Assembly: GCF_025947345.1 (NCBI RefSeq)
Contig: NZ_CP110011.1
Location: 4,526,001 to 4,590,000, forward strand
From: Flavobacterium sp. N502536
Lineage (GTDB): Bacteria; Bacteroidota; Bacteroidia; Flavobacteriales; Flavobacteriaceae
Direction of reading: 5' to 3'
DNA length: 64,000 nucleotides
Shown one piece after another: positions 1-64,000 of this stretch. Position 1 is the stretch's first letter. Every line of letters begins with the position of its first letter. The notes below the pieces were generated by a model that was not told the DNA's origin, ran no database searches, and saw only the letters and a list, made by a program, of their open reading frames with translations. The position numbers and the translations under genes were made by a program.

Positions 1-855
1 GAAGAAGACGTAGAATTTGCAGACCGTACGCAATTTCATGAGTTATTAAACCGAATTGAATTTGTTTTAAAACGTCTGATTGATTCGTTTGCTGTTGGAA
101 ATGTAATTAAAAACGGTATTCCGGTTGCTATTGTGGGAGAGCCTAATGTGGGGAAATCTACTTTGCTGAATGCTTTGTTAAACGAAGAGCGTGCCATTGT
201 TTCTGACATTGCCGGAACCACACGCGACACCATCGAAGATGAATTAGTGATTGGCGGAATTGGTTTTAGGTTTATTGATACAGCCGGGATTCGTGAAACC
301 AAAGACGTTGTAGAAAGCATCGGAATCAAAAAAACATTTGAGAAAATCGACCAGGCGCAGGTTGTGATTTATTTATTCGACGGTTTCAAGTTTCAGATTT
401 CAAGCTCTGAGTTTGTTTCTGAAATTGAACAAATCAAAAATAAATACCCGTTAAAACCTCTGCTAATTGTTGTCAATAAAAAAGATATATTGTCTGCTGA
501 TGAAGTTGCAAACATCACCAATAAACTTGAAAATTTAAACGCAAAATTATTATTGATTTCAGCTAAAGAGAAAATTGGTGTTGATGATTTAAAAAATGAA
601 TTACTTTCTTTTGTCAATACCGGAGCCCTCCGAAACAATGAAACGATAGTAACGAATACAAGACATTACGATTCTTTACTTAAAGCATTAGATGAAATTC
701 AGAAAGTAAAATTTGGTTTGGAAACTAATCTTTCCAGTGACCTGATTGCACTCGATATTCGCGAAGCTTTATACCAATTTGGTCTTATCACGGGTCAGGT
801 TTCCAATGATGAGTTACTAGGGAATATTTTTGCTAATTTCTGTATCGGGAAGTAG
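1..855 (+). CDS. mnmE: tRNA modification GTPase MnmE, 3' part (5' end outside window)
   Basis: MnmE with MnmG installs the carboxymethylaminomethyl group on U34 of certain tRNAs. The reading frame is open from base 1, so the N-terminal folate-binding domain lies outside the window. Visible are the last helices before the G domain, the P-loop GEPNVGKST (about 136-162), AGTTRDT (211-231), DTAG (277-288), NKKD (475-486), and the invariant C-terminal CIGK (841-852) followed by TAG. An apparent start at 133 is only the Val of IVGEPN. The 3' end matters for the region: its last bases are repeated at 4323-4348 and its downstream terminator region is repeated at 5673. The family assignment is certain. 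Confidence 0.97.
   Translation, partial: EEDVEFADRTQFHELLNRIEFVLKRLIDSFAVGNVIKNGIPVAIVGEPNVGKSTLLNALLNEERAIVSDIAGTTRDTIEDELVIGGIGFRFIDTAGIRETKDVVESIGIKKTFEKIDQAQVVIYLFDGFKFQISSSEFVSEIEQIKNKYPLKPLLIVVNKKDILSADEVANITNKLENLNAKLLLISAKEKIGVDDLKNELLSFVNTGALRNNETIVTNTRHYDSLLKALDEIQKVKFGLETNLSSDLIALDIREALYQFGLITGQVSNDELLGNIFANFCIGK
820..845 (+). repeat. 26-bp direct repeat, copy 1 (3' end of mnmE)
   Basis: This stretch of the mnmE coding end (encoding NIFANFC) recurs exactly at 4323-4348, where the reading continues as a CIDK-stop variant of the CIGK tail. This resembles an attachment-site duplication, since mnmE (trmE/thdF) 3' ends are known integration targets of genomic islands such as SGI1. The att interpretation is inference; no integrase gene is visible between the copies. 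Confidence 0.75.
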
Positions 856-956
856 CTTTCATAAAAGATTACAAAACAAAGAATCCCTTTTAAAATGTTA
901 TCCCATAGCATTTTAAAAGGGATTCTTTAATTATATATTTTTTTAATTAGACTATA
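849..956 (+). repeat. mnmE stop/terminator region, copy 1 of a diverged direct repeat
   Basis: From GAAGTAG at the stop codon to ACTATA, this segment is similar to 5673-5777. Both copies share the GAAGTARCTTTCAYAAAAGAT start, a long terminator hairpin with a partly different stem, and a shared TTAATTATAT and TAATTARACTAT tail. The likeness in order and spacing is best explained by duplication. Confidence 0.6.
881..930 (+). terminator. Factor-independent terminator of mnmE
   Basis: A perfect 17-bp inverted repeat (881-897 with 909-925) encloses an 11-nt loop and is followed by a T-rich stretch, 26 bp after the mnmE stop. Confidence 0.85.
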
Positions 957-1191
957 AATGTTTTGTTAGCTTGTTTATTACTTTAGCAATTATGATTATA
1001 AGGTAAACTTTAAGTTACTATATTTTAAATCCTGCTTCGGTAGTTTTTTTTATGTTCTAACTTTTAGATCAAATCTTTTTCGGGCTTTTCATAAATATTT
1101 TTTTACCATTTCCCTGTTGGTTTTACCTCTATCCCATCTAAAAAAATGAAGCTTAATTTAAAAATATACTGTATAAATAATTAGTGTAATT

Positions 1192-1199
1192 TATCTTTG
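1192..1199 (+). promoter_or_regulatory. Putative -7 box (TATCTTTG) of the toxin-antitoxin operon
   Basis: It matches the Bacteroidota -7 consensus TAnnTTTG and lies about 40 bp before the antitoxin ATG. No clear -33 TTG is seen at the right spacing, so this is a modest call. Confidence 0.4.
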
Positions 1200-1239
1200 C
1201 AAGATTAATAATAATTAACTTTGAGAAAAATTGAAAATA

Positions 1240-1491
1240 ATGGAAGCCATAATATTACATCCTAAGAACAAAGCACAGTTATCTCTTTTGAAAAATTTAG
1301 CAAAAGAAATGGGAATGATGTTTGAAACAAAAAATGAAGATGAAATAATAGCTGGATATACTCCAAATGGTAAAGCTTTTTCTGTTTCTGAATATAAAGA
1401 AAACATACAAAATCGTATTGATGATGTAAAAGATGGAACTGCTAAAACGTTTACTTCTGAAGAAGTATTAAATCATATTATTAAAAGATGA
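1240..1491 (+). CDS. Antitoxin of a type II toxin-antitoxin pair (DUF2683-like)
   Basis: This small protein of 83 residues is read from the ATG at 1240; a TTG at 1231 is in frame but less likely. It begins MEAIILHPKNKAQLSLLKNL and has the helix-rich, charged composition of Bacteroidota antitoxins of the DUF2683 type paired with RelE/ParE toxins. Its stop overlaps the toxin start by four bases (ATGA), the usual arrangement for translational coupling. Such antitoxins normally bind and neutralise the toxin and repress the operon. The DNA-binding element is not obvious in the sequence. The identification rests on size, order, overlap and the toxin next to it. Confidence 0.75.
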   Translation: MEAIILHPKNKAQLSLLKNLAKEMGMMFETKNEDEIIAGYTPNGKAFSVSEYKENIQNRIDDVKDGTAKTFTSEEVLNHIIKR

Positions 1492-1775
1492 TCGTTTGGG
1501 AATCTAGAGCAAAACAAGAGCTACAAGAGATTTATGATTATATTTTCTTAAACAGTCCTCAAAATGCAGAAAACGTCATTACTGAATTAGTTTCAACTGC
1601 CGAAAATATTTCAAATATGCCTTTTAAGCATCCAATAGAACCCTATTTTAATGATGAAAACATTCGTTTTGTTCCAAAATGGAGTTACAAAATAATCTAT
1701 TTGATTGGCGATATTGACATTACTATCTTATCTGTTTTTAATACTTCTCAAAGCTCACTAAGAATTAGTCGATAA
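1488..1775 (+). CDS. RelE/ParE-family toxin
   Basis: This protein of 95 residues fits the RelE/ParE toxin superfamily. The N-terminus VWESRAKQELQEIYDYIF is the typical two-helix start, and the C-terminal half VPKWSYKIIYLI...ITILSVFNTSQSSLRI is the typical beta-sheet with the basic S-YKIIY strand. Members either cut mRNA on the ribosome or poison gyrase; the sequence alone does not separate the two. It overlaps the antitoxin by four bases. The pair lies directly behind mnmE at the edge of an apparently inserted block, a common place for addiction modules. Confidence 0.85.
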   Translation: MIVWESRAKQELQEIYDYIFLNSPQNAENVITELVSTAENISNMPFKHPIEPYFNDENIRFVPKWSYKIIYLIGDIDITILSVFNTSQSSLRISR

Positions 1776-2592
1776 TTAAAAGAAAGCATAAATTATTTTT
1801 ACTCCTATCAAAAACTTCTTTTTATACTAAACAACTACATCTTTTGTACTCCTTACCACTCTTACCCTTCTGTAAACAAAGAGAAGTTAGATATTGCATC
1901 TGAAAATAACGTAGCAAAACAACACTAAACAATTCTTCTCTATTCCATCGTAAGATATTCTTTTTAAACACAACTTATTGAAGTAGTCACTTTAAACCGG
2001 AATCAATTGATCTTTTCTACCACAATACGATAGTCACTTTTACCCTAATTTTCAGGCAATCCTATAACGCTATCAGCGAGTTGTAGCATGGCTCATTTTT
2101 GCCTTTTAGCCTTAGCAGAATATTACATGAAGCATTACTGTTTTGACTAAATATATGTGTATTGTAAGCTGTTGGTTAGCCCTGCAAACAAAAAAAATGC
2201 TAATTTATTTAAAATCAAGTATTTATACGCTATCTCATAATTTTGTAATAAAGTAATTTTGCAGAGTAATATTACAAAAGCAAAAACTATCAGTAAGCTA
2301 ATTTTTACAATACCAAGCGTAATTTAGAATACGATATTCTAAAAAGTAACATAAAAAATACGGATTTATGGTCTTGCTTAATTCGTTTACTAGTAGAAAA
2401 AAAACAATGCTGCAGCACCAATTTAAACAAACCTTCCTGTAAAGGTTTTTATTACAGGGGCGGAAACTGAAAAGCCTTATGAGTAGGACAAATACTTTAG
2501 AAGCATCAGAAAGTCTGGTGGTCTAAGGTTAGTTGTTACAGGTAGTTATAAATTCTTGTAGCAATGATTACAACCCCAAAAACAAATAAACA
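1776..2592. other. 817-bp stretch without a convincing gene
   Basis: The stretch is AT-rich and stop-dense on both strands, with no tRNA or strong hairpin seen. TAATTTTG near 2255-2262 fits the -7 consensus but lies more than 300 bp from the next gene. The stretch may be decayed accessory DNA. Confidence 0.5.
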
Positions 2593-3267
2593 ATGAGCAC
2601 TATTATTGACAATTTTGAGAAACATGATTATGTTATACTTGAAACACGTGGCGTTACTAATGATGGCACATGGATACATACGGAAGGAAATGATTACATC
2701 TTTTATTATAAACTAGACATCTGGTCCGAGGAGCAAAACCGAATAATGGGAAATGCCTTCTTAAGAGCCTTACAAGTTCCTAACAAAATAAAAGATGCTG
2801 TACTGGCAACTTCAGGACAACAAGTGGTGGATGGTCTTTATACACTAGATCAACCTGCTATGGTGAAAGCTTTGAATTCTATAAGAGGAATGTCACAAAC
2901 TAATGTAGTCCAAAGAACATTAATTGGTAATGGTACTATACAGCAAGCAAATGAGCAGTTGTTTAACGATATCCTATCAGGTGTGGGCGGTTCAGTAAAC
3001 CCAATGCGGGACTATCTTAATAGAGCGATGGCGGCGACTCAGGCTGCAGCTGCGGGTAACACAACAGCTCAAAACCTTGGTACAACTATTACGTTACTGT
3101 CTTTAGTACCTGGTCTGAACATACCTACAACGTCTGTTGTATATGCAGTTTCAAAAGCTTCTTCTGCTGCTGTACTGATCAAGCATAAATGCTCTAGCGA
3201 TTCAACTAAATTTTCTTATAATGTAGACTATACAAAAGTTGGTTATTCCTACATAGAACCATCTTAG
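2593..3267 (+). CDS. Uncharacterised protein, paralogue of the next gene
   Basis: I do not recognise this 224-residue protein. It has no signal peptide. A central conserved core reads GLYTLDQPAMVKALNSIRGM (about residues 82-101), and the next gene has the matching GLYLVDGPEMQRAMNTINGM. After it come a helical part, then a small-residue-rich hydrophobic stretch (about 155-190), then KHKCSSDSTKFSYNVDY...YSYIEPS. The neighbour also ends in a KFNYEYNIVKFNYSPS segment, so the likeness runs over most of the length. The start ATG at 2593 follows an A-rich leader. The gene lies in the accessory block between two copies of the mnmE 3' end. Its function is unknown. Confidence 0.7.
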   Translation: MSTIIDNFEKHDYVILETRGVTNDGTWIHTEGNDYIFYYKLDIWSEEQNRIMGNAFLRALQVPNKIKDAVLATSGQQVVDGLYTLDQPAMVKALNSIRGMSQTNVVQRTLIGNGTIQQANEQLFNDILSGVGGSVNPMRDYLNRAMAATQAAAAGNTTAQNLGTTITLLSLVPGLNIPTTSVVYAVSKASSAAVLIKHKCSSDSTKFSYNVDYTKVGYSYIEPS

Positions 3268-3477
3268 TTCAACAACAACACTTTTTCGAAACTCAAACAT
3301 TTCGTAAAAAGTAACTAATTTGTGTCAGTTTATGCATTCCTTTGAAATGAATACTTACTCTATTCAATGAAAAAGAGTGCATAAAATGACCAAATTTGTT
3401 TTATCCGTAATAGAAAAAACAGTTTTCGAACACGTTTTTTAAACTACAATTTTATACACAACAAAAAAACACACCCC

Positions 3478-4155
3478 ATGAACAAATCTATACCATATTG
3501 CATTACGCCTGCTCTGGATCAGGCGTGGCTGCACACCTGTAATGAAAATTTATTACTGGCATTACTACCAAAGGATGCAGATAACAAAGTAGAAACAGCA
3601 CTTTTGGAAGCTTTTAAAAATGCACTTGCATTATTCGTTGATATAAGAGTCGCTCTAAAAAAAACCTACAATACAACACCTTTTGTTGGAGGATTGTATC
3701 TGGTAGACGGCCCCGAAATGCAACGCGCTATGAACACTATAAATGGGATGGGAGAAACATCAGCATACCCCAGCACAAAATTGTATTGTGGTACCCCCTC
3801 TGCCGTGAATTTACAATTCTTTGAAGATGTACTAGGGATTTCAAATGACAAACTAAAATACATGGAATCCAATCTATTACGATATATGAAAATTATACAA
3901 GCAGATGCAAAAGTCACAACAGCTAAAACTATTGGCCTTTTAACTTGCGTTGTAGGTTATGTTGAAATAACAGGAACAACCGTGACCACCTTTACTTATG
4001 TTACTGCCACCACAACGACCAAAGATCAATTTGAAGAAATAGACTGTGAGTGTGGTGAATTAGACAAATTTAACTATGAATATAACATTGTAAAATTTAA
4101 TTATTCGCCGAGCAATTCTGTCGCAAATAAAGTAATTGCCAACGAAAGTAACTAA
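3478..4155 (+). CDS. Uncharacterised protein, paralogue of the preceding gene
   Basis: This protein of 225 residues, MNKSIPYCITPALDQAW..., is unrecognised. It shares the core pattern GLYxxDxPxMxxAxNxIxGMxxT (about residues 75-98) and a tyrosine-rich KFNY C-terminus with the gene upstream, at low overall identity. A hydrophobic Thr/Val-rich stretch (about 145-180) precedes a Cys pair in DCECGEL. The 210-bp gap to its paralogue suggests either one transcript or two separate units. Two old tandem copies that have both stayed open argue that the family is under selection. No catalytic motif is visible. Confidence 0.7.
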   Translation: MNKSIPYCITPALDQAWLHTCNENLLLALLPKDADNKVETALLEAFKNALALFVDIRVALKKTYNTTPFVGGLYLVDGPEMQRAMNTINGMGETSAYPSTKLYCGTPSAVNLQFFEDVLGISNDKLKYMESNLLRYMKIIQADAKVTTAKTIGLLTCVVGYVEITGTTVTTFTYVTATTTTKDQFEEIDCECGELDKFNYEYNIVKFNYSPSNSVANKVIANESN

Positions 4156-4322
4156 TTGATTCTATTCCAAAACTGTTAAAGCGTAGTATTGTTTTTACCA
4201 TGCTAACCAACAGAAATATCTTTTTTTAGATAAAACCATGAGTCTCCTACACAAACACTCCAGCTGTGCAAAATCTCATAGCTTTTGTTTTTGATTTCTA
4301 GTGGAACTACCCGGACCAGCTG

Positions 4323-4348
4323 GGGAATATTTTTGCTAATTTCTGTAT
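4323..4348 (+). repeat. 26-bp direct repeat, copy 2 (mnmE tail remnant)
   Basis: Identical over 26 bp to 820-845. In frame it reads QLGNIFANFCIDK-stop (ending at 4360), which is the MnmE C-terminus with Gly changed to Asp in CIGK. The coding sequence before it is not mnmE-like beyond a few bases. Confidence 0.75.
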
Positions 4349-4539
4349 TGACAAATAAATGACTACACAAGATTTAACTGGTAATATTTCCATTTTCGGA
4401 AGCAATCGTATTTACACTTTTCCGTTAAAAAAACACAGCTGAATTATTTCTTTGCCATTTACGCTTTCCCGTAATGTTAAAAATCATTTTTTTCAATATC
4501 TTAGCAAAAATTATTACTCTCGAGAAAACTTAATGAGTT

Positions 4540-4585
4540 AAAAAAGGTTAAATAAAACAGCATTTTATTTAACCTTTTTTTATAG
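4540..4585 (+). terminator. Strong terminator-like hairpin
   Basis: A perfect 18-bp inverted repeat (4540-4557 with 4563-4580) with a 5-nt loop and T-tract. It follows no intact gene on the plus strand; it may once have ended the gene whose tail is at 4323-4360. Confidence 0.75.
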
Positions 4586-4624
4586 CTCGCATAAGGTAAG
4601 TTTTCAGCGATTAAACTAAAAATT

Positions 4625-5679
4625 ATGAGCCTAAAACATTTAATGCCCTTCTTGATTTTTGCCTTAATTGGCTGCAAAAGTAAACAGCAAAGCGATAAAC
4701 AAAATATTGAAAATGCGATTACAAAAAATGTCAATCAGTTATTAGAGGACAAAAGATTTCATTCTGTTTCAGTAGCAGTGCTCAAAGATGGAGAATCGAC
4801 AATAAAATATTTTGGAGAATTATCTATTGGAAAAGGAAACAAACCAAACGATTCTACACTTTATGAAATAGCTTCTGTAACTAAAACTTTTACAGGTTAT
4901 GTAGCCGCAAAAGCCGTACTTGATAAAAAAATAAATTTAGATGATGATGTCAGAATCTATCTTAACGAACCTTATCCCAATTTAGAGTTTAAAGGCGAAC
5001 CTATAAAAATTAAACATTTGCTCACGCATACAAGCGGGTTTCCAAATTTTCCCCCAAAAAGTGAAAATAAAACGGCTTTTTTAGAAGGATTGAAATTAAT
5101 CAAAATCGAAACGATACCCGAGAAACATACTCTTATTCCAACACGGCTCCAGAGTTAACTGCCTATATACTTGAAAAAGTGTATCAAAAGCCTTATGAGG
5201 AATTGGTAAATGAATTTGTTTTGAAACCAAATAAAATGAACCAAACCAAATTTACACTAAATGATAATGACAGACTAAGATTAGTAAAAGGGTACAATGA
5301 TAAAAATGAGTTAATGCCAAACTTCAATCGAACTTTATGGGGAGGAATTTCAGGATTGCATTCTACTACTACAGATTTAGTAAAATACATGAAATTGCAA
5401 CTTGACGAGTCAAATCTTATCGTAAATGAATCTCATAAAAAATTATATAAAGAAGGTTCTGATTTTTGGGAAGGCTACCATTGGTACATATTAGAAAATG
5501 GCAATGAATTAATTTACAGACATCACGGAGGTATCTACGGAATGCAAAATTGGTTTGTCATTTATCCTAAACAAAATATAGGGATATCTATATTGACCAA
5601 TACGAGCTTTAATGAAACCGGAGAAATCTTGGAAAAAGTAGTGGATAAATTGTACGACGACCTAAATAAGCAGAAGTAA
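4625..5679 (+). pseudogene. Serine hydrolase (class C beta-lactamase family), frameshifted
   Basis: The product would be a lipoprotein (ALIGC lipobox near residue 16) of the beta-lactamase/DD-peptidase-like serine hydrolase family. The first frame carries the SVTK nucleophile motif (SxxK) and HLLTHTSGFP and ends early at 5158. The rest of the protein follows in another frame: YSYSN (the YxN motif) is encoded across 5128-5142, then LWGGISGLHSTTTDL and RHHGGIYG (the KTG-equivalent region). The expected PGETYSYSN is broken at about 5120, where CCCGAGAAACATAC would read correctly with one more G, so a single-base deletion is the simplest cause. A sequencing error cannot be excluded. The second part, 5179-5679, lacks its own sensible start. 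The enzyme family is confident; the substrate is unknown. Confidence 0.85.
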
Positions 5680-5777
5680 CTTTCACAAAAGATCGCAAAC
5701 AATAAAATCCCGTTTAAAGTGTCATTCAAGAACACTTTAAACGGGATTTTTAATTATATCTTTCTAATTAAACTATG
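5673..5777 (+). repeat. mnmE stop/terminator region, copy 2 of a diverged direct repeat
   Basis: Similar in order and sequence to 849-956, beginning exactly at the stop codon of the broken hydrolase as copy 1 begins at the mnmE stop. The hairpin stems differ in several base pairs but remain fully paired. Confidence 0.6.
5704..5756 (+). terminator. Terminator after the broken serine hydrolase
   Basis: A perfect 19-bp inverted repeat (5704-5722 with 5732-5750) with a 9-nt loop. The stem's 3' arm ends in TTTT and is followed by TAATTATA. Confidence 0.85.
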
Positions 5778-5850
5778 AACACGAAGTCAGAGACACTCCC
5801 CTTTCAATACTAACTCTTCTCAATGTAGGTACTACTTTTTCCAGCTGATA

Positions 5851-7398
5851 TTATTGGAATCTTTTGATAAACTCCATCATATCACCTATGGTTTGTATGT
5901 CTTCTCTTTGAGTATTGCCAAGACCTTTCATCTTCTCAATATGCAGCAAACTGGTTAACATGGTCTTTTGTAAGCCGTTTAACGGATCCTTGCTGGTATC
6001 GGGCTCAGGAAGCAACTCTTTTAAATCGATATGGAAGGGAATATCAGGCCAATCCGTTCTTTTCTGATCGGAAAAGACTTCTGTAAACGGTAAAACTTCA
6101 GGATCGCTATCCCTTTCGGTCAACGCATCCAGGTCCCATTTCTGACAGGCCGTTTTGATAAAGGAAGTATGCTCGAACTGCCCGTTGATTATGGTATTGG
6201 GCTGAATATAAGACGATACCATTATCATCGGAACACGAACTCCCAGACGGTCAAAAGTAAAATCGCACTCTCCTATCATATCGGCAACAGGCGGTACTGT
6301 AGCAGGCGGGATCACATGATCAAAACAACCGCCATGTTCATCGTGCGTAATGATAAAAAGTATTTGGTCTCTTAGCGGACTGTCTTTGATAGCGTTATAT
6401 ACTTCGCGGATCAGTTCATCTCCTAATTTTACTGTTCCGGTTCCTAAATTATGTTTTACAGCCGACGGATGCTGATCGTTGTGCTTATGAAGAAATTGAG
6501 GTTCTACAAATGAATATTGCGGTAAATCCCCCTTTCTAAGATCATCAAGAAAATCATCATATCCATGTGTATGGTCCAGCCCTCTCTCATGCCCGTTGAC
6601 AACATAGGTCAGGCTCAGTGGTGCTATAGGCGAATAGATTTTCCAGGAAACATCCTTATCATACATGCGGTCAAAAATAGTAGGCAACGACCATACTTCT
6701 TCGACCCACGAATCCATTCCTTTTAGATCACCATCAAGCCCCGGAAAACCGTTCCCATCCTCACCAATCGGATTAATCACTTTACCTCCCGAACTGGCGG
6801 CATGCCAGAACGCCCTATTACAATAAGTTTGACTCGGCACTGAACAATACCAATGATCAAAAACTGCAAATTGTTTTGCCAAAGTAGCCATCGCAGGAAT
6901 CTGATCCGGCTGAAAGCACTCCATAATTACCTTATAATCGTCGAACGAGGGCTTTGCAATACCATAGGTCGACATCAGATTACTTTCATAATCGTTAACA
7001 AAGCCATTCATGGTGGGTTCCTGTGCAGAATTAGGTAAGTTGTATGGTTTGACCATATCATGATCGAGAACACCTACATTGCAATCAGGATTAATGGTAT
7101 CAAAAAGTTGTGTATTAACATGGGGATATTCTTCACCCGGATCCGGATAAGGTGTCCAATAATCGGCTGCACGTGAAGGAGAAATACTCGTTTCACCTGA
7201 CGGACTTGTAGCCCTGCCGGGAATAGGATTCGCATAGTCTACTTCCGGATTGTAAAGTCCTTCAAAAGATTTCCCATCCGGCACTTCATTCGGCTCATAG
7301 AGATAGCCTAATAAATTATCGAAAGAACGATTTTCGAGCATCAGTACCACGATATGGTCAAAAGTATCCAGACCGTTAAATTGCTTTTCATTTTCCAT
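5851..7398 (-). CDS. Phosphoesterase family protein (phospholipase C / acid phosphatase type)
   Basis: The protein has about 515 residues from the chosen start MENEKQFNGLDTFDH at 7398; the frame stays open to 7461 but the extra residues look like leader sequence. The N-terminal DHIVVLMLENRSFDNLLGYL is the signature of the phosphoesterase family that includes non-haemolytic phospholipase C and AcpA-type acid phosphatases, with the metal-binding ENRSFD. The C-terminal THDEHGGCFDHV matches the second metal-binding DExGGxxDHV block. No signal peptide or Tat motif is visible with this start, which is unusual for a family that is often exported. It probably hydrolyses phosphate esters or phospholipid head groups; the substrate is not predictable. 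It stands alone between unrelated genes. Confidence 0.85.
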   Translation of the reverse strand: MENEKQFNGLDTFDHIVVLMLENRSFDNLLGYLYEPNEVPDGKSFEGLYNPEVDYANPIPGRATSPSGETSISPSRAADYWTPYPDPGEEYPHVNTQLFDTINPDCNVGVLDHDMVKPYNLPNSAQEPTMNGFVNDYESNLMSTYGIAKPSFDDYKVIMECFQPDQIPAMATLAKQFAVFDHWYCSVPSQTYCNRAFWHAASSGGKVINPIGEDGNGFPGLDGDLKGMDSWVEEVWSLPTIFDRMYDKDVSWKIYSPIAPLSLTYVVNGHERGLDHTHGYDDFLDDLRKGDLPQYSFVEPQFLHKHNDQHPSAVKHNLGTGTVKLGDELIREVYNAIKDSPLRDQILFIITHDEHGGCFDHVIPPATVPPVADMIGECDFTFDRLGVRVPMIMVSSYIQPNTIINGQFEHTSFIKTACQKWDLDALTERDSDPEVLPFTEVFSDQKRTDWPDIPFHIDLKELLPEPDTSKDPLNGLQKTMLTSLLHIEKMKGLGNTQREDIQTIGDMMEFIKRFQ

Positions 7399-7608
7399 AC
7401 AAAACTGTTTTATCATACTAGATAACAGTAAATTAAAATGATTAAAACCAAAGTTGTACACGTAGTTTTACGTGTTTTTCGAAATGTAGTTTCTTTATCG
7501 TTCTAATCTTTTACCATACAATATAAATATAGTAAATTTCTTTCATGTTTGTGAAACAACTGAAATCAAAAATCAGCAATCATTTTTCTGTAATTCAAAA
7601 AAAACGGT

Positions 7609-9930
7609 TTAATCCACCAAAATCTCATCAACAAACAGCCATGAGCTTCCTCCTGTTGGAGCCTTTTTCAAGTTGGATACAATTACTTTTACAAATCGGA
7701 CCTCTTGTTGTACAAAATTGATTTTAAAATCTTTCAACTCTGAATTCACGTTCACCGCAAACGGACGTTTTATTTTCCCTACTTCTTTATAGTTAATGCT
7801 GTCCTTTGATACTAAAACTTTTAATTGTGTTGGGAAATAAATCCCGGCACCCTGACTTTCTAAAGTTCCAATTGCTACCTTTTCGATACTTTGTACTTTT
7901 TCAAGATCGATTACAATTTCCATATCATTGACCAGCCATGCCTGCCATTGACCATCATGGAAATTTTTAGATCCTCTGATTGCATTTACCATTCCAAAAG
8001 GACCATCTCCTTTATAACTTTCACTATAAGGCGTTAAATAACTCACCTTATGACCAAACCCCTTATGAAATACGATCGTATCTGTAAATATTCTCCCAAC
8101 CGGTTTATTGTCCTGAAACAAAGCCGCTTTTAACACTGTTGTTTGATTAAACGGAATCGGATTTGTATATTGTATGGCCTGATGTTCTATGTTTTTGTCC
8201 CCCAGAACATAACGAATGTCCGAATTTGGAAATTCATTTTTAAGGGTAACCTGAATCACTTTTTGGCGCAAATCAGCCACAGCCGAAGCCGTAACCAAAT
8301 AAGCGCTTTTGGCATAATTGATCCCTAAAAAATCGTATCGTTTCAACAAAGAAGGCAATCGGGAAGTAAAATTATTCCAATTGCGATTTTCTTTTGAACT
8401 CCATAAAACCTCAGACAAAGCAGCCAGTCTCGGAAAAATCATATACTCCGAAGCTTTTGGATTTGTGATAAATTCAGCCCATAAATTTGCTTGTCCGCCC
8501 AGAACATGATTGGCTTCCTGTGGCGTCATGGTAGCCACAACGGGATCAAATTCATAAACCTTATTCAATGGATTATAGGCATCAAAAGCTAGCGGTTCTA
8601 CGTTTTGAGGTCCCTGATAAAAATTAAAATAACAAGGAGATTCCGGCGACATGATGACGTCATGCCCCTGTCTTGCTGCTTCTGTCCCTCCTTTTGTACC
8701 TCTCCAACTCATCACAGTAGCTTCGGGAGCCAAACCGCCTTCCAGTATTTCGTCCCAGCCGATTAATTTTTTGCCTTTAGAATTGATGTATTTCTCTATT
8801 CTTTTCACAAAATAGCTTTGCAATTCATGGGCGTCTTTCAATCCGTTATCTGTCATTCTTTTTTGACAATTCGGACATTTGTCCCAATTGGTTTTAGTTG
8901 CTTCGTCGCCGCCAATATGAATGTATTTCGAAGGAAAAATGACAATGACTTCATCTATTACATCCTGCAAAAATTCAAAAGTAGTCTCTTTTCCGGCACA
9001 ATAAATATCCGTAATAGGCCATAATCCACCTGACGGAACTCCAATTCTCTGATTAAAACAAGCCAATTCAGGATAAGCCGCTATAGCCGAACTCACATGC
9101 GCCGGCATCTCGATTTCGGGAATAATTTCTATATTTTTTGCAGCTGCATATTTTACAATTTCTTTTAGTTCTTCCTGAGTCAAAAAACCACCGTAAGTTC
9201 CTTTTTCATCCGGATTGGTAACCAGTCTTGCATTCCAGGCTGCATTTTCCTGATCGACTCTCCAGGCTCCAACTTCGGTAAGTTTTGGATATTTTTTTAT
9301 TTCAATTCTCCAACCCTGATCGTCAACCAAATGCAAATGCAAAACATTCATTTTTAGCATTGCCAACCGATCGATAGTCTCAATGATGTAATTTTTATCA
9401 AAAAAATGACGTGACAAATCCAACATCAATCCTCGCCATTGAAAACGAGGTTCGTCTGTAATGGTAAGATTCGGAATCTCCCATTTTGCAGCTGTTATCA
9501 CGTTTTTACTTTCAATACTTTCAGGAAGTAATTGTCGGATGCTTTCTAAACCGTAAATAAAACCTGCATTTCCTTTTGCCGTAATGGTTACGTTTTCTTT
9601 ATTTACCTCCAATACGTAAGCTTCGTTCTTTAAAGTGGGATCGACTTTAAACTGAACATAATTTCTTTTTGGAAGGGCACTTGAAATTTCAGGACGAAAT
9701 CCTGCTGCAGTTTGAAATTTGTTTATTAAAACCGTAGCAATTTCCTTTTGAGCGTCGCCGCTTACCACAAATTTAGTCGTTGCAGAAAACTGAAAACTCC
9801 CTTGTTTAAGGACCAATTGCTTTGGTTTCGGAATGATTTGAATGTCTTTTTCTACAGATATTTTTTGGCTGTAAGCCTTGCTTAAAAACGTCAGAAGAAG
9901 TACAACAAAGATTGGTTTTAGTATTTTCAT
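7609..9930 (-). CDS. Beta-N-acetylhexosaminidase, glycoside hydrolase family 20
   Basis: The protein has 773 residues with a signal peptide (MKILKPIFVVLLLTFLSKAYSQ). Residues about 25-160 form the GH20b non-catalytic domain, and the TIM barrel follows with FQWRGLMLDLSRHFF, LHLHLVDDQGWR, IPEIEMPAH and HIGGDEATK (about 335-343). The Asp-Glu pair in that last motif is the catalytic pair of substrate-assisted hydrolysis. The last 150 residues resemble a carbohydrate-binding (F5/8-type) beta-sandwich ending SSWLFVDEILVD. It removes terminal GlcNAc or GalNAc from chitin oligomers, glycans or peptidoglycan fragments, in the periplasm or at the surface. It is a single gene on the minus strand, 110 bp before the methyltransferase gene and in the same direction. 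Confidence 0.95.
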   Translation of the reverse strand: MKILKPIFVVLLLTFLSKAYSQKISVEKDIQIIPKPKQLVLKQGSFQFSATTKFVVSGDAQKEIATVLINKFQTAAGFRPEISSALPKRNYVQFKVDPTLKNEAYVLEVNKENVTITAKGNAGFIYGLESIRQLLPESIESKNVITAAKWEIPNLTITDEPRFQWRGLMLDLSRHFFDKNYIIETIDRLAMLKMNVLHLHLVDDQGWRIEIKKYPKLTEVGAWRVDQENAAWNARLVTNPDEKGTYGGFLTQEELKEIVKYAAAKNIEIIPEIEMPAHVSSAIAAYPELACFNQRIGVPSGGLWPITDIYCAGKETTFEFLQDVIDEVIVIFPSKYIHIGGDEATKTNWDKCPNCQKRMTDNGLKDAHELQSYFVKRIEKYINSKGKKLIGWDEILEGGLAPEATVMSWRGTKGGTEAARQGHDVIMSPESPCYFNFYQGPQNVEPLAFDAYNPLNKVYEFDPVVATMTPQEANHVLGGQANLWAEFITNPKASEYMIFPRLAALSEVLWSSKENRNWNNFTSRLPSLLKRYDFLGINYAKSAYLVTASAVADLRQKVIQVTLKNEFPNSDIRYVLGDKNIEHQAIQYTNPIPFNQTTVLKAALFQDNKPVGRIFTDTIVFHKGFGHKVSYLTPYSESYKGDGPFGMVNAIRGSKNFHDGQWQAWLVNDMEIVIDLEKVQSIEKVAIGTLESQGAGIYFPTQLKVLVSKDSINYKEVGKIKRPFAVNVNSELKDFKINFVQQEVRFVKVIVSNLKKAPTGGSSWLFVDEILVD

Positions 9931-10040
9931 ACTTTATTATTTTAAAAAGGGTAAAATTTTAAACTGATACTGATCACTTTTGGCTCTTAGCAAAGACCCT
10001 TAACAAAACCGCTAAAGGCAGCAGACCACTTTTAATGGTG

Positions 10041-10499
10041 TTAAGAGCGTGGTTTCGGTAAGTTTCTGTCGTACATAATAATAGTTCCGGCGACAGCCAC
10101 ATTTAAACTCTTAACCGATTTAAATTTTACTAAATGATGGCACTTCTCCATTACTTTTTTGGACAGACCATGATCTTCTGCTCCCAATAAATAGACACAG
10201 CGTCTTGGATGTTCATAGGTTTCCAGATCAGAAGCATTTTCGTTTAGCTCAACTCCAACCAATCTTGCTCCTTTTGGTAAGTTTTCAAGAAAAGCTTCAA
10301 AGGTATCATAATGGAAATAAGGAATTGCTTTAACCGCATCATGTGTGTCGCAGGCTTGCTTGGCATATCGATTTCCGATCGTAAATATAAAAGTAGCACC
10401 CAAATTTTGAGCGGATCGCCACAAAACACCCAAATTCTCAGGTGTTTTACCATTTTGAATCCCTATCCCAAAATATTCATTTGTAAAATTATCATTCAT
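10041..10499 (-). CDS. TrmH-family (SpoU) RNA 2'-O-methyltransferase
   Basis: The protein has 152 residues from the ATG at 10499; the frame is open further upstream, but a good promoter overlaps that part. It has the SPOUT knot signature: FGIGIQNGKTPENLGVLWRSAQNLGA (motif 1 with the catalytic Arg-type NLG-xxRSA), LLGAEDHGLS (motif 2, SAM-binding) and SLNVAVAGTIIMYDR (motif 3). It lacks the N-terminal RNA-binding extension of longer TrmH/RlmB proteins, as in the short TrmL-like forms. It probably methylates a ribose in tRNA or rRNA; the exact target is not clear. Confidence 0.92.
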   Translation of the reverse strand: MNDNFTNEYFGIGIQNGKTPENLGVLWRSAQNLGATFIFTIGNRYAKQACDTHDAVKAIPYFHYDTFEAFLENLPKGARLVGVELNENASDLETYEHPRRCVYLLGAEDHGLSKKVMEKCHHLVKFKSVKSLNVAVAGTIIMYDRNLPKPRS

Positions 10500-10504
10500 A
10501 AGGG

Positions 10505-10535
10505 CAAAAATACAAACTGTACCCAGATAAATCAA
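10505..10535 (-). promoter_or_regulatory. Promoter of the TrmH-family gene, TTG-N20-TATTTTTG
   Basis: On the minus strand a TTG (10535-10533) is followed after 20 bp by TATTTTTG (10512-10505), a good match to the Bacteroidota consensus. Only five bases separate the -7 box from the ATG at 10499, so the transcript would be leaderless or nearly so. This also supports the short start. Confidence 0.6.
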
Positions 10536-10643
10536 TATTTTATTGAGAGGAAACGAAGACTTTATAGGAGTTATTTGATCGAACAAAGTCAGAAAGTGTA
10601 ACAGAATCAATTTATTGACGTCTTATTTTAAACCCAAAACAAA

Positions 10644-11321
10644 ATGACAACACCAAAAAAAGCAGCCCGAATTACAGGCCTACTCTACTTAGCAGTAGTC
10701 CTGACAGGAATATTCAGTTTGGCATATGTACCTTCCAAACTTATTGTATGGGATAATTTAACCGCAACTTACGACAATATCAAAGCAGCTGAATCGCTTT
10801 TTAGATTTGGAATTGTAGCCGGATTATCCTGTTATCTCTTCTTCTTTTTCTTAGTGCTGCGATTGTACAAACTGTTCGAACCGGTCAATAAAGGCTATGC
10901 CAAAACAATGGCGATCTTAGCCATTTTAAGTGTACCCGTTTACTTTTTGAATGCTCAGAATCAATTCAATGTGCTTTCTCTCATAACAGATACTAATCTT
11001 GGTTTATCATTAGAGCAAACCAAATTACAGGTTATGCTATATCTTAATCAATACGATAACGGTATGCGAATGGTACACATCTTCTCGGGACTTTGGCTAT
11101 TCCCTTTTGGCTACTTGGTCTACAAATCTGGTTTTTTGCCTAAATTTTTCGGTATTTTATTGATGATGGGATGTTTTGGATATCTGATCAACTTTTTAGG
11201 CAATACTTTGCTTTCAGATTATTCAAGCCTCGGAATTTCAAAATACATCAGCATGCCGGCCACAATTGGAGAAATTGGAATTTGTTTGTGGTTATTGGCT
11301 TTTGGTATAAAAGAGAAATAA
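10644..11321 (+). CDS. DUF4386 family membrane protein
   Basis: The protein has 225 residues with about six hydrophobic helices and begins MTTPKKAARITGLLYLAVVLTG, the hallmark start of DUF4386 proteins (K-AARITG-LYL). Conserved features include a second helix in GIVAGLSCYLFFFFLVLRLY, an NAQNQF turn, and HIFSGLWLFPFGYLVYKSGFLPK. It is an inner-membrane protein with no known biochemical function. It stands divergent from the TrmH-family gene and is followed by its own terminator. Confidence 0.9.
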   Translation: MTTPKKAARITGLLYLAVVLTGIFSLAYVPSKLIVWDNLTATYDNIKAAESLFRFGIVAGLSCYLFFFFLVLRLYKLFEPVNKGYAKTMAILAILSVPVYFLNAQNQFNVLSLITDTNLGLSLEQTKLQVMLYLNQYDNGMRMVHIFSGLWLFPFGYLVYKSGFLPKFFGILLMMGCFGYLINFLGNTLLSDYSSLGISKYISMPATIGEIGICLWLLAFGIKEK

Positions 11322-11376
11322 TCTGATCGATGAAATATAGGAAACATTATTAAAAGAAGTCTTTTATACATACTAC

Positions 11377-11411
11377 ATCCTCAACTTTAAAATAGTTGGG
11401 GATTTTCTTTA
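11377..11411 (+). terminator. Terminator after the DUF4386 gene
   Basis: A 10-bp stem (11377-11386 with 11394-11403, one G-U pair), a 7-nt loop, then a T-rich tract. Confidence 0.7.
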
Positions 11412-11538
11412 TTTCAAAAGCATTGATTTTACTGGACTTTAGAAATATTTTTCTTGAAATTGATTATTTTTCAGTATAAATTTATTGTTTATCAATAAAT
11501 ATTTATTAATATTACATAGAATTTTTAAACCAAATACT

Positions 11539-12093
11539 ATGGAAATTAAAATTAGTACCCAAACCATACTGAAAGTATTACACGTGCTTTCATGGATTAT
11601 TTTTGTTGGATTGTGTATCGAAGCAGTTGGAATACTGACAAAAACAATCGCAACGCTAACCCTGAATCCTGATGATGCCGCTAAATTCTGGAAATCAGTT
11701 GATTTAACGGACCTGTACCGCTTCAATCAGAGTCAGTACATCACCCTTAGCAGTGTTATCATTATTGTTGCAACGTTAAAAGCAATATTGTTTTATTGTA
11801 TTATAAAAGTTTTCCTGAACAAAAAGTTAAACATTGCAGCGCCATTCAACAGCTTATTCAAGGATTTTATACTGACTCTGGCTTATCTATCCTTTGGAAT
11901 TGGCTTATTTTCTTCATGGGGAATAGAACTCGTAAACAATTTGTCTAATAGTGGTCTGAAACTACAAGACATTCAACAATTACAAATTGCCGGTGCAGAT
12001 GTTTGGTTATTTATGGGTGTCATATTGCTTGTTGTAACTTATATCTTCAAAAAAGGAATCGAATTACAAGAAGAAAACGAACTAACAATATAA
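11539..12093 (+). CDS. DUF2975 family membrane protein
   Basis: The protein has 184 residues from the ATG at 11539 (MEIKISTQTILKVLHVLSWI); an in-frame ATG at 11485 would only add a poor leader. Four hydrophobic helices are visible, at about residues 10-35, 75-100, 115-135 and 150-172. The pattern and the partner gene match DUF2975 proteins such as Bacillus YoaS. The next gene, starting 3 bp after the stop, is a small Cro/C1-type regulator, the fixed partner of DUF2975 in many bacteria. The pair has been seen as a membrane protein plus repressor module; its physiological role is not established. Confidence 0.85.
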   Translation: MEIKISTQTILKVLHVLSWIIFVGLCIEAVGILTKTIATLTLNPDDAAKFWKSVDLTDLYRFNQSQYITLSSVIIIVATLKAILFYCIIKVFLNKKLNIAAPFNSLFKDFILTLAYLSFGIGLFSSWGIELVNNLSNSGLKLQDIQQLQIAGADVWLFMGVILLVVTYIFKKGIELQEENELTI

Positions 12094-12096
12094 GCT

Positions 12097-12300
12097 ATGG
12101 CAATTATCGTAAACCTGGATGTGATGATGGCAAAACGAAAAATGTCATTAAACGAACTTTCCGAAAAAGTAGATTTAACTTTATCGAACCTATCCATATT
12201 AAAAACCGGAAAAGCAAAGGCCATTAGGTTCAGTACGCTGGAAGCCATTTGCAAAGTATTAGAATGTCAGCCTGGAGATATTTTGGAGTACAGAAATTAA
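12097..12300 (+). CDS. Small Cro/C1-type helix-turn-helix regulator (YozG-like)
   Basis: The protein has 67 residues, MAIIVNLDVMMAKRKMSLNE, and is essentially a bare HTH_XRE domain. Helix 2-turn-helix 3 falls in SLNELSEKVDLTLSNLSILKTGKAKAIRF, and the family end STLEAICKVLECQPGDILEY is intact. It lies 3 bp after DUF2975 and is probably co-translated with it. It likely represses its own operon. The match to the YozG-type regulators that travel with DUF2975 is strong. Confidence 0.92.
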   Translation: MAIIVNLDVMMAKRKMSLNELSEKVDLTLSNLSILKTGKAKAIRFSTLEAICKVLECQPGDILEYRN

Positions 12301-12493
12301 GAAAGTCAATTCGAAAATCATAGAAAATTACCCCCTCAATAAGTAAAGATATTTCCTATATTCGCCGAAAAAAAACTAAGCAGTGGTCTAAAACCAACTG
12401 GTCTAATTTGACTGTATCCAATCATAATTAGCATAAATATGTAGTGGAATATTGTACCAAGATGATGCTTAAAATATAAACAATTTAAAATAA

Positions 12494-13414
12494 ATGAAAA
12501 TGAAAAAAAAAATTTTACTAAGCTTGATTATAATTAGTTCATGTGTGAAGATGAACGCCCAATGGAACGGTACAAATCCTGTTTGGACTACATCAAACGT
12601 AGGAATTGGAACGGGTTATGCCGGAGTTGGGATTATTTCACCTGTAGAAAAATTTACAATTGGAGAAATGGGGGGTAATATTGCGGTTCAAGATCGCAGA
12701 ACCTCAACAACTGAAAAATTCACAAGTGGATATAAATTTTATGATTATAATGGTGAATCCGCTTCAATTTTGCTTGAGCATAATAGCTACCTTGGAAATG
12801 GTATCCGTACTCTTAAATTTAGCGTTAACGGAAGTGAAGCCATGCGGATTAATCCAATTGGTTCCCTAGGAATTGGCACTACTAATCCAACTTCAAAATT
12901 ATATGTCAATGCAAATGATGCCGGAGATGGTATTACTTTAACTCATCCTAATTCAAGAGCCAAAATCTGGAAACTAACATCGGGAGTAGAGAATTATGAT
13001 CATCATCAATTCTCGATCAAAAATCAAAATGGAACTTATTTTGTGATTGACGGCAATAACGGTAATACTGGAATTGGAACTATAACACCAGCTTATAAAC
13101 TTGATGTTTGTGGAACAATTCGAGCTAAAGAAATTAAAGTCGAATTATTTTCAGGTTGTGATTTTGTGTTCAAAAAAGATTATAAATTAATGAATTTAAA
13201 CGACCTCGAAAAGTTTGTAACCACTAAACAACATCTTCCTGAAATAGCATCAGAAAAAGAAATGATTGAAAATGGAGTCAATATGAAAGAATTTCAAATG
13301 AAATTGTTACAGAAAATTGAAGAATTGACCTTATATGTAATTGAACAAAACAAACAAATAAAACTGCAAAATCAAGAAATCAAAAAGCTGAAAGCAATCA
13401 AAAAACGAAATTAA
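12494..13414 (+). CDS. Secreted surface-type protein with tail-fibre-like repeats
   Basis: The protein has 306 residues with a signal peptide (MKMKKKILLSLIIISSCVKMNAQ). It contains repeated VGIGTxxP-SKLYV / GIGTITPAYKLDVCGTIRAKEIKV motifs, typical of Bacteroidota exported proteins with a phage-tail-fibre-like architecture. The C-terminus, FVFKKDYKLMNLNDLEKFVTTKQHLPEI followed by a long coiled coil (about 255-306), is the standard end of this family and probably drives trimer assembly, as in the intramolecular chaperone of tail spikes. The function is presumably surface structure or adhesion. The next gene starts 12 bp after the stop, so the two may share a transcript. Confidence 0.8.
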   Translation: MKMKKKILLSLIIISSCVKMNAQWNGTNPVWTTSNVGIGTGYAGVGIISPVEKFTIGEMGGNIAVQDRRTSTTEKFTSGYKFYDYNGESASILLEHNSYLGNGIRTLKFSVNGSEAMRINPIGSLGIGTTNPTSKLYVNANDAGDGITLTHPNSRAKIWKLTSGVENYDHHQFSIKNQNGTYFVIDGNNGNTGIGTITPAYKLDVCGTIRAKEIKVELFSGCDFVFKKDYKLMNLNDLEKFVTTKQHLPEIASEKEMIENGVNMKEFQMKLLQKIEELTLYVIEQNKQIKLQNQEIKKLKAIKKRN

Positions 13415-13426
13415 TTTAAGTACAAA

Positions 13427-14110
13427 ATGAGAGATTCCTATACCCTTTTTTTTGAACATTTTAATATCAAATTCGAAGACATCATAAAATTTGGAGTTGA
13501 AATTGACACTATTTATCCGGAATCTGATAAAATTAAAACCCAATGGAAAGATCTAATTGATTCAGTTACCCATGGTGAACAGGTTTATATTCGCGGTTAC
13601 GGAAGGAATGCACATGCTACCGATTTATACAAAGAATTATATGAAATCTTATTAGGAAATAAAGAAATAACAAAGGATTCAACCAACAATGCAAAACCAA
13701 CACAATTACTACAAAAAATTACCAGTTTTTCTAAAACAATAAAAAAGGATAATGAGGTAAGTAAAAAAATAAGTAATTATCAGGTTACTCATATATTTGG
13801 ACGTACCAAAAATCCATTTCTTTTTACGGCTCCGTGGAATTTGGTATGGAAATCGAAAATACTGGATCCCTTTACAGGCCATGAATCAAAAGGAAAAAAT
13901 ACGGAAGAGTATAAAACCGCTTTCTTAAAAAAATCGAAAGAGAAGTACGCTGAATTTATAGAAGAATATAATGTTTTGGTTGATCAATATTTTTCCCCCG
14001 AAAAAATTGATAGTGCCTTTAACCAAATGAAATCAAAGTCGAAAGTAAGTCAAAAGGCATTTAAGAAGTTTAAAAATGACGCAAGAAACGAATTAAAAAA
14101 AATAGAATAA
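13427..14110 (+). CDS. Uncharacterised protein with a possible HNH-like core
   Basis: The protein has 227 residues and no signal peptide. I do not recognise the family. The central part NYQVTHIFGRTKNPFLFTAP followed by WNLVWKSKILDPFTGHESKG (about residues 117-157) has an H-x-N-x-N-x-H layout in an aromatic-rich setting that recalls HNH/treble-clef endonucleases. This is inference from spacing, not a family match. The flanks are Lys/Glu-rich helices, including a C-terminal coiled-coil-like KAFKKFKNDARNELKKIE. It begins 12 bp after the gene for the secreted protein. It might be a nuclease or a DNA-binding protein of a defence or mobile function. Confidence 0.5.
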   Translation: MRDSYTLFFEHFNIKFEDIIKFGVEIDTIYPESDKIKTQWKDLIDSVTHGEQVYIRGYGRNAHATDLYKELYEILLGNKEITKDSTNNAKPTQLLQKITSFSKTIKKDNEVSKKISNYQVTHIFGRTKNPFLFTAPWNLVWKSKILDPFTGHESKGKNTEEYKTAFLKKSKEKYAEFIEEYNVLVDQYFSPEKIDSAFNQMKSKSKVSQKAFKKFKNDARNELKKIE

Positions 14111-14289
14111 ACCAGCACCGGTTATTTTGCTTAATAAAGAAATTCTAAAACATTCTAAAGTTTATAATTCCTATTCCCGCAGCCAACCCAAAAGCTCCTG
14201 ATCGACCGAAAGATTTATAAATTTTGCAAAATTCAGCCAAAATTTTACAACAGTTTTGTGACATAATCACGCCACCTTTGCAACTGATT

Positions 14290-14694
14290 ATGAAAAAAGC
14301 ACTCATACTACTTCTTTCGGTTTTTTATCTGGTATTGTCGTCAGGCTTTACCACGATAACTCATTTTTGTAAAGGGGTGCAACAGGAAACCAATCTGTTT
14401 GGTGATATTCCGGTTGGAAAAGTTTGCCCAAAATGCGTTGCGAAAAAACAGCAAAAAAGCAAAGATTGCTGTAAACATAAGGCACAATTTCATAAAGCTA
14501 CCGAAAAGGTACACCAAACAGCTCCCGCTGATCTGGTTCCTAAGTTTATTGCGATTGCGCTTCCTTTTCATTTTTACGAAGTAGTATTTGGCTCTTATTC
14601 GCCTAAGGTGAGTAAAACTGAATATGCATTCTCTACATTTATTCCGATACGGAATACCCCTCTGTATATTTTCTACTGCGTTTACCGTATTTGA
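14290..14694 (+). CDS. HYC_CC_PP family protein
   Basis: The protein has 134 residues from the ATG at 14290, with a signal peptide (MKKALILLLSVFYLVLSSGFTT). It has the family pattern HFCKG, then VCPKCVAKKQQ...KDCCKHK, a Pro-rich stretch and a C-terminal NTPLYIFYCVYRI. The cysteine and histidine pattern suggests metal binding in the periplasm. In Bacteroidota such genes lie directly before TolC/RND/adaptor efflux genes, as here, where a 78-bp gap precedes the TolC gene. The role is inferred from context: copper or other soft-metal handling together with the efflux pump. Confidence 0.8.
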   Translation: MKKALILLLSVFYLVLSSGFTTITHFCKGVQQETNLFGDIPVGKVCPKCVAKKQQKSKDCCKHKAQFHKATEKVHQTAPADLVPKFIAIALPFHFYEVVFGSYSPKVSKTEYAFSTFIPIRNTPLYIFYCVYRI

Positions 14695-14772
14695 TTTTAG
14701 ACAATTGAACGAACTGTAGCATTTATCCCAAATGTTATACAATTTCTATTGTTTAATTTTTAAATACATACT

Positions 14773-16158
14773 ATGAAAATGCAATATTTTGCATTGGCTA
14801 TGTTCTGTATGGTTTCCGGAAATCTCTGGGCACAAACGGTAACATTGCCCAATGCTCTTGAACGCTCTATTCAAAATTTTGAAAAAATAAAAGCCAAAGA
14901 AGCAATTGTCAATGCTTCAAAAGAAAATACTATTTATCAAAAAAGCCAGTACTTACCTGACTTTACGGTAATGGCACAACAAAGTTATGGTACCATTAAT
15001 GCACAAAACGGTCCTTTGTACGGCTATGGCGGATTAGGCAGCGCCGCAACCTCAATGCCTTTACAAGATCAAAACTGGAATGCCGCTTTTGGATCACTGT
15101 ATCTTGCCAACGTCAATTGGAATCTTTTTACTTTTGGCAAAATTAAAACGCAGGTTGCCATTGCCAAAGCCGATGAAAATGTGGCGCAAAAGGATCTGGA
15201 ACAGCTAAAATTTCAACATCAGGTAAAAGTGGGTGCTGCCTATTTGAACCTGCTCGCTGCCCAGCGCATTAAATTTGTACAGGACAAAAACCTGGAGCGT
15301 GCCCAAGTGGTAGAAACCACTACAAAAAGCCGCGCAGAAAGCGGTCTGATACCTGAAGTAGATTATTCTTTGGCAAAGGCCGAAGTTGCTAATGCAAAAT
15401 CGGCTGTAATAAAGGCGTATGATATGGAACTGGATCATTCAAAATCACTCGCCGTAATGCTGGGTGAAGAATATCAGATCTATAAACTCGATAGTGTGTT
15501 CACTACTAAAACACCGATCCTTCTTTCAGAGATCTCTGTAGAAACAAGTAAACATCCCTTACTGGAATGGCGAAGCAGTGATATCCTGAAAAGTGAGCAA
15601 CAGGAAAAACTACAAAGCGCACTCGCTTTACCAAATATTTCGGCATTTGGAGTCCTGCAGGGTCGTGGCTCGGGGTTTGACTGGAATTATGTACAGGACA
15701 ATACCGCTTACTCCCAATCCTATGGTAATGGTGTCGGGATAGATCGCAGCAATTATATTGTTGGAGTCAATTTAAGCTGGAACCTGACCAATATTTACCG
15801 TCAGTCCTCTAAAAAGCGCGAACAAAAGCTGCTTACCCAATCGCTTCGAAACGAATACGAGTACATGAATCAGGAGCTTATCGCCCAGCAAAAACTTGCC
15901 GGGGATAAACTGAAAAATGCCTACGAAAATTTTGAAGAAACAAAGATACAGGTAACCGCTGCTACAGATGCTTACCGTCAGCATACCGCTTTGTACCATA
16001 ATGGTCTTACTACAATTGTCGATTTAACCCAGTCCTTTTACACCCTCAACAGGGCTGAAATTGAGTACGAAATTGCCCAGAACAACATTTGGCAGGCCTT
16101 ATGGATTGAAGCTGCCGCTACAGGCGATTTAAACATTTTACTAAACGCGATACAATAA
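14773..16158 (+). CDS. TolC-family outer-membrane efflux protein (pump 1)
   Basis: The protein has 461 residues with a signal peptide (MKMQYFALAMFCMVSGNLWAQ). Two repeats of the outer membrane factor type are visible: a first half with SQYLPDFTVMAQQSYG and VNWNLFTFGKIKTQVAIAKA, and a second half with NLSWNLTNIYRQSSKKREQKL and YHNGLTTIVDLTQSFYTLNRAE. The long helices between form the periplasmic tunnel. It would be the outer-membrane exit duct for the RND pump encoded 10 bp downstream. The order OMF-RND-adaptor differs from pump 2 (adaptor-RND-OMF). Confidence 0.93.
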   Translation: MKMQYFALAMFCMVSGNLWAQTVTLPNALERSIQNFEKIKAKEAIVNASKENTIYQKSQYLPDFTVMAQQSYGTINAQNGPLYGYGGLGSAATSMPLQDQNWNAAFGSLYLANVNWNLFTFGKIKTQVAIAKADENVAQKDLEQLKFQHQVKVGAAYLNLLAAQRIKFVQDKNLERAQVVETTTKSRAESGLIPEVDYSLAKAEVANAKSAVIKAYDMELDHSKSLAVMLGEEYQIYKLDSVFTTKTPILLSEISVETSKHPLLEWRSSDILKSEQQEKLQSALALPNISAFGVLQGRGSGFDWNYVQDNTAYSQSYGNGVGIDRSNYIVGVNLSWNLTNIYRQSSKKREQKLLTQSLRNEYEYMNQELIAQQKLAGDKLKNAYENFEETKIQVTAATDAYRQHTALYHNGLTTIVDLTQSFYTLNRAEIEYEIAQNNIWQALWIEAAATGDLNILLNAIQ

Positions 16159-16168
16159 ACCCGAAATT

Positions 16169-19100
16169 ATGAATCTAATACGTTTTGCCTTGCGCAAGCC
16201 CATCTCTGTTATGGTGATGGTGCTGGGGCTTTTGTTCTTCGGGATTAAAGCTTCTAAAGAAATAAAGGTCGACATCTTACCTGATATGAATCTTCCTGTG
16301 GTGTACATAGCCCATTCTTTTAATGGATATACACCTCAGCAAATGGAAGGTTACTTTACAAAAATGTATGTAAACATGATGCTGTTTACCAATGGTATCG
16401 AAAGCATTGAAACGAAAAATACGCAGGGACTTACCTTAATGAAAATTAACTTTTATGAAGGTACCGATATGGGTCAGGCCATTGCCGAAATCAATGCGCT
16501 CTCTAACCGTTCGCAGGTATTTTTACCTCCAGGAGCCCCGCCTCCGTTTATTATTCGTTTTGATGCTTCCTCCCAGCCAGTTGGTCAGCTGGTGTTTAAA
16601 AGTAAATCAAAAACAAACAACGAGTTACAGGATATCGCCAATTTTACCGCATGTCCGTTTTTGATTAAAATTCCGGGATTAACAACTGCTCCGCCTTTTG
16701 GAGGAAGTCCAAGAACGATCGAAATCAATATCGATCCGAATAAACTACGCACGCATCAGCTAACGCCTGAACAGATTGTTGAATCGATTAGCCGAAACAA
16801 TATTACATCGCCTTCCGGTAATATATATGTTGACGATATTAATTATCTGACTCCTACCAACAATACGATAAAGGAGGTAGCCGATTTTGAAAATATTCCA
16901 ATTTTTAAAAACGGGGTCGATAATATCTATATCCGCGATGTGGCCACTATAAAAGACGGAGCCGATATTACAACAGGTTATGCTCTTATTAACGGTACCC
17001 GATCAGTTTACATTAACATTGCAAAATCGGGTAATGCCTCGACCTGGGATGTGGTAAAAAACCTTAAAAAGGCGATTCCCGCCATTCAGAATAATTTACC
17101 GGACGATGTTACCATTTCATACGAATTTGATCAGTCTCTATATGTAATCAATGCTGTAAAAAGCTTAATTGTCGAAGGTGTTTTAGGAGCGATGTTAACC
17201 GGATTAATGGTGCTTTTATTTTTACGCGACCGCAGAGCTGCTTTAATTGTGGTGCTTACCATTCCGATCTCTATTATTTCAGGCGTATTATTCCTTAAAT
17301 TATTTGGACAAAGTATCAATATCATGTCGTTGTCAGGACTGGCATTGGCTATTGGAATTTTGGTTGACGAGAGTACCGTTACCATCGAAAATATCCACCA
17401 GCATTTTGCCATGGGTAAAACGAAGGCCAAAGCGATCTTAGATGCCTGTAGGGAAATCGCATTTCCCAAACTTTTAATTCTGTTGTGTATTCTTGCCGTT
17501 TTTGCACCTGCCTTTATGATGACGGGCATACCGGGATCGTTATTTATGCCTCTGGCACTGGCCATCGGATTCTCGATGTTATTGTCCTTTGTACTATCGC
17601 AAACCTTTGTTCCTGTGATGGCCAACTGGTTAATGAAAAACAAGGAAAACCACGAACCTACAGAAGATAGATTCGACAGGTTCAAAAATCGTTTTGTACA
17701 ATTTTTACAATCGATAATGGGCAAACGCGGGCCTATCTTAATCGTAAGTTTTGTTGTAGTGGCAATAGGCGCCTTTTTAATGTACAACAGTACCGGGAAA
17801 GATGTATTGCCTACCGTAAATTCAAGTCAGTTTCAGGTGCGTATTAAAGCTCCCGAAGGAACTCGTATAGAGAAAACAGAACTAAAAATAAAACAGGTTT
17901 TACGCGAACTGGAATCTATTATTGGCAAGGATCATATTGCGATATCATCGGTATTTATTGGTCAGCACCCCTCCTCTTTTGCGGTAAGTCCAATTTATTT
18001 GTACAATGCTGGTCCGCATGAAGCTTTAATGCAAATTGCTCTGAAAGATTTTTACGGAAATACCAATGAACTGAAAGAAACGATCCGTAAGCATATGAAA
18101 GAAAAAATGCCGGAATTGCATTTTTCCTTCGAACCTATCGAACTTACAGAAAAGATTCTGAGCCAGGGAACCAATACGCCTATTGAGGTTCGTTTCTCCG
18201 GTATGATGAAAAAGATGAATGTGATGTATGCCAACAAGCTTTTGGCTAAACTAAAAGAAATTGATTATTTAAGAGATCAGCAAATTCCGCAATCCTTAAA
18301 TTATCCGGCATTCGAGATCAATATTGACCGGGTAAGAGCTGCACAACTGGGGATCGACGCTCAGGATATCGCTCGTTCTTTAATACCGATAACAGCTTCT
18401 TCCCGCTACACCAGTAAAAACATGTGGGTAGGCGGAATGATGGGAATTGCTTACGATGTTCAGGTGCAAACCCCTCAAAACATTCTAAACAGTAAGGATG
18501 AGTTAATGAATGTCCCGTTAGGAAAGAATTCAGATCGGCCTGTTTTGGGCGATGTTGCAACGATCACCCCAACTAAGGTAGTTGGTGAAAGTTACAATCT
18601 GGGCACCATGGGTTACACACCCGTTACAGCAAACATTCATAATGCCGATTTAGGAAGAGCACAAAAAGACGTACAGGCTGCTATAGATTCGCTTGGCGAA
18701 TTGCCTAAAGGTGTTAATGTTCAGGTGTCGGGAATGGTTCCTGTCTTAGAAGAAACCATGAACAGTCTGGCCACAGGATTATTGATTGCAGTGATCGTTA
18801 TTTTCTTAATGTTAACGGCCAATTTCCAATCCTTTAAAGTATCCTTAGTCATCTTAACGACCGTGCCTTTTGTAATTCTGGGTTCTTTGATTTTAATGAA
18901 ACTCACAGGCTCTACGCTGAATTTACAATCTTATATGGGAATTATTATGTCTGTAGGCGTTTCTATTGCCAATGCCGTTTTACTGATTAGTAATGCCGAG
19001 TCGCTGCGTTTGCAAAATGGCGATGCACTTAGTTCGGCAGTTCAGGCGGCTGCCTTGCGTATACGTCCGATCATTATGACCACATTAGCAATGATCGCCG

Positions 19101-19315
19101 GTATGCTTCCAATGGCGATCGGACATGGAGAAGGCGGTGATCAGGTAGCGCCATTAGGAAGAGCTGTAATTGGCGGATTAATCGCTTCTTCGTTTAGTGT
19201 ATTAATCCTATTACCCTTGGTTTTTGTATGGATCCAAAACAAAACCTCAACCAAATCACCTTCACTAGATCCTGAAGACGAAAACAGTATTCATTATATA
19301 ACGTTAGAAAAATAA
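16169..19315 (+). CDS. RND efflux transporter, inner-membrane subunit (pump 1)
   Basis: The protein has 1048 residues with the duplicated RND layout: TM1 in the first 35 residues, a periplasmic porter loop (about 40-330), TM2-6, a second loop (about 560-860) and TM8-12. TM4 reads GLALAIGILVDESTVTIENI, which keeps an acidic D-E pair but differs from the DFGxxVDGAxVMxEN signature of heavy-metal CzcA pumps such as the second pump in this window. It belongs to the clade with the TP-IPISIISG and LPDMNLPVVYIAHSF patterns. It expels substrate by proton exchange. The substrate may be copper or related toxic ions, inferred from the HYC_CC_PP, CopA and chaperone neighbours. Confidence 0.93.
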   Translation: MNLIRFALRKPISVMVMVLGLLFFGIKASKEIKVDILPDMNLPVVYIAHSFNGYTPQQMEGYFTKMYVNMMLFTNGIESIETKNTQGLTLMKINFYEGTDMGQAIAEINALSNRSQVFLPPGAPPPFIIRFDASSQPVGQLVFKSKSKTNNELQDIANFTACPFLIKIPGLTTAPPFGGSPRTIEINIDPNKLRTHQLTPEQIVESISRNNITSPSGNIYVDDINYLTPTNNTIKEVADFENIPIFKNGVDNIYIRDVATIKDGADITTGYALINGTRSVYINIAKSGNASTWDVVKNLKKAIPAIQNNLPDDVTISYEFDQSLYVINAVKSLIVEGVLGAMLTGLMVLLFLRDRRAALIVVLTIPISIISGVLFLKLFGQSINIMSLSGLALAIGILVDESTVTIENIHQHFAMGKTKAKAILDACREIAFPKLLILLCILAVFAPAFMMTGIPGSLFMPLALAIGFSMLLSFVLSQTFVPVMANWLMKNKENHEPTEDRFDRFKNRFVQFLQSIMGKRGPILIVSFVVVAIGAFLMYNSTGKDVLPTVNSSQFQVRIKAPEGTRIEKTELKIKQVLRELESIIGKDHIAISSVFIGQHPSSFAVSPIYLYNAGPHEALMQIALKDFYGNTNELKETIRKHMKEKMPELHFSFEPIELTEKILSQGTNTPIEVRFSGMMKKMNVMYANKLLAKLKEIDYLRDQQIPQSLNYPAFEINIDRVRAAQLGIDAQDIARSLIPITASSRYTSKNMWVGGMMGIAYDVQVQTPQNILNSKDELMNVPLGKNSDRPVLGDVATITPTKVVGESYNLGTMGYTPVTANIHNADLGRAQKDVQAAIDSLGELPKGVNVQVSGMVPVLEETMNSLATGLLIAVIVIFLMLTANFQSFKVSLVILTTVPFVILGSLILMKLTGSTLNLQSYMGIIMSVGVSIANAVLLISNAESLRLQNGDALSSAVQAAALRIRPIIMTTLAMIAGMLPMAIGHGEGGDQVAPLGRAVIGGLIASSFSVLILLPLVFVWIQNKTSTKSPSLDPEDENSIHYITLEK

Positions 19316-19318
19316 ACC

Positions 19319-20407
19319 ATGAAATTAGTCTATTATATCCTTATCGGAATTGTATTTGCATCCTGCAATTCAGAAAATAAAAAAGAAGAGAAACCGGCAG
19401 CAATGCCCATGATGATGATGCAGAATTTTGAAACGGTATCGCTGAAAAAAAGCAATCCTTTAGTTCCTTTAAAACTTGCCGGAGAACTGGTCTCCGACAA
19501 GGAAACTGCTATTTATGCAAAAGTAAACAGCTATGTAAAAAAACTCTATGTCGACATTGGCTCTCCCGTCACTAGCGGACAGATCATCATGGTTTTGGAA
19601 GCCCCTGAAATACAAGCGCAACTGGCCGCTGCAAAATCCAAATGGAAAGCACAGGAAGCCATATACATTGCAACCAAATCCAATTACGACCGAATGTTTA
19701 AGGCCAATGAAACTAAAGGAGCTATCGCCAAAGATGCCTTAGACCAGATTACCGCCAGAAAACTATCCGATCAGTCGCAACTAGAGGCTGCAAAATCCGC
19801 CTATCAGGAAATACAGGTTATGAATGATTATTTGGTCATTCGGGCGCCTTTCAACGGAATCGTTGCCGAAAGAAATGTAGATCCGGGCTCTTATGTGGGT
19901 CCAATGGGAAAAGGATCTGACAAACCTTTATTGGTGCTTCAGGACAATAAAAAACTACGTGTTTCGCTCTCCATTCCGGAGGCCAATACACCTTATTTAA
20001 ACTTAGGAGATTCGATACATTTTAAAGTAACGTCGCTTCCTCAGAAAAAATACATGGCTAAAATTTCGCGTAAATCAGGAGTACTGGATTTCAAACTACG
20101 TTCGGAACGCATAGAAGCCGATCTTCTGAAAACTCAGCCCGAACTAAAACCTTTAATGGTGGTAGAAGCCATGCTTTCGTTACAAGCTAAGGAAGCTACA
20201 TTTTTTGTGCCTAAAACAGCCCTGGTGGAGAGCAATATGGGCATGTATGTCATTCAGGTTATAGCAGGAAAAACTAAAAATATACCTGTAGCCAAAGGAC
20301 GTGTCTTACCGGATCAGCTTGAAGTATTTGGCGAACTAAACGAGGGTGATGCAATTTTAATGAAAGCGACTGAAGAAATAATAGAAGGAACAAAAATTAA
20401 AAAATAA
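19319..20407 (+). CDS. Periplasmic adaptor (membrane fusion) lipoprotein, pump 1
   Basis: The protein has 362 residues. A lipoprotein signal (YYILIGIVFASC) is followed by a Met-rich PAAMPMMMMQNF segment, suggestive of soft-metal contact. The adaptor architecture is clear: ETAIYAKVNSYVKKLYVDIGSPV (first lipoyl half), a helical hairpin with AAAKSKWKAQEAIYIATKSNYD, the second lipoyl half APFNGIVAERNVDPGSYVG, then a beta-barrel and membrane-proximal domain. It starts 3 bp after the RND gene and links the pump to the TolC duct. The four methionines in a row near the N-terminus fit copper or silver export but are not proof. Confidence 0.93.
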   Translation: MKLVYYILIGIVFASCNSENKKEEKPAAMPMMMMQNFETVSLKKSNPLVPLKLAGELVSDKETAIYAKVNSYVKKLYVDIGSPVTSGQIIMVLEAPEIQAQLAAAKSKWKAQEAIYIATKSNYDRMFKANETKGAIAKDALDQITARKLSDQSQLEAAKSAYQEIQVMNDYLVIRAPFNGIVAERNVDPGSYVGPMGKGSDKPLLVLQDNKKLRVSLSIPEANTPYLNLGDSIHFKVTSLPQKKYMAKISRKSGVLDFKLRSERIEADLLKTQPELKPLMVVEAMLSLQAKEATFFVPKTALVESNMGMYVIQVIAGKTKNIPVAKGRVLPDQLEVFGELNEGDAILMKATEEIIEGTKIKK

Positions 20408-20411
20408 AACG

Positions 20412-20846
20412 ATGAAAACAATTGGCAACTATTTCCTTATTACTGCAATGGCAATCGTAATGATTTCGTGTAAGGATCAGGAAAACAAAAAAGAAAATGG
20501 GGTTTCTGACCAACAGGAAGTAACCGCAAAAGACGTAGCTGTTGTTGCAAAAGGAAATCCCGTGCCTAGCGATGAAGTCTGTATGGTCAATGATCTTCAT
20601 ATGGGTAAAAAACAAATGGAAGTTCCGTTTGACGGCAAAATATACTACGGTTGCTGCAATATGTGTGTCGAACGCATTCCGAGTGACGAAAGTGTCCGCA
20701 AAGCAGTTGATCCGCATACCGGAGCAAAAGTCGATAAAGCAACGGCTTATATTGTTTCGTTGAACAAACAGGGAAATGTGGCTTACTTTGAATCGGAAGA
20801 GAATTACCAAAGTTTTCTTCAAGCCGGTAAGGAAATGAAAAAGTAG
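20412..20846 (+). CDS. Cys-rich lipoprotein, probably metal-binding (TRASH-like)
   Basis: The protein has 144 residues with a lipobox in AIVMISC. After a charged linker comes DEVCMVNDLHMGKKQMEVPF followed by YYGCCNMCVERIPSD, a cysteine cluster with the layout of TRASH/YHS-type metal-binding domains. The end, NKQGNVAYFESEENYQSFL, fits the family habit of a NVAYFES motif. It begins 4 bp after the adaptor gene, so it belongs to the efflux operon. It likely binds copper or another soft metal in the periplasm and hands it to the pump. I recognise the motif, not a named gene. Confidence 0.75.
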   Translation: MKTIGNYFLITAMAIVMISCKDQENKKENGVSDQQEVTAKDVAVVAKGNPVPSDEVCMVNDLHMGKKQMEVPFDGKIYYGCCNMCVERIPSDESVRKAVDPHTGAKVDKATAYIVSLNKQGNVAYFESEENYQSFLQAGKEMKK

Positions 20847-20882
20847 CCTCCGAAAAATAGCTTTATTTTCCAATGAGCATGC

Positions 20883-20925
20883 AAAAAGGGCAGTCCAAAA
20901 ATGATTCGGACTGCCCTTTTTTATA
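20883..20925. terminator. Bidirectional terminator between efflux operon and copper chaperone gene
   Basis: A 14-bp stem (20883-20896 with 20908-20921) with A-tract before and T-tract after, so it can stop transcription from both sides. It lies between convergent genes. Confidence 0.85.
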
Positions 20926-20946
20926 ATTAAACAAAAGCTTTAGATA

Positions 20947-21168
20947 TTATGCTATTAAAGGTTCTGCTTTAAAACCTTTTGATTTTATAATAGCAATTAT
21001 TTCTTCTTCGGTAGCACCCTCCGATTGAACAGTCAGTATTTTATCGTTAGTCGTAGTGTCTACATTCCATTCGCATATACCTGCTGCCTGATCCAGATCT
21101 GATTGCACTTTCGCTACACATCCACCGCAATTAAGGTTTGTTTTAAATTGAAAATCTTTCTTTTCCAT
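20947..21168 (-). CDS. Heavy-metal-associated domain protein (copper chaperone-like)
   Basis: The protein has 73 residues forming one HMA ferredoxin-like fold: beta-strand KDFQFKTNLNCGGC, with Cys-Gly-Gly-Cys as the metal ligand pair instead of the more common MxCxxC, then EWNVDTTTNDKILTVQSEG and EEIIAIIKSKGFKAEPL. It should carry Cu(I), or another soft metal, in the cytosol to the P-type ATPase encoded upstream on the same strand. There are 460 bp between the two genes with a terminator in between, so it probably has its own promoter. Confidence 0.88.
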   Translation of the reverse strand: MEKKDFQFKTNLNCGGCVAKVQSDLDQAAGICEWNVDTTTNDKILTVQSEGATEEEIIAIIKSKGFKAEPLIA

Positions 21169-21628
21169 TGTATTGATATTTTAATCGTTATTTAATACTG
21201 TAAATTTCGGTTAATTAAAGCTCAACTGTTATACACTATTTCTGGTTTGATTTATGAGATTTACTGATTCTAAAAACCAAATTCCAAAAACCAAACTCCA
21301 AATTCCAAATTTTAAAACTGTCGCTTTAAGTTTACATTATAAATTTTACATTTATCCATATTACTGTTAACCATTAGACCAAATCAATTCTTTTCAACCA
21401 TTACTTTAATTATATTTTTACGGGTCCTAAAGCTAGAATCACAACCCACCGACTGACATTAGCCATGTTTCGGGTGTTACCATTAACTAAAAATGACCTC
21501 AATTTAACCCGCTCCAAAATGCTTTGGAAGGGGAAAAATGAGGTCATTACTACAAATCAATTATAAAAAAATATAAAAACGGCGGCCTTTAAATTTGGAA
21601 ACCGCCGTTGGGCAAACGCATCAAGAGT
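21169..21628. other. 460-bp intergenic stretch with hairpins and short A-rich repeats
   Basis: It contains degenerate CCAAATTCCAAA-type repetition at about 21277-21315. An imperfect long inverted repeat has outer arms AATGACCTCA and TGAGGTCATT (about 21492-21548). The CopA terminator is also here. No gene is seen. Confidence 0.55.
21578..21609 (-). terminator. Terminator of the CopA gene
   Basis: Stem AACGGCGG (21578-21585) with CCGCCGTT (21602-21609), 16-nt loop, T-rich run on the minus strand after it. It is 20 bp past the copA stop. Confidence 0.75.
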
Positions 21629-24049
21629 TTACTTTTTCCATTTTAAGCGAAGGCTGTTACTCACCACACTTACGCTGCTTAAAGCCATTGCAGCACCGGC
21701 TATCATTGGATTCAGCAAGAACCCGTTTATCGGATACAGTATCCCCGCAGCAAGCGGAATACCGATAAGATTATAAATAAATGCCCAGAATAAGTTTTGT
21801 TTGATCGTCGCTACCGTTTGTTTAGACAAACGAATGGCTTGTGGTATCTTCGTCAGATCTGAAGAGATGATGGTCATTTTGGCCACATCCATTGCAATAT
21901 CACTCCCCTTACCCATTGCGATACTTACATCGGCGGTTGCCAGGGCTGTACTGTCATTGATACCATCACCTACCATTGCCACCGTTTTACCTTGTTGCTG
22001 CAATTCTTTTACAAAGTCGGCTTTGTGTTGTGGCAGTACTTCTGCTTTATAATGTTTGATTCCGGTTTGGGCAGCGATCGCTTTTGCAGTAGCTTCGTTA
22101 TCCCCTGTGAGCATATACAGTTCAATATTCATGTCTTGCAATTCTTTAATGGCTTGAACTGAGGTCTCTTTGATCTTATCTGAAATTGCAATAACCGAAA
22201 GTGCCTGCTGACTATTGGCAAACCAAATCACAGTCTTCGATTCTTTGCCCCATTCCTCTGCCTGATTCAACAGTGAATCCGGAATCACAATAGTGTTCTC
22301 TGCCAACAACTTTTTGTTCCCTACATAATAGGTTTGCTCCTGGTAAGTGGCTTTTGCTCCTTTACCGGTAATACTGTCAAAATCTGATAAAACGACAGTT
22401 GTTACGCCTTCCAGGTTCTTTACCACGGCTTCTGCCAACGGATGTTCGGATTGCTTTTCGATGCTTAGCAGAACCTCTTTAGTTGTAGCGTCATCGTTGA
22501 ACCATTTTATACCGGTTACCTGTGGTCTTCCTTCGGTAATGGTTCCGGTTTTATCCAATACGATGGCGGTTACTTTTCTTGCCAGCTCTAAACTTTCGGC
22601 ATCTTTGATTAATATTCCGTTTTCGGCACCTTTACCTACTCCTACCATGATCGCTGTTGGTGTAGCCAGTCCCAAAGCACAAGGACAGGCAATAACCAAT
22701 ACCGTAACGGCAGCCAATAGCGCTTGTGCAACAGCATTATCTCCCCCCAGAACAATCCAGGCAATAAAAGTTAGAATTGCTATACCAATTACTATCGGAA
22801 CAAATATACCGGCAATTTTATCGACTAATTTCTGCACAGGGGCTTTACTTCCCTGAGCGTCCTGCACCATTCTGATAATTTGGGCCAGCATGGTCTCTTT
22901 ACCTACTTTAACCGCCTGAAACTGAAAACTTCCTTTTTGATTGATCGTTCCGGCAAATACTTTTTCATTTTCTTTTTTCAATACCGGAACCGGTTCACCG
23001 CTTAACATACTTTCATCTACATAAGATTGACCGGAAAGAACCATACCGTCAACAGCGATTTTTTCACCTGGTTTTACCAGAATAATAGCTCCGGCATTTA
23101 CCTCCTCAATAGCCACTTGTTTTTCTGTTCCGTCGGGTTGAATCACGATCACCGTTTTGGGCTGTAAACCCATTAATTTTTTAATAGCTGATGAAGTATT
23201 TCCTTTGGCTTTTTCTTCCAACAATTTACCCAACAGAATAAAGGCAATAACAACTGCCGCTGCTTCAAAATATACGTGGGCATGCAATCCGCGTTGGTGC
23301 CAGAAATCCATGAATAACATGTTAAAAACACTAAACAAATAGGCAATTCCGGTGCTCAAAGCGACCAATGTATCCATATTGGCCGAACCATGCTTCGTTT
23401 GTTTCCATGCATTTATAAAGAAATCTTTACCGAGCCACAGAATTACGGGTGTCGAAAACAGCCACATGATCTCATTGGCATAAGGCATATCCATAAAGAA
23501 CATCCCTATCACTACTACGGGTAGCGACAGCAGAACGGCCCAGATGGTCTTGTTTTTTAGTTTTTTAAATTTCTCTGCATGAATAGCCTCCAGAGACTCC
23601 TGTTGTTTCGATTCGTCTAAAATTAGCAAGTCGTAACCAACGGCCTGAACGGCTTTTTGCAGTGTAGAAGCATTGGTGAGATTCGGAAGATACTCTACGG
23701 TAAGATTTCCTGTTGCAAAGTTTACCGATGCATCCACTACTCCCAGTTCATAAGATACGATGCTTTCTGCACTTCCGGCACAAGAGGCACAAGTCATTCC
23801 TAAAACAGGAAATGTATTTTTGACAGTTGGCACACCATATCCCAGGTCTTTTATCGCCTTTACGGCATTACCAACCGTTTCATTGTTTTTAACGGTAATA
23901 GCAGCTCTGCGGTTATTGACTTCTACTTTGTGGGTTTCAACGTCTTTAACTTCTGCTAATCCTTTCTCAACGATTAATGCACAGTGCTCGCTCTCTACAT
24001 CTTCCAGCGGAATGTAAATTGTTTCCTTAGTATTATAATTTGTTGCCAT
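21629..24049 (-). CDS. copA: Copper-translocating P-type ATPase
   Basis: The protein has 806 residues. The N-terminus holds a degenerate HMA fold without ligand cysteines (about 1-70), then a functional one with GMTCASCAG (about 82-90). The PIB-1 hallmarks follow: a GEPVPVLK actuator motif, [12 protein letters not shown] in TM6 (about 454-465), DKTGTITEG (about 498-506, phosphorylated Asp), SEHPLAEAV (nucleotide-binding HP motif), [10 protein letters not shown] (about 693-702) and the C-terminal [10 protein letters not shown] and [15 protein letters not shown] of Cu(I) pumps. It exports Cu(I) to the periplasm, where pump 1 could take over. An AraC-type regulator with an HMA-like N-terminus lies 84 bp upstream and is likely its regulator. 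Confidence 0.96.
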
Positions 24050-24133
24050 AATTCGCTTGTTCTTTTATAACTGCAAAGTTGGCAACAATACCGCTGTTTT
24101 TTATTGTGGAATTATGGATTTGATTTGTAAAAT

Positions 24134-24700
24134 TTACTTAAACCTCATCCAAAGGTTTTCTTTTCTCTTCCGGATTTGCTTGAAATGGCTTGGTGTTAAT
24201 CCGGTTACTTTTTTAAACTGATTGCTCAGATAGGCAACACTGGAATAGTTTAAGCGCAAAGCGATCTCACTAAGCGATAACTCATCATAAACCAAAAGCT
24301 CTTTAATTTTCTCAATTTTTTGTGCTATGAAATACTTTTCTATGGTAGTACCTTCTACCTCCGAAAACAAATTTGAAAGATAGTTGTAGTCATGATTGAT
24401 TTTCTCGCTCAGGATATCCGACAGGTTATTTTTGGTATCATTATCCTGATGGTGCACCAGTTCGATAATGATGTTTTTTATCTTTTCGATGATTCTGCTC
24501 TTTTTATCATCTATGACTTCAAATCCAAGCGGAACCAGTACTTCCTCCAGCGCGTTTCTTTCTTCAGAGTTGAGTTCTCTTGTTAGCGTAACTTCACCCA
24601 GCTTAATATTGGTAAAATCCAACCCGAGTTTTTCTAGTTCGTTTTGAACGACCATAATACAACGGTTGCAAACCATGTTTTTAACAAATAATGTACTCAT
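24134..24700 (-). CDS. AraC-family regulator with metal-binding-like N-terminus
   Basis: The protein has 188 residues. Residues 1-65 (MSTLFVKNMVCNRCIMVVQ...LGFEVIDD) look like an HMA-type ferredoxin fold with a CNRC ligand pair, but they sit where AraC proteins usually have an effector-binding domain. Residues about 85-185 are an AraC double helix-turn-helix: LSLSEIALRLNYSSVAYLSN followed by QFKKVTGLTPSHFKQIRK. This suggests a cytosolic copper or heavy-metal sensor controlling the adjacent copA. The domain order is seen in other Bacteroidota next to metal genes; direct metal sensing is inferred. The start at 24700 is supported by a TAAGTTTG box about 40 bp upstream. Confidence 0.85.
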   Translation of the reverse strand: MSTLFVKNMVCNRCIMVVQNELEKLGLDFTNIKLGEVTLTRELNSEERNALEEVLVPLGFEVIDDKKSRIIEKIKNIIIELVHHQDNDTKNNLSDILSEKINHDYNYLSNLFSEVEGTTIEKYFIAQKIEKIKELLVYDELSLSEIALRLNYSSVAYLSNQFKKVTGLTPSHFKQIRKRKENLWMRFK

Positions 24701-24740
24701 ATCCTTATTTGATCAGATTTTTTGATTCAATATACCTTTA

Positions 24741-24748
24741 CAAACTTA
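24741..24748 (-). promoter_or_regulatory. Putative -7 box (TAAGTTTG) of the AraC-type regulator
   Basis: Exact TAnnTTTG on the minus strand, 40 bp before the start codon. No good -33 TTG is seen at normal spacing, which may suit an activated promoter. Confidence 0.45.
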
Positions 24749-25253
24749 GCACTAAAATTCAATTAATCCTCCATCAGCAAATTATTCAGAGGAAACAAAA
24801 AGTGATCCATTCCTTTTTTTTGGTAAAGAAAAAACAGCCGAAATACAGGGGTTTCTTTTTCTGTTTTACTAAAATAAACAGGTGTTTTTACCTGTTAGTA
24901 CTCGTGTTTTTATTTTTAAATTTACGTTATCATTTTATCATTGCTCACTTAATCAGTAGCGTTAACCATTGACCTGACCATTATCAATAAAAACTATCTT
25001 TTAATACCAGCTAAAGTCTGTTGCCCTTACCGTAAGTATGGGTAAAGCAAAGTATCCCTTATACGCTGAAGAAATTGATTTAAAGATAAAGATCACACTC
25101 CAAAATAAGTATTGATAACCGAAAAGAACTTTAGAATTTGCTCTCTTTTTCTGCAAATCCAGATCACCTGCACAAGCCTTTTGTTGTTACAAAAAGGCTG
25201 GCTCACTGAGAATACTACCAACCAGAAACAAACCAAAAAATAAACCAAAATCC
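24749..25253. other. Intergenic region between the copper block and the caspase operon
   Basis: About 500 bp with no gene. AACAGGT / ACCTGTT form a short inverted repeat around a GTTTTT centre (about 24878-24897). AGCCTTTT pairs with AAAAGGCT at about 25174-25200, a hairpin just upstream of the caspase-operon start that could be a leader structure. Confidence 0.5.
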
Positions 25254-26687
25254 ATGACAAATCTTGAAAAAATCTATTATGTAAACGCCGGACCGGGCGG
25301 AACATTTCAAAAATCCGGAGACTATTATACTACACCTGCCGATGTCGACAACCTGTTCAAACATCTGGAAGATCACGACATCGAAAGATTGCTCGTTTAT
25401 TTCCATGGCGGACTCGTAAATGAAGCCAGCGGAATGGAAGCGGCTGAAGTTATGCGTACCAATTTCGTTGATGCTCCATCCAAAACACATGCGGTTACCT
25501 TTGTATGGGAAACAGGTCTTTGGGAAATCATAGTCGAAAATCTTAGTGCCAAAAGCTCAGACAATCAATTCCAGAAAGTACTTAATTATGTGATTAAAAT
25601 TGTAGGCAAAAAGCTGGGCGTTGGTGCACGTGGTGGTGGAGTAACACTTGACAACCCGACAATTGAAGCAGAAAAACTAAAAGTTTATCCCTTTGCTCAA
25701 CTAAACAATCAACTCGGAAATAGCCGAAGCGGAAGCGTTATGTTTGATGAAGATGATGAAGAAGGCTTCCTGGCCAGACTTGAACAGGAAAGTAATACCA
25801 TGATCCGCGCAGAAGATGAAATGGCTACAGAAGAAATTGAAGTGGCAGAACCTGATCCCGATGCAGGAGATTCAAGAGGATTATTACTGACGCTAGGGAA
25901 ACTTGTAGCCAAAATTGCGTTTGCAGTGCTGAAACGTTACGCGCAAGAGACCCATCACGATTTTTACCCAACTATTGTAGAAGAAACTTTTAGAAAGATT
26001 TATATCGACCGTGTAGGCAAATGGGGCTGGTCTGAAATGAAAGAAAAGGCCCAAAAAATGTTTGATGATAATCAAGGACGCTCGGGTGACGATTTACATG
26101 CCGGAACCTATTTTCTTTCCTTATTAGAAAAACATTATCAAAAAAGACAAAATGCAGGTAAAAAATTCGCTATCGAACTCGTAGGTCATAGCGCGGGCTC
26201 TATCGCAATTTGTAACATGCTGGCCGCAACATCCGAAAATTTCAAACAATTAAAATACAACAATGTTGTTTTTCTGGCGCCTGCCTGCAGAACCGACCTC
26301 TTTATCGCAAAAGGAATTCCTGCTAAACAGAATGGGGTTTACAAAAAATTCAAGATGTTTACCATGAAGGAAGAGAATGAGAAAAAAGATTACTGCGTTA
26401 AATACCTGTACACCTACTCCCTGCTCTATCTGGTATCAGGCTTGTTCGAAGACGAAACCGATGCAAAGATAATGGGGCTTCATGAGCAGTTTAAGGCTAA
26501 AAAACGTTATGAAAATTTCGCCGAATTGAAAACGATCAATAGCTTTATTATGAGCAATAAGCTGGCACTGTCAGATGATATCACCAATACGGATAACAGC
26601 ATGTGGACCGATTCTTTCCGCCATGGTGATTTTGACAACAACCCTGCCACTCTGAAATCAATCCTTTCAACTATCAATATCGTTTAA
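25254..26687 (+). CDS. Alpha/beta-hydrolase-fold protein, first gene of the caspase operon
   Basis: The protein has 477 residues and no signal peptide. VYFHGGLVNEASG (about 48-60) fits an oxyanion-hole loop, and ELVGHSAGSIAICNML (about 308-323) is a nucleophile elbow GxSxG with the catalytic Ser. VVFLAPACRTDLF then supplies a possible acid, and FRHGDFDN near the C-terminus a possible catalytic His. Between the halves lies an insertion with a striking acidic linker (about 163-208), rich in Asp/Glu and containing DPDAGDSRG. It ends 2 bp before the caspase gene. It could be a lipase, esterase or other hydrolase effector. Cleavage of the linker by the caspase is a hypothesis only. Confidence 0.7.
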   Translation: MTNLEKIYYVNAGPGGTFQKSGDYYTTPADVDNLFKHLEDHDIERLLVYFHGGLVNEASGMEAAEVMRTNFVDAPSKTHAVTFVWETGLWEIIVENLSAKSSDNQFQKVLNYVIKIVGKKLGVGARGGGVTLDNPTIEAEKLKVYPFAQLNNQLGNSRSGSVMFDEDDEEGFLARLEQESNTMIRAEDEMATEEIEVAEPDPDAGDSRGLLLTLGKLVAKIAFAVLKRYAQETHHDFYPTIVEETFRKIYIDRVGKWGWSEMKEKAQKMFDDNQGRSGDDLHAGTYFLSLLEKHYQKRQNAGKKFAIELVGHSAGSIAICNMLAATSENFKQLKYNNVVFLAPACRTDLFIAKGIPAKQNGVYKKFKMFTMKEENEKKDYCVKYLYTYSLLYLVSGLFEDETDAKIMGLHEQFKAKKRYENFAELKTINSFIMSNKLALSDDITNTDNSMWTDSFRHGDFDNNPATLKSILSTINIV

Positions 26688-26689
26688 TT

Positions 26690-27739
26690 ATGGATTATGC
26701 TATTGTAATAGGAATCGACCATTACGAGAAAAAACCATTGTCGGGTGCTGTAGCTGACGCGAAAGCTTTTGCCAATTGGCTGGAAACAAAAGGAGGTGTT
26801 AAAAAAGAAAACCTCAAACTCTTTGTTTCCAACAGCGCAGACCTGCTCGTTAGTGGTCCCGAAATTGACATTGCCATCAACGAAATGAATCGTGTTGCCA
26901 GACCGAAAAATGAAATAAACAGATTGTATTTTTATTTCTCCGGGCATGGTATAGGCGTCACTTTTGAGAATACGGCACTGTGCCTTCGTCTTTGGCCGTC
27001 ACTAATCAACCATTGTATCTCGGGTATGGATTACCGCACCTGGTTTACCAATGCGGGAGCGTTTGATGAGATCCTAATTTTCTTTGATTGCTGCCGTGAA
27101 CATGATACGCTAATTAAAGGGAATTCCCCTATGGGTCCCTGGAATCTTCCGGTGGGTAACCGGAATCCAAAAGTGCTCATTTGTAATTCTACCGCCTACG
27201 GCAAACTGAGTTATGAGGTGACTATTGATCCGGTAATAAACAATCCTTCAGACGGTGGAGCAGCGAACGACGAACAACCAAAAGAATCAGAGTCTGATAA
27301 AAAAAGAGGGGCTTTTACCACTTTCCTTATCGACAGTCTCAATGGTGATGCCGATAGTGATGCAACCGGGCAAATTACGGCAATGAATCTTACGAATCAT
27401 ATTCGGAACAATTTTAAAAGTCATGCCGAAAAATTCAAAAAAATACAGGATGCTTCAGCCGATTTCCTAAATGGCGGAGATCAGATTCTGATTTGCAAAG
27501 TTCCTGTGAGACTGCCAAAATACAATTGCGAAATTACCTTCGAACGAAACTCCAATGTGACCCTCTACGGTCCTAACCTCGAAGAAGTCTGGCACGGTGA
27601 TGTTACCATAGGGCAGGTTTTGCAACTAAAAAGGCTGGCCAAAGGCTTCCATCAGTTAAAAGACAATACTGATACTGCAGCACCACCCAAAACTTTTATC
27701 AATTACTCTCCAAAAACAATCAGTTATGAACGATTCTGA
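26690..27739 (+). CDS. Caspase-family (C14) protease
   Basis: The protein has 349 residues. The N-terminus YAIVIGIDHYEKKPLSGAVADAKAFANWL is the first beta-strand and helix of the caspase fold. RLYFYFSGHGIG carries the catalytic His (residue 86), and ILIFFDCCREHD the catalytic Cys (residue 135, second Cys of DCC, as in metacaspase-type sites). Residues about 145-250 complete the p10-like part. Residues about 262-330 (NCEITFERNSNVTLYGPNLE...) form a separate beta-rich domain. The gene starts 2 bp after the hydrolase gene, and its last 14 bp overlap the next gene. Bacterial caspases act in defence or programmed death by cleaving partner proteins; the partner here is unknown. Confidence 0.88.
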   Translation: MDYAIVIGIDHYEKKPLSGAVADAKAFANWLETKGGVKKENLKLFVSNSADLLVSGPEIDIAINEMNRVARPKNEINRLYFYFSGHGIGVTFENTALCLRLWPSLINHCISGMDYRTWFTNAGAFDEILIFFDCCREHDTLIKGNSPMGPWNLPVGNRNPKVLICNSTAYGKLSYEVTIDPVINNPSDGGAANDEQPKESESDKKRGAFTTFLIDSLNGDADSDATGQITAMNLTNHIRNNFKSHAEKFKKIQDASADFLNGGDQILICKVPVRLPKYNCEITFERNSNVTLYGPNLEEVWHGDVTIGQVLQLKRLAKGFHQLKDNTDTAAPPKTFINYSPKTISYERF

Positions 27740-29129
27740 TCCTAAATATTCCATTCATATTTCTTTCAGACAACCTCTGGAAGGGCTGCAACTTGTACTT
27801 GTTGATGGCACACTGAACAAAATTGTAGAGGAAGAGACCCAAAAACTTGAACTTTCACTGCTAAAAGGAATCTACCAATTAAAAGCTTCTTTTATAGACT
27901 ATTTTGAGGAATACTTTCTGACTGTAAGCCAGGATGAGCATTTCGTTTTGGATTACCATTACCCAATGACTTCTCCCAGTATGGAATTTGCAACAACGCA
28001 TGAGTATTTTTCGAACCCTGCTGAAACGTGGAGTCGAAAATGTACATCAAGTGACAATAATAAGATTCCTAATTTCTTTTTCTTTGCTGCGGCCTATGAC
28101 AGGGATTTTCCAAATAAAGAGCAAACCGTTATAGAGCTGCTGACGAGCTTTTCTCTATTTGATCCTAACGGTAAACTATATATTCGTTTCAGGGATAAAA
28201 ACTCGTTTATCGATCCGGATGCTTCCGTACTGGTTTTTTCTGCCCGACTCAAAAAAGGGATGTATTTCCTTCAATATGAAAAAGAAAAGGAACGCAGAAT
28301 TTTTCCCTTTTATATCTATGACCGGTTTCAAACCCAGTTTTTGCTGCGCTACAAACAAACTCCCGATTTTTCGAACAGTTTTTTCTACTATGACAATAAA
28401 TTTGGATTTAACAGAACGGACGACAAATACTTGTTACTGGACAAAATTCAATATGTTTATAAAGACTACAGCAATTATAAACTGCTGACTCCTTCGGATC
28501 GCTCTGCTATAAAAGCCCATCCCTATCTGGTCGCCCTTTTGCATGTTCTTCATCTGGTTACGGAAAACGAACAGGACAGTTTAGAATTTGCCAATGTACC
28601 AATATTATACCTTCCCGACATTGCATTACTCACAGCCTTAAAAGACAGCAAGCAGCAGATCAATTCAGATCAATTACCAATCGTCTCGGCGATAATGGCC
28701 AAATGTATGGTAACTGCCGGAAAAAAAATGGAATTCAGACCCGGGTCTATAATGGATCGTGTGCTGGACAGTCTGAGTTTTGATATCTTCTGGAACAATT
28801 TTTCAGCGGTAGAAGACCTCTTAATTATGGAAAAACTGTACAATGAGCTGCTGGATAAATCAAAAATTTTCAGTAAAAATATCAAAAGAAAAGCGACACA
28901 AATCCTTGCGAATTCAATCGCACCCGAATTGCTAAAAGAGGAGCGTCTCAACACGCTATTGGGAAATAACCCCATTGACACGCCGGAAAGTGATCTCAAA
29001 TTTATAGAAGCTATTAAGAGTGTAGGCGACGTATCGAAGATCTCCAATAAACTCAATCTCCCTCCTACAACTATTCTTCGCAACTATGAAAAGTATGATG
29101 ATATCTACAAAAAAATGAATCTCAAATAA
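27726..29129 (+). CDS. Uncharacterised third gene of the caspase operon
   Basis: I do not recognise this 467-residue protein. Residues about 8-80 (SIHISFRQPLEGLQLVLVDG...GIYQLKASF) look like a beta-sandwich that may resemble the extra C-terminal domain of the caspase encoded before it. The middle (about 80-250) is aromatic and beta-rich, and residues about 250-467 are helical. Near the end, DVSKISNKLNLPPTTILRNYEKYD has a helix-turn-helix-like cadence. The start overlaps the caspase gene by 14 bp, so the products are probably made together. It may be the sensor, adaptor or scaffold of the system. No enzyme motif is visible. Confidence 0.7.
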   Translation: MNDSDPKYSIHISFRQPLEGLQLVLVDGTLNKIVEEETQKLELSLLKGIYQLKASFIDYFEEYFLTVSQDEHFVLDYHYPMTSPSMEFATTHEYFSNPAETWSRKCTSSDNNKIPNFFFFAAAYDRDFPNKEQTVIELLTSFSLFDPNGKLYIRFRDKNSFIDPDASVLVFSARLKKGMYFLQYEKEKERRIFPFYIYDRFQTQFLLRYKQTPDFSNSFFYYDNKFGFNRTDDKYLLLDKIQYVYKDYSNYKLLTPSDRSAIKAHPYLVALLHVLHLVTENEQDSLEFANVPILYLPDIALLTALKDSKQQINSDQLPIVSAIMAKCMVTAGKKMEFRPGSIMDRVLDSLSFDIFWNNFSAVEDLLIMEKLYNELLDKSKIFSKNIKRKATQILANSIAPELLKEERLNTLLGNNPIDTPESDLKFIEAIKSVGDVSKISNKLNLPPTTILRNYEKYDDIYKKMNLK

Positions 29130-29154
29130 TCTAAAGTAAAAAACTAATTTACCC

Positions 29155-29205
29155 CATAGAAACATAGGATGTTTTTTGAAAATACTCTATGTTTCTATGT
29201 TTTAA
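29155..29205. terminator. Terminator between the caspase operon and the convergent membrane gene
   Basis: A 13-bp perfect stem (29155-29167 with 29187-29199) with a 19-nt loop, followed by TTTT. Confidence 0.75.
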
Positions 29206-29217
29206 GATAACTCACAA

Positions 29218-29664
29218 TCATACAGCTTTAATACCATTATAAATTGCGATAAAGAAAAAAATCACCCCCAATCCAAAAGAAAATTCGCTGAGAATTAAGA
29301 AGATTCTCGAAAACAGTAATGTTCGATGCAAACCCTTTTTTTGTTTACTCGCTTTAGCCGCATTTCCATTGTTCTGAGCGCGCAATAAACAAATATACCA
29401 ACTCATTGCGTCTGTGGCAAAATACCTGTGACACAGACAAGCGCCTGAACAAATAACAAAAAATACTAAGGCTACAATAAATTCAGAGTAATCTAATTTA
29501 GGAGCTAATCCTTCATTTTTTATTTTCGCAACGAAAAGTGCACCAAACCCTGCAATGGCCAATAAAGAAAGCCGAAGCAACTCAGCGGTAAATTTGATAT
29601 AATTTTCAGAAATTATAAAGTCAGCCTGATAATCTGCTTCGTCAACTGTGTAAGGTGTTGCCAT
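29218..29664 (-). CDS. Small uncharacterised membrane protein
   Basis: The protein has 148 residues with three hydrophobic helices: about 28-46 (LLRLSLLAIAGFGALFV), 63-82 (FIVALVFFVICSGACLCHRY) and 118-142 (ILSEFSFGLGVIFFFIAIY). A basic loop, AAKASKQKKGLHRT, separates the last two. No family is recognised. It faces the caspase operon across a terminator. It may be unrelated, or it may be a membrane component of the same system; small multi-helix membrane proteins are common effectors in conflict systems, but nothing in the sequence proves this. Confidence 0.6.
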   Translation of the reverse strand: MATPYTVDEADYQADFIISENYIKFTAELLRLSLLAIAGFGALFVAKIKNEGLAPKLDYSEFIVALVFFVICSGACLCHRYFATDAMSWYICLLRAQNNGNAAKASKQKKGLHRTLLFSRIFLILSEFSFGLGVIFFFIAIYNGIKAV

Positions 29665-29993
29665 GATATGTAACGGTTAATTGGTTAATGCCTTGCTATC
29701 AAGACTGGAATTCATAACTAAAAAAGCTCCTCAAATATACCAATCCTAAAAACATAAAAATCAAGTGTTTCTACTTGATTTTCGTAACCTAAAAAAATCA
29801 AGGAAATTATTTACTAATTACGGTTTTCCTTTTTATTCTTCCATATATATTCAATATTTTAGCATGAAACCCAAATCTAGTTTCATCGGATTTCAATAAC
29901 GCAAAAATAAAAAGGCTTGCAGTTCTTTTTTCTTAAGAAATGATCCCTTAATCAATAAGAATTTAATCTTTATAATAAAAAACAATACAGTTT
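29665..29993. other. 329-bp stretch without a gene
   Basis: AT-rich. ATCAAGTGTTTCTACTTGAT (about 29760-29779) is a perfect 8-bp inverted repeat around a TTTC centre. Nothing else was recognised. Confidence 0.45.
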
Positions 29994-30470
29994 ATGAACT
30001 TTTTAGTTATTTCAGGCGCACCCAAAACGGGTAAAACAACTTCAATCAATATTATTGCAGAATGGTTGACCACTGGTCTTACAGCGGATATAAACGGAAA
30101 TCCATTTCCTTCTTTTTTGCCAAATTCTGAGGAAGAATACAATGACTTTTCTATTGTCATTCACCGACTTGGAAAAAAGATTATTATTCACTCTGCCACA
30201 GACGATAAAAAATGTATGAATGGTTTGATCAAAAAATTAAAACAGAATTCAGATGCCGATGTTGTTATAACCTCTTGCAGAGATATTGATTGGCAAAGAG
30301 ATTATTTTACTGCTCGCATCAAACCTTTTGCGACTTTCTTTTTAGAGTCTCCTTTAGGTAAAATTCCCCGAAAAAATGAAGAGAGACTTGCTGCTGCTAA
30401 AAAGTGGCACAAAGAAACGTTACTTCTTCTACACCAACATATTCTATCAAATACCCCATATCATTTATAG
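29994..30470 (+). CDS. P-loop NTPase-like small protein
   Basis: The protein has 158 residues and opens MNFLVISGAPKTGKTTSINI, a Walker A motif (GxxxxGKT) right after the first beta-strand, as in small kinase-like and ATPase folds. ADVVITSCRDIDW may hold the Walker B region. The C-terminal part has no recognised lid or base-recognition motif. The short length suggests a nucleotide-binding regulator or a minimal kinase rather than a full AAA+ protein. The next gene starts 57 bp downstream on the same strand. No function is assigned. Confidence 0.6.
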   Translation: MNFLVISGAPKTGKTTSINIIAEWLTTGLTADINGNPFPSFLPNSEEEYNDFSIVIHRLGKKIIIHSATDDKKCMNGLIKKLKQNSDADVVITSCRDIDWQRDYFTARIKPFATFFLESPLGKIPRKNEERLAAAKKWHKETLLLLHQHILSNTPYHL

Positions 30471-30527
30471 TTTCTGCACTTGTCAAAACTGGTATAACCA
30501 CTATATATAATTTAACATAAGACCCTT

Positions 30528-30950
30528 ATGAAAATTGAAGAGCTTAGAATTGGAAGTATCGTAGTAAACAGTACTACTGATAAAATCATCAGAGTTAAAG
30601 GCATCTCCGATGATGGCTTTATAACCGTAAGAAAAGATGCATTGTCTGATGAAAATATCGATATTGAAAATATAATACCACTTTATATAAATGATCCTAT
30701 GCTCGGACAAATCGTCGATCATAGGGTTATTACGAAAGCCCCCCGCAAAAAAAACATTTATTATTTCCCAAATCAAACAGCAACCTTTTTCCTTGTCAAA
30801 CTTAAAGAATCTAATTTTGTAATTGGAATGATTGATGTGAAATTACCTGAAAAATATAGAAGACTTACAAAATCTTTCAGTGAATATCATAAGCTACAAA
30901 ATGCACATAAAACAATTTTCGATACTGAACTTCCTTGGTTGAACATTTAA
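30528..30950 (+). CDS. Uncharacterised 140-residue protein
   Basis: The protein has no signal peptide or membrane helix. The N-terminal half (MKIEELRIGSIVVNSTTDKIIRVKGI...) reads as beta-strands, like a small barrel; the second half has APRKKNIYYF...ATFFLVKLKESNFVIGM. Proteins of this size and style, starting with KIEELRIGS-V, occur in Bacteroidota genomes as stand-alone hypothetical proteins or immunity-like partners. It lies between the P-loop gene and a TPR gene. No function is assigned. Confidence 0.5.
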   Translation: MKIEELRIGSIVVNSTTDKIIRVKGISDDGFITVRKDALSDENIDIENIIPLYINDPMLGQIVDHRVITKAPRKKNIYYFPNQTATFFLVKLKESNFVIGMIDVKLPEKYRRLTKSFSEYHKLQNAHKTIFDTELPWLNI

Positions 30951-31002
30951 AAATTGAAAAAGCATATAATTGCTTCTAAGAAATTTAGCAAAAATAAAAT
31001 CT

Positions 31003-31857
31003 ATGACTAGTAAAATAATCGAACCGATAGTACAACAATATAATGAGAATAATTGGGAATTTATTTACCCTTCATCTATTGATAATGAAAAAATAAGTGA
31101 TGAATTTTGGCATGCAGTAAAACTTTTAGACAATGATGATCAAATGGCCGAAAAGGTTTTTAAAAAACTGATTACAAAACATCCATACTATATCGATGCA
31201 TACAATCACTTAAGTATATCTTTCAGAAATCAGGGGAAAAAGTTTGAAAGTTTCTTAACGGCTGAAAAATCATTTAATTTAGGTAAGAATTGTTTGCCAA
31301 AATCCTTCAATTTAAAAAAAGACAAGTTGCCTTGGTCTAATATAAATAATCGCCCTTTTTTAAGAGCTTGCCAATCTTTTGGATTAGAATGTCAATATCA
31401 TCAAAATTATTCTCAAGCAATCGAAATATATAAACTTAATTTAGCTTTAAATGAAAATGATAACCAAGGAATTCGATATTTATTACTTGAAACATTATTT
31501 GCGGCAAAAGATTATAAACAAGCTCAACAATTACTAAATAAGTATTCTGATGATTTTTCAATAGAATTCAAATTTGGTTTAGTTGCGATAAGTATTCTGC
31601 AAGATAATTATAAACGAGCGGATAAATATTTAGAGGAAGCAATACAAACAAATAAGTTCTTTATAGAAGAAGTTATTAAAGACAGACATTTAAAGCCTTC
31701 CCCATTTAGAATTCCAGGTATGCCAAACTTCGATGCCGGTATTCCAGACCGTTCTATTCAGCAAGCATTCGAATACTGGGAAAGGAATAAACAATTATAT
31801 AAGACAAATAAAATAATTGACTATATTAAAGCTAGACAAAAACTAACTCTCAAATAA
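31003..31857 (+). CDS. TPR-repeat protein of unknown function
   Basis: The protein has 284 residues from the ATG at 31003 (MTSKIIEPIVQQYNENNW); an upstream TTG at 30970 is less likely. Helical repeats include AEKVFKKLITKHPYYIDAYN and HQNYSQAIEIYKLNLALNEND, with the tetratricopeptide spacing and the Ala/Tyr/Pro positions of TPR motifs. The C-terminus IPGMPNFDAGIPDRSIQQAFEYWERN is distinctive and not a TPR. Such proteins are scaffolds for protein-protein contact. It is 52 bp behind the preceding gene and could be cotranscribed. Confidence 0.7.
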   Translation: MTSKIIEPIVQQYNENNWEFIYPSSIDNEKISDEFWHAVKLLDNDDQMAEKVFKKLITKHPYYIDAYNHLSISFRNQGKKFESFLTAEKSFNLGKNCLPKSFNLKKDKLPWSNINNRPFLRACQSFGLECQYHQNYSQAIEIYKLNLALNENDNQGIRYLLLETLFAAKDYKQAQQLLNKYSDDFSIEFKFGLVAISILQDNYKRADKYLEEAIQTNKFFIEEVIKDRHLKPSPFRIPGMPNFDAGIPDRSIQQAFEYWERNKQLYKTNKIIDYIKARQKLTLK

Positions 31858-31890
31858 CTCATTTTATTCCCATTACAATCAATCTATTAC

Positions 31891-31927
31891 AAAATAAAAC
31901 AACAACCCGAGGTTGTTGTTTTATTTT
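31891..31927. terminator. Bidirectional terminator between convergent genes
   Basis: A perfect 17-bp stem (31891-31907 with 31911-31927) with a 3-nt loop (CGA), A-rich on one side and T-rich on the other. Confidence 0.9.
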
Positions 31928-31932
31928 CTTGT

Positions 31933-33489
31933 TTACTCTTTTTTATAAGGACATTCTGAAGCGGGCCCTGATGATGCCGATGATCCGGCTTTATAAGTAC
32001 CCGGGAATTGTTCCTCGATTAAACGTTTTTGTTCAGGGGAAACATCTTCCATTTTACGAAGTGTATTCACTTGAATGTGCGGCCAGCTTGTGGTACCTCC
32101 GTCGTCTCCGAAATCAAATTCGAAAAATATAACCTGCTCGTATTGCAACTGAAGAATTTCTTTATCATTTTCAAAAATTGTTTCTAACCACATTCTCATG
32201 TTCATTTCGACCGTAGGAACAAAACGATTTACAAACGGAACATTTAATATCCCTCCTTGTGCTCCTGTTTTATTTTTGGACGACAATTCGAGCAATACAT
32301 GGTTTCTTACGTCTTCACCTTTCAACGTATCACGAAGGCGTAAATCTGGCCGTACCGAATAAGGATATAAATGATGCGCTAATATTCGTTGAGTATAAAT
32401 TTTATTCTCGCCTTCATCGTTTTTATCATCCAATGTCTCAAATACCCAAGGTGGTGGCGGTGCATCAAGATTTATAGGCTCATTGCTCGTATCTGCTCCT
32501 CCCATTGTTTGCGAAATAGCAAGATGTTTATAGTCCCAGGCCGCAAACCCTTCCGCGTACTTTGGAGCACCATTAATCAAATAACCTGATTTATTTGGCT
32601 TTAAATCTCCCAGCAATGTAATTGTACTTCCATGTGGAATTACGCCACTTCGGGAAATCGAGTAATCAGGTATAAAGTAAGGTCCGGTTTGGCCCGCTCC
32701 CGCTTTTAGTTCTTTAGAAGCGATAATCTCATAATACTTACGTCCGTTTAAGTTTTCGAGTGTTACATATTCTTTATTGCCCTGATCGTCCTTGATTAGA
32801 AAAAGGGTTTCGTCCTGATATCCGCTTTTGTATAAATCTTTGTGCGGGTTATTTGGCGATACTGCATGTACACCGCGGTCTTCTTTAATCGTTTTATCCG
32901 TTGCCGCATAATTAAAGATATCACTCAACCATAAATACATACCATTCTCTTCGTGAATTGGGGTATATAATAAAGAATCCTGCCCAGGTATGCTGTTTAC
33001 ACTTTTAATACTTTGCTCGTATTTTACTGCTCCACAAAACTGCTCATTTGCTCCTCCACGGTTGCGAACGCCTCCGGGTACCAGGTTAAAAGTCAGTTTT
33101 TCGATATATTCTTCACATTCAAAGCTGTATTTTCCCGGAATGGTTCCTGCACCTGTACCAGGCGAAGGCATGATGGTGGTATGAATACCGCTGCCTACTA
33201 ATTTTTTCTGAGACTGGTTGTCATTGTTATTGTTGTAGCTTACCCAGGTGCCTTCTAATACTCTTAAAATACCGTAATCTACATTTTTTACAATGGTTTG
33301 AAGGTTCTCTTCATAAAAAGGTCGGATAGGATCTTCAATCAGAACTTTTTGATACTTGGACAGCAGCTTGTGTAATATTCCTTCTTCTTCCTGAAGAGCT
33401 TCAAATACCGCTTCATTTGCCTTTTGAGCAAAATCAGCCGTGAGCTGATTTAAATTTCCTCCTTCTTCGAGGTCTTTGCGTTTTAACAT
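31933..33489 (-). CDS. Large uncharacterised protein, possibly calycin-like
   Basis: The protein has 518 residues and no signal peptide. Two regions look like repeats of a beta-barrel type: GILRVLEGTWVSYNN...GSGIHTTIMPSPGTG (about 75-115) and the part with YSISRSGVIPHGSTITLLGDL (about 270-300). Gly- and Pro-rich NLVPGGVRNRGGANEQFCGAV follows the first. The GTW-start and IMPSPG signature recalls lipocalin/heme-binding-like families, but I cannot confirm this. HHLYPYSVRPDLRLRDTL and EFDFGDDGGTTSWPHIQVNTL mark the C-terminal third. It stands alone. No function is assigned. Confidence 0.6.
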   Translation of the reverse strand: MLKRKDLEEGGNLNQLTADFAQKANEAVFEALQEEEGILHKLLSKYQKVLIEDPIRPFYEENLQTIVKNVDYGILRVLEGTWVSYNNNNDNQSQKKLVGSGIHTTIMPSPGTGAGTIPGKYSFECEEYIEKLTFNLVPGGVRNRGGANEQFCGAVKYEQSIKSVNSIPGQDSLLYTPIHEENGMYLWLSDIFNYAATDKTIKEDRGVHAVSPNNPHKDLYKSGYQDETLFLIKDDQGNKEYVTLENLNGRKYYEIIASKELKAGAGQTGPYFIPDYSISRSGVIPHGSTITLLGDLKPNKSGYLINGAPKYAEGFAAWDYKHLAISQTMGGADTSNEPINLDAPPPPWVFETLDDKNDEGENKIYTQRILAHHLYPYSVRPDLRLRDTLKGEDVRNHVLLELSSKNKTGAQGGILNVPFVNRFVPTVEMNMRMWLETIFENDKEILQLQYEQVIFFEFDFGDDGGTTSWPHIQVNTLRKMEDVSPEQKRLIEEQFPGTYKAGSSASSGPASECPYKKE

Positions 33490-34066
33490 AATATTCTTTT
33501 TTTAGCGTTAATAAGTTGTGTATTCAAAAATCCGCCTCTCATTCTCCTTCCCGCTCAAAGCTTTTTATTCCTGTAAAAACCCTTTCAAACCCATCTTTTT
33601 TTTGATGCAAAATACGGGGCAATTTACTGTTCGATCAATACCAAATCATCCTGTTCAAAAGGTGTTCAGAGCGATTTCTAAGACTCTAAATCTTTATCAG
33701 TTAATTTCTTACAAGATTGTAAAGTAACCTAATTTATAGCGATTGAAGACAAGTAGTAATACCTGTTTTGTGGGTAAAAAACATAGAAATAATAGAACAT
33801 CAATCTTATCGTAGTACTAGAAGAATTACTCTAGTAAAGGCAAAGGAATTACCCAATCCTTCCAAATGTAGCAGCTCTATAAATCAGATACTACAAATAA
33901 AGATTCTTTTATTACACTAACATTCAGTCAAATAAAAAGAACAGTAACTTTATTCGATTTCAGTTAGCTCTTATTAATTTGTTCGTTTATCGTTCATCTT
34001 TTTAAAGTATTTGACATTGGACTTTTATCAAAATAGAATCACCTTAAAAATCGAAAAAACATAAAA
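33490..34066. other. 577-bp intergenic stretch
   Basis: No gene or strong hairpin seen. It should contain the promoters of the divergent flanking genes; no convincing -33/-7 pair was found. Confidence 0.4.
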
Positions 34067-34645
34067 ATGAAGTTAAATTTTAGTAAACGATTAGAAAAAT
34101 TCAGGAAAAAATGTAGTTGGAATTATAAATATGCCATAGGCAAATGGGACTACATGAAAGATGAAAAAGAGAGATACGAAAAAATCATTGAATTTATCAA
34201 AGCCTCTACTATAAAACAACCCAAAATATTAGATCTGGGTTGCGGGTACGGAGCACTTAACTCCTATCTCAAGGAATCTGATTATTCAACAATACTGGGT
34301 GTTGATTTATCTTTCACTGCCATTAATAGAGCCAAAGCGCAAAATTTTACAAACTCCTCTTTTCAAGTTGCCGATCTTACCCAATTCAATACCAATGAAC
34401 CCTACGACATCATTATCTTTAATGAAGTGCTCTATTATTTGGAAAACCCAAAAGATCTGGTGTCCAGATTTATTACGAATACGGATAGCGACTATCTTAT
34501 TGTTTCTCTTTATAGTAATTCAATTAGTAATGATATTATAAGCCTGTTATGCAATCAATATGAATTAGTACAAAATGAACTCGTACTACAGTCAGACAAA
34601 ATTTCCTGGCACCTTTATCTCTTCAAAGTAAAATCTAACCTGTGA
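34067..34645 (+). CDS. Class I SAM-dependent methyltransferase
   Basis: The protein has 192 residues. The Rossmann motif I is ILDLGCGYGALNSYL (about 52-66), then GVDLSFTAINRAKAQ (motif II acidic strand end), FQVADLTQF (motif III) and YDIIIFNEVLYYL (motif IV). The N-terminus is a short basic extension. The small size and generic core give no clear substrate; a small molecule or a lipid is possible. It stands alone, with a terminator 19 bp after its stop. Confidence 0.9.
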   Translation: MKLNFSKRLEKFRKKCSWNYKYAIGKWDYMKDEKERYEKIIEFIKASTIKQPKILDLGCGYGALNSYLKESDYSTILGVDLSFTAINRAKAQNFTNSSFQVADLTQFNTNEPYDIIIFNEVLYYLENPKDLVSRFITNTDSDYLIVSLYSNSISNDIISLLCNQYELVQNELVLQSDKISWHLYLFKVKSNL

Positions 34646-34663
34646 CTCAACTATTTCAAATAA

Positions 34664-34707
34664 AAAAACCTCCAAAATCAAATGACTTTGGAGGTTTTTA
34701 TTTTTTT
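34664..34707 (+). terminator. Terminator after the methyltransferase gene
   Basis: A 13-bp stem (34664-34676 with 34687-34699), a 10-nt loop, then a T-rich tail. It may also serve the convergent gene at 34732. Confidence 0.9.
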
Positions 34708-34731
34708 TTGTGGAATGAATCCCTATTTACA

Positions 34732-35178
34732 CTAGTTAATGTCGTTAAACTCGTGTAATGATTTTAATGTGCTTTCGTAAAATAAAATTGCAGCAATTAA
34801 ATTTCCTTTATCTGAGTAAGGCATCATTTTTCTTTGGAAATCTACAGTTGTATCCAAAAATGTTGTTGTTCCTTCGGCTTGACCGTCTAATACTTTTTTG
34901 TGTTCACTATCGTCCGGAATACCTAAGTCAGCCATTGTTACACCTGGTTTTGTAACCAAAGCGATGTACGGAAGTGTTTTTACTAAAACTTTAATACGCT
35001 CAATGTATAATTCCAAAAGTTCTCCTTTTTGCATACCACTCAATTCTTTTTGATCATGGTACTTGCGGATAATAGCTGTTGTACTGATTATACTTCTTGG
35101 AGCATTCTTCGCCTGTGCTGAAATAGCGCCAGTTGCAAGAAAGAAAAAGAAACTTACTAAAATAATACTATTTTTCAT
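34732..35178 (-). CDS. Exported uncharacterised protein
   Basis: The protein has 148 residues from the ATG at 35178; the frame is open to 35274, but only the inner start gives the signal peptide MKNSIILVSFFFFLATGAISAQ. The mature part is mostly helical (STTAIIRKYHDQKELSGMQKGELLELYIERIKVL) and ends SLHEFNDIN. No motif is recognised. A periplasmic or secreted location is probable. Confidence 0.7.
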   Translation of the reverse strand: MKNSIILVSFFFFLATGAISAQAKNAPRSIISTTAIIRKYHDQKELSGMQKGELLELYIERIKVLVKTLPYIALVTKPGVTMADLGIPDDSEHKKVLDGQAEGTTTFLDTTVDFQRKMMPYSDKGNLIAAILFYESTLKSLHEFNDIN

Positions 35179-35392
35179 TTTGTTAATGTAATTGGTTGTT
35201 GAGGAAAACAAAAGTATACAATTTAACTTAAGCCGCAAGTTTAATGATTCCTTTTTTTTTAAAAATTTTAACAATTTGCATTATATCAATCTATAAGACA
35301 ATTCTGAGGTGCTGTAAGCCCTGTTTTACTGGGGTAACGATCTGTTGTAATTTTGAAAAATGCTGAAATTTTACAGCAATTTGTCTCTCGTT

Positions 35393-36028
35393 TTATGATT
35401 TAATTACCCTAAAACGTCCCGGATACTTGATCCAGATACTTTTTTTATTGCCGTAATAGTCCATAAAATCTTCACAAACAAAAACGGCATGAGCCGTAGA
35501 CCAGGCAACAACTCCGCAAAATTCACTTCCCGACTGTCGCTTTAACTTTTGAACTTGTTTGCCTTCTTTAAATCCTAAATATTTATAAATTGTAGGAGTG
35601 TGTACCGAACCATCTTCTAAATCCTCCAATGCTTCATCAAAAGTTGAGATCTTATCTATAATTTGCTTGTATTTTGCCATTACAGCATAAGTCAGTACGG
35701 CGTAATCTGTAATTTGTTCGCTCTCGCAATTGTCTTTGATATAAATAAAACCGGCTGATACTGTGGCTTTCGTTAGTTCATCCTCTTTGAGATAAAAGGA
35801 TGCATTATTTTTTAAGGTAATTTTATGTGAATTGTCCGCCATCTTTTCATTTACAAACAAATTGTCCAGTCCGTAAACATTTAGAGAAGCTTTAATAAAG
35901 GCAATCGATGAACAATTGGTGCGCTCTCCCTGCTTAAAACTTTCGAATATTTTATCTGAACTTAGTTGTGAATAAGAATTTGGACTGGCAAATATTAAAA
36001 GTAAAAATAGTGAAGTAACAGCTTTCAT
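35393..36028 (-). CDS. Exported protein, possibly papain-like
   Basis: The protein has 211 residues with a signal peptide (MKAVTSLFLLLIFASPNSYSQ). The stretch FKQGERTNCSSIAFIKASLN has the look of the active-site helix of calpain/papain-like peptidases (Gln, then Cys at the start of a helix with CSSIA). AWSTAHAVFVCEDFMDYYGN could give the His and Asn. This is a layout match, not a family match. It could be a cysteine peptidase or transglutaminase-like enzyme acting outside the cytosol. It stands alone on the minus strand. Confidence 0.6.
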   Translation of the reverse strand: MKAVTSLFLLLIFASPNSYSQLSSDKIFESFKQGERTNCSSIAFIKASLNVYGLDNLFVNEKMADNSHKITLKNNASFYLKEDELTKATVSAGFIYIKDNCESEQITDYAVLTYAVMAKYKQIIDKISTFDEALEDLEDGSVHTPTIYKYLGFKEGKQVQKLKRQSGSEFCGVVAWSTAHAVFVCEDFMDYYGNKKSIWIKYPGRFRVIKS

Positions 36029-36667
36029 TGTCTTAAAGTTTTATAATTGCTCCCCAATCCATTTTTGGGAATAAATTGATTCTACAAATCTATAAAAATC
36101 AACCCATAATTGTTTTTTACTTCTCACTTTTTATCAAAAAATGTTACGAATACACTAACTAAATCCTTTTGAAAGGGTTACGATTCTATTAGCCCAAAGC
36201 TTTCCCACTTTTGAAAAATACAAGAGACTAATTCCTTTTTATTTTGCACAATTTTATATCATTTTTTATGCAGACTAATTCTCCTAACTGCCCAATCGCA
36301 TTTTTGCGTTGAAAGATTCTATCCCGCGGCTACTATTTCGTCTCCAAATTAGCCTTCCAAAGAAACCGTATAAATACCTGTTTTTTAATACGTTAAAAGC
36401 AGCAATACTTTTTTTAACTAATTTTACAGTATCGAAATTTAACTCCCTGATTGTCACCAAAAACAATGCTAGGCTTACACGCGGAAAATAAATTTTACGC
36501 CTCATAACAAAACGCATTTATTTAACCTTCACCTTACCCTTTTAAATGCCTTAGTCAAAAAACCGAACTACCTATTTGTTACCACGAATTGAATCCAACT
36601 GGTTGAATAGAAGCTTATACATTTTTGAAAAGTACACCAAATTAATTCCTAATTATAACAAACTATC
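36029..36667. other. 639-bp intergenic stretch
   Basis: Only short, unconvincing ORFs on both strands. No RNA gene or repeat recognised. Confidence 0.45.
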
Positions 36668-37453
36668 ATGGCAACAACAGTACCCGAAGACAAAAAGACC
36701 AATTACGAGAAACTATTTGCCAGCTGTATCATAAAAGCAGCTAAGTATCCTGAAATTGATGCACTTGTAGCAAAAATAGTAGACAATAAAACCAGGTATC
36801 AATCCGTAGGCAATCCCCTGAATATTCCCTGGTATATCATCGCAATTATACATTGTATGGAAGGAAGTTTGAGGTTCGACAGGCACCTGCACAACGGTGA
36901 TCCGCTTACCAATCGTACCGTTCAGGTTCCTGCAGGACGCCCGAAAGTAGGAAAACCACCCTTTACCTGGGAAGTAAGTGCAAATGATGCTTTGATTTAC
37001 GACAAACTAAACACATGGACCGATTGGAGCATTTCCGGAATTCTCTACAGACTTGAATTGTTTAACGGATTGGGATATTACAAACAAGGAATTAATTCGC
37101 CTTACTTATGGAGTTACTCCAACCATTATACCAAAGGCAAGTATGTTCAGGATGGTAAGTATGATCCAAACGCCGTTTCTAAACAATGTGGCGCTGCCGT
37201 TTTGTTGCGACGTATGATGGAGCAGCATTTGATTACCCTGCCCAATCCACACATCGTGGAACGCATACTACTTCAGGGAAACAAAACAAGCTATTTCTCC
37301 GGAACGGCTACCGCCGAAGCTACCGAACTGCAAAAACTTCTTAATAGCGCCGGAAGCGTCTTAAGAGTTGATGGCAAAGCAGGAGAAAGAACCTCGACCG
37401 AGTATTTTAAATATAGTAAAACCTATCTAAAAGGAGATCCCAGAAAGGTTTAA
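36668..37453 (+). CDS. Lysozyme-like protein with C-terminal peptidoglycan-binding-like segment
   Basis: The protein has 261 residues without a signal peptide. IIAIIHCMEGSLRFDRHLHN (about 57-76) places a Glu after a helix, then GDPLTNRTVQVPAGRPKVGK and PPFTWEVSANDAL, which together resemble lysozyme-like muramidase domains found in phage-type or contractile-tail-associated proteins. YKQGINSPYLWSYSNHYTKGKYV continues the fold. Residues about 205-255 (ATAEATELQKLLNSAGSVLRVDGKAGERTSTEYFKY) match the helical peptidoglycan-binding pattern. Lack of a signal suggests release by another route or by lysis. The enzyme call is probable; the biological role is unknown. Confidence 0.65.
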   Translation: MATTVPEDKKTNYEKLFASCIIKAAKYPEIDALVAKIVDNKTRYQSVGNPLNIPWYIIAIIHCMEGSLRFDRHLHNGDPLTNRTVQVPAGRPKVGKPPFTWEVSANDALIYDKLNTWTDWSISGILYRLELFNGLGYYKQGINSPYLWSYSNHYTKGKYVQDGKYDPNAVSKQCGAAVLLRRMMEQHLITLPNPHIVERILLQGNKTSYFSGTATAEATELQKLLNSAGSVLRVDGKAGERTSTEYFKYSKTYLKGDPRKV

Positions 37454-37501
37454 TGCCTACAGTCATCGGCCGTAAAATACTCAAACTCTCAAGCAAGACA
37501 A

Positions 37502-37524
37502 ACGGCAAACTTTGGGTTTGCCGT
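37502..37524 (+). terminator. Hairpin after the lysozyme-like gene
   Basis: A 9-bp stem (37502-37510 with 37516-37524) with a 5-nt loop. No T-tract follows, so this is a weak terminator call. Confidence 0.4.
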
Positions 37525-37588
37525 ACCAATACTTAAGCTTCGTCTTTAATTAATACCTAATTTTTTTCCCATTCTACATTCAATCGTA

Positions 37589-37596
37589 TAACTTTG
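37589..37596 (+). promoter_or_regulatory. Putative -7 box (TAACTTTG) of the two-component system
   Basis: Exact TAnnTTTG ending five bases before the ATG at 37602, which would give a leaderless transcript. No clear -33 TTG. Confidence 0.5.
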
Positions 37597-37601
37597 TAGA
37601 G

Positions 37602-38285
37602 ATGAAAATTTTAGTAGTAGAAGACGACCAAAGAGTGGCTGAGTTGATTCAGCGCGGACTTACTGAACACGGATTTTTCCCAACAGTGGCTTATGACGGT
37701 CTCTCTGCGAAAAAACTGGTGTTACATAACCCTTTCGATCTGGTTATTACCGATATCATCCTGCCTAAAATGGACGGACTTGATTTGTGTAAAGAGATTC
37801 GTTTGATCAAACCTGATCTTCCTATCATAATGTTAACCGCTTTGGGCTCGACAGATGATAAAGTGGAAGGTTTTGATGCGGGAGCCGATGACTACCTCAC
37901 AAAGCCTTTTGAAATGAGGGAATTATTAGTTCGTATCAGAGCTTTGTTAAAAAGAAGCGGTAGCAATTCCATTCATACCACTGGCTTTATTTTGAAGTAT
38001 GATGAACTTGAAATGAACCTTCAAACCAAAAGTATCCGAAGAAATGAAACTGAAATTAGCCTTACTCCAAAAGAATTTAAACTTTTAGAGTATATGCTCC
38101 AAAACCCCGAGCGGGTGCTTTCGCGCGTAGAAATAGCCGAAAAAGTGTGGGACACTCATTTTGATACCGGTACCAATTTTATTGATGTCTATATCAACTA
38201 TCTGAGAAAAAAAATTGACAGGGATTATGATAAAAAACTCATTCATACAAAATCGGGGATGGGATTTATTTTGAAAACAGAATGA
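37602..38285 (+). CDS. OmpR-family response regulator
   Basis: The protein has 227 residues. The receiver domain has KILVVEDDQ (acidic pocket), DLVITDIILPKMDGLDL with the phosphoacceptor Asp at about residue 51, MLTALGS (Thr) and YLTKPF (Lys). The C-terminal winged helix includes ISLTPKEFKLLEYMLQNPERVLSR and TNFIDVYINYLRKKID. It overlaps the sensor kinase by four bases. It likely activates the heavy-metal efflux operon that follows, as CusR/CzcR regulators do; this is context inference, since no metal-sensing residue lies in the regulator itself. Confidence 0.95.
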   Translation: MKILVVEDDQRVAELIQRGLTEHGFFPTVAYDGLSAKKLVLHNPFDLVITDIILPKMDGLDLCKEIRLIKPDLPIIMLTALGSTDDKVEGFDAGADDYLTKPFEMRELLVRIRALLKRSGSNSIHTTGFILKYDELEMNLQTKSIRRNETEISLTPKEFKLLEYMLQNPERVLSRVEIAEKVWDTHFDTGTNFIDVYINYLRKKIDRDYDKKLIHTKSGMGFILKTE

Positions 38286-39649
38286 AAACAAGAACCCGGC
38301 TAACCCTATTGTTTACCCTTGTCACGGCCACTATTTTATTAGTGTTTGCTGCTATTATTCTAATTTCTGCAAAAGAAAACAGAGAAAAAGAATTCTATGC
38401 TTTGTTAAAGAAAGAGGCCGTCACCAAAGCCAATTTATTTTTGAATGCTGAAGTCGACAGTAAAACACTACAAGACATTTACAAAAACAACAGAGCCACC
38501 TTAAACGAGGTTGAAGTTGCCATTTATACCCCTGCTTTCCACCTACTCTATCACGATGCTGTTGATATTGATGTGGTGAAAGAAACCAAGTCGATGATTA
38601 ATGAAATTGCCCGTAAAGGCGAAATAAAATTTTATCAAAAAGAATGGCAGGTTATAGGCATGACCTATCGATTTCAGGGAAAAGAGTACATTATCACGGC
38701 CGCAGCATATGACGGATTTGGCTACATCAAATTCTACAACCTCCTTGAAACCTGTATCCTTGTTTTTATCTTATCGATTCTGCTGCTGTACGTTGCCGGA
38801 CGTTTTTTTTCAAAAAAAGCATTTGAACCTATTGTTAAAATGACGAACAAAGCCAAAACCATTTCGGCTACAAATCTTGATCTGCGTCTGGACACTTCGA
38901 AAAACAAAGATGAAATTACCGAACTGGCTACCACGTTCAATAAAATGCTGAACCGTCTCGAAAGTTCCTTCGACTCTCAGAAACAATTTGTTTCAAACAT
39001 CTCGCACGAGCTTCGAACACCACTTTCAGCAATTATTGCCGAATTAGAGCTCTCAGGTCATAAAGAACGCAATACGGAAGAATATAAAATAGTCATTCAA
39101 AACACTTTACAGGATGCCAAAAAACTAGCCAAACTTTCGAACAGTTTGCTCGATCTTGCGAAAGCCAATTACGATCCTTCGGAAATTGCTTTTAAACAGC
39201 TTCGTATTGATGAAGTACTGTTAGATGCCCGCCAACAAGTTCAAAAGTCAAATCCGGACTATAACATTAGCATCCACTTTGAGAACGATTTTGAAGAGGA
39301 CAGTCAGATCTCCATCTATGGAAACGAGTATCTTCTAAAAGTTGCTTTTGCCAATTTATTTGAAAATGGCTGTAAATTTTCTGCCGATCAGCAAAGCATG
39401 GTTTCCATTTCCTTTCTCAGCAATACAATAGAACTTCGTTTTTCGGACAATGGGATTGGTATTTTACCCGAAGAACTGGAGTCTATTTTTACTCCATTTT
39501 ACAGAGGTTCCAATAAAACTCACGCCGATGGAAATGGTATTGGTCTTTCCTTAACAAAGAAGATCATTCTGCTCCACAAAGGGGTTATCACCGTTACCTC
39601 CCAAAAAAATCAGGGAACAACTTTTACCGTAACCTTCAACTTACAATAG
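38282..39649 (+). CDS. Sensor histidine kinase
   Basis: The protein has 455 residues. TM1 is near 8-28, a periplasmic sensor loop spans about 30-150, and TM2 lies in LLETCILVFILSILLLYVAG. Then come a HAMP segment, the H-box VSNISHELRTPLSAI (His near residue 244), an N-box NLFENGCKFSA, FSDNGIGILPEEL (G1) and GNGIGLSLTKKI (G2). The HisKA/HATPase order is complete. It is probably the kinase for the regulator encoded before it, which it overlaps, and may sense periplasmic metal. Confidence 0.95.
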   Translation: MKTRTRLTLLFTLVTATILLVFAAIILISAKENREKEFYALLKKEAVTKANLFLNAEVDSKTLQDIYKNNRATLNEVEVAIYTPAFHLLYHDAVDIDVVKETKSMINEIARKGEIKFYQKEWQVIGMTYRFQGKEYIITAAAYDGFGYIKFYNLLETCILVFILSILLLYVAGRFFSKKAFEPIVKMTNKAKTISATNLDLRLDTSKNKDEITELATTFNKMLNRLESSFDSQKQFVSNISHELRTPLSAIIAELELSGHKERNTEEYKIVIQNTLQDAKKLAKLSNSLLDLAKANYDPSEIAFKQLRIDEVLLDARQQVQKSNPDYNISIHFENDFEEDSQISIYGNEYLLKVAFANLFENGCKFSADQQSMVSISFLSNTIELRFSDNGIGILPEELESIFTPFYRGSNKTHADGNGIGLSLTKKIILLHKGVITVTSQKNQGTTFTVTFNLQ

Positions 39650-40082
39650 CATTCTTTCAATGCTAGACCTTCTGTTATTCAGAGTCGAACTGCTGTCATA
39701 AAAAAGTATGACAAGCCAGGTTATACCATTACGCAAAACCACTCTATTTCAACACCTTAAACACTTACGATTCATTCTTAACTTAAAGAAGTGTCAGCTT
39801 GTTTTTTCTTCCTATACGTACTCCAAACAGCGGTACATTCTCTTTATTTTACCGGGTTATTTTCTAAAACCCAAAAGCGGTTTTGCCCCATTTTCTAATA
39901 GAATTCTAATTTTTTTCTAAAAGGTCTCTAATGGCTCTTTCGGGATTGCCAGTCTAATTTTGCGCCAGATTTAAGGATCATGATTTGTTGTTGTGACACA
40001 CGATGTGTTACCCTACCAATACTACTGTTCCCAAATTTTCTGCGGTAATGCTTTATCCATAGCGAACCGCAAAATTTAATTA
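39650..40082. other. 433-bp gap between the kinase and the efflux operon
   Basis: A short inverted repeat TGTCATA / TATGACA lies near 39693-39712. GTTACC, GGTAAT and TGTGACACACGATGTG repeats near 39990-40050 could be regulator sites, but no clear operator was recognised. Confidence 0.4.
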
Positions 40083-41276
40083 ATGCGTAAAAATCAAAAT
40101 GACATGACATTAAAGACTACAAAACTTTTCAGACTTCAACGATCAAAAACCTGCCCTCGAAATCCCGAATGTAAAAACCTTCTACTTGTTATAATGACAG
40201 CTTCAATGCTGTTAGCCTGCCAGAACAAAACCGAAAAAAAAGAGGTTGAAAGCTTTTCTTTAAAGGGAGATACGATCCTCGTTCCGCAAAAATCAAATAT
40301 TGCCGTCAAACTAAAATTAGAAACCGTTAAAACCGAGCCGTATCAATTCGAATTACAAACTGCCGGAACTGTCAAAGCAATTCCGAATTCGTATGCCGAA
40401 ATTGCTCCTCCTTTTTCCGGAAGAGTTACCAAAGTACATGCAAGACTAGGAATGAAAACACTGCCGGGAACCCCTTTATTTGAAATGGTTTCTCCCGATT
40501 TTACAGCCGCTCAGAAAAACTTCTTTCAGGCTAAATCGGCTTATCAGGTTGCTGGTCTTTCGTTAAAACGTCAAAAAGATCTGAAAACGCATGGTGTTGG
40601 TTCACAGAAAGATCTCGAAGAAGCCGAAACCAATTTCGAAATCAATGAAAAAGAATACCAAAATGCGATGGCCAGCCTTAAAGTTTTTGGAATAAACACC
40701 AACAAACTGGTTTTCGGTCAGCCCTTAGTGATCACCTCACCCATAGCCGGAGAAGTGATAACCAATGAACTGGTATTGGGACAGTATTTAAAAGAAGATG
40801 CCGGGCCAAAAGCAAAGGTTGCCGATCTCAAAAATGTATGGGTTGCGGGGCAGATTAAGGAAAAAGACATTCATTTTTTGCAAGAACTACAAGGGGCCGA
40901 AATCAGTTCCGGCGCTTATCCGAACACGAAAATTTCGGGTAAAATCTATCATGTCGACGAAATAATAGATGAGGATACCCGAAGCGTACAGGTATTAATA
41001 GCCTGTAACAACACCGATCATATCCTTAAACCGGGAATGTTTGTCTCTGTAAAATTTACAGACAAGCCCGTAAATACCTTGTTCATACCCGCCAAGGCAG
41101 TATTGCAAGTCAATGACAGAAGCTTTGTCTTCGTCCAATCAGAGCCGGGCAAATATGTCCGTCGTTACATCGAGACCGGAATATCACAAAATGGAAAAAT
41201 AGCCGTGTTCTCCGGATTAAAAACAAATGAAACAATTATCAGTGAAGGAGCTTTTTATATCCTTGAAGCGAAATAA
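40083..41276 (+). CDS. Periplasmic adaptor of the heavy-metal RND pump (pump 2)
   Basis: The protein has 397 residues from the ATG at 40083; inner starts at 40104 or near the lipobox are possible, since the long basic start before LLLVIMTASMLLACQNK is unusual. After the lipobox comes a CusB/CzcB-type adaptor: TVKAIPNSYAEIAPPFSGRV (lipoyl half), a helical hairpin with FQAKSAYQVAGLSLKRQKDL, then ITSPIAGEVITNELVLGQYL (second half), a barrel with VLIACNNTDHILKPGMFVSV, and a membrane-proximal part ending EGAFYILEAK. It starts the pump 2 operon. Confidence 0.92.
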   Translation: MRKNQNDMTLKTTKLFRLQRSKTCPRNPECKNLLLVIMTASMLLACQNKTEKKEVESFSLKGDTILVPQKSNIAVKLKLETVKTEPYQFELQTAGTVKAIPNSYAEIAPPFSGRVTKVHARLGMKTLPGTPLFEMVSPDFTAAQKNFFQAKSAYQVAGLSLKRQKDLKTHGVGSQKDLEEAETNFEINEKEYQNAMASLKVFGINTNKLVFGQPLVITSPIAGEVITNELVLGQYLKEDAGPKAKVADLKNVWVAGQIKEKDIHFLQELQGAEISSGAYPNTKISGKIYHVDEIIDEDTRSVQVLIACNNTDHILKPGMFVSVKFTDKPVNTLFIPAKAVLQVNDRSFVFVQSEPGKYVRRYIETGISQNGKIAVFSGLKTNETIISEGAFYILEAK

Positions 41277-41284
41277 ATGACTTT

Positions 41285-44200
41285 ATGAAACAAAATATAT
41301 TTGAAACAACAATAGCAAAACGCTGGTTAATACTGGCATTATTCTTACTCCTTTCTTTGTTTGGATACTATTCCTGGACACAACTTTCTGTTGAGGCTTA
41401 TCCCGATATCGGCGATGTCACCTCACAAGTCGTAACACAGGTTCCGGGTCTGGCAGCGGAAGAAGTCGAGCAACAGATCACCATTCCGATAGAACGGGCT
41501 ATAAACGGTTTGCCGGGCTTACATGTCATGCGAAGCAAAAGTACTTTTGGTTTATCGATGGTAACGATCGTTTTTGATGACGGTATTGAAGATTACTTTG
41601 CCCGCACCAGAATTCAGGAGCGCTTAAATGATGTCGAATTGCCTTATGGTGCTGTACCGGGTTTAGATCCGCTGACCTCTCCTACAGGCGAAATTTATCG
41701 CTATATCATCGAAAGCAGCAACCACGAACTAAGAGAGCTGAGCGAATTACAGGAATACACCATTATTCCCCGTATCAAACAGGTCTCAGGAGTGGCTGAT
41801 GTTACCAATTTTGGAGGAATTACAACACAATACCAGGTAGAGCTCGATCCCGCTAAATTGGAGCAGTACGGTTTATCCTTAAATGAAGTAACGGAAACCA
41901 TCGTAAAAAATAATGCAAATACTGGGGGAAGCGTTATCAATCGCGGAGATCAGTCGTATGTGGTACGCGGAATTGGTTTGGTAAAAAATCTGGAGGATAT
42001 TGGACGCATTGTTGTAAAATCGGTAAATGGAGTCTCTATTTATCTGAGTGATATCGGGAAGTTAAAATATGGCAATCTGGAGCGCAAAGGAGCTTTAGGA
42101 TACACCGACAAACGCGGGGTTGATTATTCGGACAATATCGAAGGGATTGTATTATTGCTCAAAAACCAAAACCCCTCTGTGGTTTTAAAAGGAGTCAATG
42201 AAGCCGTGGACGACCTCAATAAAAATTACCTTCCTGAAGGCGTTAAAATCCACGCTTTTCTGGACCGCACGAGTCTGGTAGACACCACACTTACTACGGT
42301 CTCTCATACATTATTGGAAGGAATGGCGCTTGTAATTATTGTTTTAATTGTTTTTCTGGGCAGCTGGAGAGGCGCTTTATTGGTAGCGATTACCATTCCG
42401 ATCTCACTTTTGATTGCTTTTATCCTAATGAAATTCACGCACATTCCTGCCAATTTGCTTTCGCTTGGGGCAATTGATTTTGGTATTATTGTCGACGGAG
42501 CCATAGTGATGATGGAAACCATTCTAAAAAAGCGGGAAGACAACGAAGGGGAAGAACTCACTGAAAATAAGGTTGCCGCCAGTGTAAAAAGTGTAGCACG
42601 CCCCATCATTTTTGCTACCCTGATTATCATAACCGCGTACTTGCCATTGTTTGCTTTTGAGCGTGTCGAGAAAAAACTATTCACTCCAATGGCTTTTACC
42701 GTAGGATATGCTCTTTTTGGCGCTTTATTGGTTGCTTTACTGCTGATACCCGGATTGGCTTATTTCATCTATCGCAAGCCGCAGAAAATGCATCACAACA
42801 AATGGCTGGAAAAATTAACCAATGCTTACCATCATCGCATACAGCAAATCATGCAGGTCCCTAAAAAGGTATTTGCCCCTCTGATTGCAGTATTGGTTCT
42901 CGCCTTTATACTTACTGCCGTGGTCGGAAAAGATTTTTTACCGCCATTGGATGAAGGATCGATCTGGCTGCAGGTGACCTTGCCTCCGGGTATTACTTTA
43001 GAAAAATCGAAGGAAATGAGCGATACACTGCGTCATCGTACTTTAAAACACGAAGAAGTAACTTACATGATGGTGCAGGCAGGCCGTAACGATGACGGGA
43101 CCGATGCCTGGACGCCCTCGCATTACGAATGCAGTGTGGGTTTAAAACCTTACAACCAATGGAAATCAGGAAAAACAAAAGACGATTTAATAAAAGAATT
43201 AGCCGCCGAATATGCCACTATGCCAGGTTATAACATTGGGTTTTCACAACCCATGATCGACGGGGTGATGGACAAAATATCAGGTGCTCACAGCGAACTG
43301 GTGGTAAAAATATATGGCGAGGATTATAAAGAAACCCGACGAATTGCAGAAGATGTCATTAAAACCCTTCAGGAGGTAAAAGGTGCCGTTGATCTTGCTA
43401 TCGATCAGGAACCGCCATTGCCTCAGGTGCAAATCATTGCAGACCGCCAGAAAATAGCACAATACGGATTAAATGTCGATGCTGTTTCGGAATTAATCGA
43501 AGTGGCTATGGGTGGAAAAGCCATTTCGCAAATTTTTGTCGGCAATAAGGTATATGACATTACGGCTCGCTACAATGAAGAAAGCCGAAATGATCCTGAA
43601 AAAATAAGCAACCTGATGCTTACCAATTCTGAAGGTGTCAAAATTCCGTTGTCACAAGTATGCGATGTCAAACTTAATACCGGCGAAAGTACCATTGCCC
43701 GGGAAATGAACAAACGCCATCTGACGGTTCGCCTGAATTTGAGAGGCGCCGATTTAAGTTCTTTCTTAAAGGAAGCACAATCAAAAATTGAAGAAAAAGT
43801 AAAATACGACCACGCAAAATTTAAATTAAAATGGGGAGGACAATTTGAAAACCAGGAGCGGGCTTATAGTCATTTGGCCATTATTGTCCCTCTTGCATTG
43901 GCCTTAATGTTTGTGCTGCTCTACGGTGCATTTGGAAAATTCCGTCAGGCAGGACTGTTAATGAGTATTGTACCATTGGCTTTATTTGGCGGTATGTTAG
44001 CCCTCACCGTCCGTGGCATGACGCTGAATGTATCCTCAGCGGTAGGTTTCATTGCTTTGTTTGGCGTGGCCATACAAAATGGAGTTATTATGATTTCGCA
44101 CATTAATCAGCTTCGTAAAAACGGAATGGCATTGCTCGAAGCCGTATGCAATGGTGCCAAACAACGCTTCCGTCCTGTTTTAATGACAGCGACCGTCGCG

Positions 44201-44398
44201 GTACTTGGTTTGCTGCCCGCCTCTTTGGCCACAGGAATAGGCAGTGATGTACAAAGACCTTTAGCAACTGTTATTGTTTACGGGCTATTGTTCTCAACCA
44301 TACTAACGCTTTTTGCCTTACCCTCTCTTTATTATCTGATCGAGAAAAAGTTTGATTTGCCCAAAGAGGAAATACAACACAAAATCGACAATCCATAA
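41285..44398 (+). CDS. CzcA-type heavy-metal RND transporter (pump 2)
   Basis: The protein has 1037 residues with the RND layout. TM4 reads AIDFGIIVDGAIVMMETIL (about 397-415), the DFGxxVDGAxVMxE signature of heavy-metal efflux pumps of the CzcA type (divalent cations such as Co, Zn, Ni, Cd), with Asp-Asp-Glu for proton coupling. Other family motifs are SVEAYPDIGDVTSQVVTQVP, AEEVEQQITIPIERAINGLP and GFIALFGVAIQNGVIMISHI. It differs from pump 1 in this motif. Start at 41285, 8 bp after the adaptor stop. The metal is inferred from motif class only. Confidence 0.94.
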   Translation: MKQNIFETTIAKRWLILALFLLLSLFGYYSWTQLSVEAYPDIGDVTSQVVTQVPGLAAEEVEQQITIPIERAINGLPGLHVMRSKSTFGLSMVTIVFDDGIEDYFARTRIQERLNDVELPYGAVPGLDPLTSPTGEIYRYIIESSNHELRELSELQEYTIIPRIKQVSGVADVTNFGGITTQYQVELDPAKLEQYGLSLNEVTETIVKNNANTGGSVINRGDQSYVVRGIGLVKNLEDIGRIVVKSVNGVSIYLSDIGKLKYGNLERKGALGYTDKRGVDYSDNIEGIVLLLKNQNPSVVLKGVNEAVDDLNKNYLPEGVKIHAFLDRTSLVDTTLTTVSHTLLEGMALVIIVLIVFLGSWRGALLVAITIPISLLIAFILMKFTHIPANLLSLGAIDFGIIVDGAIVMMETILKKREDNEGEELTENKVAASVKSVARPIIFATLIIITAYLPLFAFERVEKKLFTPMAFTVGYALFGALLVALLLIPGLAYFIYRKPQKMHHNKWLEKLTNAYHHRIQQIMQVPKKVFAPLIAVLVLAFILTAVVGKDFLPPLDEGSIWLQVTLPPGITLEKSKEMSDTLRHRTLKHEEVTYMMVQAGRNDDGTDAWTPSHYECSVGLKPYNQWKSGKTKDDLIKELAAEYATMPGYNIGFSQPMIDGVMDKISGAHSELVVKIYGEDYKETRRIAEDVIKTLQEVKGAVDLAIDQEPPLPQVQIIADRQKIAQYGLNVDAVSELIEVAMGGKAISQIFVGNKVYDITARYNEESRNDPEKISNLMLTNSEGVKIPLSQVCDVKLNTGESTIAREMNKRHLTVRLNLRGADLSSFLKEAQSKIEEKVKYDHAKFKLKWGGQFENQERAYSHLAIIVPLALALMFVLLYGAFGKFRQAGLLMSIVPLALFGGMLALTVRGMTLNVSSAVGFIALFGVAIQNGVIMISHINQLRKNGMALLEAVCNGAKQRFRPVLMTATVAVLGLLPASLATGIGSDVQRPLATVIVYGLLFSTILTLFALPSLYYLIEKKFDLPKEEIQHKIDNP

Positions 44399-44409
44399 AA
44401 TGAAACCTT

Positions 44410-45702
44410 ATGATGAAAAAGAACATACAAAACTGGATAATCCTCCTGCTATTGCTACTTATTTCGACAGTATCCAATGCTCAGGTTGATACTACTTTCA
44501 CAAAAATAAAAATGAATTACACTGATTTTTTGACCTTAGTCAGCAAAAATAATCTCGAGTACAGCTCCCAAAAATTCAATGTAAATATAGCTGAAGCCAA
44601 TGTCGCAGCCTCAAAAGTTTTTCCTGATCCCGAACTGGCTATAGGAGCGAGTGATAATGGCCAGCGCCGAATGCAGATGGGCTACGGTTTTTCATCAGAA
44701 CTTAGCTGGACGCTCGAACTTGGCGGAAAGCGAAAAGCGCGAATCAATATGGCCAAAAGCACGGCAGAACTCACCAAAGCTTTATTGGAAGATTATTTTC
44801 GAAACCTGCGTGCAGCCGCTACTTTGAGTTTTCTGGAGAGCTTAAAACAAAAAGAGATTTTTTTAGTACAATTAAACTCTTACCAAATTTTAAAGAATAT
44901 CGCTGCGACCGACAGCATCCGGTTTAAGCTTGGGAGTATTGCTGAAATTGATGCCCGTCAAAGTAAGCTTGAAGCGAATTCGATGTTAAATGAGGTATAC
45001 CAAAGTGAAGCCGACTGGAGAACCGCTTTATTGGATTTAGGAAGTTATATTGGAGAGCAAAAAAAGGATAGTTTAAATTCTCCTTCCGGGGATCTAACAA
45101 AATTTGACCGATCGTTTGATTTAAATGAACTGATCACTACTGCTCAAAACAACAGAGCGGATGTGCTGGCCGCCTTAAAGAATAAAAATGTATCGCAGGA
45201 TATTTTAAAGCTGACAAAAGCCAATAGAGTTTTGGATTTGGGAGTACATTTTGGAGTAGAAACTGCATCGGTGGTGAGTAATGTTGTTGCTCCTACTCCA
45301 TCAACAACTGCTGTATCGGCGGGTATATCCATTCCTTTAAAGTTCTCCAACCAAAATAAAGGAGAATTAAAAGCCGCTGAATACGGTTTGTTTCAAGCCG
45401 ATGTATTGTACCAACAGACGGAGTTAGTGGTTCAGACCGAAGTAAGAAAAGCATGGTTTAATTACCTCACCGCACAAAAACAGGTACAGCAATTCAATAC
45501 AGGTTTGTTAACCGATGCCGAGAAACTGCTCAACGGCAAAATATACAGTTACAAACGCGGAGAAACTCTATTGCTGGATGTCCTGAATGCACAGCAAACG
45601 TACAATGCAACACAACTCAATTACTTTGAAGCGGTATATCGTTATGCTGCTTCCTTAGTCGAACTCGAAAAAGCGGCAGGAATTTGGGATATTAATTTTT
45701 AA
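44410..45702 (+). CDS. TolC-family outer-membrane protein (pump 2)
   Basis: The protein has 430 residues with a signal peptide (MMKKNIQNWIILLLLLLISTVSNAQ); an ATG at 44413 is an equal start. OMF repeats: MNYTDFLTLVSKNNLEY...VFPDPELAIGAS then a mid-protein SWTLELGGKRKARINMAKS, and in the second half SAGISIPLKFSNQNKGELKAAEYG and SYKRGETLLLDVLNAQQTYN. It is the exit duct of pump 2, 11 bp after the RND gene. Confidence 0.92.
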   Translation: MMKKNIQNWIILLLLLLISTVSNAQVDTTFTKIKMNYTDFLTLVSKNNLEYSSQKFNVNIAEANVAASKVFPDPELAIGASDNGQRRMQMGYGFSSELSWTLELGGKRKARINMAKSTAELTKALLEDYFRNLRAAATLSFLESLKQKEIFLVQLNSYQILKNIAATDSIRFKLGSIAEIDARQSKLEANSMLNEVYQSEADWRTALLDLGSYIGEQKKDSLNSPSGDLTKFDRSFDLNELITTAQNNRADVLAALKNKNVSQDILKLTKANRVLDLGVHFGVETASVVSNVVAPTPSTTAVSAGISIPLKFSNQNKGELKAAEYGLFQADVLYQQTELVVQTEVRKAWFNYLTAQKQVQQFNTGLLTDAEKLLNGKIYSYKRGETLLLDVLNAQQTYNATQLNYFEAVYRYAASLVELEKAAGIWDINF

Positions 45703-45716
45703 AACAAGAAGAAATA

Positions 45717-46382
45717 ATGAAAAAAACATATACAATTTGCCTGATACTCCTTTTCACGATGCGAATGAGCGCGCAACAGGAAGGCATTACTTTTGGTATC
45801 AGCGCCGGTACAAACTGGTCATTGCTAAAAGGGAGAGATTTAGACAGTCTGTCTACTAACGGAGCTTCAAAAGGTTTGAACGGCCTGACTATCGGAATCA
45901 CTTTAGACAACAAAATTTCACAATATTTCGGTTTAAAACACGAACTGTTTTACAGCAGAAAACAAACAGCTCTTCAAATCGCGGATACCATAAACGGAGG
46001 ATTCACCAGCAAGCTGAAACACCAGTATGTTGATTTGTTTCCCGTTAGTCCTGCTTTTTACTATAAAGGCTTACAAGTCTATGCTGGTCCTTACCTCGGT
46101 TTTTTACTGAACGCTTCTGTGCAGCGCAAAGATGCCGATGGAAATTTATATACCGATACTGCATTCTACGGAACTGGCAAAGCTTCCCATGGCTACAGCC
46201 AGAAAATGGATGCGGGTTTTGTGACCGGTTTAACGTATGAGTTTCCGAATGGTTTTACTCTTGGCGCAAGATATCTTCGCGGTTTTGTTCCTCTTATCGA
46301 AAATGCAAATACAATCCGGCAATGGAAAATTTACAACGAGAACTTTTTCGTAACTATTGGTTACAGCTTTAAAAAGGGATGA
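45717..46382 (+). CDS. Outer-membrane beta-barrel protein (PorT-like)
   Basis: The protein has 221 residues with a signal peptide (MKKTYTICLILLFTMRMSAQ). The body alternates aromatic and polar strands of a small barrel: ITFGISAGTNWSLLK, QYFGLKHELFYSRKQ, FYYKGLQVYAGPYLGFLL, FVTGLTYEFPNGFTLGARYLRG and a C-terminal FFVTIGYSFKKG ending with a strand. This is the opacity-like/PorT-type barrel of Bacteroidota. It is 14 bp behind the OMF gene, so part of the operon; its role in metal resistance is unknown. Confidence 0.85.
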   Translation: MKKTYTICLILLFTMRMSAQQEGITFGISAGTNWSLLKGRDLDSLSTNGASKGLNGLTIGITLDNKISQYFGLKHELFYSRKQTALQIADTINGGFTSKLKHQYVDLFPVSPAFYYKGLQVYAGPYLGFLLNASVQRKDADGNLYTDTAFYGTGKASHGYSQKMDAGFVTGLTYEFPNGFTLGARYLRGFVPLIENANTIRQWKIYNENFFVTIGYSFKKG

Positions 46383-46527
46383 TTTCAGCTCTTAAAGCTA
46401 AAATTATTAGACAACAGATTTAGAAATTTAGAATGATTCAATATTTTAAAAATTTACCTTAAGTTCTCTTTGAAAAACGATCATGATAACCTAAAACTTG
46501 TTAATTTTATATCCTAAAACTTTTCCT

Positions 46528-46962
46528 ATGAAAAAATACTTCACCCTAATGTTGGCAGCTGTTGCCTTAGTTTTCACTTCTTGCAACTGCACGAAAAATA
46601 CCACGCAAAATACCGCTCTTTATGACACCACCTGGGAACTGGAATATATTTCCGGTCCTCGTATTGCTTTTGAAGGTTTATTTCCCACTAAAAAACCTTT
46701 TATAAAGTTTGATCAAAGTACGGGTCAGGTTTCCGGAAATGCCGGCTGCAATGGCTATAGCGCTCCTTATACTTTAAAAGGGCAAACCATCAGCTTTGGC
46801 GAACAAGGTCCGACAACCATGATGTTCTGCGAAGGCGGCGGAGAGCAAACTTTTACCGAAATGATTAGAAAAATCAATACCTATTCTATTGATAAAGAGG
46901 GCAAACTGAACTTATTACTGAACGATGTTCCAATGATGCGCTTTAAAAAAGTGGCGAAATAA
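46528..46962 (+). CDS. META-domain lipoprotein
   Basis: The protein has 144 residues from the ATG at 46528, with a lipobox in ALVFTSC. The META/HslJ-type beta-structure is visible: DTTWELEYISG, KPFIKFDQSTGQVSGNAGCN with the GNAGCNGYS motif, TISFGEQGPTTMMFCEG, and FTEMIRKINTYSIDKEGKLN. Family proteins are outer-surface or periplasmic and of uncertain function (stress, heat-shock or novobiocin resistance in the HslJ case). It lies 145 bp after the barrel gene with its own terminator. Confidence 0.93.
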   Translation: MKKYFTLMLAAVALVFTSCNCTKNTTQNTALYDTTWELEYISGPRIAFEGLFPTKKPFIKFDQSTGQVSGNAGCNGYSAPYTLKGQTISFGEQGPTTMMFCEGGGEQTFTEMIRKINTYSIDKEGKLNLLLNDVPMMRFKKVAK

Positions 46963-46986
46963 TTTTACTATTCTCAAAATAATACA

Positions 46987-47020
46987 AAAAATGGACTTTC
47001 TTACAAGTCCATTTTTTGTG
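46987..47020 (+). terminator. Terminator after the META lipoprotein gene
   Basis: A 12-bp stem (46987-46998 with 47005-47016) followed by T-rich sequence. Confidence 0.85.
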
Positions 47021-47058
47021 TTCTATAATCAATGTAATTCATAAATTGAATTGCGTAC

Positions 47059-47203
47059 GGCTTTAGCCGGAGGCTCCAATAGAAGCCAATAAAAGGCTTT
47101 AGCCGAATGAGTACCAAAATATTCATAGCTTAAAAACCTAATAATTTATTTGGCTAAAGCCTCTTACTTTATTCCATTTTTACCTCCAGCTAAAGCTGGA
47201 GCC
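47059..47203. repeat. Cluster of GGCTTTAGCC / GGCTAAAGCC palindromic repeats
   Basis: Four copies of a short inverted motif alternate in orientation: CGGCTTTAGCCGG (47059), AAGGCTTTAGCCG (47093), TTGGCTAAAGCC (47151) and CCAGCTAAAGCTGG (47186). They can pair with each other and form cruciforms. This looks like a dispersed intergenic repeat (REP-like) rather than a gene. Confidence 0.65.
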
Positions 47204-47370
47204 AATCAAAAACAATCTATATCGATCGTTCTTATGGAACTTCCTATAAAACCAAATCTATTCTCAACGGATTAAAATCTGTTGCTACGATAGGAACATT
47301 TCTAAGGAATTCCAAAAAAGAGCCATCTACTCGTCTCGCTTTGTAAGACTGAATTAAAATCCGATTAAAT

Positions 47371-47409
47371 AAAAAAAAACATCTGACATAAATAATTATA
47401 TGCCAGATG
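47371..47409 (-). terminator. Terminator of the DUF4249 gene
   Basis: An 11-bp stem with one mismatch (47380-47390 with 47399-47409) followed by nine T on the minus strand, 30 bp after the stop. Confidence 0.88.
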
Positions 47410-47438
47410 CCGTTACAAATCAACCTTCAATTAAAATC

Positions 47439-48287
47439 TTACTTGCCCGGATAGACAATAGTATCGTTCTCTTTTACTACATAGGAAAAGGTATCTGCTT
47501 CGCAAAGCCTGAAATAACCAAAAGCAAAATTATTGGCATTCGTAGTATTCACGATATTCCCTCTGATATTTCCCGGAGGAACAGAAAAAGGATTCCCACC
47601 ATAGATCTCTAAAAGCAGACTCATATAGTTATAAAAATTCTTAGAAACACCACGATTTATAACCGCAACACTTTTTCCCGGTTTCAATTTGGTGTCAGAA
47701 AATCGCGGATTTATTTCATTTCCATTAAACAATTCATCGTCCAATAAAGTGTAGGTTGGAAAAAGAAGAACATCAGTTTTATAATCAGTCAGATAAAAAT
47801 TTACCTGATCGATCGGATCTTTAAAGAAGAACCCAATTTCATACAGGTCCTCTCCTCCTACATCCGGAACAAGTTTTTGCTCTATTCTGTCAATTGGCGT
47901 TACCGACATTAATTTCTCAGCCGCAGTAAAAACCTGCCCTTCTGCCTCAACCGTAAGCACATAATCCATGTTGATCACAGGCACAAAATTAGTACATACA
48001 TATAAGCCCGGTTCTTTTTCATTAAAAGTAAAGATATCCCCTTTGCTGTTCGTCACTTTTACTTTTGCTCCCGAAACTTTTGGGGTTTTGTTGTCGTAAT
48101 AAGGCGCCGTTTTGCTAATCTTGATCAGCTGTTCATTACCGGATGTTCCTTTTTTCCAGAGAATTTCAGCGTCAACCACGATTCTCGTTTCACCGGTTTC
48201 TAAATCAAGCTTTACTGCTTCATCACAAGAAGAGAAAAACAGTACCAAAACAAGGCTTAAAACGGCTAGTGTTTTCTTTTTAATCAT
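47439..48287 (-). CDS. DUF4249 outer-membrane lipoprotein
   Basis: The protein has 282 residues from the inner ATG at 48287; the outer one at 48314, overlapping the receptor stop, adds nine residues. The lipobox is VLFFSSC. The family pattern is clear: an N-terminal ETRIVVDAEI then VKVTNSKGDIFTFNEKEPGLYV, MDYVLTVEAEGQVFTAAEKLMSVTPID, and a C-terminal FGYFRLCEADTFSYVV. DUF4249 proteins are partners of TonB-dependent receptors in Bacteroidota, much like SusD. Here the gene follows the frameshifted receptor directly, in the order of that pair. Confidence 0.88.
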   Translation of the reverse strand: MIKKKTLAVLSLVLVLFFSSCDEAVKLDLETGETRIVVDAEILWKKGTSGNEQLIKISKTAPYYDNKTPKVSGAKVKVTNSKGDIFTFNEKEPGLYVCTNFVPVINMDYVLTVEAEGQVFTAAEKLMSVTPIDRIEQKLVPDVGGEDLYEIGFFFKDPIDQVNFYLTDYKTDVLLFPTYTLLDDELFNGNEINPRFSDTKLKPGKSVAVINRGVSKNFYNYMSLLLEIYGGNPFSVPPGNIRGNIVNTTNANNFAFGYFRLCEADTFSYVVKENDTIVYPGK

Positions 48288-48313
48288 TTTTATATCAATC
48301 CTTTGCATATTCA

Positions 48314-50925
48314 TTAAAATTTAAAATTATAAGAAACTCCGGGTACTATTCCAAAAATAGACAGTCTTCTGGTTTCATTTAGTCCTGTATCTTCATTTGT
48401 ATTAAAGGTCATCGAAGCTGCATTTTGTCGGTTGTAAATGTTGTAAAGACTAAATACCCAATAGCTCTGCCATCCTTTCTTTTTGTCCGGTTTTGGCGTA
48501 TAAGTAGCGCCCACATCCAGGTGATGGAAAAGTGGAAGTCTGTTTTCGTTTCTTAAGGAGAAGTTCGGAATATTAATTCCTCCAAATTCATAATACCCAT
48601 TCGCATAAGTTACCGGCTGCCCAGACTGTAAGCTAAAGTTGGCATTAAAAGACCATTTTTTATTGTATTCATAATTCCCAACAACGCTCAAATTGTGCAG
48701 TTTGTCGTATCCTGATAAGTACCATCCGCCATTTGCGATTCCAGGTTCTTCGGGTGTTCTGCCGGGTGTTTTTTGTTCGGCTCTTGATAAAGTATAAGAA
48801 ACCCATCCGGAAAATCTTCCAGTATTTTTTCTCAACATTAACTCCAAACCGTATGATCTGGCTTTACCATTCAAAATCACCTGTTCGATATTGTCATTGG
48901 CTAAGATGTCTGCTCCGTCAATATAATCGATACGATTTTGGATTTTTTTGTAGAACAACTCTCCCTCAAAAGAGTACTCCTTGTCCTTAAAGTTCTGAAA
49001 ATATCCTACAGCATACTGATCCAATAACTGTGGTTTTGTAAAAGGTCCGCTTGGTGTCCAGATTGTCGTTGGCAAAGGAAACTGGGTATTGGATAACATG
49101 TGAATGTACTGTGCCATTCGGTTGTAACTGGCTTTTACCGAAGTATTTTCATCGAAAGCGTACGATAATGCAGCGCGTGGTTCAAAATTATCAAACTTAC
49201 TGATGGTCGATCCGCTTTTATAGGTTTTACTTCCTGTTGGCGTACCTTTTTCATAAATTTTGTACAAAGGATTATACACTACTGCTTTTCCATCCTCATA
49301 CGTACTGATTTCCTCACCTCCTAAACGGTAAAACATGCTGTAACGAAGACCGTATCGAAGATTCAGTTTCTCGGTAAGCTGATGTTCGAAGTCCAAATAA
49401 ACAGAAGATTCAAAAGCATACTTTTTAGCCAGCTGTTTGTAATTGAACTGCGAAGTTGAATTGGTAGGCTTTACGGTTCCGGGATTAAAATCATAATACT
49501 GGCCGTCTATTCCATAGTTCAGTTTTAATTTTTCGGATAAAGTCTGACTCCAGCCGTATTTTAGACCATACGTCTGAATGTTATTGTTCCATTTAAAACC
49601 TTCTCTTTCTAAGCCCAGATTAAATTTATAATCACTGAAGTAAACAGATAAATTGGTGTTTAAATTCTCCGAAAACTTGTGTTTCCAGCTTAAGATTCCC
49701 ATTGTATTTCCGTAGGTACTGTCAAAAAGATTGTTCAAATCAAAAAGATCGTTTCCAAAATATCCTGAAAAAGACAGGGTGTTATTGGCGCCAAAACGGT
49801 AATTGAACTTTGCATTCAAATCATAAAACATAGCGGAGTTCTTGTTATCGGCCAGTTTCATAAATAAGTGCGCATATGAAGCACGTCCTGCAACAATAAA
49901 AGATCCTTTTTCTTTCTGAATAGGTCCCTGCACCAATAAACGGCTTGAGATTAAACCAATCCCTCCATTTACTTTGTAGGTTTCGAAGTCTCCGGTTTGC
50001 TGTGAGATATCTAAAACAGAAGAAACACGTCCTCCATATTTAGAAGGAATTCCTCCTTTGTATAAATCTAACCCGCTTACAATATCGGCGTTAAAAATAG
50101 AGAAAAAACCAAACATGTGTGAATCGGCATAAACCGGACCACCATCTATCAAAATCAAATTCTGATCGGCAGCACCTCCACGAACGTTAAAACCCGATGA
50201 AAGTTCTCCGGCATTGGTCACCCCCGGTAATGTCAATATCGATTTTAAAGGATCGGCCTCCCCCATTGCAACGGGAATTCTTTTAATCTCGGCCATCGAA
50301 AGTTTGTTGACACTCATCTGAGTATTTTTAACATCAACGGCTTTATTGGAGGTGATCACTACCTGCTCGAGTTCGTGACTGTCGGCATCCATGTAAAAAT
50401 TGATTCTCGAATCGTCAGCAACTTCAATTTGCTTCTCTTTGTTTTTTAGACCGAGATACGTAATGAGTACGGTATAATTTCCTTTCTCTACCTCTATCGC
50501 AAATTTTCCATCTGCATCAGTTGTAGCACCGGTAGAAAGTTCTTTAATAAAAATATTCGCACCAATAACCGGCTCTTTGTTCTCGTCAAATACCTGACCG
50601 GTCAGCTTATTTTTTTTTTAGGTGCTTTGGTTACTTTTTGCTTTACAAAAATATTATTCCCTACGATGGAGAACTGAACCGATGCGCTCTTATTGAGTTC
50701 ATTGACAAGTTCTTTTACGCTGATATTTTTGTAAGTCCTGGTTTGAGTAAAATACTTTTGACCTGTATTAATCTGATCTGTGTGGGCAAACTTGAAATCG
50801 GTTTGGCTTTCAATTTGCTTAAAGAATTCTTTTAAGGTTACTGATTTATCAACAGTTACGGTTACGTTTTGAGAAAACACCGCCCAACTGAATAAAAAAA
50901 AGCATGCTGAAATTATATGCTTCAT
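48314..50925 (-). pseudogene. TonB-dependent receptor, frameshifted in a run of ten A
   Basis: The N-terminal part (50925-50602) has a signal peptide (MKHIISACFFLFSWAVFSQ) and an STN domain (TLKEFFKQIESQTDFKFAHT) and stops at 50602. The rest continues in another frame from about 50610: KLTGQVFDENKEPVIGANIF (carboxypeptidase-regulatory-like domain), then the plug (LKSILTLPGVTNAGELSSGF and VRGGAADQNLILIDGG) and the barrel to VPGVSYNFKF. The break is at T10 on the plus strand (50610-50619); eleven would restore the frame. It may be a pseudogene, a sequencing error, phase variation or transcriptional slippage. The barrel is intact. With FecR, sigma factor and DUF4249 it forms a FecIR-type transport locus. 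Confidence 0.88.
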
Positions 50926-51181
50926 GAAATTTTGTATTTTTGAAAATTATTAAATGAGATAGTTTCGTACTATCTTGACCATGAGGAGGATGTTTAGTTT
51001 CGCGGCTAGTGCATCCTTTTTCTTTTCTACTGAAAAGTAATTACTTTTAATTCTTCATTTATTTCAAAGTTTAGGTTATACATTTCGGATATTAATTGGA
51101 TAAATCTTTTAAAATCTTCTTTTTTATTAATTCGCATTGTAATACGATGGTCATAGTACTCCTGCGGAAATTTTAACGTAT
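50906..51181. repeat. Tandem duplication, copy 1 (receptor side)
   Basis: Copy 1 of a diverged tandem duplication with a 287-bp offset; copy 2 is 51193-51468. It covers the receptor start (MKHIISACF), the intergenic region and the end of fecR. It carries the chimeric ORF at 51027-51212 and two hairpins. Confidence 0.9.
50956..51017 (-). promoter_or_regulatory. Conserved intergenic hairpins, copy 1
   Basis: Two hairpins lie between fecR-type sequence and the receptor: one around AGATAG/CTATCT (50956-50976) and one with AGGATG/CATCCT (50987-51017). Both recur in copy 2 at +287 bp. In the first, an A-T pair in copy 1 is a G-C pair in copy 2, so the pairing is kept despite base change. It may attenuate or process the receptor mRNA. 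Confidence 0.55.
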
Positions 51182-51212
51182 AACAAAAACAGGCTGAAAT
51201 TATATGTTTCAT
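51027..51212 (-). pseudogene. Chimeric ORF made by the tandem duplication
   Basis: This ORF of 61 codons starts with MKHIISACF from the receptor signal peptide, then runs in frame into CYTLKFPQEYYDHRITMRIN, the end of FecR (compare TFPKEYYEQRITLRIN at the end of the intact fecR). It is the join point of the duplication. A product would be a 9-residue start plus a FecR tail; it is most likely not functional. Confidence 0.8.
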
Positions 51213-51468
51213 AAAATTTTGTATTTTTGAATATTATTAAACAGGATAGTTTCCTATTATCCTGACCATGAGAAGGATGTTTAGTTTCGCGGCTAGTGCA
51301 TCCTTTTTCTTTTCTATTGAAAAGTAACTTCTTTCAATTTTTCATTTATTTCAAAATTTAGGTTATACATTTCGGATATGAGTTGGATAATTATTTTTAA
51401 ATCTTCTTTTTTATTGATTCTCAATGTAATGCGCTGCTCGTAATACTCCTTCGGAAAGGTCATCGTGT
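51193..51468. repeat. Tandem duplication, copy 2 (fecR side)
   Basis: Matches 50906-51181 at an offset of 287 bp over most of its length, with scattered substitutions. It includes the genuine 3' end of fecR (stop at 51314). Confidence 0.9.
51243..51304 (-). promoter_or_regulatory. Conserved intergenic hairpins, copy 2
   Basis: The first hairpin reads AGGATAG with a TATCCT partner (51243-51263), the second AGGATG/CATCCT (51274-51304). Compare copy 1 at 50956-51017; a compensatory A-T to G-C pair change separates the copies. Confidence 0.55.
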
Positions 51469-52156
51469 AGCCGTAATTGGTTTTAATGTAGGTGGTTAAA
51501 ACCGTTATCTTTTCATTTTCAAAATCGGTAAATCTTTCAAACTCCGTTACCTCAACCGTATTGTTGGCATAGGTAAACTTCTCCCCCGGAACAAGGATCC
51601 ATTTTTTGTCCTGATCTTTCACGCTCATTTCAACGCTTCCTTCAAAAAGTTCCACCGTTACCTCTTTCTGTGTATATCCTTTTACTAAAAAAGAAGTTCC
51701 TAAAACCGTGGTTGTGGTTTCATTGCAAAAAACCTGAAAAGGGTGTTTTTTATCTTTCTTTACATGAAAATACGCCTCTCCTTTGATTTCAATTTTACGA
51801 TTGGTTGTAAAATTATTGGCATACTCAATTCTGGAATTAGGACTTAATTCAACCTTCGAACTGTCCGGTAAAAAAACTGTTTTTACAATGGAAGTGGTGT
51901 TTTCAATTACATTCGAAGCCAATTTAACTTCTGATTGTTCCTGATTTTTATTAAAGAACAAGCCCGAACCAATAAACCCGAAAAGCAAAACAGCTGCCGC
52001 TGCGGCATAATGCCATGCTTTAAATTTCGATTTATTCGAAGGGAAGGTTTTAGATTGAAACGCTTCCCACGAAGCTTCTTTCTCCTCGTCGGAATGCGAA
52101 ATGGGAATATCATCCCAGATCTTATTTAATTCTTCTTCTACTTTTTTATCATTCAT
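51314..52156 (-). CDS. FecR-family anti-sigma/regulator protein
   Basis: The protein has 280 residues. The cytosolic N-terminus (KVEEELNKIWDDIPISHSDEEKEASWEAFQ) precedes one membrane helix (YAAAAAVLLFGFIGSGLFF). The FecR domain follows: VFLPDSSKVELSPNSRIEYANNF, EIKGEAYFHVKKDKKHPFQV, TTTVLGTSFLVKGYTQKEVTVELFEGSVEM. The end (TFPKEYYEQRITLRINKKED) is a further STN-like domain. It relays the receptor state to the ECF sigma factor encoded on the same strand. Part of its 3' end has been tandem-duplicated. Confidence 0.93.
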   Translation of the reverse strand: MNDKKVEEELNKIWDDIPISHSDEEKEASWEAFQSKTFPSNKSKFKAWHYAAAAAVLLFGFIGSGLFFNKNQEQSEVKLASNVIENTTSIVKTVFLPDSSKVELSPNSRIEYANNFTTNRKIEIKGEAYFHVKKDKKHPFQVFCNETTTTVLGTSFLVKGYTQKEVTVELFEGSVEMSVKDQDKKWILVPGEKFTYANNTVEVTEFERFTDFENEKITVLTTYIKTNYGYTMTFPKEYYEQRITLRINKKEDLKIIIQLISEMYNLNFEINEKLKEVTFQ

Positions 52157-52168
52157 ATCTTTGGAGCG

Positions 52169-52378
52169 TTAAAGTTTCTGACAATAAAATCCCTGCTTAT
52201 TAAAAACACCGTAAACCATTTCCTTAATCTCCCTGTTGGTTTCGATTCTCAGAATGTGATTTGTATCTTCTACATCAAAATTCATGATACAATCAGAAAT
52301 AACAAATTGAAGAAGCGCTACAACAAATCTTGCATCTTCTTTAGTTGTAACGTCCGTTTTATAAGTTTCAATATTCAT
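52169..52378 (-). CDS. Small protein between sigma and FecR genes
   Basis: The protein has 69 residues (MNIETYKTDVTTKEDARFVV...NKQGFYCQKL). The size and beta-alpha-beta order resemble a ferredoxin-like HMA fold without the CxxC ligands. It lies 12 bp upstream of fecR and 46 bp after the sigma gene on the same strand, so it is likely part of the operon. The function is unknown; a co-regulator is possible. Confidence 0.6.
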   Translation of the reverse strand: MNIETYKTDVTTKEDARFVVALLQFVISDCIMNFDVEDTNHILRIETNREIKEMVYGVFNKQGFYCQKL

Positions 52379-52424
52379 TTTATGTTCCCATTTTTATAGA
52401 TAACAAATGAGAACAAAAAAGTTC

Positions 52425-52946
52425 CTAATGGTTTTCGACTTTTTTTCGAATAAATTTACTGGCGAGATAAATATGATTGGCTATGGTCTTTTCAGAAAGA
52501 TCCGTTAGCGCTGCAATCTCCTTATAGCTAAGGTTTTCCAGTTTATGTAAGGTGTAAATTTTTTGTTGCTGTTCCGGAAGCAGATTTATGAAAGTATTTA
52601 GCTTTTCCTGTCTTTCCTCAAAAATTTCAGTATCAACATCCTCCTCGTCCATTACCACATGCAACGGATCGAGCTGTACGATTTTATTTTCTCTGTTGAG
52701 ATGATTAAGGATGATGTTTTTGCAAATGACAAATATTTGCTTGTCTAATAGGACATCTTCGTGCAGCAATTCTCTTTTATTATACAATCTTAAAAAAGTC
52801 TCCTGAACAAAGTCCTGTGGGGTAAGTACTGTAAAGTTAAAGCGTTTGGCTATGTTTATCAGTTTATCATAGTAATTGAGATAAGCTTCTTTGAAAGTGG
52901 CTTCATTACCTTTTTTTAAACTTAATATAAACTTCCTGTTGTCCAT
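52425..52946 (-). CDS. ECF sigma factor (RNA polymerase sigma-70, FecI-like)
   Basis: The protein has 173 residues. Region 2 has YYDKLINIAKRFNFTVLTPQ and DFVQETFLRLYNKRELLHED, and region 4 has LLPEQQQKIYTLHKLENLSY followed by KEIAALTDLSEKTIANHIYL (helix-turn-helix). The length fits short ECF factors. It would drive the FecR/receptor/DUF4249 genes behind it. A box CATATTTG lies four bases before the start, close to the Bacteroidota -7 consensus, so the mRNA may be leaderless. Confidence 0.93.
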   Translation of the reverse strand: MDNRKFILSLKKGNEATFKEAYLNYYDKLINIAKRFNFTVLTPQDFVQETFLRLYNKRELLHEDVLLDKQIFVICKNIILNHLNRENKIVQLDPLHVVMDEEDVDTEIFEERQEKLNTFINLLPEQQQKIYTLHKLENLSYKEIAALTDLSEKTIANHIYLASKFIRKKVENH

Positions 52947-53335
52947 AACGCAAATATGATAATTAGTCTAAACTCAATGTCTAAAATAATATTGTGCCCG
53001 AAAGCGAATCCACTAAGACTTCCTTAATCTTTTTCTTAAGCAATCTTAAGGTACAAAGAACAGAAATTTTCTTGTAAAAGTTTTTAACAGAAAAAGAAAT
53101 TAATCTTAAAAAAAACACAATTTTACAATCACTAATTTAATCATAATTTTCTTATTTAATTTATTCTCAGATTTAAAAACCCCAGTAAAATAAAGCCATT
53201 CGGCGTTTTTTGAAAAGCAGTTTTTTCTAAAAACATCTCCTTTATTTAAAAGTATTTAAGACACTTATTACAAAACAAAAGCAGTAACAAAAAAATCGTT
53301 ACTGCTTATTTTTAAAGAAGAAAATTAAATGATCT
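52947..53335. other. 389-bp intergenic stretch
   Basis: AT-rich. It holds the sigma-gene promoter region and the terminator of the phosphatase gene at 53279-53307. No gene seen. Confidence 0.6.
53279..53307 (-). terminator. Terminator of the alkaline phosphatase gene
   Basis: A 10-bp stem (53279-53288 with 53298-53307), a 9-nt loop, then TTTTGTTTTG on the minus strand, about 30 bp after the stop. Confidence 0.85.
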
Positions 53336-55165
53336 CTACTGCTTCGCAAAAAGCGCTTCGAGTATTTTGGTATAAATTTGGGTATTTTGATACACTCCCA
53401 TGAAATTCGACGCACCGGGTCCGTAGGCAAAAACCGGAACTGGCACTGCTGTATGGTCGTTGGTACTGAAACTTCCCTGTACATATCCTTTTGCGATACT
53501 GCCATCAATTAAGGAGAGTCCTCCCGTTTCATGGTCGGCTGTTACAATCAAAAGTGTTTCCTGATTCTGGTCGACAAATTCCATAGCCTGTCCAACCAGT
53601 TTATCAAAATCGAGCATTTCGCGAACGACATATTCCAGGTCATTTTTATGTCCGCCATAGTCAATTTGTGCTCCTTCGGCCATTATGAAAAATGGATTCT
53701 TTGTTTTTGAAAAAACAGTTGTCGTTTTTGATAAAGATTTGGTTAAAAAATCGCCTCTGCCCTCTTTCATCGAAACCACCGCAGCATCTTCTAAAATCAC
53801 AAATCGGCTATTCTTGATGGTGTCCAGTGTTTTAAACTGATCCGAAAAAGTATATCCTTTTTCCTTCAATACCTTAGACAGGTCTTTACCGTCTTTTCTG
53901 TTTTTAAATTCTTTTGCTCCTCCTCCAATCAAAATATCGGAAGGGTTTGTGATAAAATCGGCAGCAATTGGTTCGCTAAAACTTCTTTCAGGCTGATGTG
54001 CATAAAAAGCGGCCGGAGTAGCATCTGTAATATTTCCGGCAGAAATAATGGCTGTTTTGTACTTTTTCTGCGCCAGCTGCTGCGTGATTAATTCCAGTGC
54101 TTTTCCGTTTTCGTCTACGCTAATAAAGCGGTTGTTGGTTTTATGTCCGGTTGCCATTGCCGTAGCACCCGCAGCCGAATCGGTAATATAACTGTCTGAC
54201 GATTTAGTGATCGACAATCCCTGAGTGGGTATATTAAAAAGACTCAACTGTCCTTTATTGGCCGTATAACCCGCATAAATCTGGGTAAGTCCCATTCCGT
54301 CACCAATCAGCAGAATTACATTTTTCGGACGTTTGTTTTTAGCAAACAAAGCGGCATTCTTAGGTACATAGGCCTGATGGAATTCTGTATTCTGATAAAA
54401 AGTGCTTTTTATTTTCTGAATGAATTCGGTCAGTGCCGGCACATTATCGGTTCCAATAAAATCGACTTTTAAATTCATTAAAGTCATCCAGGTGTTCACA
54501 TTATCTTGCGTCGACCAAAATCGGATCTTTTTATTCTGACCGTGAACTTTTTTAATGATGGCTTGTATTTTTTCTAAATCGACCTGTGTCATCACACCTT
54601 TACCGTTCCAGACTGTGTGTTCTTTTAAATCATCGCTAATCATTTCGACACGCGCCAATTGCTCTGCACTGTAATTTTCATTCAGTCTGCCATCAAAAGA
54701 GATAAAGTCGGGATAATCTTTCCAACTTGCCGGTGAAGGTCGGCTTCCTGAAATGACTACTTTTAGGTTTTTATTAGAAATCAGCTCCGGATACGTTTTT
54801 AACTGCTGAACAATCGCTTTAAGGGTTGCCGCAGCTTCCGATTTGATGTCGATCATCAAAATTAAAGGTTTGTTGTCAGGGTATGCTTTGCCTTCTAAGG
54901 TTTTTAGCTTTTTGGACAAAGGGTCTAAATAAAGACTTCGCAATGTGTTGTAAGTCTTGATTTCTTCTGACGTATGGGCGACCAGCAATTCGTTATTTAC
55001 CAGAAAAACATCGGCTTCGATAACACCTGCTTCATTGGAGTAGGCTTCATAAAATGGTAATTTCCCTGCATAATCATTGTGCGAATGAATATTGACAGAG
55101 CTGTATTCCTGCGCTTGTGCCAACATAAAGAAATGAAGACACAAAAGGATTATTGTTTTTTTCAT
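53336..55165 (-). CDS. GDPD-like domain fused to alkaline phosphatase
   Basis: The protein has 609 residues with a signal peptide (MKKTIILLCLHFFMLAQAQ). Residues about 22-260 look like a GDPD/PI-PLC-type TIM barrel (VNIHSHNDYAGKLPFYEAYS, GVIEADVFLVNNELLVAH, LILMIDIKSEA), with His and Glu-x-Asp in the expected positions. Residues about 275-609 are alkaline phosphatase: VILLIGDGMGLTQIYAG (metal site), TDSAAGATAMATGHKT (nucleophile Ser near 327), HETGGLS, and a final block YGPGASNFMGVYQNTQI. A phosphodiesterase joined to a phosphatase could release phosphate from diesters in one protein. It follows SusC/SusD on the same strand. Confidence 0.9.
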   Translation of the reverse strand: MKKTIILLCLHFFMLAQAQEYSSVNIHSHNDYAGKLPFYEAYSNEAGVIEADVFLVNNELLVAHTSEEIKTYNTLRSLYLDPLSKKLKTLEGKAYPDNKPLILMIDIKSEAAATLKAIVQQLKTYPELISNKNLKVVISGSRPSPASWKDYPDFISFDGRLNENYSAEQLARVEMISDDLKEHTVWNGKGVMTQVDLEKIQAIIKKVHGQNKKIRFWSTQDNVNTWMTLMNLKVDFIGTDNVPALTEFIQKIKSTFYQNTEFHQAYVPKNAALFAKNKRPKNVILLIGDGMGLTQIYAGYTANKGQLSLFNIPTQGLSITKSSDSYITDSAAGATAMATGHKTNNRFISVDENGKALELITQQLAQKKYKTAIISAGNITDATPAAFYAHQPERSFSEPIAADFITNPSDILIGGGAKEFKNRKDGKDLSKVLKEKGYTFSDQFKTLDTIKNSRFVILEDAAVVSMKEGRGDFLTKSLSKTTTVFSKTKNPFFIMAEGAQIDYGGHKNDLEYVVREMLDFDKLVGQAMEFVDQNQETLLIVTADHETGGLSLIDGSIAKGYVQGSFSTNDHTAVPVPVFAYGPGASNFMGVYQNTQIYTKILEALFAKQ

Positions 55166-55307
55166 GGAAATATACTTTATATAAAAATTAACCCGTTAGG
55201 TTGAATCTATTTCAACACTTCGTTACATCAATTTTGTATTCCTAAAAAAGAGGTCTCAGTTCGTTTTAATACACCCAACGGCTTAAAAATCATTTGTTTT
55301 TTTACTA

Positions 55308-55334
55308 CTGCAAGCTTCACAACTAAGCTTGCAG
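55308..55334 (-). other. Hairpin between SusD and phosphatase genes
   Basis: A perfect 10-bp stem CTGCAAGCTT / AAGCTTGCAG (55308-55317 with 55325-55334), 7-nt loop, no T-tract on the minus strand. It is in a 200-bp gap and might lower or process the downstream message. Confidence 0.5.
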
Positions 55335-55368
55335 CGTAAAAAAAAACAAACAAAATGAAACTACTAAA

Positions 55369-56904
55369 CTACCAGCCTTTATTCTGGAAAAGGGCTCCTT
55401 TGCTCACTGCAATTTCATCCGGTGGTATTGGCCACACATGGTGAATAGCAGGATTGAAATTACGGGCAGGATAAATCACCGTCCCGTTATAGTGGTGTAA
55501 AGGTTTTGCATAGGTTGCCTGAGCGTCGCCCCAGCGTACTAAATCGAAATGACGGTCTGTCCATTCTCCGGCCAGCTCACAACGTCTTTCTCTTTTCAGA
55601 TCGGTTAAAGTTGCTCCTCCAATGCTTGGTAAACCTGCACGATTACGAATCATATTTATCTCGGTATCAGCGCTCAGTCCTTTCATTAATTTTGCTTCGG
55701 CCAACATTAAAATGACATCGGCATAGCGTAAAAGAGGTACATTTAAGGCTGTTGAAGGCTTGTCTCCGTTAGCATTTACATAACGAATGTCAATTCCACC
55801 CGAAGTTGTTTTTGGATAACCAAACGGCTCCATGTATTTTTTAAACTGATAACCGGTTCTATTACTTGAACTTACGATGTATTTCCCTTCATTAAAAGTC
55901 ACTAATTCGCCAAAATACATAAACTTATCTCCTTTTTGTAAAATGGTAGCGCTACGTCTTTTATCAGCCGCATCATAGGTATCAAACAGCTCTTTGGTAG
56001 GGTAGAAATTTCCCCAGCCATTGTAAACTCCCCAGCCTTTATCTTCGAGACATACTCCCGGAAAAATTGACCCCAGACTTGTATTTTCGGCACTGGAAGT
56101 TACAGACCAGATGTATTCTGATGACCAGTTGTTTTTAATTTTAAAGACATCTTCAAAATTATCCAGCAATTTGTGCTTTCCACTGTTCACAACCATATTG
56201 GCGTACTTAATAGCATTGTCCCAGTCTTTTGCATACAAGTAGGTACGTACCAAATAGGCCCAGGCAGCAGTTTTGTGAGCACGTCCGTAATTGTCAGTCG
56301 TTAGCTCATTAAAGTAAGGCAATAAATCAGCGGCTTTCACCAAATCGGCAGCAATGTAAGCATAGTTTTCGGCTACGTTTTTAGCACGTGGTACATATAC
56401 ATTGGTTGGATTTTCTCTGTCCTGAATCGGAATCCCGGCACGCTCGTCTCCGTAGTGATAGGCCAGTTCCAGGTGCATCACAGCATGATTGAAATAAGCC
56501 TCTCCCAACATCATGTTTTTTGTTTTATCGTCTAAAGCGATCTTCGGAATGTTGCGAATCACATCGTTGCAACGTTTCATTACCTCATAATGCAGTCTCC
56601 AGATGTCTTTGGTATCCGACTCTGCTCCGTCTACAATAAAGTTCTTGATTCGTTCTGCATTTTGCCTTGGCTTGGTCCCAATGTCATCACTCGCATTGTT
56701 GAGCCAGAAAAATCCACGACCGTACATATTGTCATCAGAATAAAGCGCATAGATTGCATTTACTCCTGCTTTTGCATCGGCAGGTGTTTTCCAGAAATTA
56801 CCACTTGAAGGTGCTCCCTGAGGCACTAAATCAAGTTCATTTTCACAAGCCGAGCTGCCTATTAAAAGCATAAAACTCAATACTAAAAGACTTAATTTTT
56901 TCAT
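55369..56904 (-). CDS. SusD/RagB-family outer-membrane lipoprotein
   Basis: The protein has 511 residues with lipobox LIGSSAC (Cys 20). The SusD fold is clear: LVPQGAPSSGNFWKTPADAKAGVNAIYALYSDD, YNLAWAY-like helices in TAAWAYLVRTYLYAKDWDNA (TPR part), ADVILMLAEAKLMKGLSADT, MIRNRAGLPSIGGATLTDLK, ERRCELAGEWTDRHFDLVRWGDA. It caps the SusC channel at the cell surface and binds the nutrient. It lies 16 bp after SusC on the same strand. The ligand is not known from the sequence, but the following phosphatase suggests a phosphorylated compound. Confidence 0.95.
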   Translation of the reverse strand: MKKLSLLVLSFMLLIGSSACENELDLVPQGAPSSGNFWKTPADAKAGVNAIYALYSDDNMYGRGFFWLNNASDDIGTKPRQNAERIKNFIVDGAESDTKDIWRLHYEVMKRCNDVIRNIPKIALDDKTKNMMLGEAYFNHAVMHLELAYHYGDERAGIPIQDRENPTNVYVPRAKNVAENYAYIAADLVKAADLLPYFNELTTDNYGRAHKTAAWAYLVRTYLYAKDWDNAIKYANMVVNSGKHKLLDNFEDVFKIKNNWSSEYIWSVTSSAENTSLGSIFPGVCLEDKGWGVYNGWGNFYPTKELFDTYDAADKRRSATILQKGDKFMYFGELVTFNEGKYIVSSSNRTGYQFKKYMEPFGYPKTTSGGIDIRYVNANGDKPSTALNVPLLRYADVILMLAEAKLMKGLSADTEINMIRNRAGLPSIGGATLTDLKRERRCELAGEWTDRHFDLVRWGDAQATYAKPLHHYNGTVIYPARNFNPAIHHVWPIPPDEIAVSKGALFQNKGW

Positions 56905-56920
56905 TTTATTTGTATATTTT

Positions 56921-59900
56921 TTAAAAAGTTGCGTTTACACCCGTCATATAAATACGGGAAAGAGGGTACTTCCCTAAGTCCATACCAAAATTCTTAAGCC
57001 CTACTTCCGGATCCATTCCTGAATACTTGGTAATGGTAAACAGGTTTTGCGCAGAGATAAAAAATCTAAGTTTTGCTTTTCCATTCAACCATTGTTCTTT
57101 TGCGGTATAGCCTATTGACAGGTTTCTCAATCTTACGAAAGAAGCGTCTTCGATATAAAAATCAGAGATTCGTCCAAAGTTATTATTGTTGTCTGTTGAC
57201 GAAAGAACCGGAATATTGGTATTGGTGTTTGTTGGTGACCAGGCATTTTTAGAATCAGCCAGTAAGTTGTAACCCGGGAAAGAAGCATTCAAACCAGTAT
57301 GTTTTACGGCATTAAAAACGCTGTTTCCGGCTGCTCCGCTAAAAAAGATGTTCATGTCAAACCCTTTGTATCTGAAATTGGTATTCAAACTGAAAGTGGT
57401 TTTCGGAAATGGATTTCCAAGTACTACTCTATCACTGTTATTGATCACTCCATCACCATTTATATCTTTGAATTTAATATCTCCGGCAACTGCATTTGGC
57501 TGATATACAACTCCTTTATCGTTTACATACGCTTTTACTTCGGCAGCACTTTGAAACAATCCGTCAGTCGAGTAACCGTAAAAAGCACCTACAGGACTTC
57601 CTACCTGATAAATGTTAGCCAAAGGCAAACTACGCACTCTGCTTAAATTCAATGGTTCAAGAGAGGTTAAATCATCTTTGATCGAAGAAATTTTGTTGCT
57701 AAGGAAAGCTGCATTTGCTGTTACATCAAATTTAAACTCACCCTGTGTTTTCTGATAGGTTAAACTCGCTTCTAATCCTCTGTTTTCAACATTTCCTGAA
57801 TTTACGATTCTTCCTAACGGAGTTCCCGAAACACCCGGCAACTGATCGCGAACCAACATGTCTTTATTGGTTTTGATGTAGGCATCCACAGAACCTGTCA
57901 AAGCATTGTTAAACATGGTGAAATCCAATCCAACGTTGGTTTGTTCGGAGCTTTCCCATCTCAAATCAGGATTAGACAATTCGGCCTCCGAATAACCGTA
58001 GCTGATTACCGGACTGCTTCCGATTAAGGCTTGTGTTTGTTTTAAAGGCACACTAAACTGATACGGTCCAAGGTTTCCTAAGTTTCCAATTTGTCCCCAG
58101 CTTGCACGTAGTTTTAAGTTGCTTACAATTGGATTTATATTTTTCATAAATCCTTCTTCAGAGATCAACCATCCGGCAGAAACAGAAGGATATACTTTCC
58201 AACGATTATCAGAAATCAGTTTTGAAGTACCGTCGCGACGTACAATTCCGGAAATTAAATATTTTTGATTGAAGTCGTAGTTCAGCCTTCCCACATAAGA
58301 AGAAATGATCTCTTCAGACATTCCTGCATCCAATTGCTGTACTAGTTTAGCATTCAATAAATAACGCTGTGAAGCATCTTCATTATCAAAACCAGTTCCC
58401 TGTACCGTATAAAAATCTCTTTTGGTTTGTTGGTAGGTGTATCCTGCCAATGCTTTAAAATTGTGTTTCCCTAATGATTTTTCATAAGAAAGCGTCTGCT
58501 CACTTAACAAATCAGTTGTGGTAGAAGCCGTTTGTGTCAATCGGTTAAAATCGAATATTTTACCCGGTTCTGTTATTTTAACCGCAAAGTCGGTTGCATT
58601 GTTCTGAATTCTGGTATAACCCCAGTTGGATTTGAATTTTAAACCCGATACAATTTCCCACTCCGCATAAGGATTAATTAAAACGGTAGAAACCGGATTG
58701 CGGTTGTCCAGTCTTTTTAAATAAGCCACCGGATTGATTACGTCTCCATACGAACCGATATATTTTTCAGGAACTCCTCCAAAACTTCCGGAACCGTCTT
58801 CTCTGTAAATAGTAGCATTGGGCGGATAAAAAATGGCTGCTAAAATAGCTCCTGTATACCCACTAGAGGTATTGGCTGCCTGACCGTCGGTTAAGGAATA
58901 CGACAAGTTTTCACCTATTGTAAAATTGGGCGCGAGTTTAAATGATGAATTGGCTCTTGCGGTATAACGGGTTCCGAAAGTATTAAGTAGTATCCCTTCG
59001 TTTTTGCGATAACTTCCTGAGATAAAGAAATTAGATTTTTCGGTTTTACCATTTACAGAAATGGAAAGATCCTGAATTTCTCCTGTACGGAAAATTTCAT
59101 CCATCCAGTTGGTTTTAGTGGTTCTGGCCGTTGGTTCAAATGCCGGATCAAAAGCAGGAATTCTTGGCATACCTGCATTGTCTCTGGCTGTATTCATAGC
59201 ATCAGCATATTCGGCCGCATTTAAAACGTCTAACTTTTTGGCTACACTTTGAAAACCTCCCTGGTAGTTTACATTGATGTTAATACGCTCTGAAACTCCT
59301 TTTTTAGAGGTAATTAAAATTACTCCACCTGAGGCTCTCGCTCCGTAGATTGCTGCAGAAGCCGCATCTTTTAAAACACTGATCGAAGCAATATCATTCG
59401 GGTTTAAGGTATTCAAAGAACCGCTGTAAATAATTCCGTCCAAAACAATCAAAGGAGTTTCGGCATTCAAAGATCCAATACCACGAATGTTGATTGTTGG
59501 CTCAGCCGTTGGGTCTCCTCCATTGTTAATTACGGTAACACCAGCCACAGTACCCTGCAATAATTCTGCTGCACTGTTATAAGTTCTGCTCGAAGTTTCC
59601 TTCATCGAAACGGTACCTACAGCTCCCAAAACTTCATTCTTTTTTACACTTCCGTATCCCATTACAACCACTTCCTGCAGTTGTTTCATATCGGCTACTA
59701 ATTTGATCTTTATATTTTTGTCCGATTGGGTTACTTTTACTTCTTGTGTCACATAACCCACGTAAGAAAAAACAAGTACGGCCACAGACGAATTGATTTC
59801 CATCTTAAAGGTACCGTCAAAATCTGTTGTTGCGGCTGCGTCCGAATCTTTGTCTTTGATTCCGACACCCGGCAACGGCATTCCGTCATCCCCTCCAAAA

Positions 59901-60310
59901 ACAGTTCCCGAAATGCTTATTTTGCCCTGAGCGGCATCTGAAATTTTCAAATTTTTCTTGATGACAATATTGTTGCTCACAATTTCGTACCTCAACAATA
60001 AATTGCTGCATATTTTATCCAGTGCCTGTTCTAAGGGTACATTGTTGAGTTTTAAGCTAATCTTTTGATTGGTATTCACCTGATTGGTTTCGTACATAAA
60101 ATGCACGTCAATTTGTTTTTCAATTTTCTGAAAAACATTTTTGATGCTTTCGTTTTCTACTTTTAAGGTTACTCTCTTATTTATATCAAAACTGCCCGCT
60201 TTCACGGTTAATCCGATAAAAAATAGAGCTGTAAAAAGCAGCGCTCTCGTTAGTACCGATTTTTTAATGCTCTCGCGGTTTGGAACATACCGCATTTGCT
60301 TTCTAGTCAT
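56921..60310 (-). CDS. SusC/RagA-family TonB-linked receptor
   Basis: The protein has 1129 residues. A leader with hydrophobic LLFTALFFIGLTVKAG is followed by an STN domain (VTLKVENESIKNVFQKIEKQ, KICSNLLLRYEIVSNNI), a carboxypeptidase-regulatory-like domain (ISGTVFGGDDGMPLPGVGIK), the TonB box/plug (VVVMGYGSVKKNEVLGAVG, PLIVLDGIIYSGSLN, ASGGVILITSKKG) and the barrel ending IYMTGVNATF. The STN domain suggests that it signals through FecR to the sigma factor encoded upstream. The start at 60310 leaves a rather long basic leader; a later Met is possible. Confidence 0.96.
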   Translation of the reverse strand: MTRKQMRYVPNRESIKKSVLTRALLFTALFFIGLTVKAGSFDINKRVTLKVENESIKNVFQKIEKQIDVHFMYETNQVNTNQKISLKLNNVPLEQALDKICSNLLLRYEIVSNNIVIKKNLKISDAAQGKISISGTVFGGDDGMPLPGVGIKDKDSDAAATTDFDGTFKMEINSSVAVLVFSYVGYVTQEVKVTQSDKNIKIKLVADMKQLQEVVVMGYGSVKKNEVLGAVGTVSMKETSSRTYNSAAELLQGTVAGVTVINNGGDPTAEPTINIRGIGSLNAETPLIVLDGIIYSGSLNTLNPNDIASISVLKDAASAAIYGARASGGVILITSKKGVSERININVNYQGGFQSVAKKLDVLNAAEYADAMNTARDNAGMPRIPAFDPAFEPTARTTKTNWMDEIFRTGEIQDLSISVNGKTEKSNFFISGSYRKNEGILLNTFGTRYTARANSSFKLAPNFTIGENLSYSLTDGQAANTSSGYTGAILAAIFYPPNATIYREDGSGSFGGVPEKYIGSYGDVINPVAYLKRLDNRNPVSTVLINPYAEWEIVSGLKFKSNWGYTRIQNNATDFAVKITEPGKIFDFNRLTQTASTTTDLLSEQTLSYEKSLGKHNFKALAGYTYQQTKRDFYTVQGTGFDNEDASQRYLLNAKLVQQLDAGMSEEIISSYVGRLNYDFNQKYLISGIVRRDGTSKLISDNRWKVYPSVSAGWLISEEGFMKNINPIVSNLKLRASWGQIGNLGNLGPYQFSVPLKQTQALIGSSPVISYGYSEAELSNPDLRWESSEQTNVGLDFTMFNNALTGSVDAYIKTNKDMLVRDQLPGVSGTPLGRIVNSGNVENRGLEASLTYQKTQGEFKFDVTANAAFLSNKISSIKDDLTSLEPLNLSRVRSLPLANIYQVGSPVGAFYGYSTDGLFQSAAEVKAYVNDKGVVYQPNAVAGDIKFKDINGDGVINNSDRVVLGNPFPKTTFSLNTNFRYKGFDMNIFFSGAAGNSVFNAVKHTGLNASFPGYNLLADSKNAWSPTNTNTNIPVLSSTDNNNNFGRISDFYIEDASFVRLRNLSIGYTAKEQWLNGKAKLRFFISAQNLFTITKYSGMDPEVGLKNFGMDLGKYPLSRIYMTGVNATF

Positions 60311-60480
60311 GTTTGTGATTTTTTAATTGTTTTTGATTATGGATCAGTTTTCTACGTAGATTTTTTTTTAATTGGATTGGTAACGAATTGTTTTATGGCG
60401 GATAGCTACAGTTACTCTCACTAAATCGCATAGCGCTATACGAATGGTGTTACTGTATGTTTCTTTTCCCGTTCTGTGGC

Positions 60481-61401
60481 TTAGCGTATCACATAAGTCC
60501 CTGCTTCTACTTTGTACTCGGCATTGATGATGTTGCACACCAAAGCAACGACCTGCCCTACCGGAAGCTCTTTGAAATAGGCACTGATTTTTAAATTGTT
60601 TAAATTCTTATTTCCAATTTCGACGGTTACATTATAATTCCGATTGATGGTTGCAATGACTTCGGGTAAGGGAGCGTCTTCAAAAACGATAATGTTTTTT
60701 CGCCATAACGAAATTGAATTGACCGGAATATCCTTGAAAGCCTGCAATTTGTTATCACGTGATTTAAAAATCACTTTTTGACCCGGGGTGACATAGACGT
60801 TCTCTTCGGTGACGGTTGATTTTACATTTACTCTTCCGGTCAAAACCGAAACTTCCTGCGTGGTCTGATCCGGATAGGCCTGTACGTTAAAGCTGGTTCC
60901 CAGTACTTTTGTATCCATTTTATCAGTATGAATGATAAAAGGGTGTTTTTTGTCTTTGGCTACATCAAAAAAAGCTTCTCCGGTTAGATAAACTTCTCTT
61001 GTATCCCCTTTAAAAGCAACAGGGTATTTTACGCGACTTCCCGCGTTAAGCCATATTTGAGTACCATCGCTTAAAACTATTTTGGCATGTTCTCCTGCCT
61101 TGGTAGCATATTGCCTGCTAATGGTTTTTACCGTTGATAAATAAAAGAAACAGGAAAGGCCCAGTAAAACAAATAGAGAAGCTGCCATTGTCCAGTTTCT
61201 GTAAGCAATGGAAATAACCTTACCGGATTTTTTGATCTGCTGAATCTCTTTTTTTAGTTTTGAACGATCGGAGGTGATCGTTGCTATGGTATCAAAGATT
61301 TCTTCCGGATGATTGTACCAGTTATTCCATAATTCTTCTCCATTTAGAGAAGGCTTACCTTCTAAAAAATGTTTTATATCTTGGTGTAATTTTTCAGGCA
61401 T
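60481..61401 (-). CDS. FecR-family anti-sigma protein (SusC locus)
   Basis: The protein has 306 residues. A cytosolic head with SLNGEELWNNWYNHPEEIFD precedes the helix NWTMAASLFVLLGLSCFFYL. The FecR core reads AKIVLSDGTQIWLNAGSRVK, YPVAFKGDTREVYLTGEAFF, TKVLGTSFNVQAYPDQTTQE and VSVLTGRVNV. The C-terminal part (FEDAPLPEVIATINRNYNVT...LKISAYFKELPVGQVVALVC) is STN-like. It is 108 bp behind the sigma gene. It likely receives the signal from SusC's STN domain. Confidence 0.94.
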   Translation of the reverse strand: MPEKLHQDIKHFLEGKPSLNGEELWNNWYNHPEEIFDTIATITSDRSKLKKEIQQIKKSGKVISIAYRNWTMAASLFVLLGLSCFFYLSTVKTISRQYATKAGEHAKIVLSDGTQIWLNAGSRVKYPVAFKGDTREVYLTGEAFFDVAKDKKHPFIIHTDKMDTKVLGTSFNVQAYPDQTTQEVSVLTGRVNVKSTVTEENVYVTPGQKVIFKSRDNKLQAFKDIPVNSISLWRKNIIVFEDAPLPEVIATINRNYNVTVEIGNKNLNNLKISAYFKELPVGQVVALVCNIINAEYKVEAGTYVIR

Positions 61402-61508
61402 TATAATTTGTTTAATAGTATGTCTTAGAAATAGTATTTTCAGGTAGGTGGCTAAGGTTACGCTTTTGTTAAGAAAAGAAAGCGCAACCTTACATTAGAA
61501 ATCGGCTG

Positions 61509-62066
61509 TTAGTTAAACTCGCCCAGATAGCTTCGCATAAACTTTAAAGCATACGCAATGTGATACTTTACGGTTTCGTGCGAAACATTAAGTTCTTCGG
61601 CTATTTCTTTGTTGGTATAATGCTTAATCCTGCTGAGAATAAAAACTTCTTTGGATTTTTTGGGAAGTAATAAAGTAGCTTTGTCCACTGCGTCCTGCAG
61701 TTCTTCGTAGTAAATGGAATCTTCAGTAGTGTTACTGCTGTTATAGTCATTTGTATTTCGATCGGTCACCTCTTTTACATATTGGTCTGTAATGGTGTGC
61801 GATTTGATGTAGTCTAAAGTCACGTATCGAACGGATGTGTAGATGTAAGCCGAAAATTTCTTTTGAATAACCAGCACCTTTCTCCTTTCCCAAATTGCAG
61901 TAAAAACTTCCTGAACAATTTCTTCAGAAACCGGAACCGATTTCATTCTGATGTAAACAAACCGCACCAAAACATCGCGATAACGAAAATACAACTCATC
62001 AAACGCCTTATCTTTCCCTTGTCTTAACAATTCAACAAGTTCTTCATCCGTGAACTTTTTATACAT
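61509..62066 (-). CDS. ECF sigma factor (SusC locus)
   Basis: The protein has 185 residues. FDELYFRYRDVLVRFVYIRM and VSEEIVQEVFTAIWERRKVL form region 2, and LLPKKSKEVFILSRIKHYTN with KEIAEELNVSHETVKYHIAY form region 4. This is the FecI-like type found in front of FecR and SusC/SusD genes. It is divergent from the tail-collar gene, with a 670-bp gap. It likely transcribes the SusC operon once FecR releases it. Confidence 0.94.
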   Translation of the reverse strand: MYKKFTDEELVELLRQGKDKAFDELYFRYRDVLVRFVYIRMKSVPVSEEIVQEVFTAIWERRKVLVIQKKFSAYIYTSVRYVTLDYIKSHTITDQYVKEVTDRNTNDYNSSNTTEDSIYYEELQDAVDKATLLLPKKSKEVFILSRIKHYTNKEIAEELNVSHETVKYHIAYALKFMRSYLGEFN

Positions 62067-62735
62067 AATACTCCACTTTTGAATGATTCGGCGAACAAAT
62101 CGCTGTTACTAAAACTTCCATTCCCATTATCCTGCTGCGATGTATTCTTATTTTAAAAAATGACATATACTACAATTGTGTTGTTTTATAATATGTCTCC
62201 AAAATTAAAGCTGAGGGTAGGTCTGCAAGGTTACGTTTACATTAATAAAATGCCTTCTTTATAAAACATTGTATTAACATCTGACGTGTTATGTTATGAA
62301 GATATTGGGAGGATCTGTTGTGGGGTACTATTTTCTAAGATGCTGAAGGTGCAACAGAAAGGCAAAGTTGTATTATACTTCCTACAGCTATCACCTGTGC
62401 TGATTGAAAGCTACAAACACCCCTAAATAGAAGAGATATAGTCTGTTTTTTAGGTGTCATATGGTTTTTCTCGCTCTGCTCGATACTTTTTCCAACACGA
62501 ATAAGATATTTCATGACAATAAAAACCTGCCTCATGACATATTTTTCAGTATCGGTGCAGAAGATGTTTAGTTTTAACCTGTTTTAGAAGATAAAATCAG
62601 GTAGAAACACCTGTTTTTGAGAGTTTTATATTTTATACCTTAGTTGAAATATAAAAATTGCCCTTTTATTTCTTAGTAAAAAAACAAGTAATATCAAAAA
62701 CAAATATAAACACTAACCTATTAAAACTAAACACT
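62067..62735. other. 669-bp intergenic stretch
   Basis: It should hold the divergent promoters. ACCTG / CAGGT inverted motifs lie at about 62577-62620, with no strong terminator. No convincing gene. Confidence 0.5.
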
Positions 62736-63290
62736 ATGGAAGAATTCATTGGAGTTGTAAAACTTTTTGCGGGAAATTTTGCCCCAAGAGGCTGGGCCTT
62801 TTGTAACGGACAAATATTGTCAATTGCACAAAATACGGCATTATTCTCAATCCTTGGTACAACCTATGGAGGAAATGGTCAGACTACTTTCGCTTTACCA
62901 AATCTACAAGGTGCAACAGCTATTGGACAAGGAACTTCACCAGGAGGAACTTACGTTCTTGGACAAGCTGCAGGTACACCAAACGTTTCAATTTTAACAA
63001 GCAACTTACCAGCTCACGTTCACGCAGGACCAGGTAAAATATCGGTAAGTGCTGCAAATTCAACAGATATACTACCTGTGGCAGGTGCTTCAATAGCTGT
63101 GCCGGGATCAATTGTATCTAGAGTTTTTACACCAACATTAGGCTTTACAACAGCAACACCAAGTGTTGATTTATTAAGCAATGTAACAACAGGTGCAACA
63201 GGTAGTAATCTCCCTATCTCAGTAATGCAGCCTTACGTAGCATTGTCTTATATCATTTGTTTAGAAGGAATTTTTCCTTCCAGAAATTAA
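62736..63290 (+). CDS. Tail-collar-domain protein (MdpB-like)
   Basis: The protein has 184 residues from the ATG at 62736; the upstream in-frame extension lacks merit. The family opening EEFIGVVKLFAGNFAPRGWA, then FCNGQILSIAQNTALFSILG, TTYGGNGQTTFALPNLQGAT and the end MQPYVALSYIICLEGIFPSR are the marks of the phage tail collar / microcystin-dependent protein family. Such genes are common outside prophages in Bacteroidota. It is presumably surface-exposed or secreted. The next gene is convergent and ends one base later. Confidence 0.93.
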   Translation: MEEFIGVVKLFAGNFAPRGWAFCNGQILSIAQNTALFSILGTTYGGNGQTTFALPNLQGATAIGQGTSPGGTYVLGQAAGTPNVSILTSNLPAHVHAGPGKISVSAANSTDILPVAGASIAVPGSIVSRVFTPTLGFTTATPSVDLLSNVTTGATGSNLPISVMQPYVALSYIICLEGIFPSRN

Positions 63291-63291
63291 G

Positions 63292-64000
63292 CTATTCATT
63301 AAGAGCGGTTTTTACGTTATAAGACCATTTTGGTATATCGCTAAAGTCGTATAAAAATTGAATTTCAGAATAGCTGGTCAGGCTGTATATAGAAGCTACA
63401 CAATATGGGTTTGTAATATAGGACTCTGCAGTTTTTAATTCAATGTCTTCAAATATTCTGATTTCAGTAAAAATACACACATCGGGATGATTGCTAAAAT
63501 CATCGGGCAGCTTATAAAAGTCACTTTTAAAACTTAAAAACTGACTTTTAGTGCCAAAAAGTTCTTTGTTTATTGTAAATAATCTATCTACAAATACACT
63601 ATGAGGATAGGGCTGCAATTCATCGCGGCCCTTTACTTCACTGTTCCCATTTTTAAGCGATGGCTCGTAATCAAAAAAAGAAAAAGTCAGATCAATTCTG
63701 ATCTCTTCCGGAATTAAAATTCCATGCGAAGGCAATTGTGAAACAATGTTTTGTGTAATAGCCACTTGTGGTTCACGAGTAAGAGCGTAATGCATCGTTT
63801 CTGAAATCGCCAAATCGATTGTAAAATCCTGAGGTTTAGTATAGGTGATGGCATCCGTTTCAATTAAGTCAACTGAATAGTCACTAAGGCCAATAACCGA
63901 TAAAATATGGTGTACCGATGTTATTGAAGCTGTATTGATATCTAGTAAAATGGCTTTAATTCTATCTTTATTAAACAAAGGAAGTAAAGGAAGAATTAAA
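63292..64000 (-). CDS. Partial methyltransferase-like gene (5' end outside window)
   Basis: The frame is open to the window edge (LILPLLPLFNKDRIKAILLDIN...), so the start lies beyond 64000. HHILSVIGLSDYSVDLIETD resembles the motif II region of Rossmann methyltransferases, and DLAISETMHYALTREPQV...LPSHGILIPEEIRIDL has the SE-M-x-L-x-E...G-xxIP layout of protein-arginine-methyltransferase-like enzymes. Motif I is missing because the N-terminus is cut. It converges with the tail-collar gene, with one base between the stops. The identification is tentative. Confidence 0.6.
   Translation of the reverse strand, partial: LILPLLPLFNKDRIKAILLDINTASITSVHHILSVIGLSDYSVDLIETDAITYTKPQDFTIDLAISETMHYALTREPQVAITQNIVSQLPSHGILIPEEIRIDLTFSFFDYEPSLKNGNSEVKGRDELQPYPHSVFVDRLFTINKELFGTKSQFLSFKSDFYKLPDDFSNHPDVCIFTEIRIFEDIELKTAESYITNPYCVASIYSLTSYSEIQFLYDFSDIPKWSYNVKTALNE

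Follow-up and report, generated by a model that had tools for sequence, protein, structure and literature searches.

The operon examined here, part of a 64,000-nt stretch of Flavobacterium DNA (the window), raises the question of whether a bacterial caspase switches on a hydrolase encoded beside it. Its three ORFs, all on the plus strand, encode an alpha/beta hydrolase (477 aa), a caspase (349 aa) and a protein that we term p3 (467 aa), with a 2-bp gap between the first two and a 14-bp overlap between the last two (Table 1). The length of p3 and both spacings, together with the GHSAGS motif of the hydrolase and His86 and Cys135 of the caspase, had been described in an earlier note as a compact three-gene operon, and all were confirmed. 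The reading we favour, at about even chances, is that the caspase activates a lipase-like hydrolase at three Arg/Lys loops, with p3 likely in control, and that the ensuing damage to lipids or membranes stops the infected cell. In this model p3, as a sensor or adaptor, would sense trouble, and the metacaspase-like caspase would cut the pro-hydrolase at three conserved Arg/Lys-containing loops; cutting would raise hydrolase activity, and the freed enzyme, whose substrate would be a lipid, would harm the cell, forming a self-destruct switch probably directed against phages.

Table 1. Predicted features of the operon, with positions counted from the first nucleotide of the window.
Feature	Position	Strand	Remarks
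Gene 1: alpha/beta hydrolase, 477 aa, predicted caspase-gated effector	25254..26687	+	
Hydrolase insertion, about 153 residues (about residues 103-255)	25560..26018	+	more distant hydrolase relatives have a short one or none
Predicted cut site 1, Arg126-Gly127	25629..25634	+	[RK] 46/48, G 46/48; model pLDDT <50 at 126-128
Predicted cut site 2, Arg158-Ser159	25725..25730	+	[RK] 42/48; next column G 40/48, S 6/48; pLDDT <50 at 158-160
Predicted cut site 3, Arg208-Gly209	25875..25880	+	[RK] 47/48, G 46/48; pLDDT <50 at 200-208
Hydrolase nucleophile Ser313 (GHSAGS)	26190..26192	+	invariant, 48/48
Gene 2: caspase-family (C14) protease, 349 aa	26690..27739	+	PF00656, E 4.3e-15, above Pfam cut-off
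Asp23, predicted S1-pocket residue (GAVADA motif)	26756..26758	+	47/47; HMMER-aligned with metacaspase GCINDA
Catalytic His86	26945..26947	+	47/47
Asp133 (predicted S1 residue), Cys134, catalytic Cys135	27086..27094	+	each 47/47
Caspase C-terminal beta domain	27452..27736	+	profile homology to p3 N-terminus
Gene 3: p3, 467 aa, predicted sensor/adaptor	27726..29129	+	33 homologues including itself
p3 N-terminal transthyretin/CnaB-like beta domain (residues 1-82)	27726..27971	+	
p3 C-terminal helix-turn-helix-like motif (LNLPPTTILRNY)	28974..29126	+	HTH_24 or HTH_Tnp_ISL3 matched below threshold in 3 relatives; alignment A4

Gene order and the caspase

The order hydrolase-caspase-p3 is intact in 6/6 p3 loci, which are all the p3 loci found in public genomes and one of which, from Prolixibacteraceae, shows 43-55% identity. 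The same order occurs in L048-L051, L061, L016, L017 and L028, where p3 was recognized by profile, and the three genes are adjacent in distantly related bacteria. The caspase/p3 overlap is again exactly 14 bp in L001-L006, L017, L028, L048 and L050, and an overlap of this length joins the caspase to the next gene in L021 and L026. Residue conservation was counted in an alignment of the analysed hydrolase with 47 of 120 listed hydrolases, out of 2903 matches (A2), and in one of the analysed caspase with 46/55 caspases (A3). Because His86 and Cys135 are retained in every aligned caspase and Ser313 in every aligned hydrolase, and the gene order in all six p3 loci, the operon is not a chance arrangement. 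Both supports of the earlier proposal, co-occurrence of the three genes across genomes and conservation of the catalytic residues among homologues, were thereby borne out; the caspase, moreover, lies directly 3' of the hydrolase in 21/22 loci whose hydrolase has a long insertion.

Metacaspases and MALT1 cut after Arg/Lys. The caspase shares with them the predicted S1 aspartates and the His/Cys dyad: acidic residues occur on helix 1 and two residues before the catalytic Cys, as in a metacaspase-type S1 pocket, and Asp23 and Asp133 (the latter matched by its spacing to Cys135) are the counterparts of the S1 residues described for TbMCA2 (Asp95, Asp211) and MALT1 (Asp365, Asp462; PMC4357240). From this correspondence in sequence we infer an S1 preference for Arg/Lys. 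The caspase differs from metacaspases and MALT1 in its bacterial operon setting and in its C-terminal domain, which is an Ig-like fold in MALT1 as described in PMC12799240, whereas here it is homologous to the transthyretin/CnaB-like domain of p3 (hhalign probability 95.6, E 1.3e-8, 48 columns, as compared with probabilities of at most 4.3 for six other segment pairs). Its best NCBIfam match, caspase_w_EACC1 (NF047832), scored 39.7 bits, below the cut-off of 140, which leaves it outside that subfamily.

Arg/Lys sites in the hydrolase insertion

The hydrolase has an alpha/beta hydrolase fold with the nucleophile elbow GxSxG, and its Pfam search returned only a sub-threshold match to DUF900 (18.0 bits against a cut-off of 20.5). 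Its insertion measures 152-204 aa in 22 loci (of which L022 and L004 apparently represent the same contig, having equal length, and L018 and L029 are close relatives; L001-L006 were found via p3, L028 via the caspase, and the rest of the 22 via the hydrolase alone), as compared with 0-87 aa in nine others (including L055, a partial match of 60.8 bits). The short-insertion hydrolase domains are without [RK]G at that place (9/9) and without a separate caspase (9/9). The sole long-insertion locus lacking an adjoining caspase, L052, no longer has sites 2 and 3, and it is the single case in which sites were seen to be lost where a caspase is missing. The insertion and the caspase adjacency may both merely follow the family tree.

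The three predicted cut sites all fall inside the insertion. Among the 48 hydrolases, 14 columns hold Arg/Lys in at least 80% of sequences, and only at 126, 158 and 208 is the next residue Gly in at least 80%; these three columns mix Arg with Lys, the minor residue amounting to 35-44%. For hydrolase residues 120-216 we counted 141 [RK]G dipeptides, as compared with a mean of 49.5 and a maximum of 73 in 500 shuffles. Strict [RK]G occurs at all three sites in 34/48 hydrolases and at sites 1 and 3 in 42/48; site 2 of the analysed hydrolase is itself Arg-Ser, and the hydrolase P0082 has none of the three. The low-pLDDT residues listed in Table 1 form the only such segments (at least 3 residues) in an otherwise confident hydrolase model, a coincidence to be read with the caveat that AlphaFold confidence also drops at alignment indels. 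Since the caspase has conserved [RK]G columns of its own (206 in 42/47, 318 in 29/47), the hydrolase is not alone in having such dipeptides.

Low confidence and Gly-richness are also what flexible lid hinges would show, and we consider it somewhat unlikely that the basic loops are such hinges and are never cut, the hydrolase being active alone and the caspase hitting other cell proteins, as parallel effectors steered by p3. Both caspase and alpha/beta-hydrolase domains are described as effectors in the systems of Kaur et al. (PMC7159879), and several caspase-adjacent hydrolases lack sites when inspected by eye (site 2 in L017 and L028; sites 1 and 2 in L018, L029 and L023; all three in L019). 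Hinges, however, would not require Arg and Lys to replace each other ahead of Gly at three positions, and the two sites lost in L052 went in the only long-insertion hydrolase that has no caspase neighbour.

Genomic setting and p3

The hydrolase is sparsely distributed (9/395 genomes of the class), its relatives sit at changing genomic sites, Gabija GajA/GajB lies directly upstream of the operon in L061, and nuclease and trypsin fusions occur among relatives. These observations speak against a distinctly unlikely alternative to the antiphage role, namely a stress- or development-linked module for lipid remodelling or cell death, or a piece of a larger VMAP-like system with other genes elsewhere. 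Such a role would fit the recognizable genes beside the analysed operon (an AraC-type regulator and a peroxidase), a search of phage records and viral contigs that yielded no hydrolase relative, and the caspase-hydrolase pairs described in VMAP ternary systems of other bacteria (PMC7159879); as to the VMAP part, the nearest of four MoxR (PF07726) matches in the genome is >1.1 Mb away, a distance that holds for a circular contig too. The proximity to defence genes considered in the earlier note is found in some relatives (L061 has Gabija beside it, and L050 a DpdF-type helicase in its vicinity), and no recognized defence neighbour appeared among the proteins scanned around the analysed operon.

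No family was accepted in a Pfam scan of p3, the only listed match being a weak one to Por_Secre_tail. Its structure model has a pLDDT of 71.7, with the C-terminal half poorly modelled, and the helix-turn-helix-like motif at the end of p3 hints at contact with nucleic acid. Trypsin plus Endonuclease_NS or PLD domains are fused to p3, or come after it, in some relatives; L023 is a single protein with caspase and p3-like parts, and L020, a caspase protein of 901 aa, resembles L023 and, in its later half, the p3 of L017. Homology to p3 is weak in L020/L027, L021/L026 and L023, and none was seen in pYEATS loci. A reversed order, with the hydrolase or its product as trigger, p3 as substrate or effector and the caspase as executioner, is very improbable: p3 may be an effector in those relatives because it carries nuclease, PLD or trypsin domains there, but no catalytic domain was recognized in the analysed p3, and even the best [RK]G column of p3 covers fewer than half of the aligned sequences (12/27; alignment A1, 27/33 p3 rows including the operon's own).

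A more specific form of caspase activation, which we advance as a tentative possibility, has the caspase excise two propeptide segments of a pro-lipase by cutting at the three Arg/Lys-Gly loops, yielding a membrane-destroying effector; p3 would be a new DNA-contacting sensor docking on the caspase via the shared transthyretin-like domain, and the effector would be swapped in relatives (subtilase, astacin-like protease, Endonuclease_NS, PLD).

Relation to known systems

The caspase here is a stand-alone protein of 349 aa, is accompanied by a recurrent third protein and has no MoxR match nearby, which distinguishes it from VMAP (MoxR-vWA) systems. Pfam includes VMAP models; the caspase matched only PF00656 there, and p3 only Por_Secre_tail, weakly. 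No vWA was found among nine proteins scanned around the operon. The likeness lies in gene pairing: in VMAP ternary systems a gene for an alpha/beta hydrolase is described as "always" adjoining that of the caspase (Kaur et al. 2020, PMC7159879), and such a gene adjoins the caspase here. In the EACC1-caspase two-gene system of the same account (PMC7159879), the caspase is the constant activator and the effectors vary, whereas here the gene preceding the caspase encodes the hydrolase.

Canu (KaeCanABC; Tuck et al. 2025, PMC12799240) is described as a tested case of a caspase-activated effector, in which the partner protein and caspase form a complex. Like the present operon, it has three genes, which encode a caspase-family protease (here with catalytic His and Cys), a partner of it and an enzyme serving as effector; this effector carries disordered insertions with conserved Gly at predicted cut sites, similar to those of the hydrolase. 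In contrast, Canu's effector is an MBL-fold nuclease (CanC) encoded downstream of the caspase, whereas here an alpha/beta hydrolase lies upstream, and neither an MBL nor a nuclease family was matched in the three operon proteins or six scanned neighbours; the predicted sites here are Arg/Lys-Gly. The caspase C-terminus here, the domain related to p3, may or may not correspond to the Ig-like one of Canu. By analogy, the best reading is that the operon would work like Canu but without a nuclease and, unlike VMAP, with no MoxR nearby. The earlier statement that no named system matches must be trimmed, since caspase/alpha/beta-hydrolase pairing (VMAP, PMC7159879) and caspase-activated effector logic (Canu, PMC12799240) are already known. 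The trigger-protease-effector design proposed with it finds partial support in the predicted cut sites, the domain common to caspase and p3, and the defence genes near some relatives.

The turning on of a killer enzyme by caspase cleavage is central to animal cell death. In bacteria, Canu shows caspase activation of a nuclease (PMC12799240); a caspase-gated lipase would carry this over to membrane damage, and the prediction of cleavage at three named residues is unusually sharp. If true, the excision of propeptides from a pro-lipase would represent a new immune system of bacteria, one that attacks lipids where Canu uses a caspase-activated nuclease, and a caspase-gated lipase would suggest a general rule of one protease with exchangeable pro-effectors.

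Architecture, conservation and rarity of the operon

The three genes, which lie on a single-contig genome of 5.05 Mb, form a real, conserved and modular caspase operon. The reading frames called in the earlier note were confirmed (Table), as was their tight linkage, with 2 bp between the hydrolase and caspase genes and a 14-bp overlap between the caspase gene and that of the third protein, p3. A p3 query against GTDB genomes retrieved six loci, five from Flavobacterium and one from Prolixibacteraceae, and in 6/6 the hydrolase, caspase and p3 occurred together in that order. Identities at the Prolixibacteraceae locus were 55% (hydrolase), 54% (caspase) and 43% (p3), and p3 of L001, a Flavobacterium MAG locus, was 97% identical to that of the window. 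The flanks, judged by ORFs of at least 150 aa, vary: the window and L001 have one site in common, L002-L004 have upstream genes in common, and L005 has neither.

The system is rare. p3 was found in 1/199 relatives (its own genome) and in 3/395 genomes of the phylum, one of the three being a weak 66-residue match; the caspase matched strongly in 1/299 Flavobacterium genomes (again its own), with 3 more weak matches; and the hydrolase was found in 4/296 phylum and 9/395 class genomes. The peroxidase gene downstream of the operon has a counterpart in L001 (95% identity). The genes between operon and peroxidase differ in this closely related locus, and we therefore regard the interval as a variable spot.

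Table. Features of the operon, its surroundings and related loci (locus-internal coordinates where a locus is named)
Feature	Position	Strand	Properties
Alpha/beta hydrolase	25254-26687	+	477 aa; Pfam: DUF900 only, sub-threshold
Caspase	26690-27739	+	349 aa; Pfam Peptidase_C14, E 4.3e-15
p3	27726-29129	+	467 aa; no accepted Pfam match
806-aa protein adjoining 188-aa AraC-type regulator	21629-24700	-	by eye a P-type copper ATPase; regulator with weak HMA-like match at N-terminus
Operon-peroxidase interval	29218-31857		small nSTAND3-like protein, 140-aa protein, TCF25/TPR-like protein
FMP-type peroxidase	31933-33489	-	strong (NF040571, 594.6 bits)
Lysozyme, L018 (Sinorhizobium meliloti plasmid)	3912-5675		directly upstream of hydrolase-caspase-pYEATS genes
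Lysozyme, L029 (Sinorhizobium meliloti plasmid)	3335-5098		as in L018
L048 protein	6499-8109		matches APH and, weakly, Ternary complex associated domain 9; immediately precedes the operon
L053 protein	7655-10498	-	947 aa; Amidase_2, hydrolase domain, caspase; neighbour of 1143 aa with CHAT and alpha/beta-hydrolase-type matches
L059 (G000:C1:4315001-4332000), same genome's second caspase-family protein	8048-9184	-	378 aa; adjoins 422-aa and 683-aa proteins

Basic residues of the hydrolase insertion and the predicted caspase pocket

The structure model of the hydrolase is confident (mean pLDDT 88.3, pTM 0.90), and exactly three segments of at least 3 residues fall below pLDDT 50 (126-128, 158-160 and 200-208), each enclosing a conserved basic residue (126, 158 and 208). 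Across 48 sequences, column 126 is Arg in 29 and Lys in 17, followed by Gly in 46; column 158 is Arg in 21 and Lys in 21, followed by Gly in 40 or Ser in 6; and column 208 is Arg in 26 and Lys in 21, followed by Gly in 46. Fourteen hydrolase columns are at least 80% Arg/Lys, and only at these three does the next column reach 80% Gly; the same test found no mixed Arg/Lys column before Gly in the caspase or p3. Residues 120-216 hold 141 [RK]G dipeptides, as compared with a mean of 49.5 and a maximum of 73 in 500 shuffles, a figure that is not a probability because the sequences are related. These positions are the predicted cut sites 1 (Arg126-Gly127), 2 (Arg158-Ser159) and 3 (Arg208-Gly209).

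The surrounding insertion (about residues 103-255) measures 152-204 aa in 22 loci versus 0-87 aa in 9 others. A caspase gene lies directly downstream on the same strand in 21/22 long-insertion loci (gap -4 to 103 bp); in the sole exception, L052, site 1 survives whereas the other two sites are lost. The 9 short-insertion hydrolases have no [RK]G in the insertion stretch and no separate caspase; in L053 a caspase is fused in cis, and 4/4 of those scanned carry a fused papain-like peptidase. The papain-like Peptidase_C1 fusions of L024, L030, L054 and L064 represent another protease-hydrolase pairing. Some sequences nevertheless run counter to gating. By eye, the caspase-linked hydrolases of L017 and L028 lack site 2, those of L018, L029 and L023 lack sites 1 and 2, and that of L019 lacks all three. 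The hydrolase sequence P0082 also has none of the three, and the window's own site 2 is Arg-Ser.

Asp23, His86, Asp133, Cys134 and Cys135 of the caspase are invariant in 47/47 sequences. Among the caspases of the fetched loci and the window, His86, Asp133 and Cys135 are kept in 29/29 and Asp23 in 26/29, the exceptions being L019 (an ORF lacking the N-terminus), L053 (Glu) and L059 (Ser). A PDB search aligned the caspase motif GAVxDA with metacaspase GCINDA, and PMC4357240 lists S1 residues Cys92, Asp95, Ser156 and Asp211 for TbMCA2 and Asp365, Asp462 and Glu500 for MALT1. Taken together with the conserved Asp23 and Asp133, these correspondences predict a preference for Arg/Lys at P1. Such a preference fits the basic residues conserved in the loops of the hydrolase, and this fit is our main new argument.

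Exchange of parts in the wider family

Hydrolase queries reached more distant operons, with the hydrolase-caspase-p3 arrangement in Bacteroidota genomes (L048, L049, L050, L051, L061) and on rhizobial plasmids (L016, L017). On rhizobial plasmids L018, L019 and L029, hydrolase and caspase are followed by a pYEATS-domain protein (called by Pfam in L018 and L019, by annotation in L029). The lysozyme genes upstream in L018 and L029, called by Pfam and by annotation, possibly encode an extra effector. The enzyme accompanying the caspase differs between loci: a subtilase lies upstream of it in L021, and trypsin plus Endonuclease_NS downstream in L026. In L020 and L027 the caspase protein is large and is preceded by a metallopeptidase, which annotation assigns to M12 in L020 and Pfam to M10/astacin in L027. 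p3 itself is fused to trypsin plus Endonuclease_NS in L028 and to trypsin plus PLD in L016.

Profile comparison supports p3 homology strongly in L016/L017/L028, L049, L050 and L051 (hhalign probability 98-99) and weakly in L021/L026 (45), L020/L027 (33), L023 (12) and the pYEATS group (6), so that in the weak groups the assignment rests on position and partial BLAST similarity. L023 combines caspase and p3-like parts in a single protein (p3 profile E 2.4e-3). The 14-bp overlap of the caspase with the next gene recurs exactly in L001-L006, L017, L028, L048, L050, L021 and L026, a positional argument suggestive of p3 homology. On visual inspection, two p3 homologues, P0028 and P0033 (703 and 721 aa), have a transmembrane segment and are extended by a further domain at the C-terminus.

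Defence neighbours and known systems

The scan for defence neighbours covered ten neighbours of four loci and is not a rate. The L061 operon lies downstream of Gabija GajA (E 1.1e-293) and GajB (E 7.4e-234), with one 207-aa gene between, and a helicase of DpdF type is encoded upstream of the L050 operon (DpdF E 6.4e-209; PsyrT also matched, 5.7e-106). For the remaining seven neighbours, matches were absent or were weaker and of unclear meaning. None of the window proteins scanned was a neighbour of this kind. No viral or phage record was found for the hydrolase.

None of the open-access PMC papers searched describes an operon of these three genes, p3 itself, or sites at which a caspase would cut hydrolases of this type. 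In the VMAP systems, Kaur et al. (PMC7159879) noted pairs of a caspase domain and a neighbouring alpha/beta-hydrolase gene; no MoxR match, however, lies within 1.1 Mb of the window operon. In Canu (2025; PMC12799240), a caspase with a partner protein activates a gated nuclease; the window operon lacks the MBL nuclease but looks to be of the same logic. The trigger-protease-effector design proposed in the earlier note is partly supported, by the conserved operon, the predicted cut sites and the defence genes next to some relatives; its claim of no named counterpart is weakened by the likeness to VMAP systems and Canu. The observed parts and patterns are best explained by a caspase-gated lipase-like effector, for which we infer an antiphage role and a lipid substrate; the caspase would cleave the hydrolase at the basic loops, with p3 the likely sensor or adaptor.
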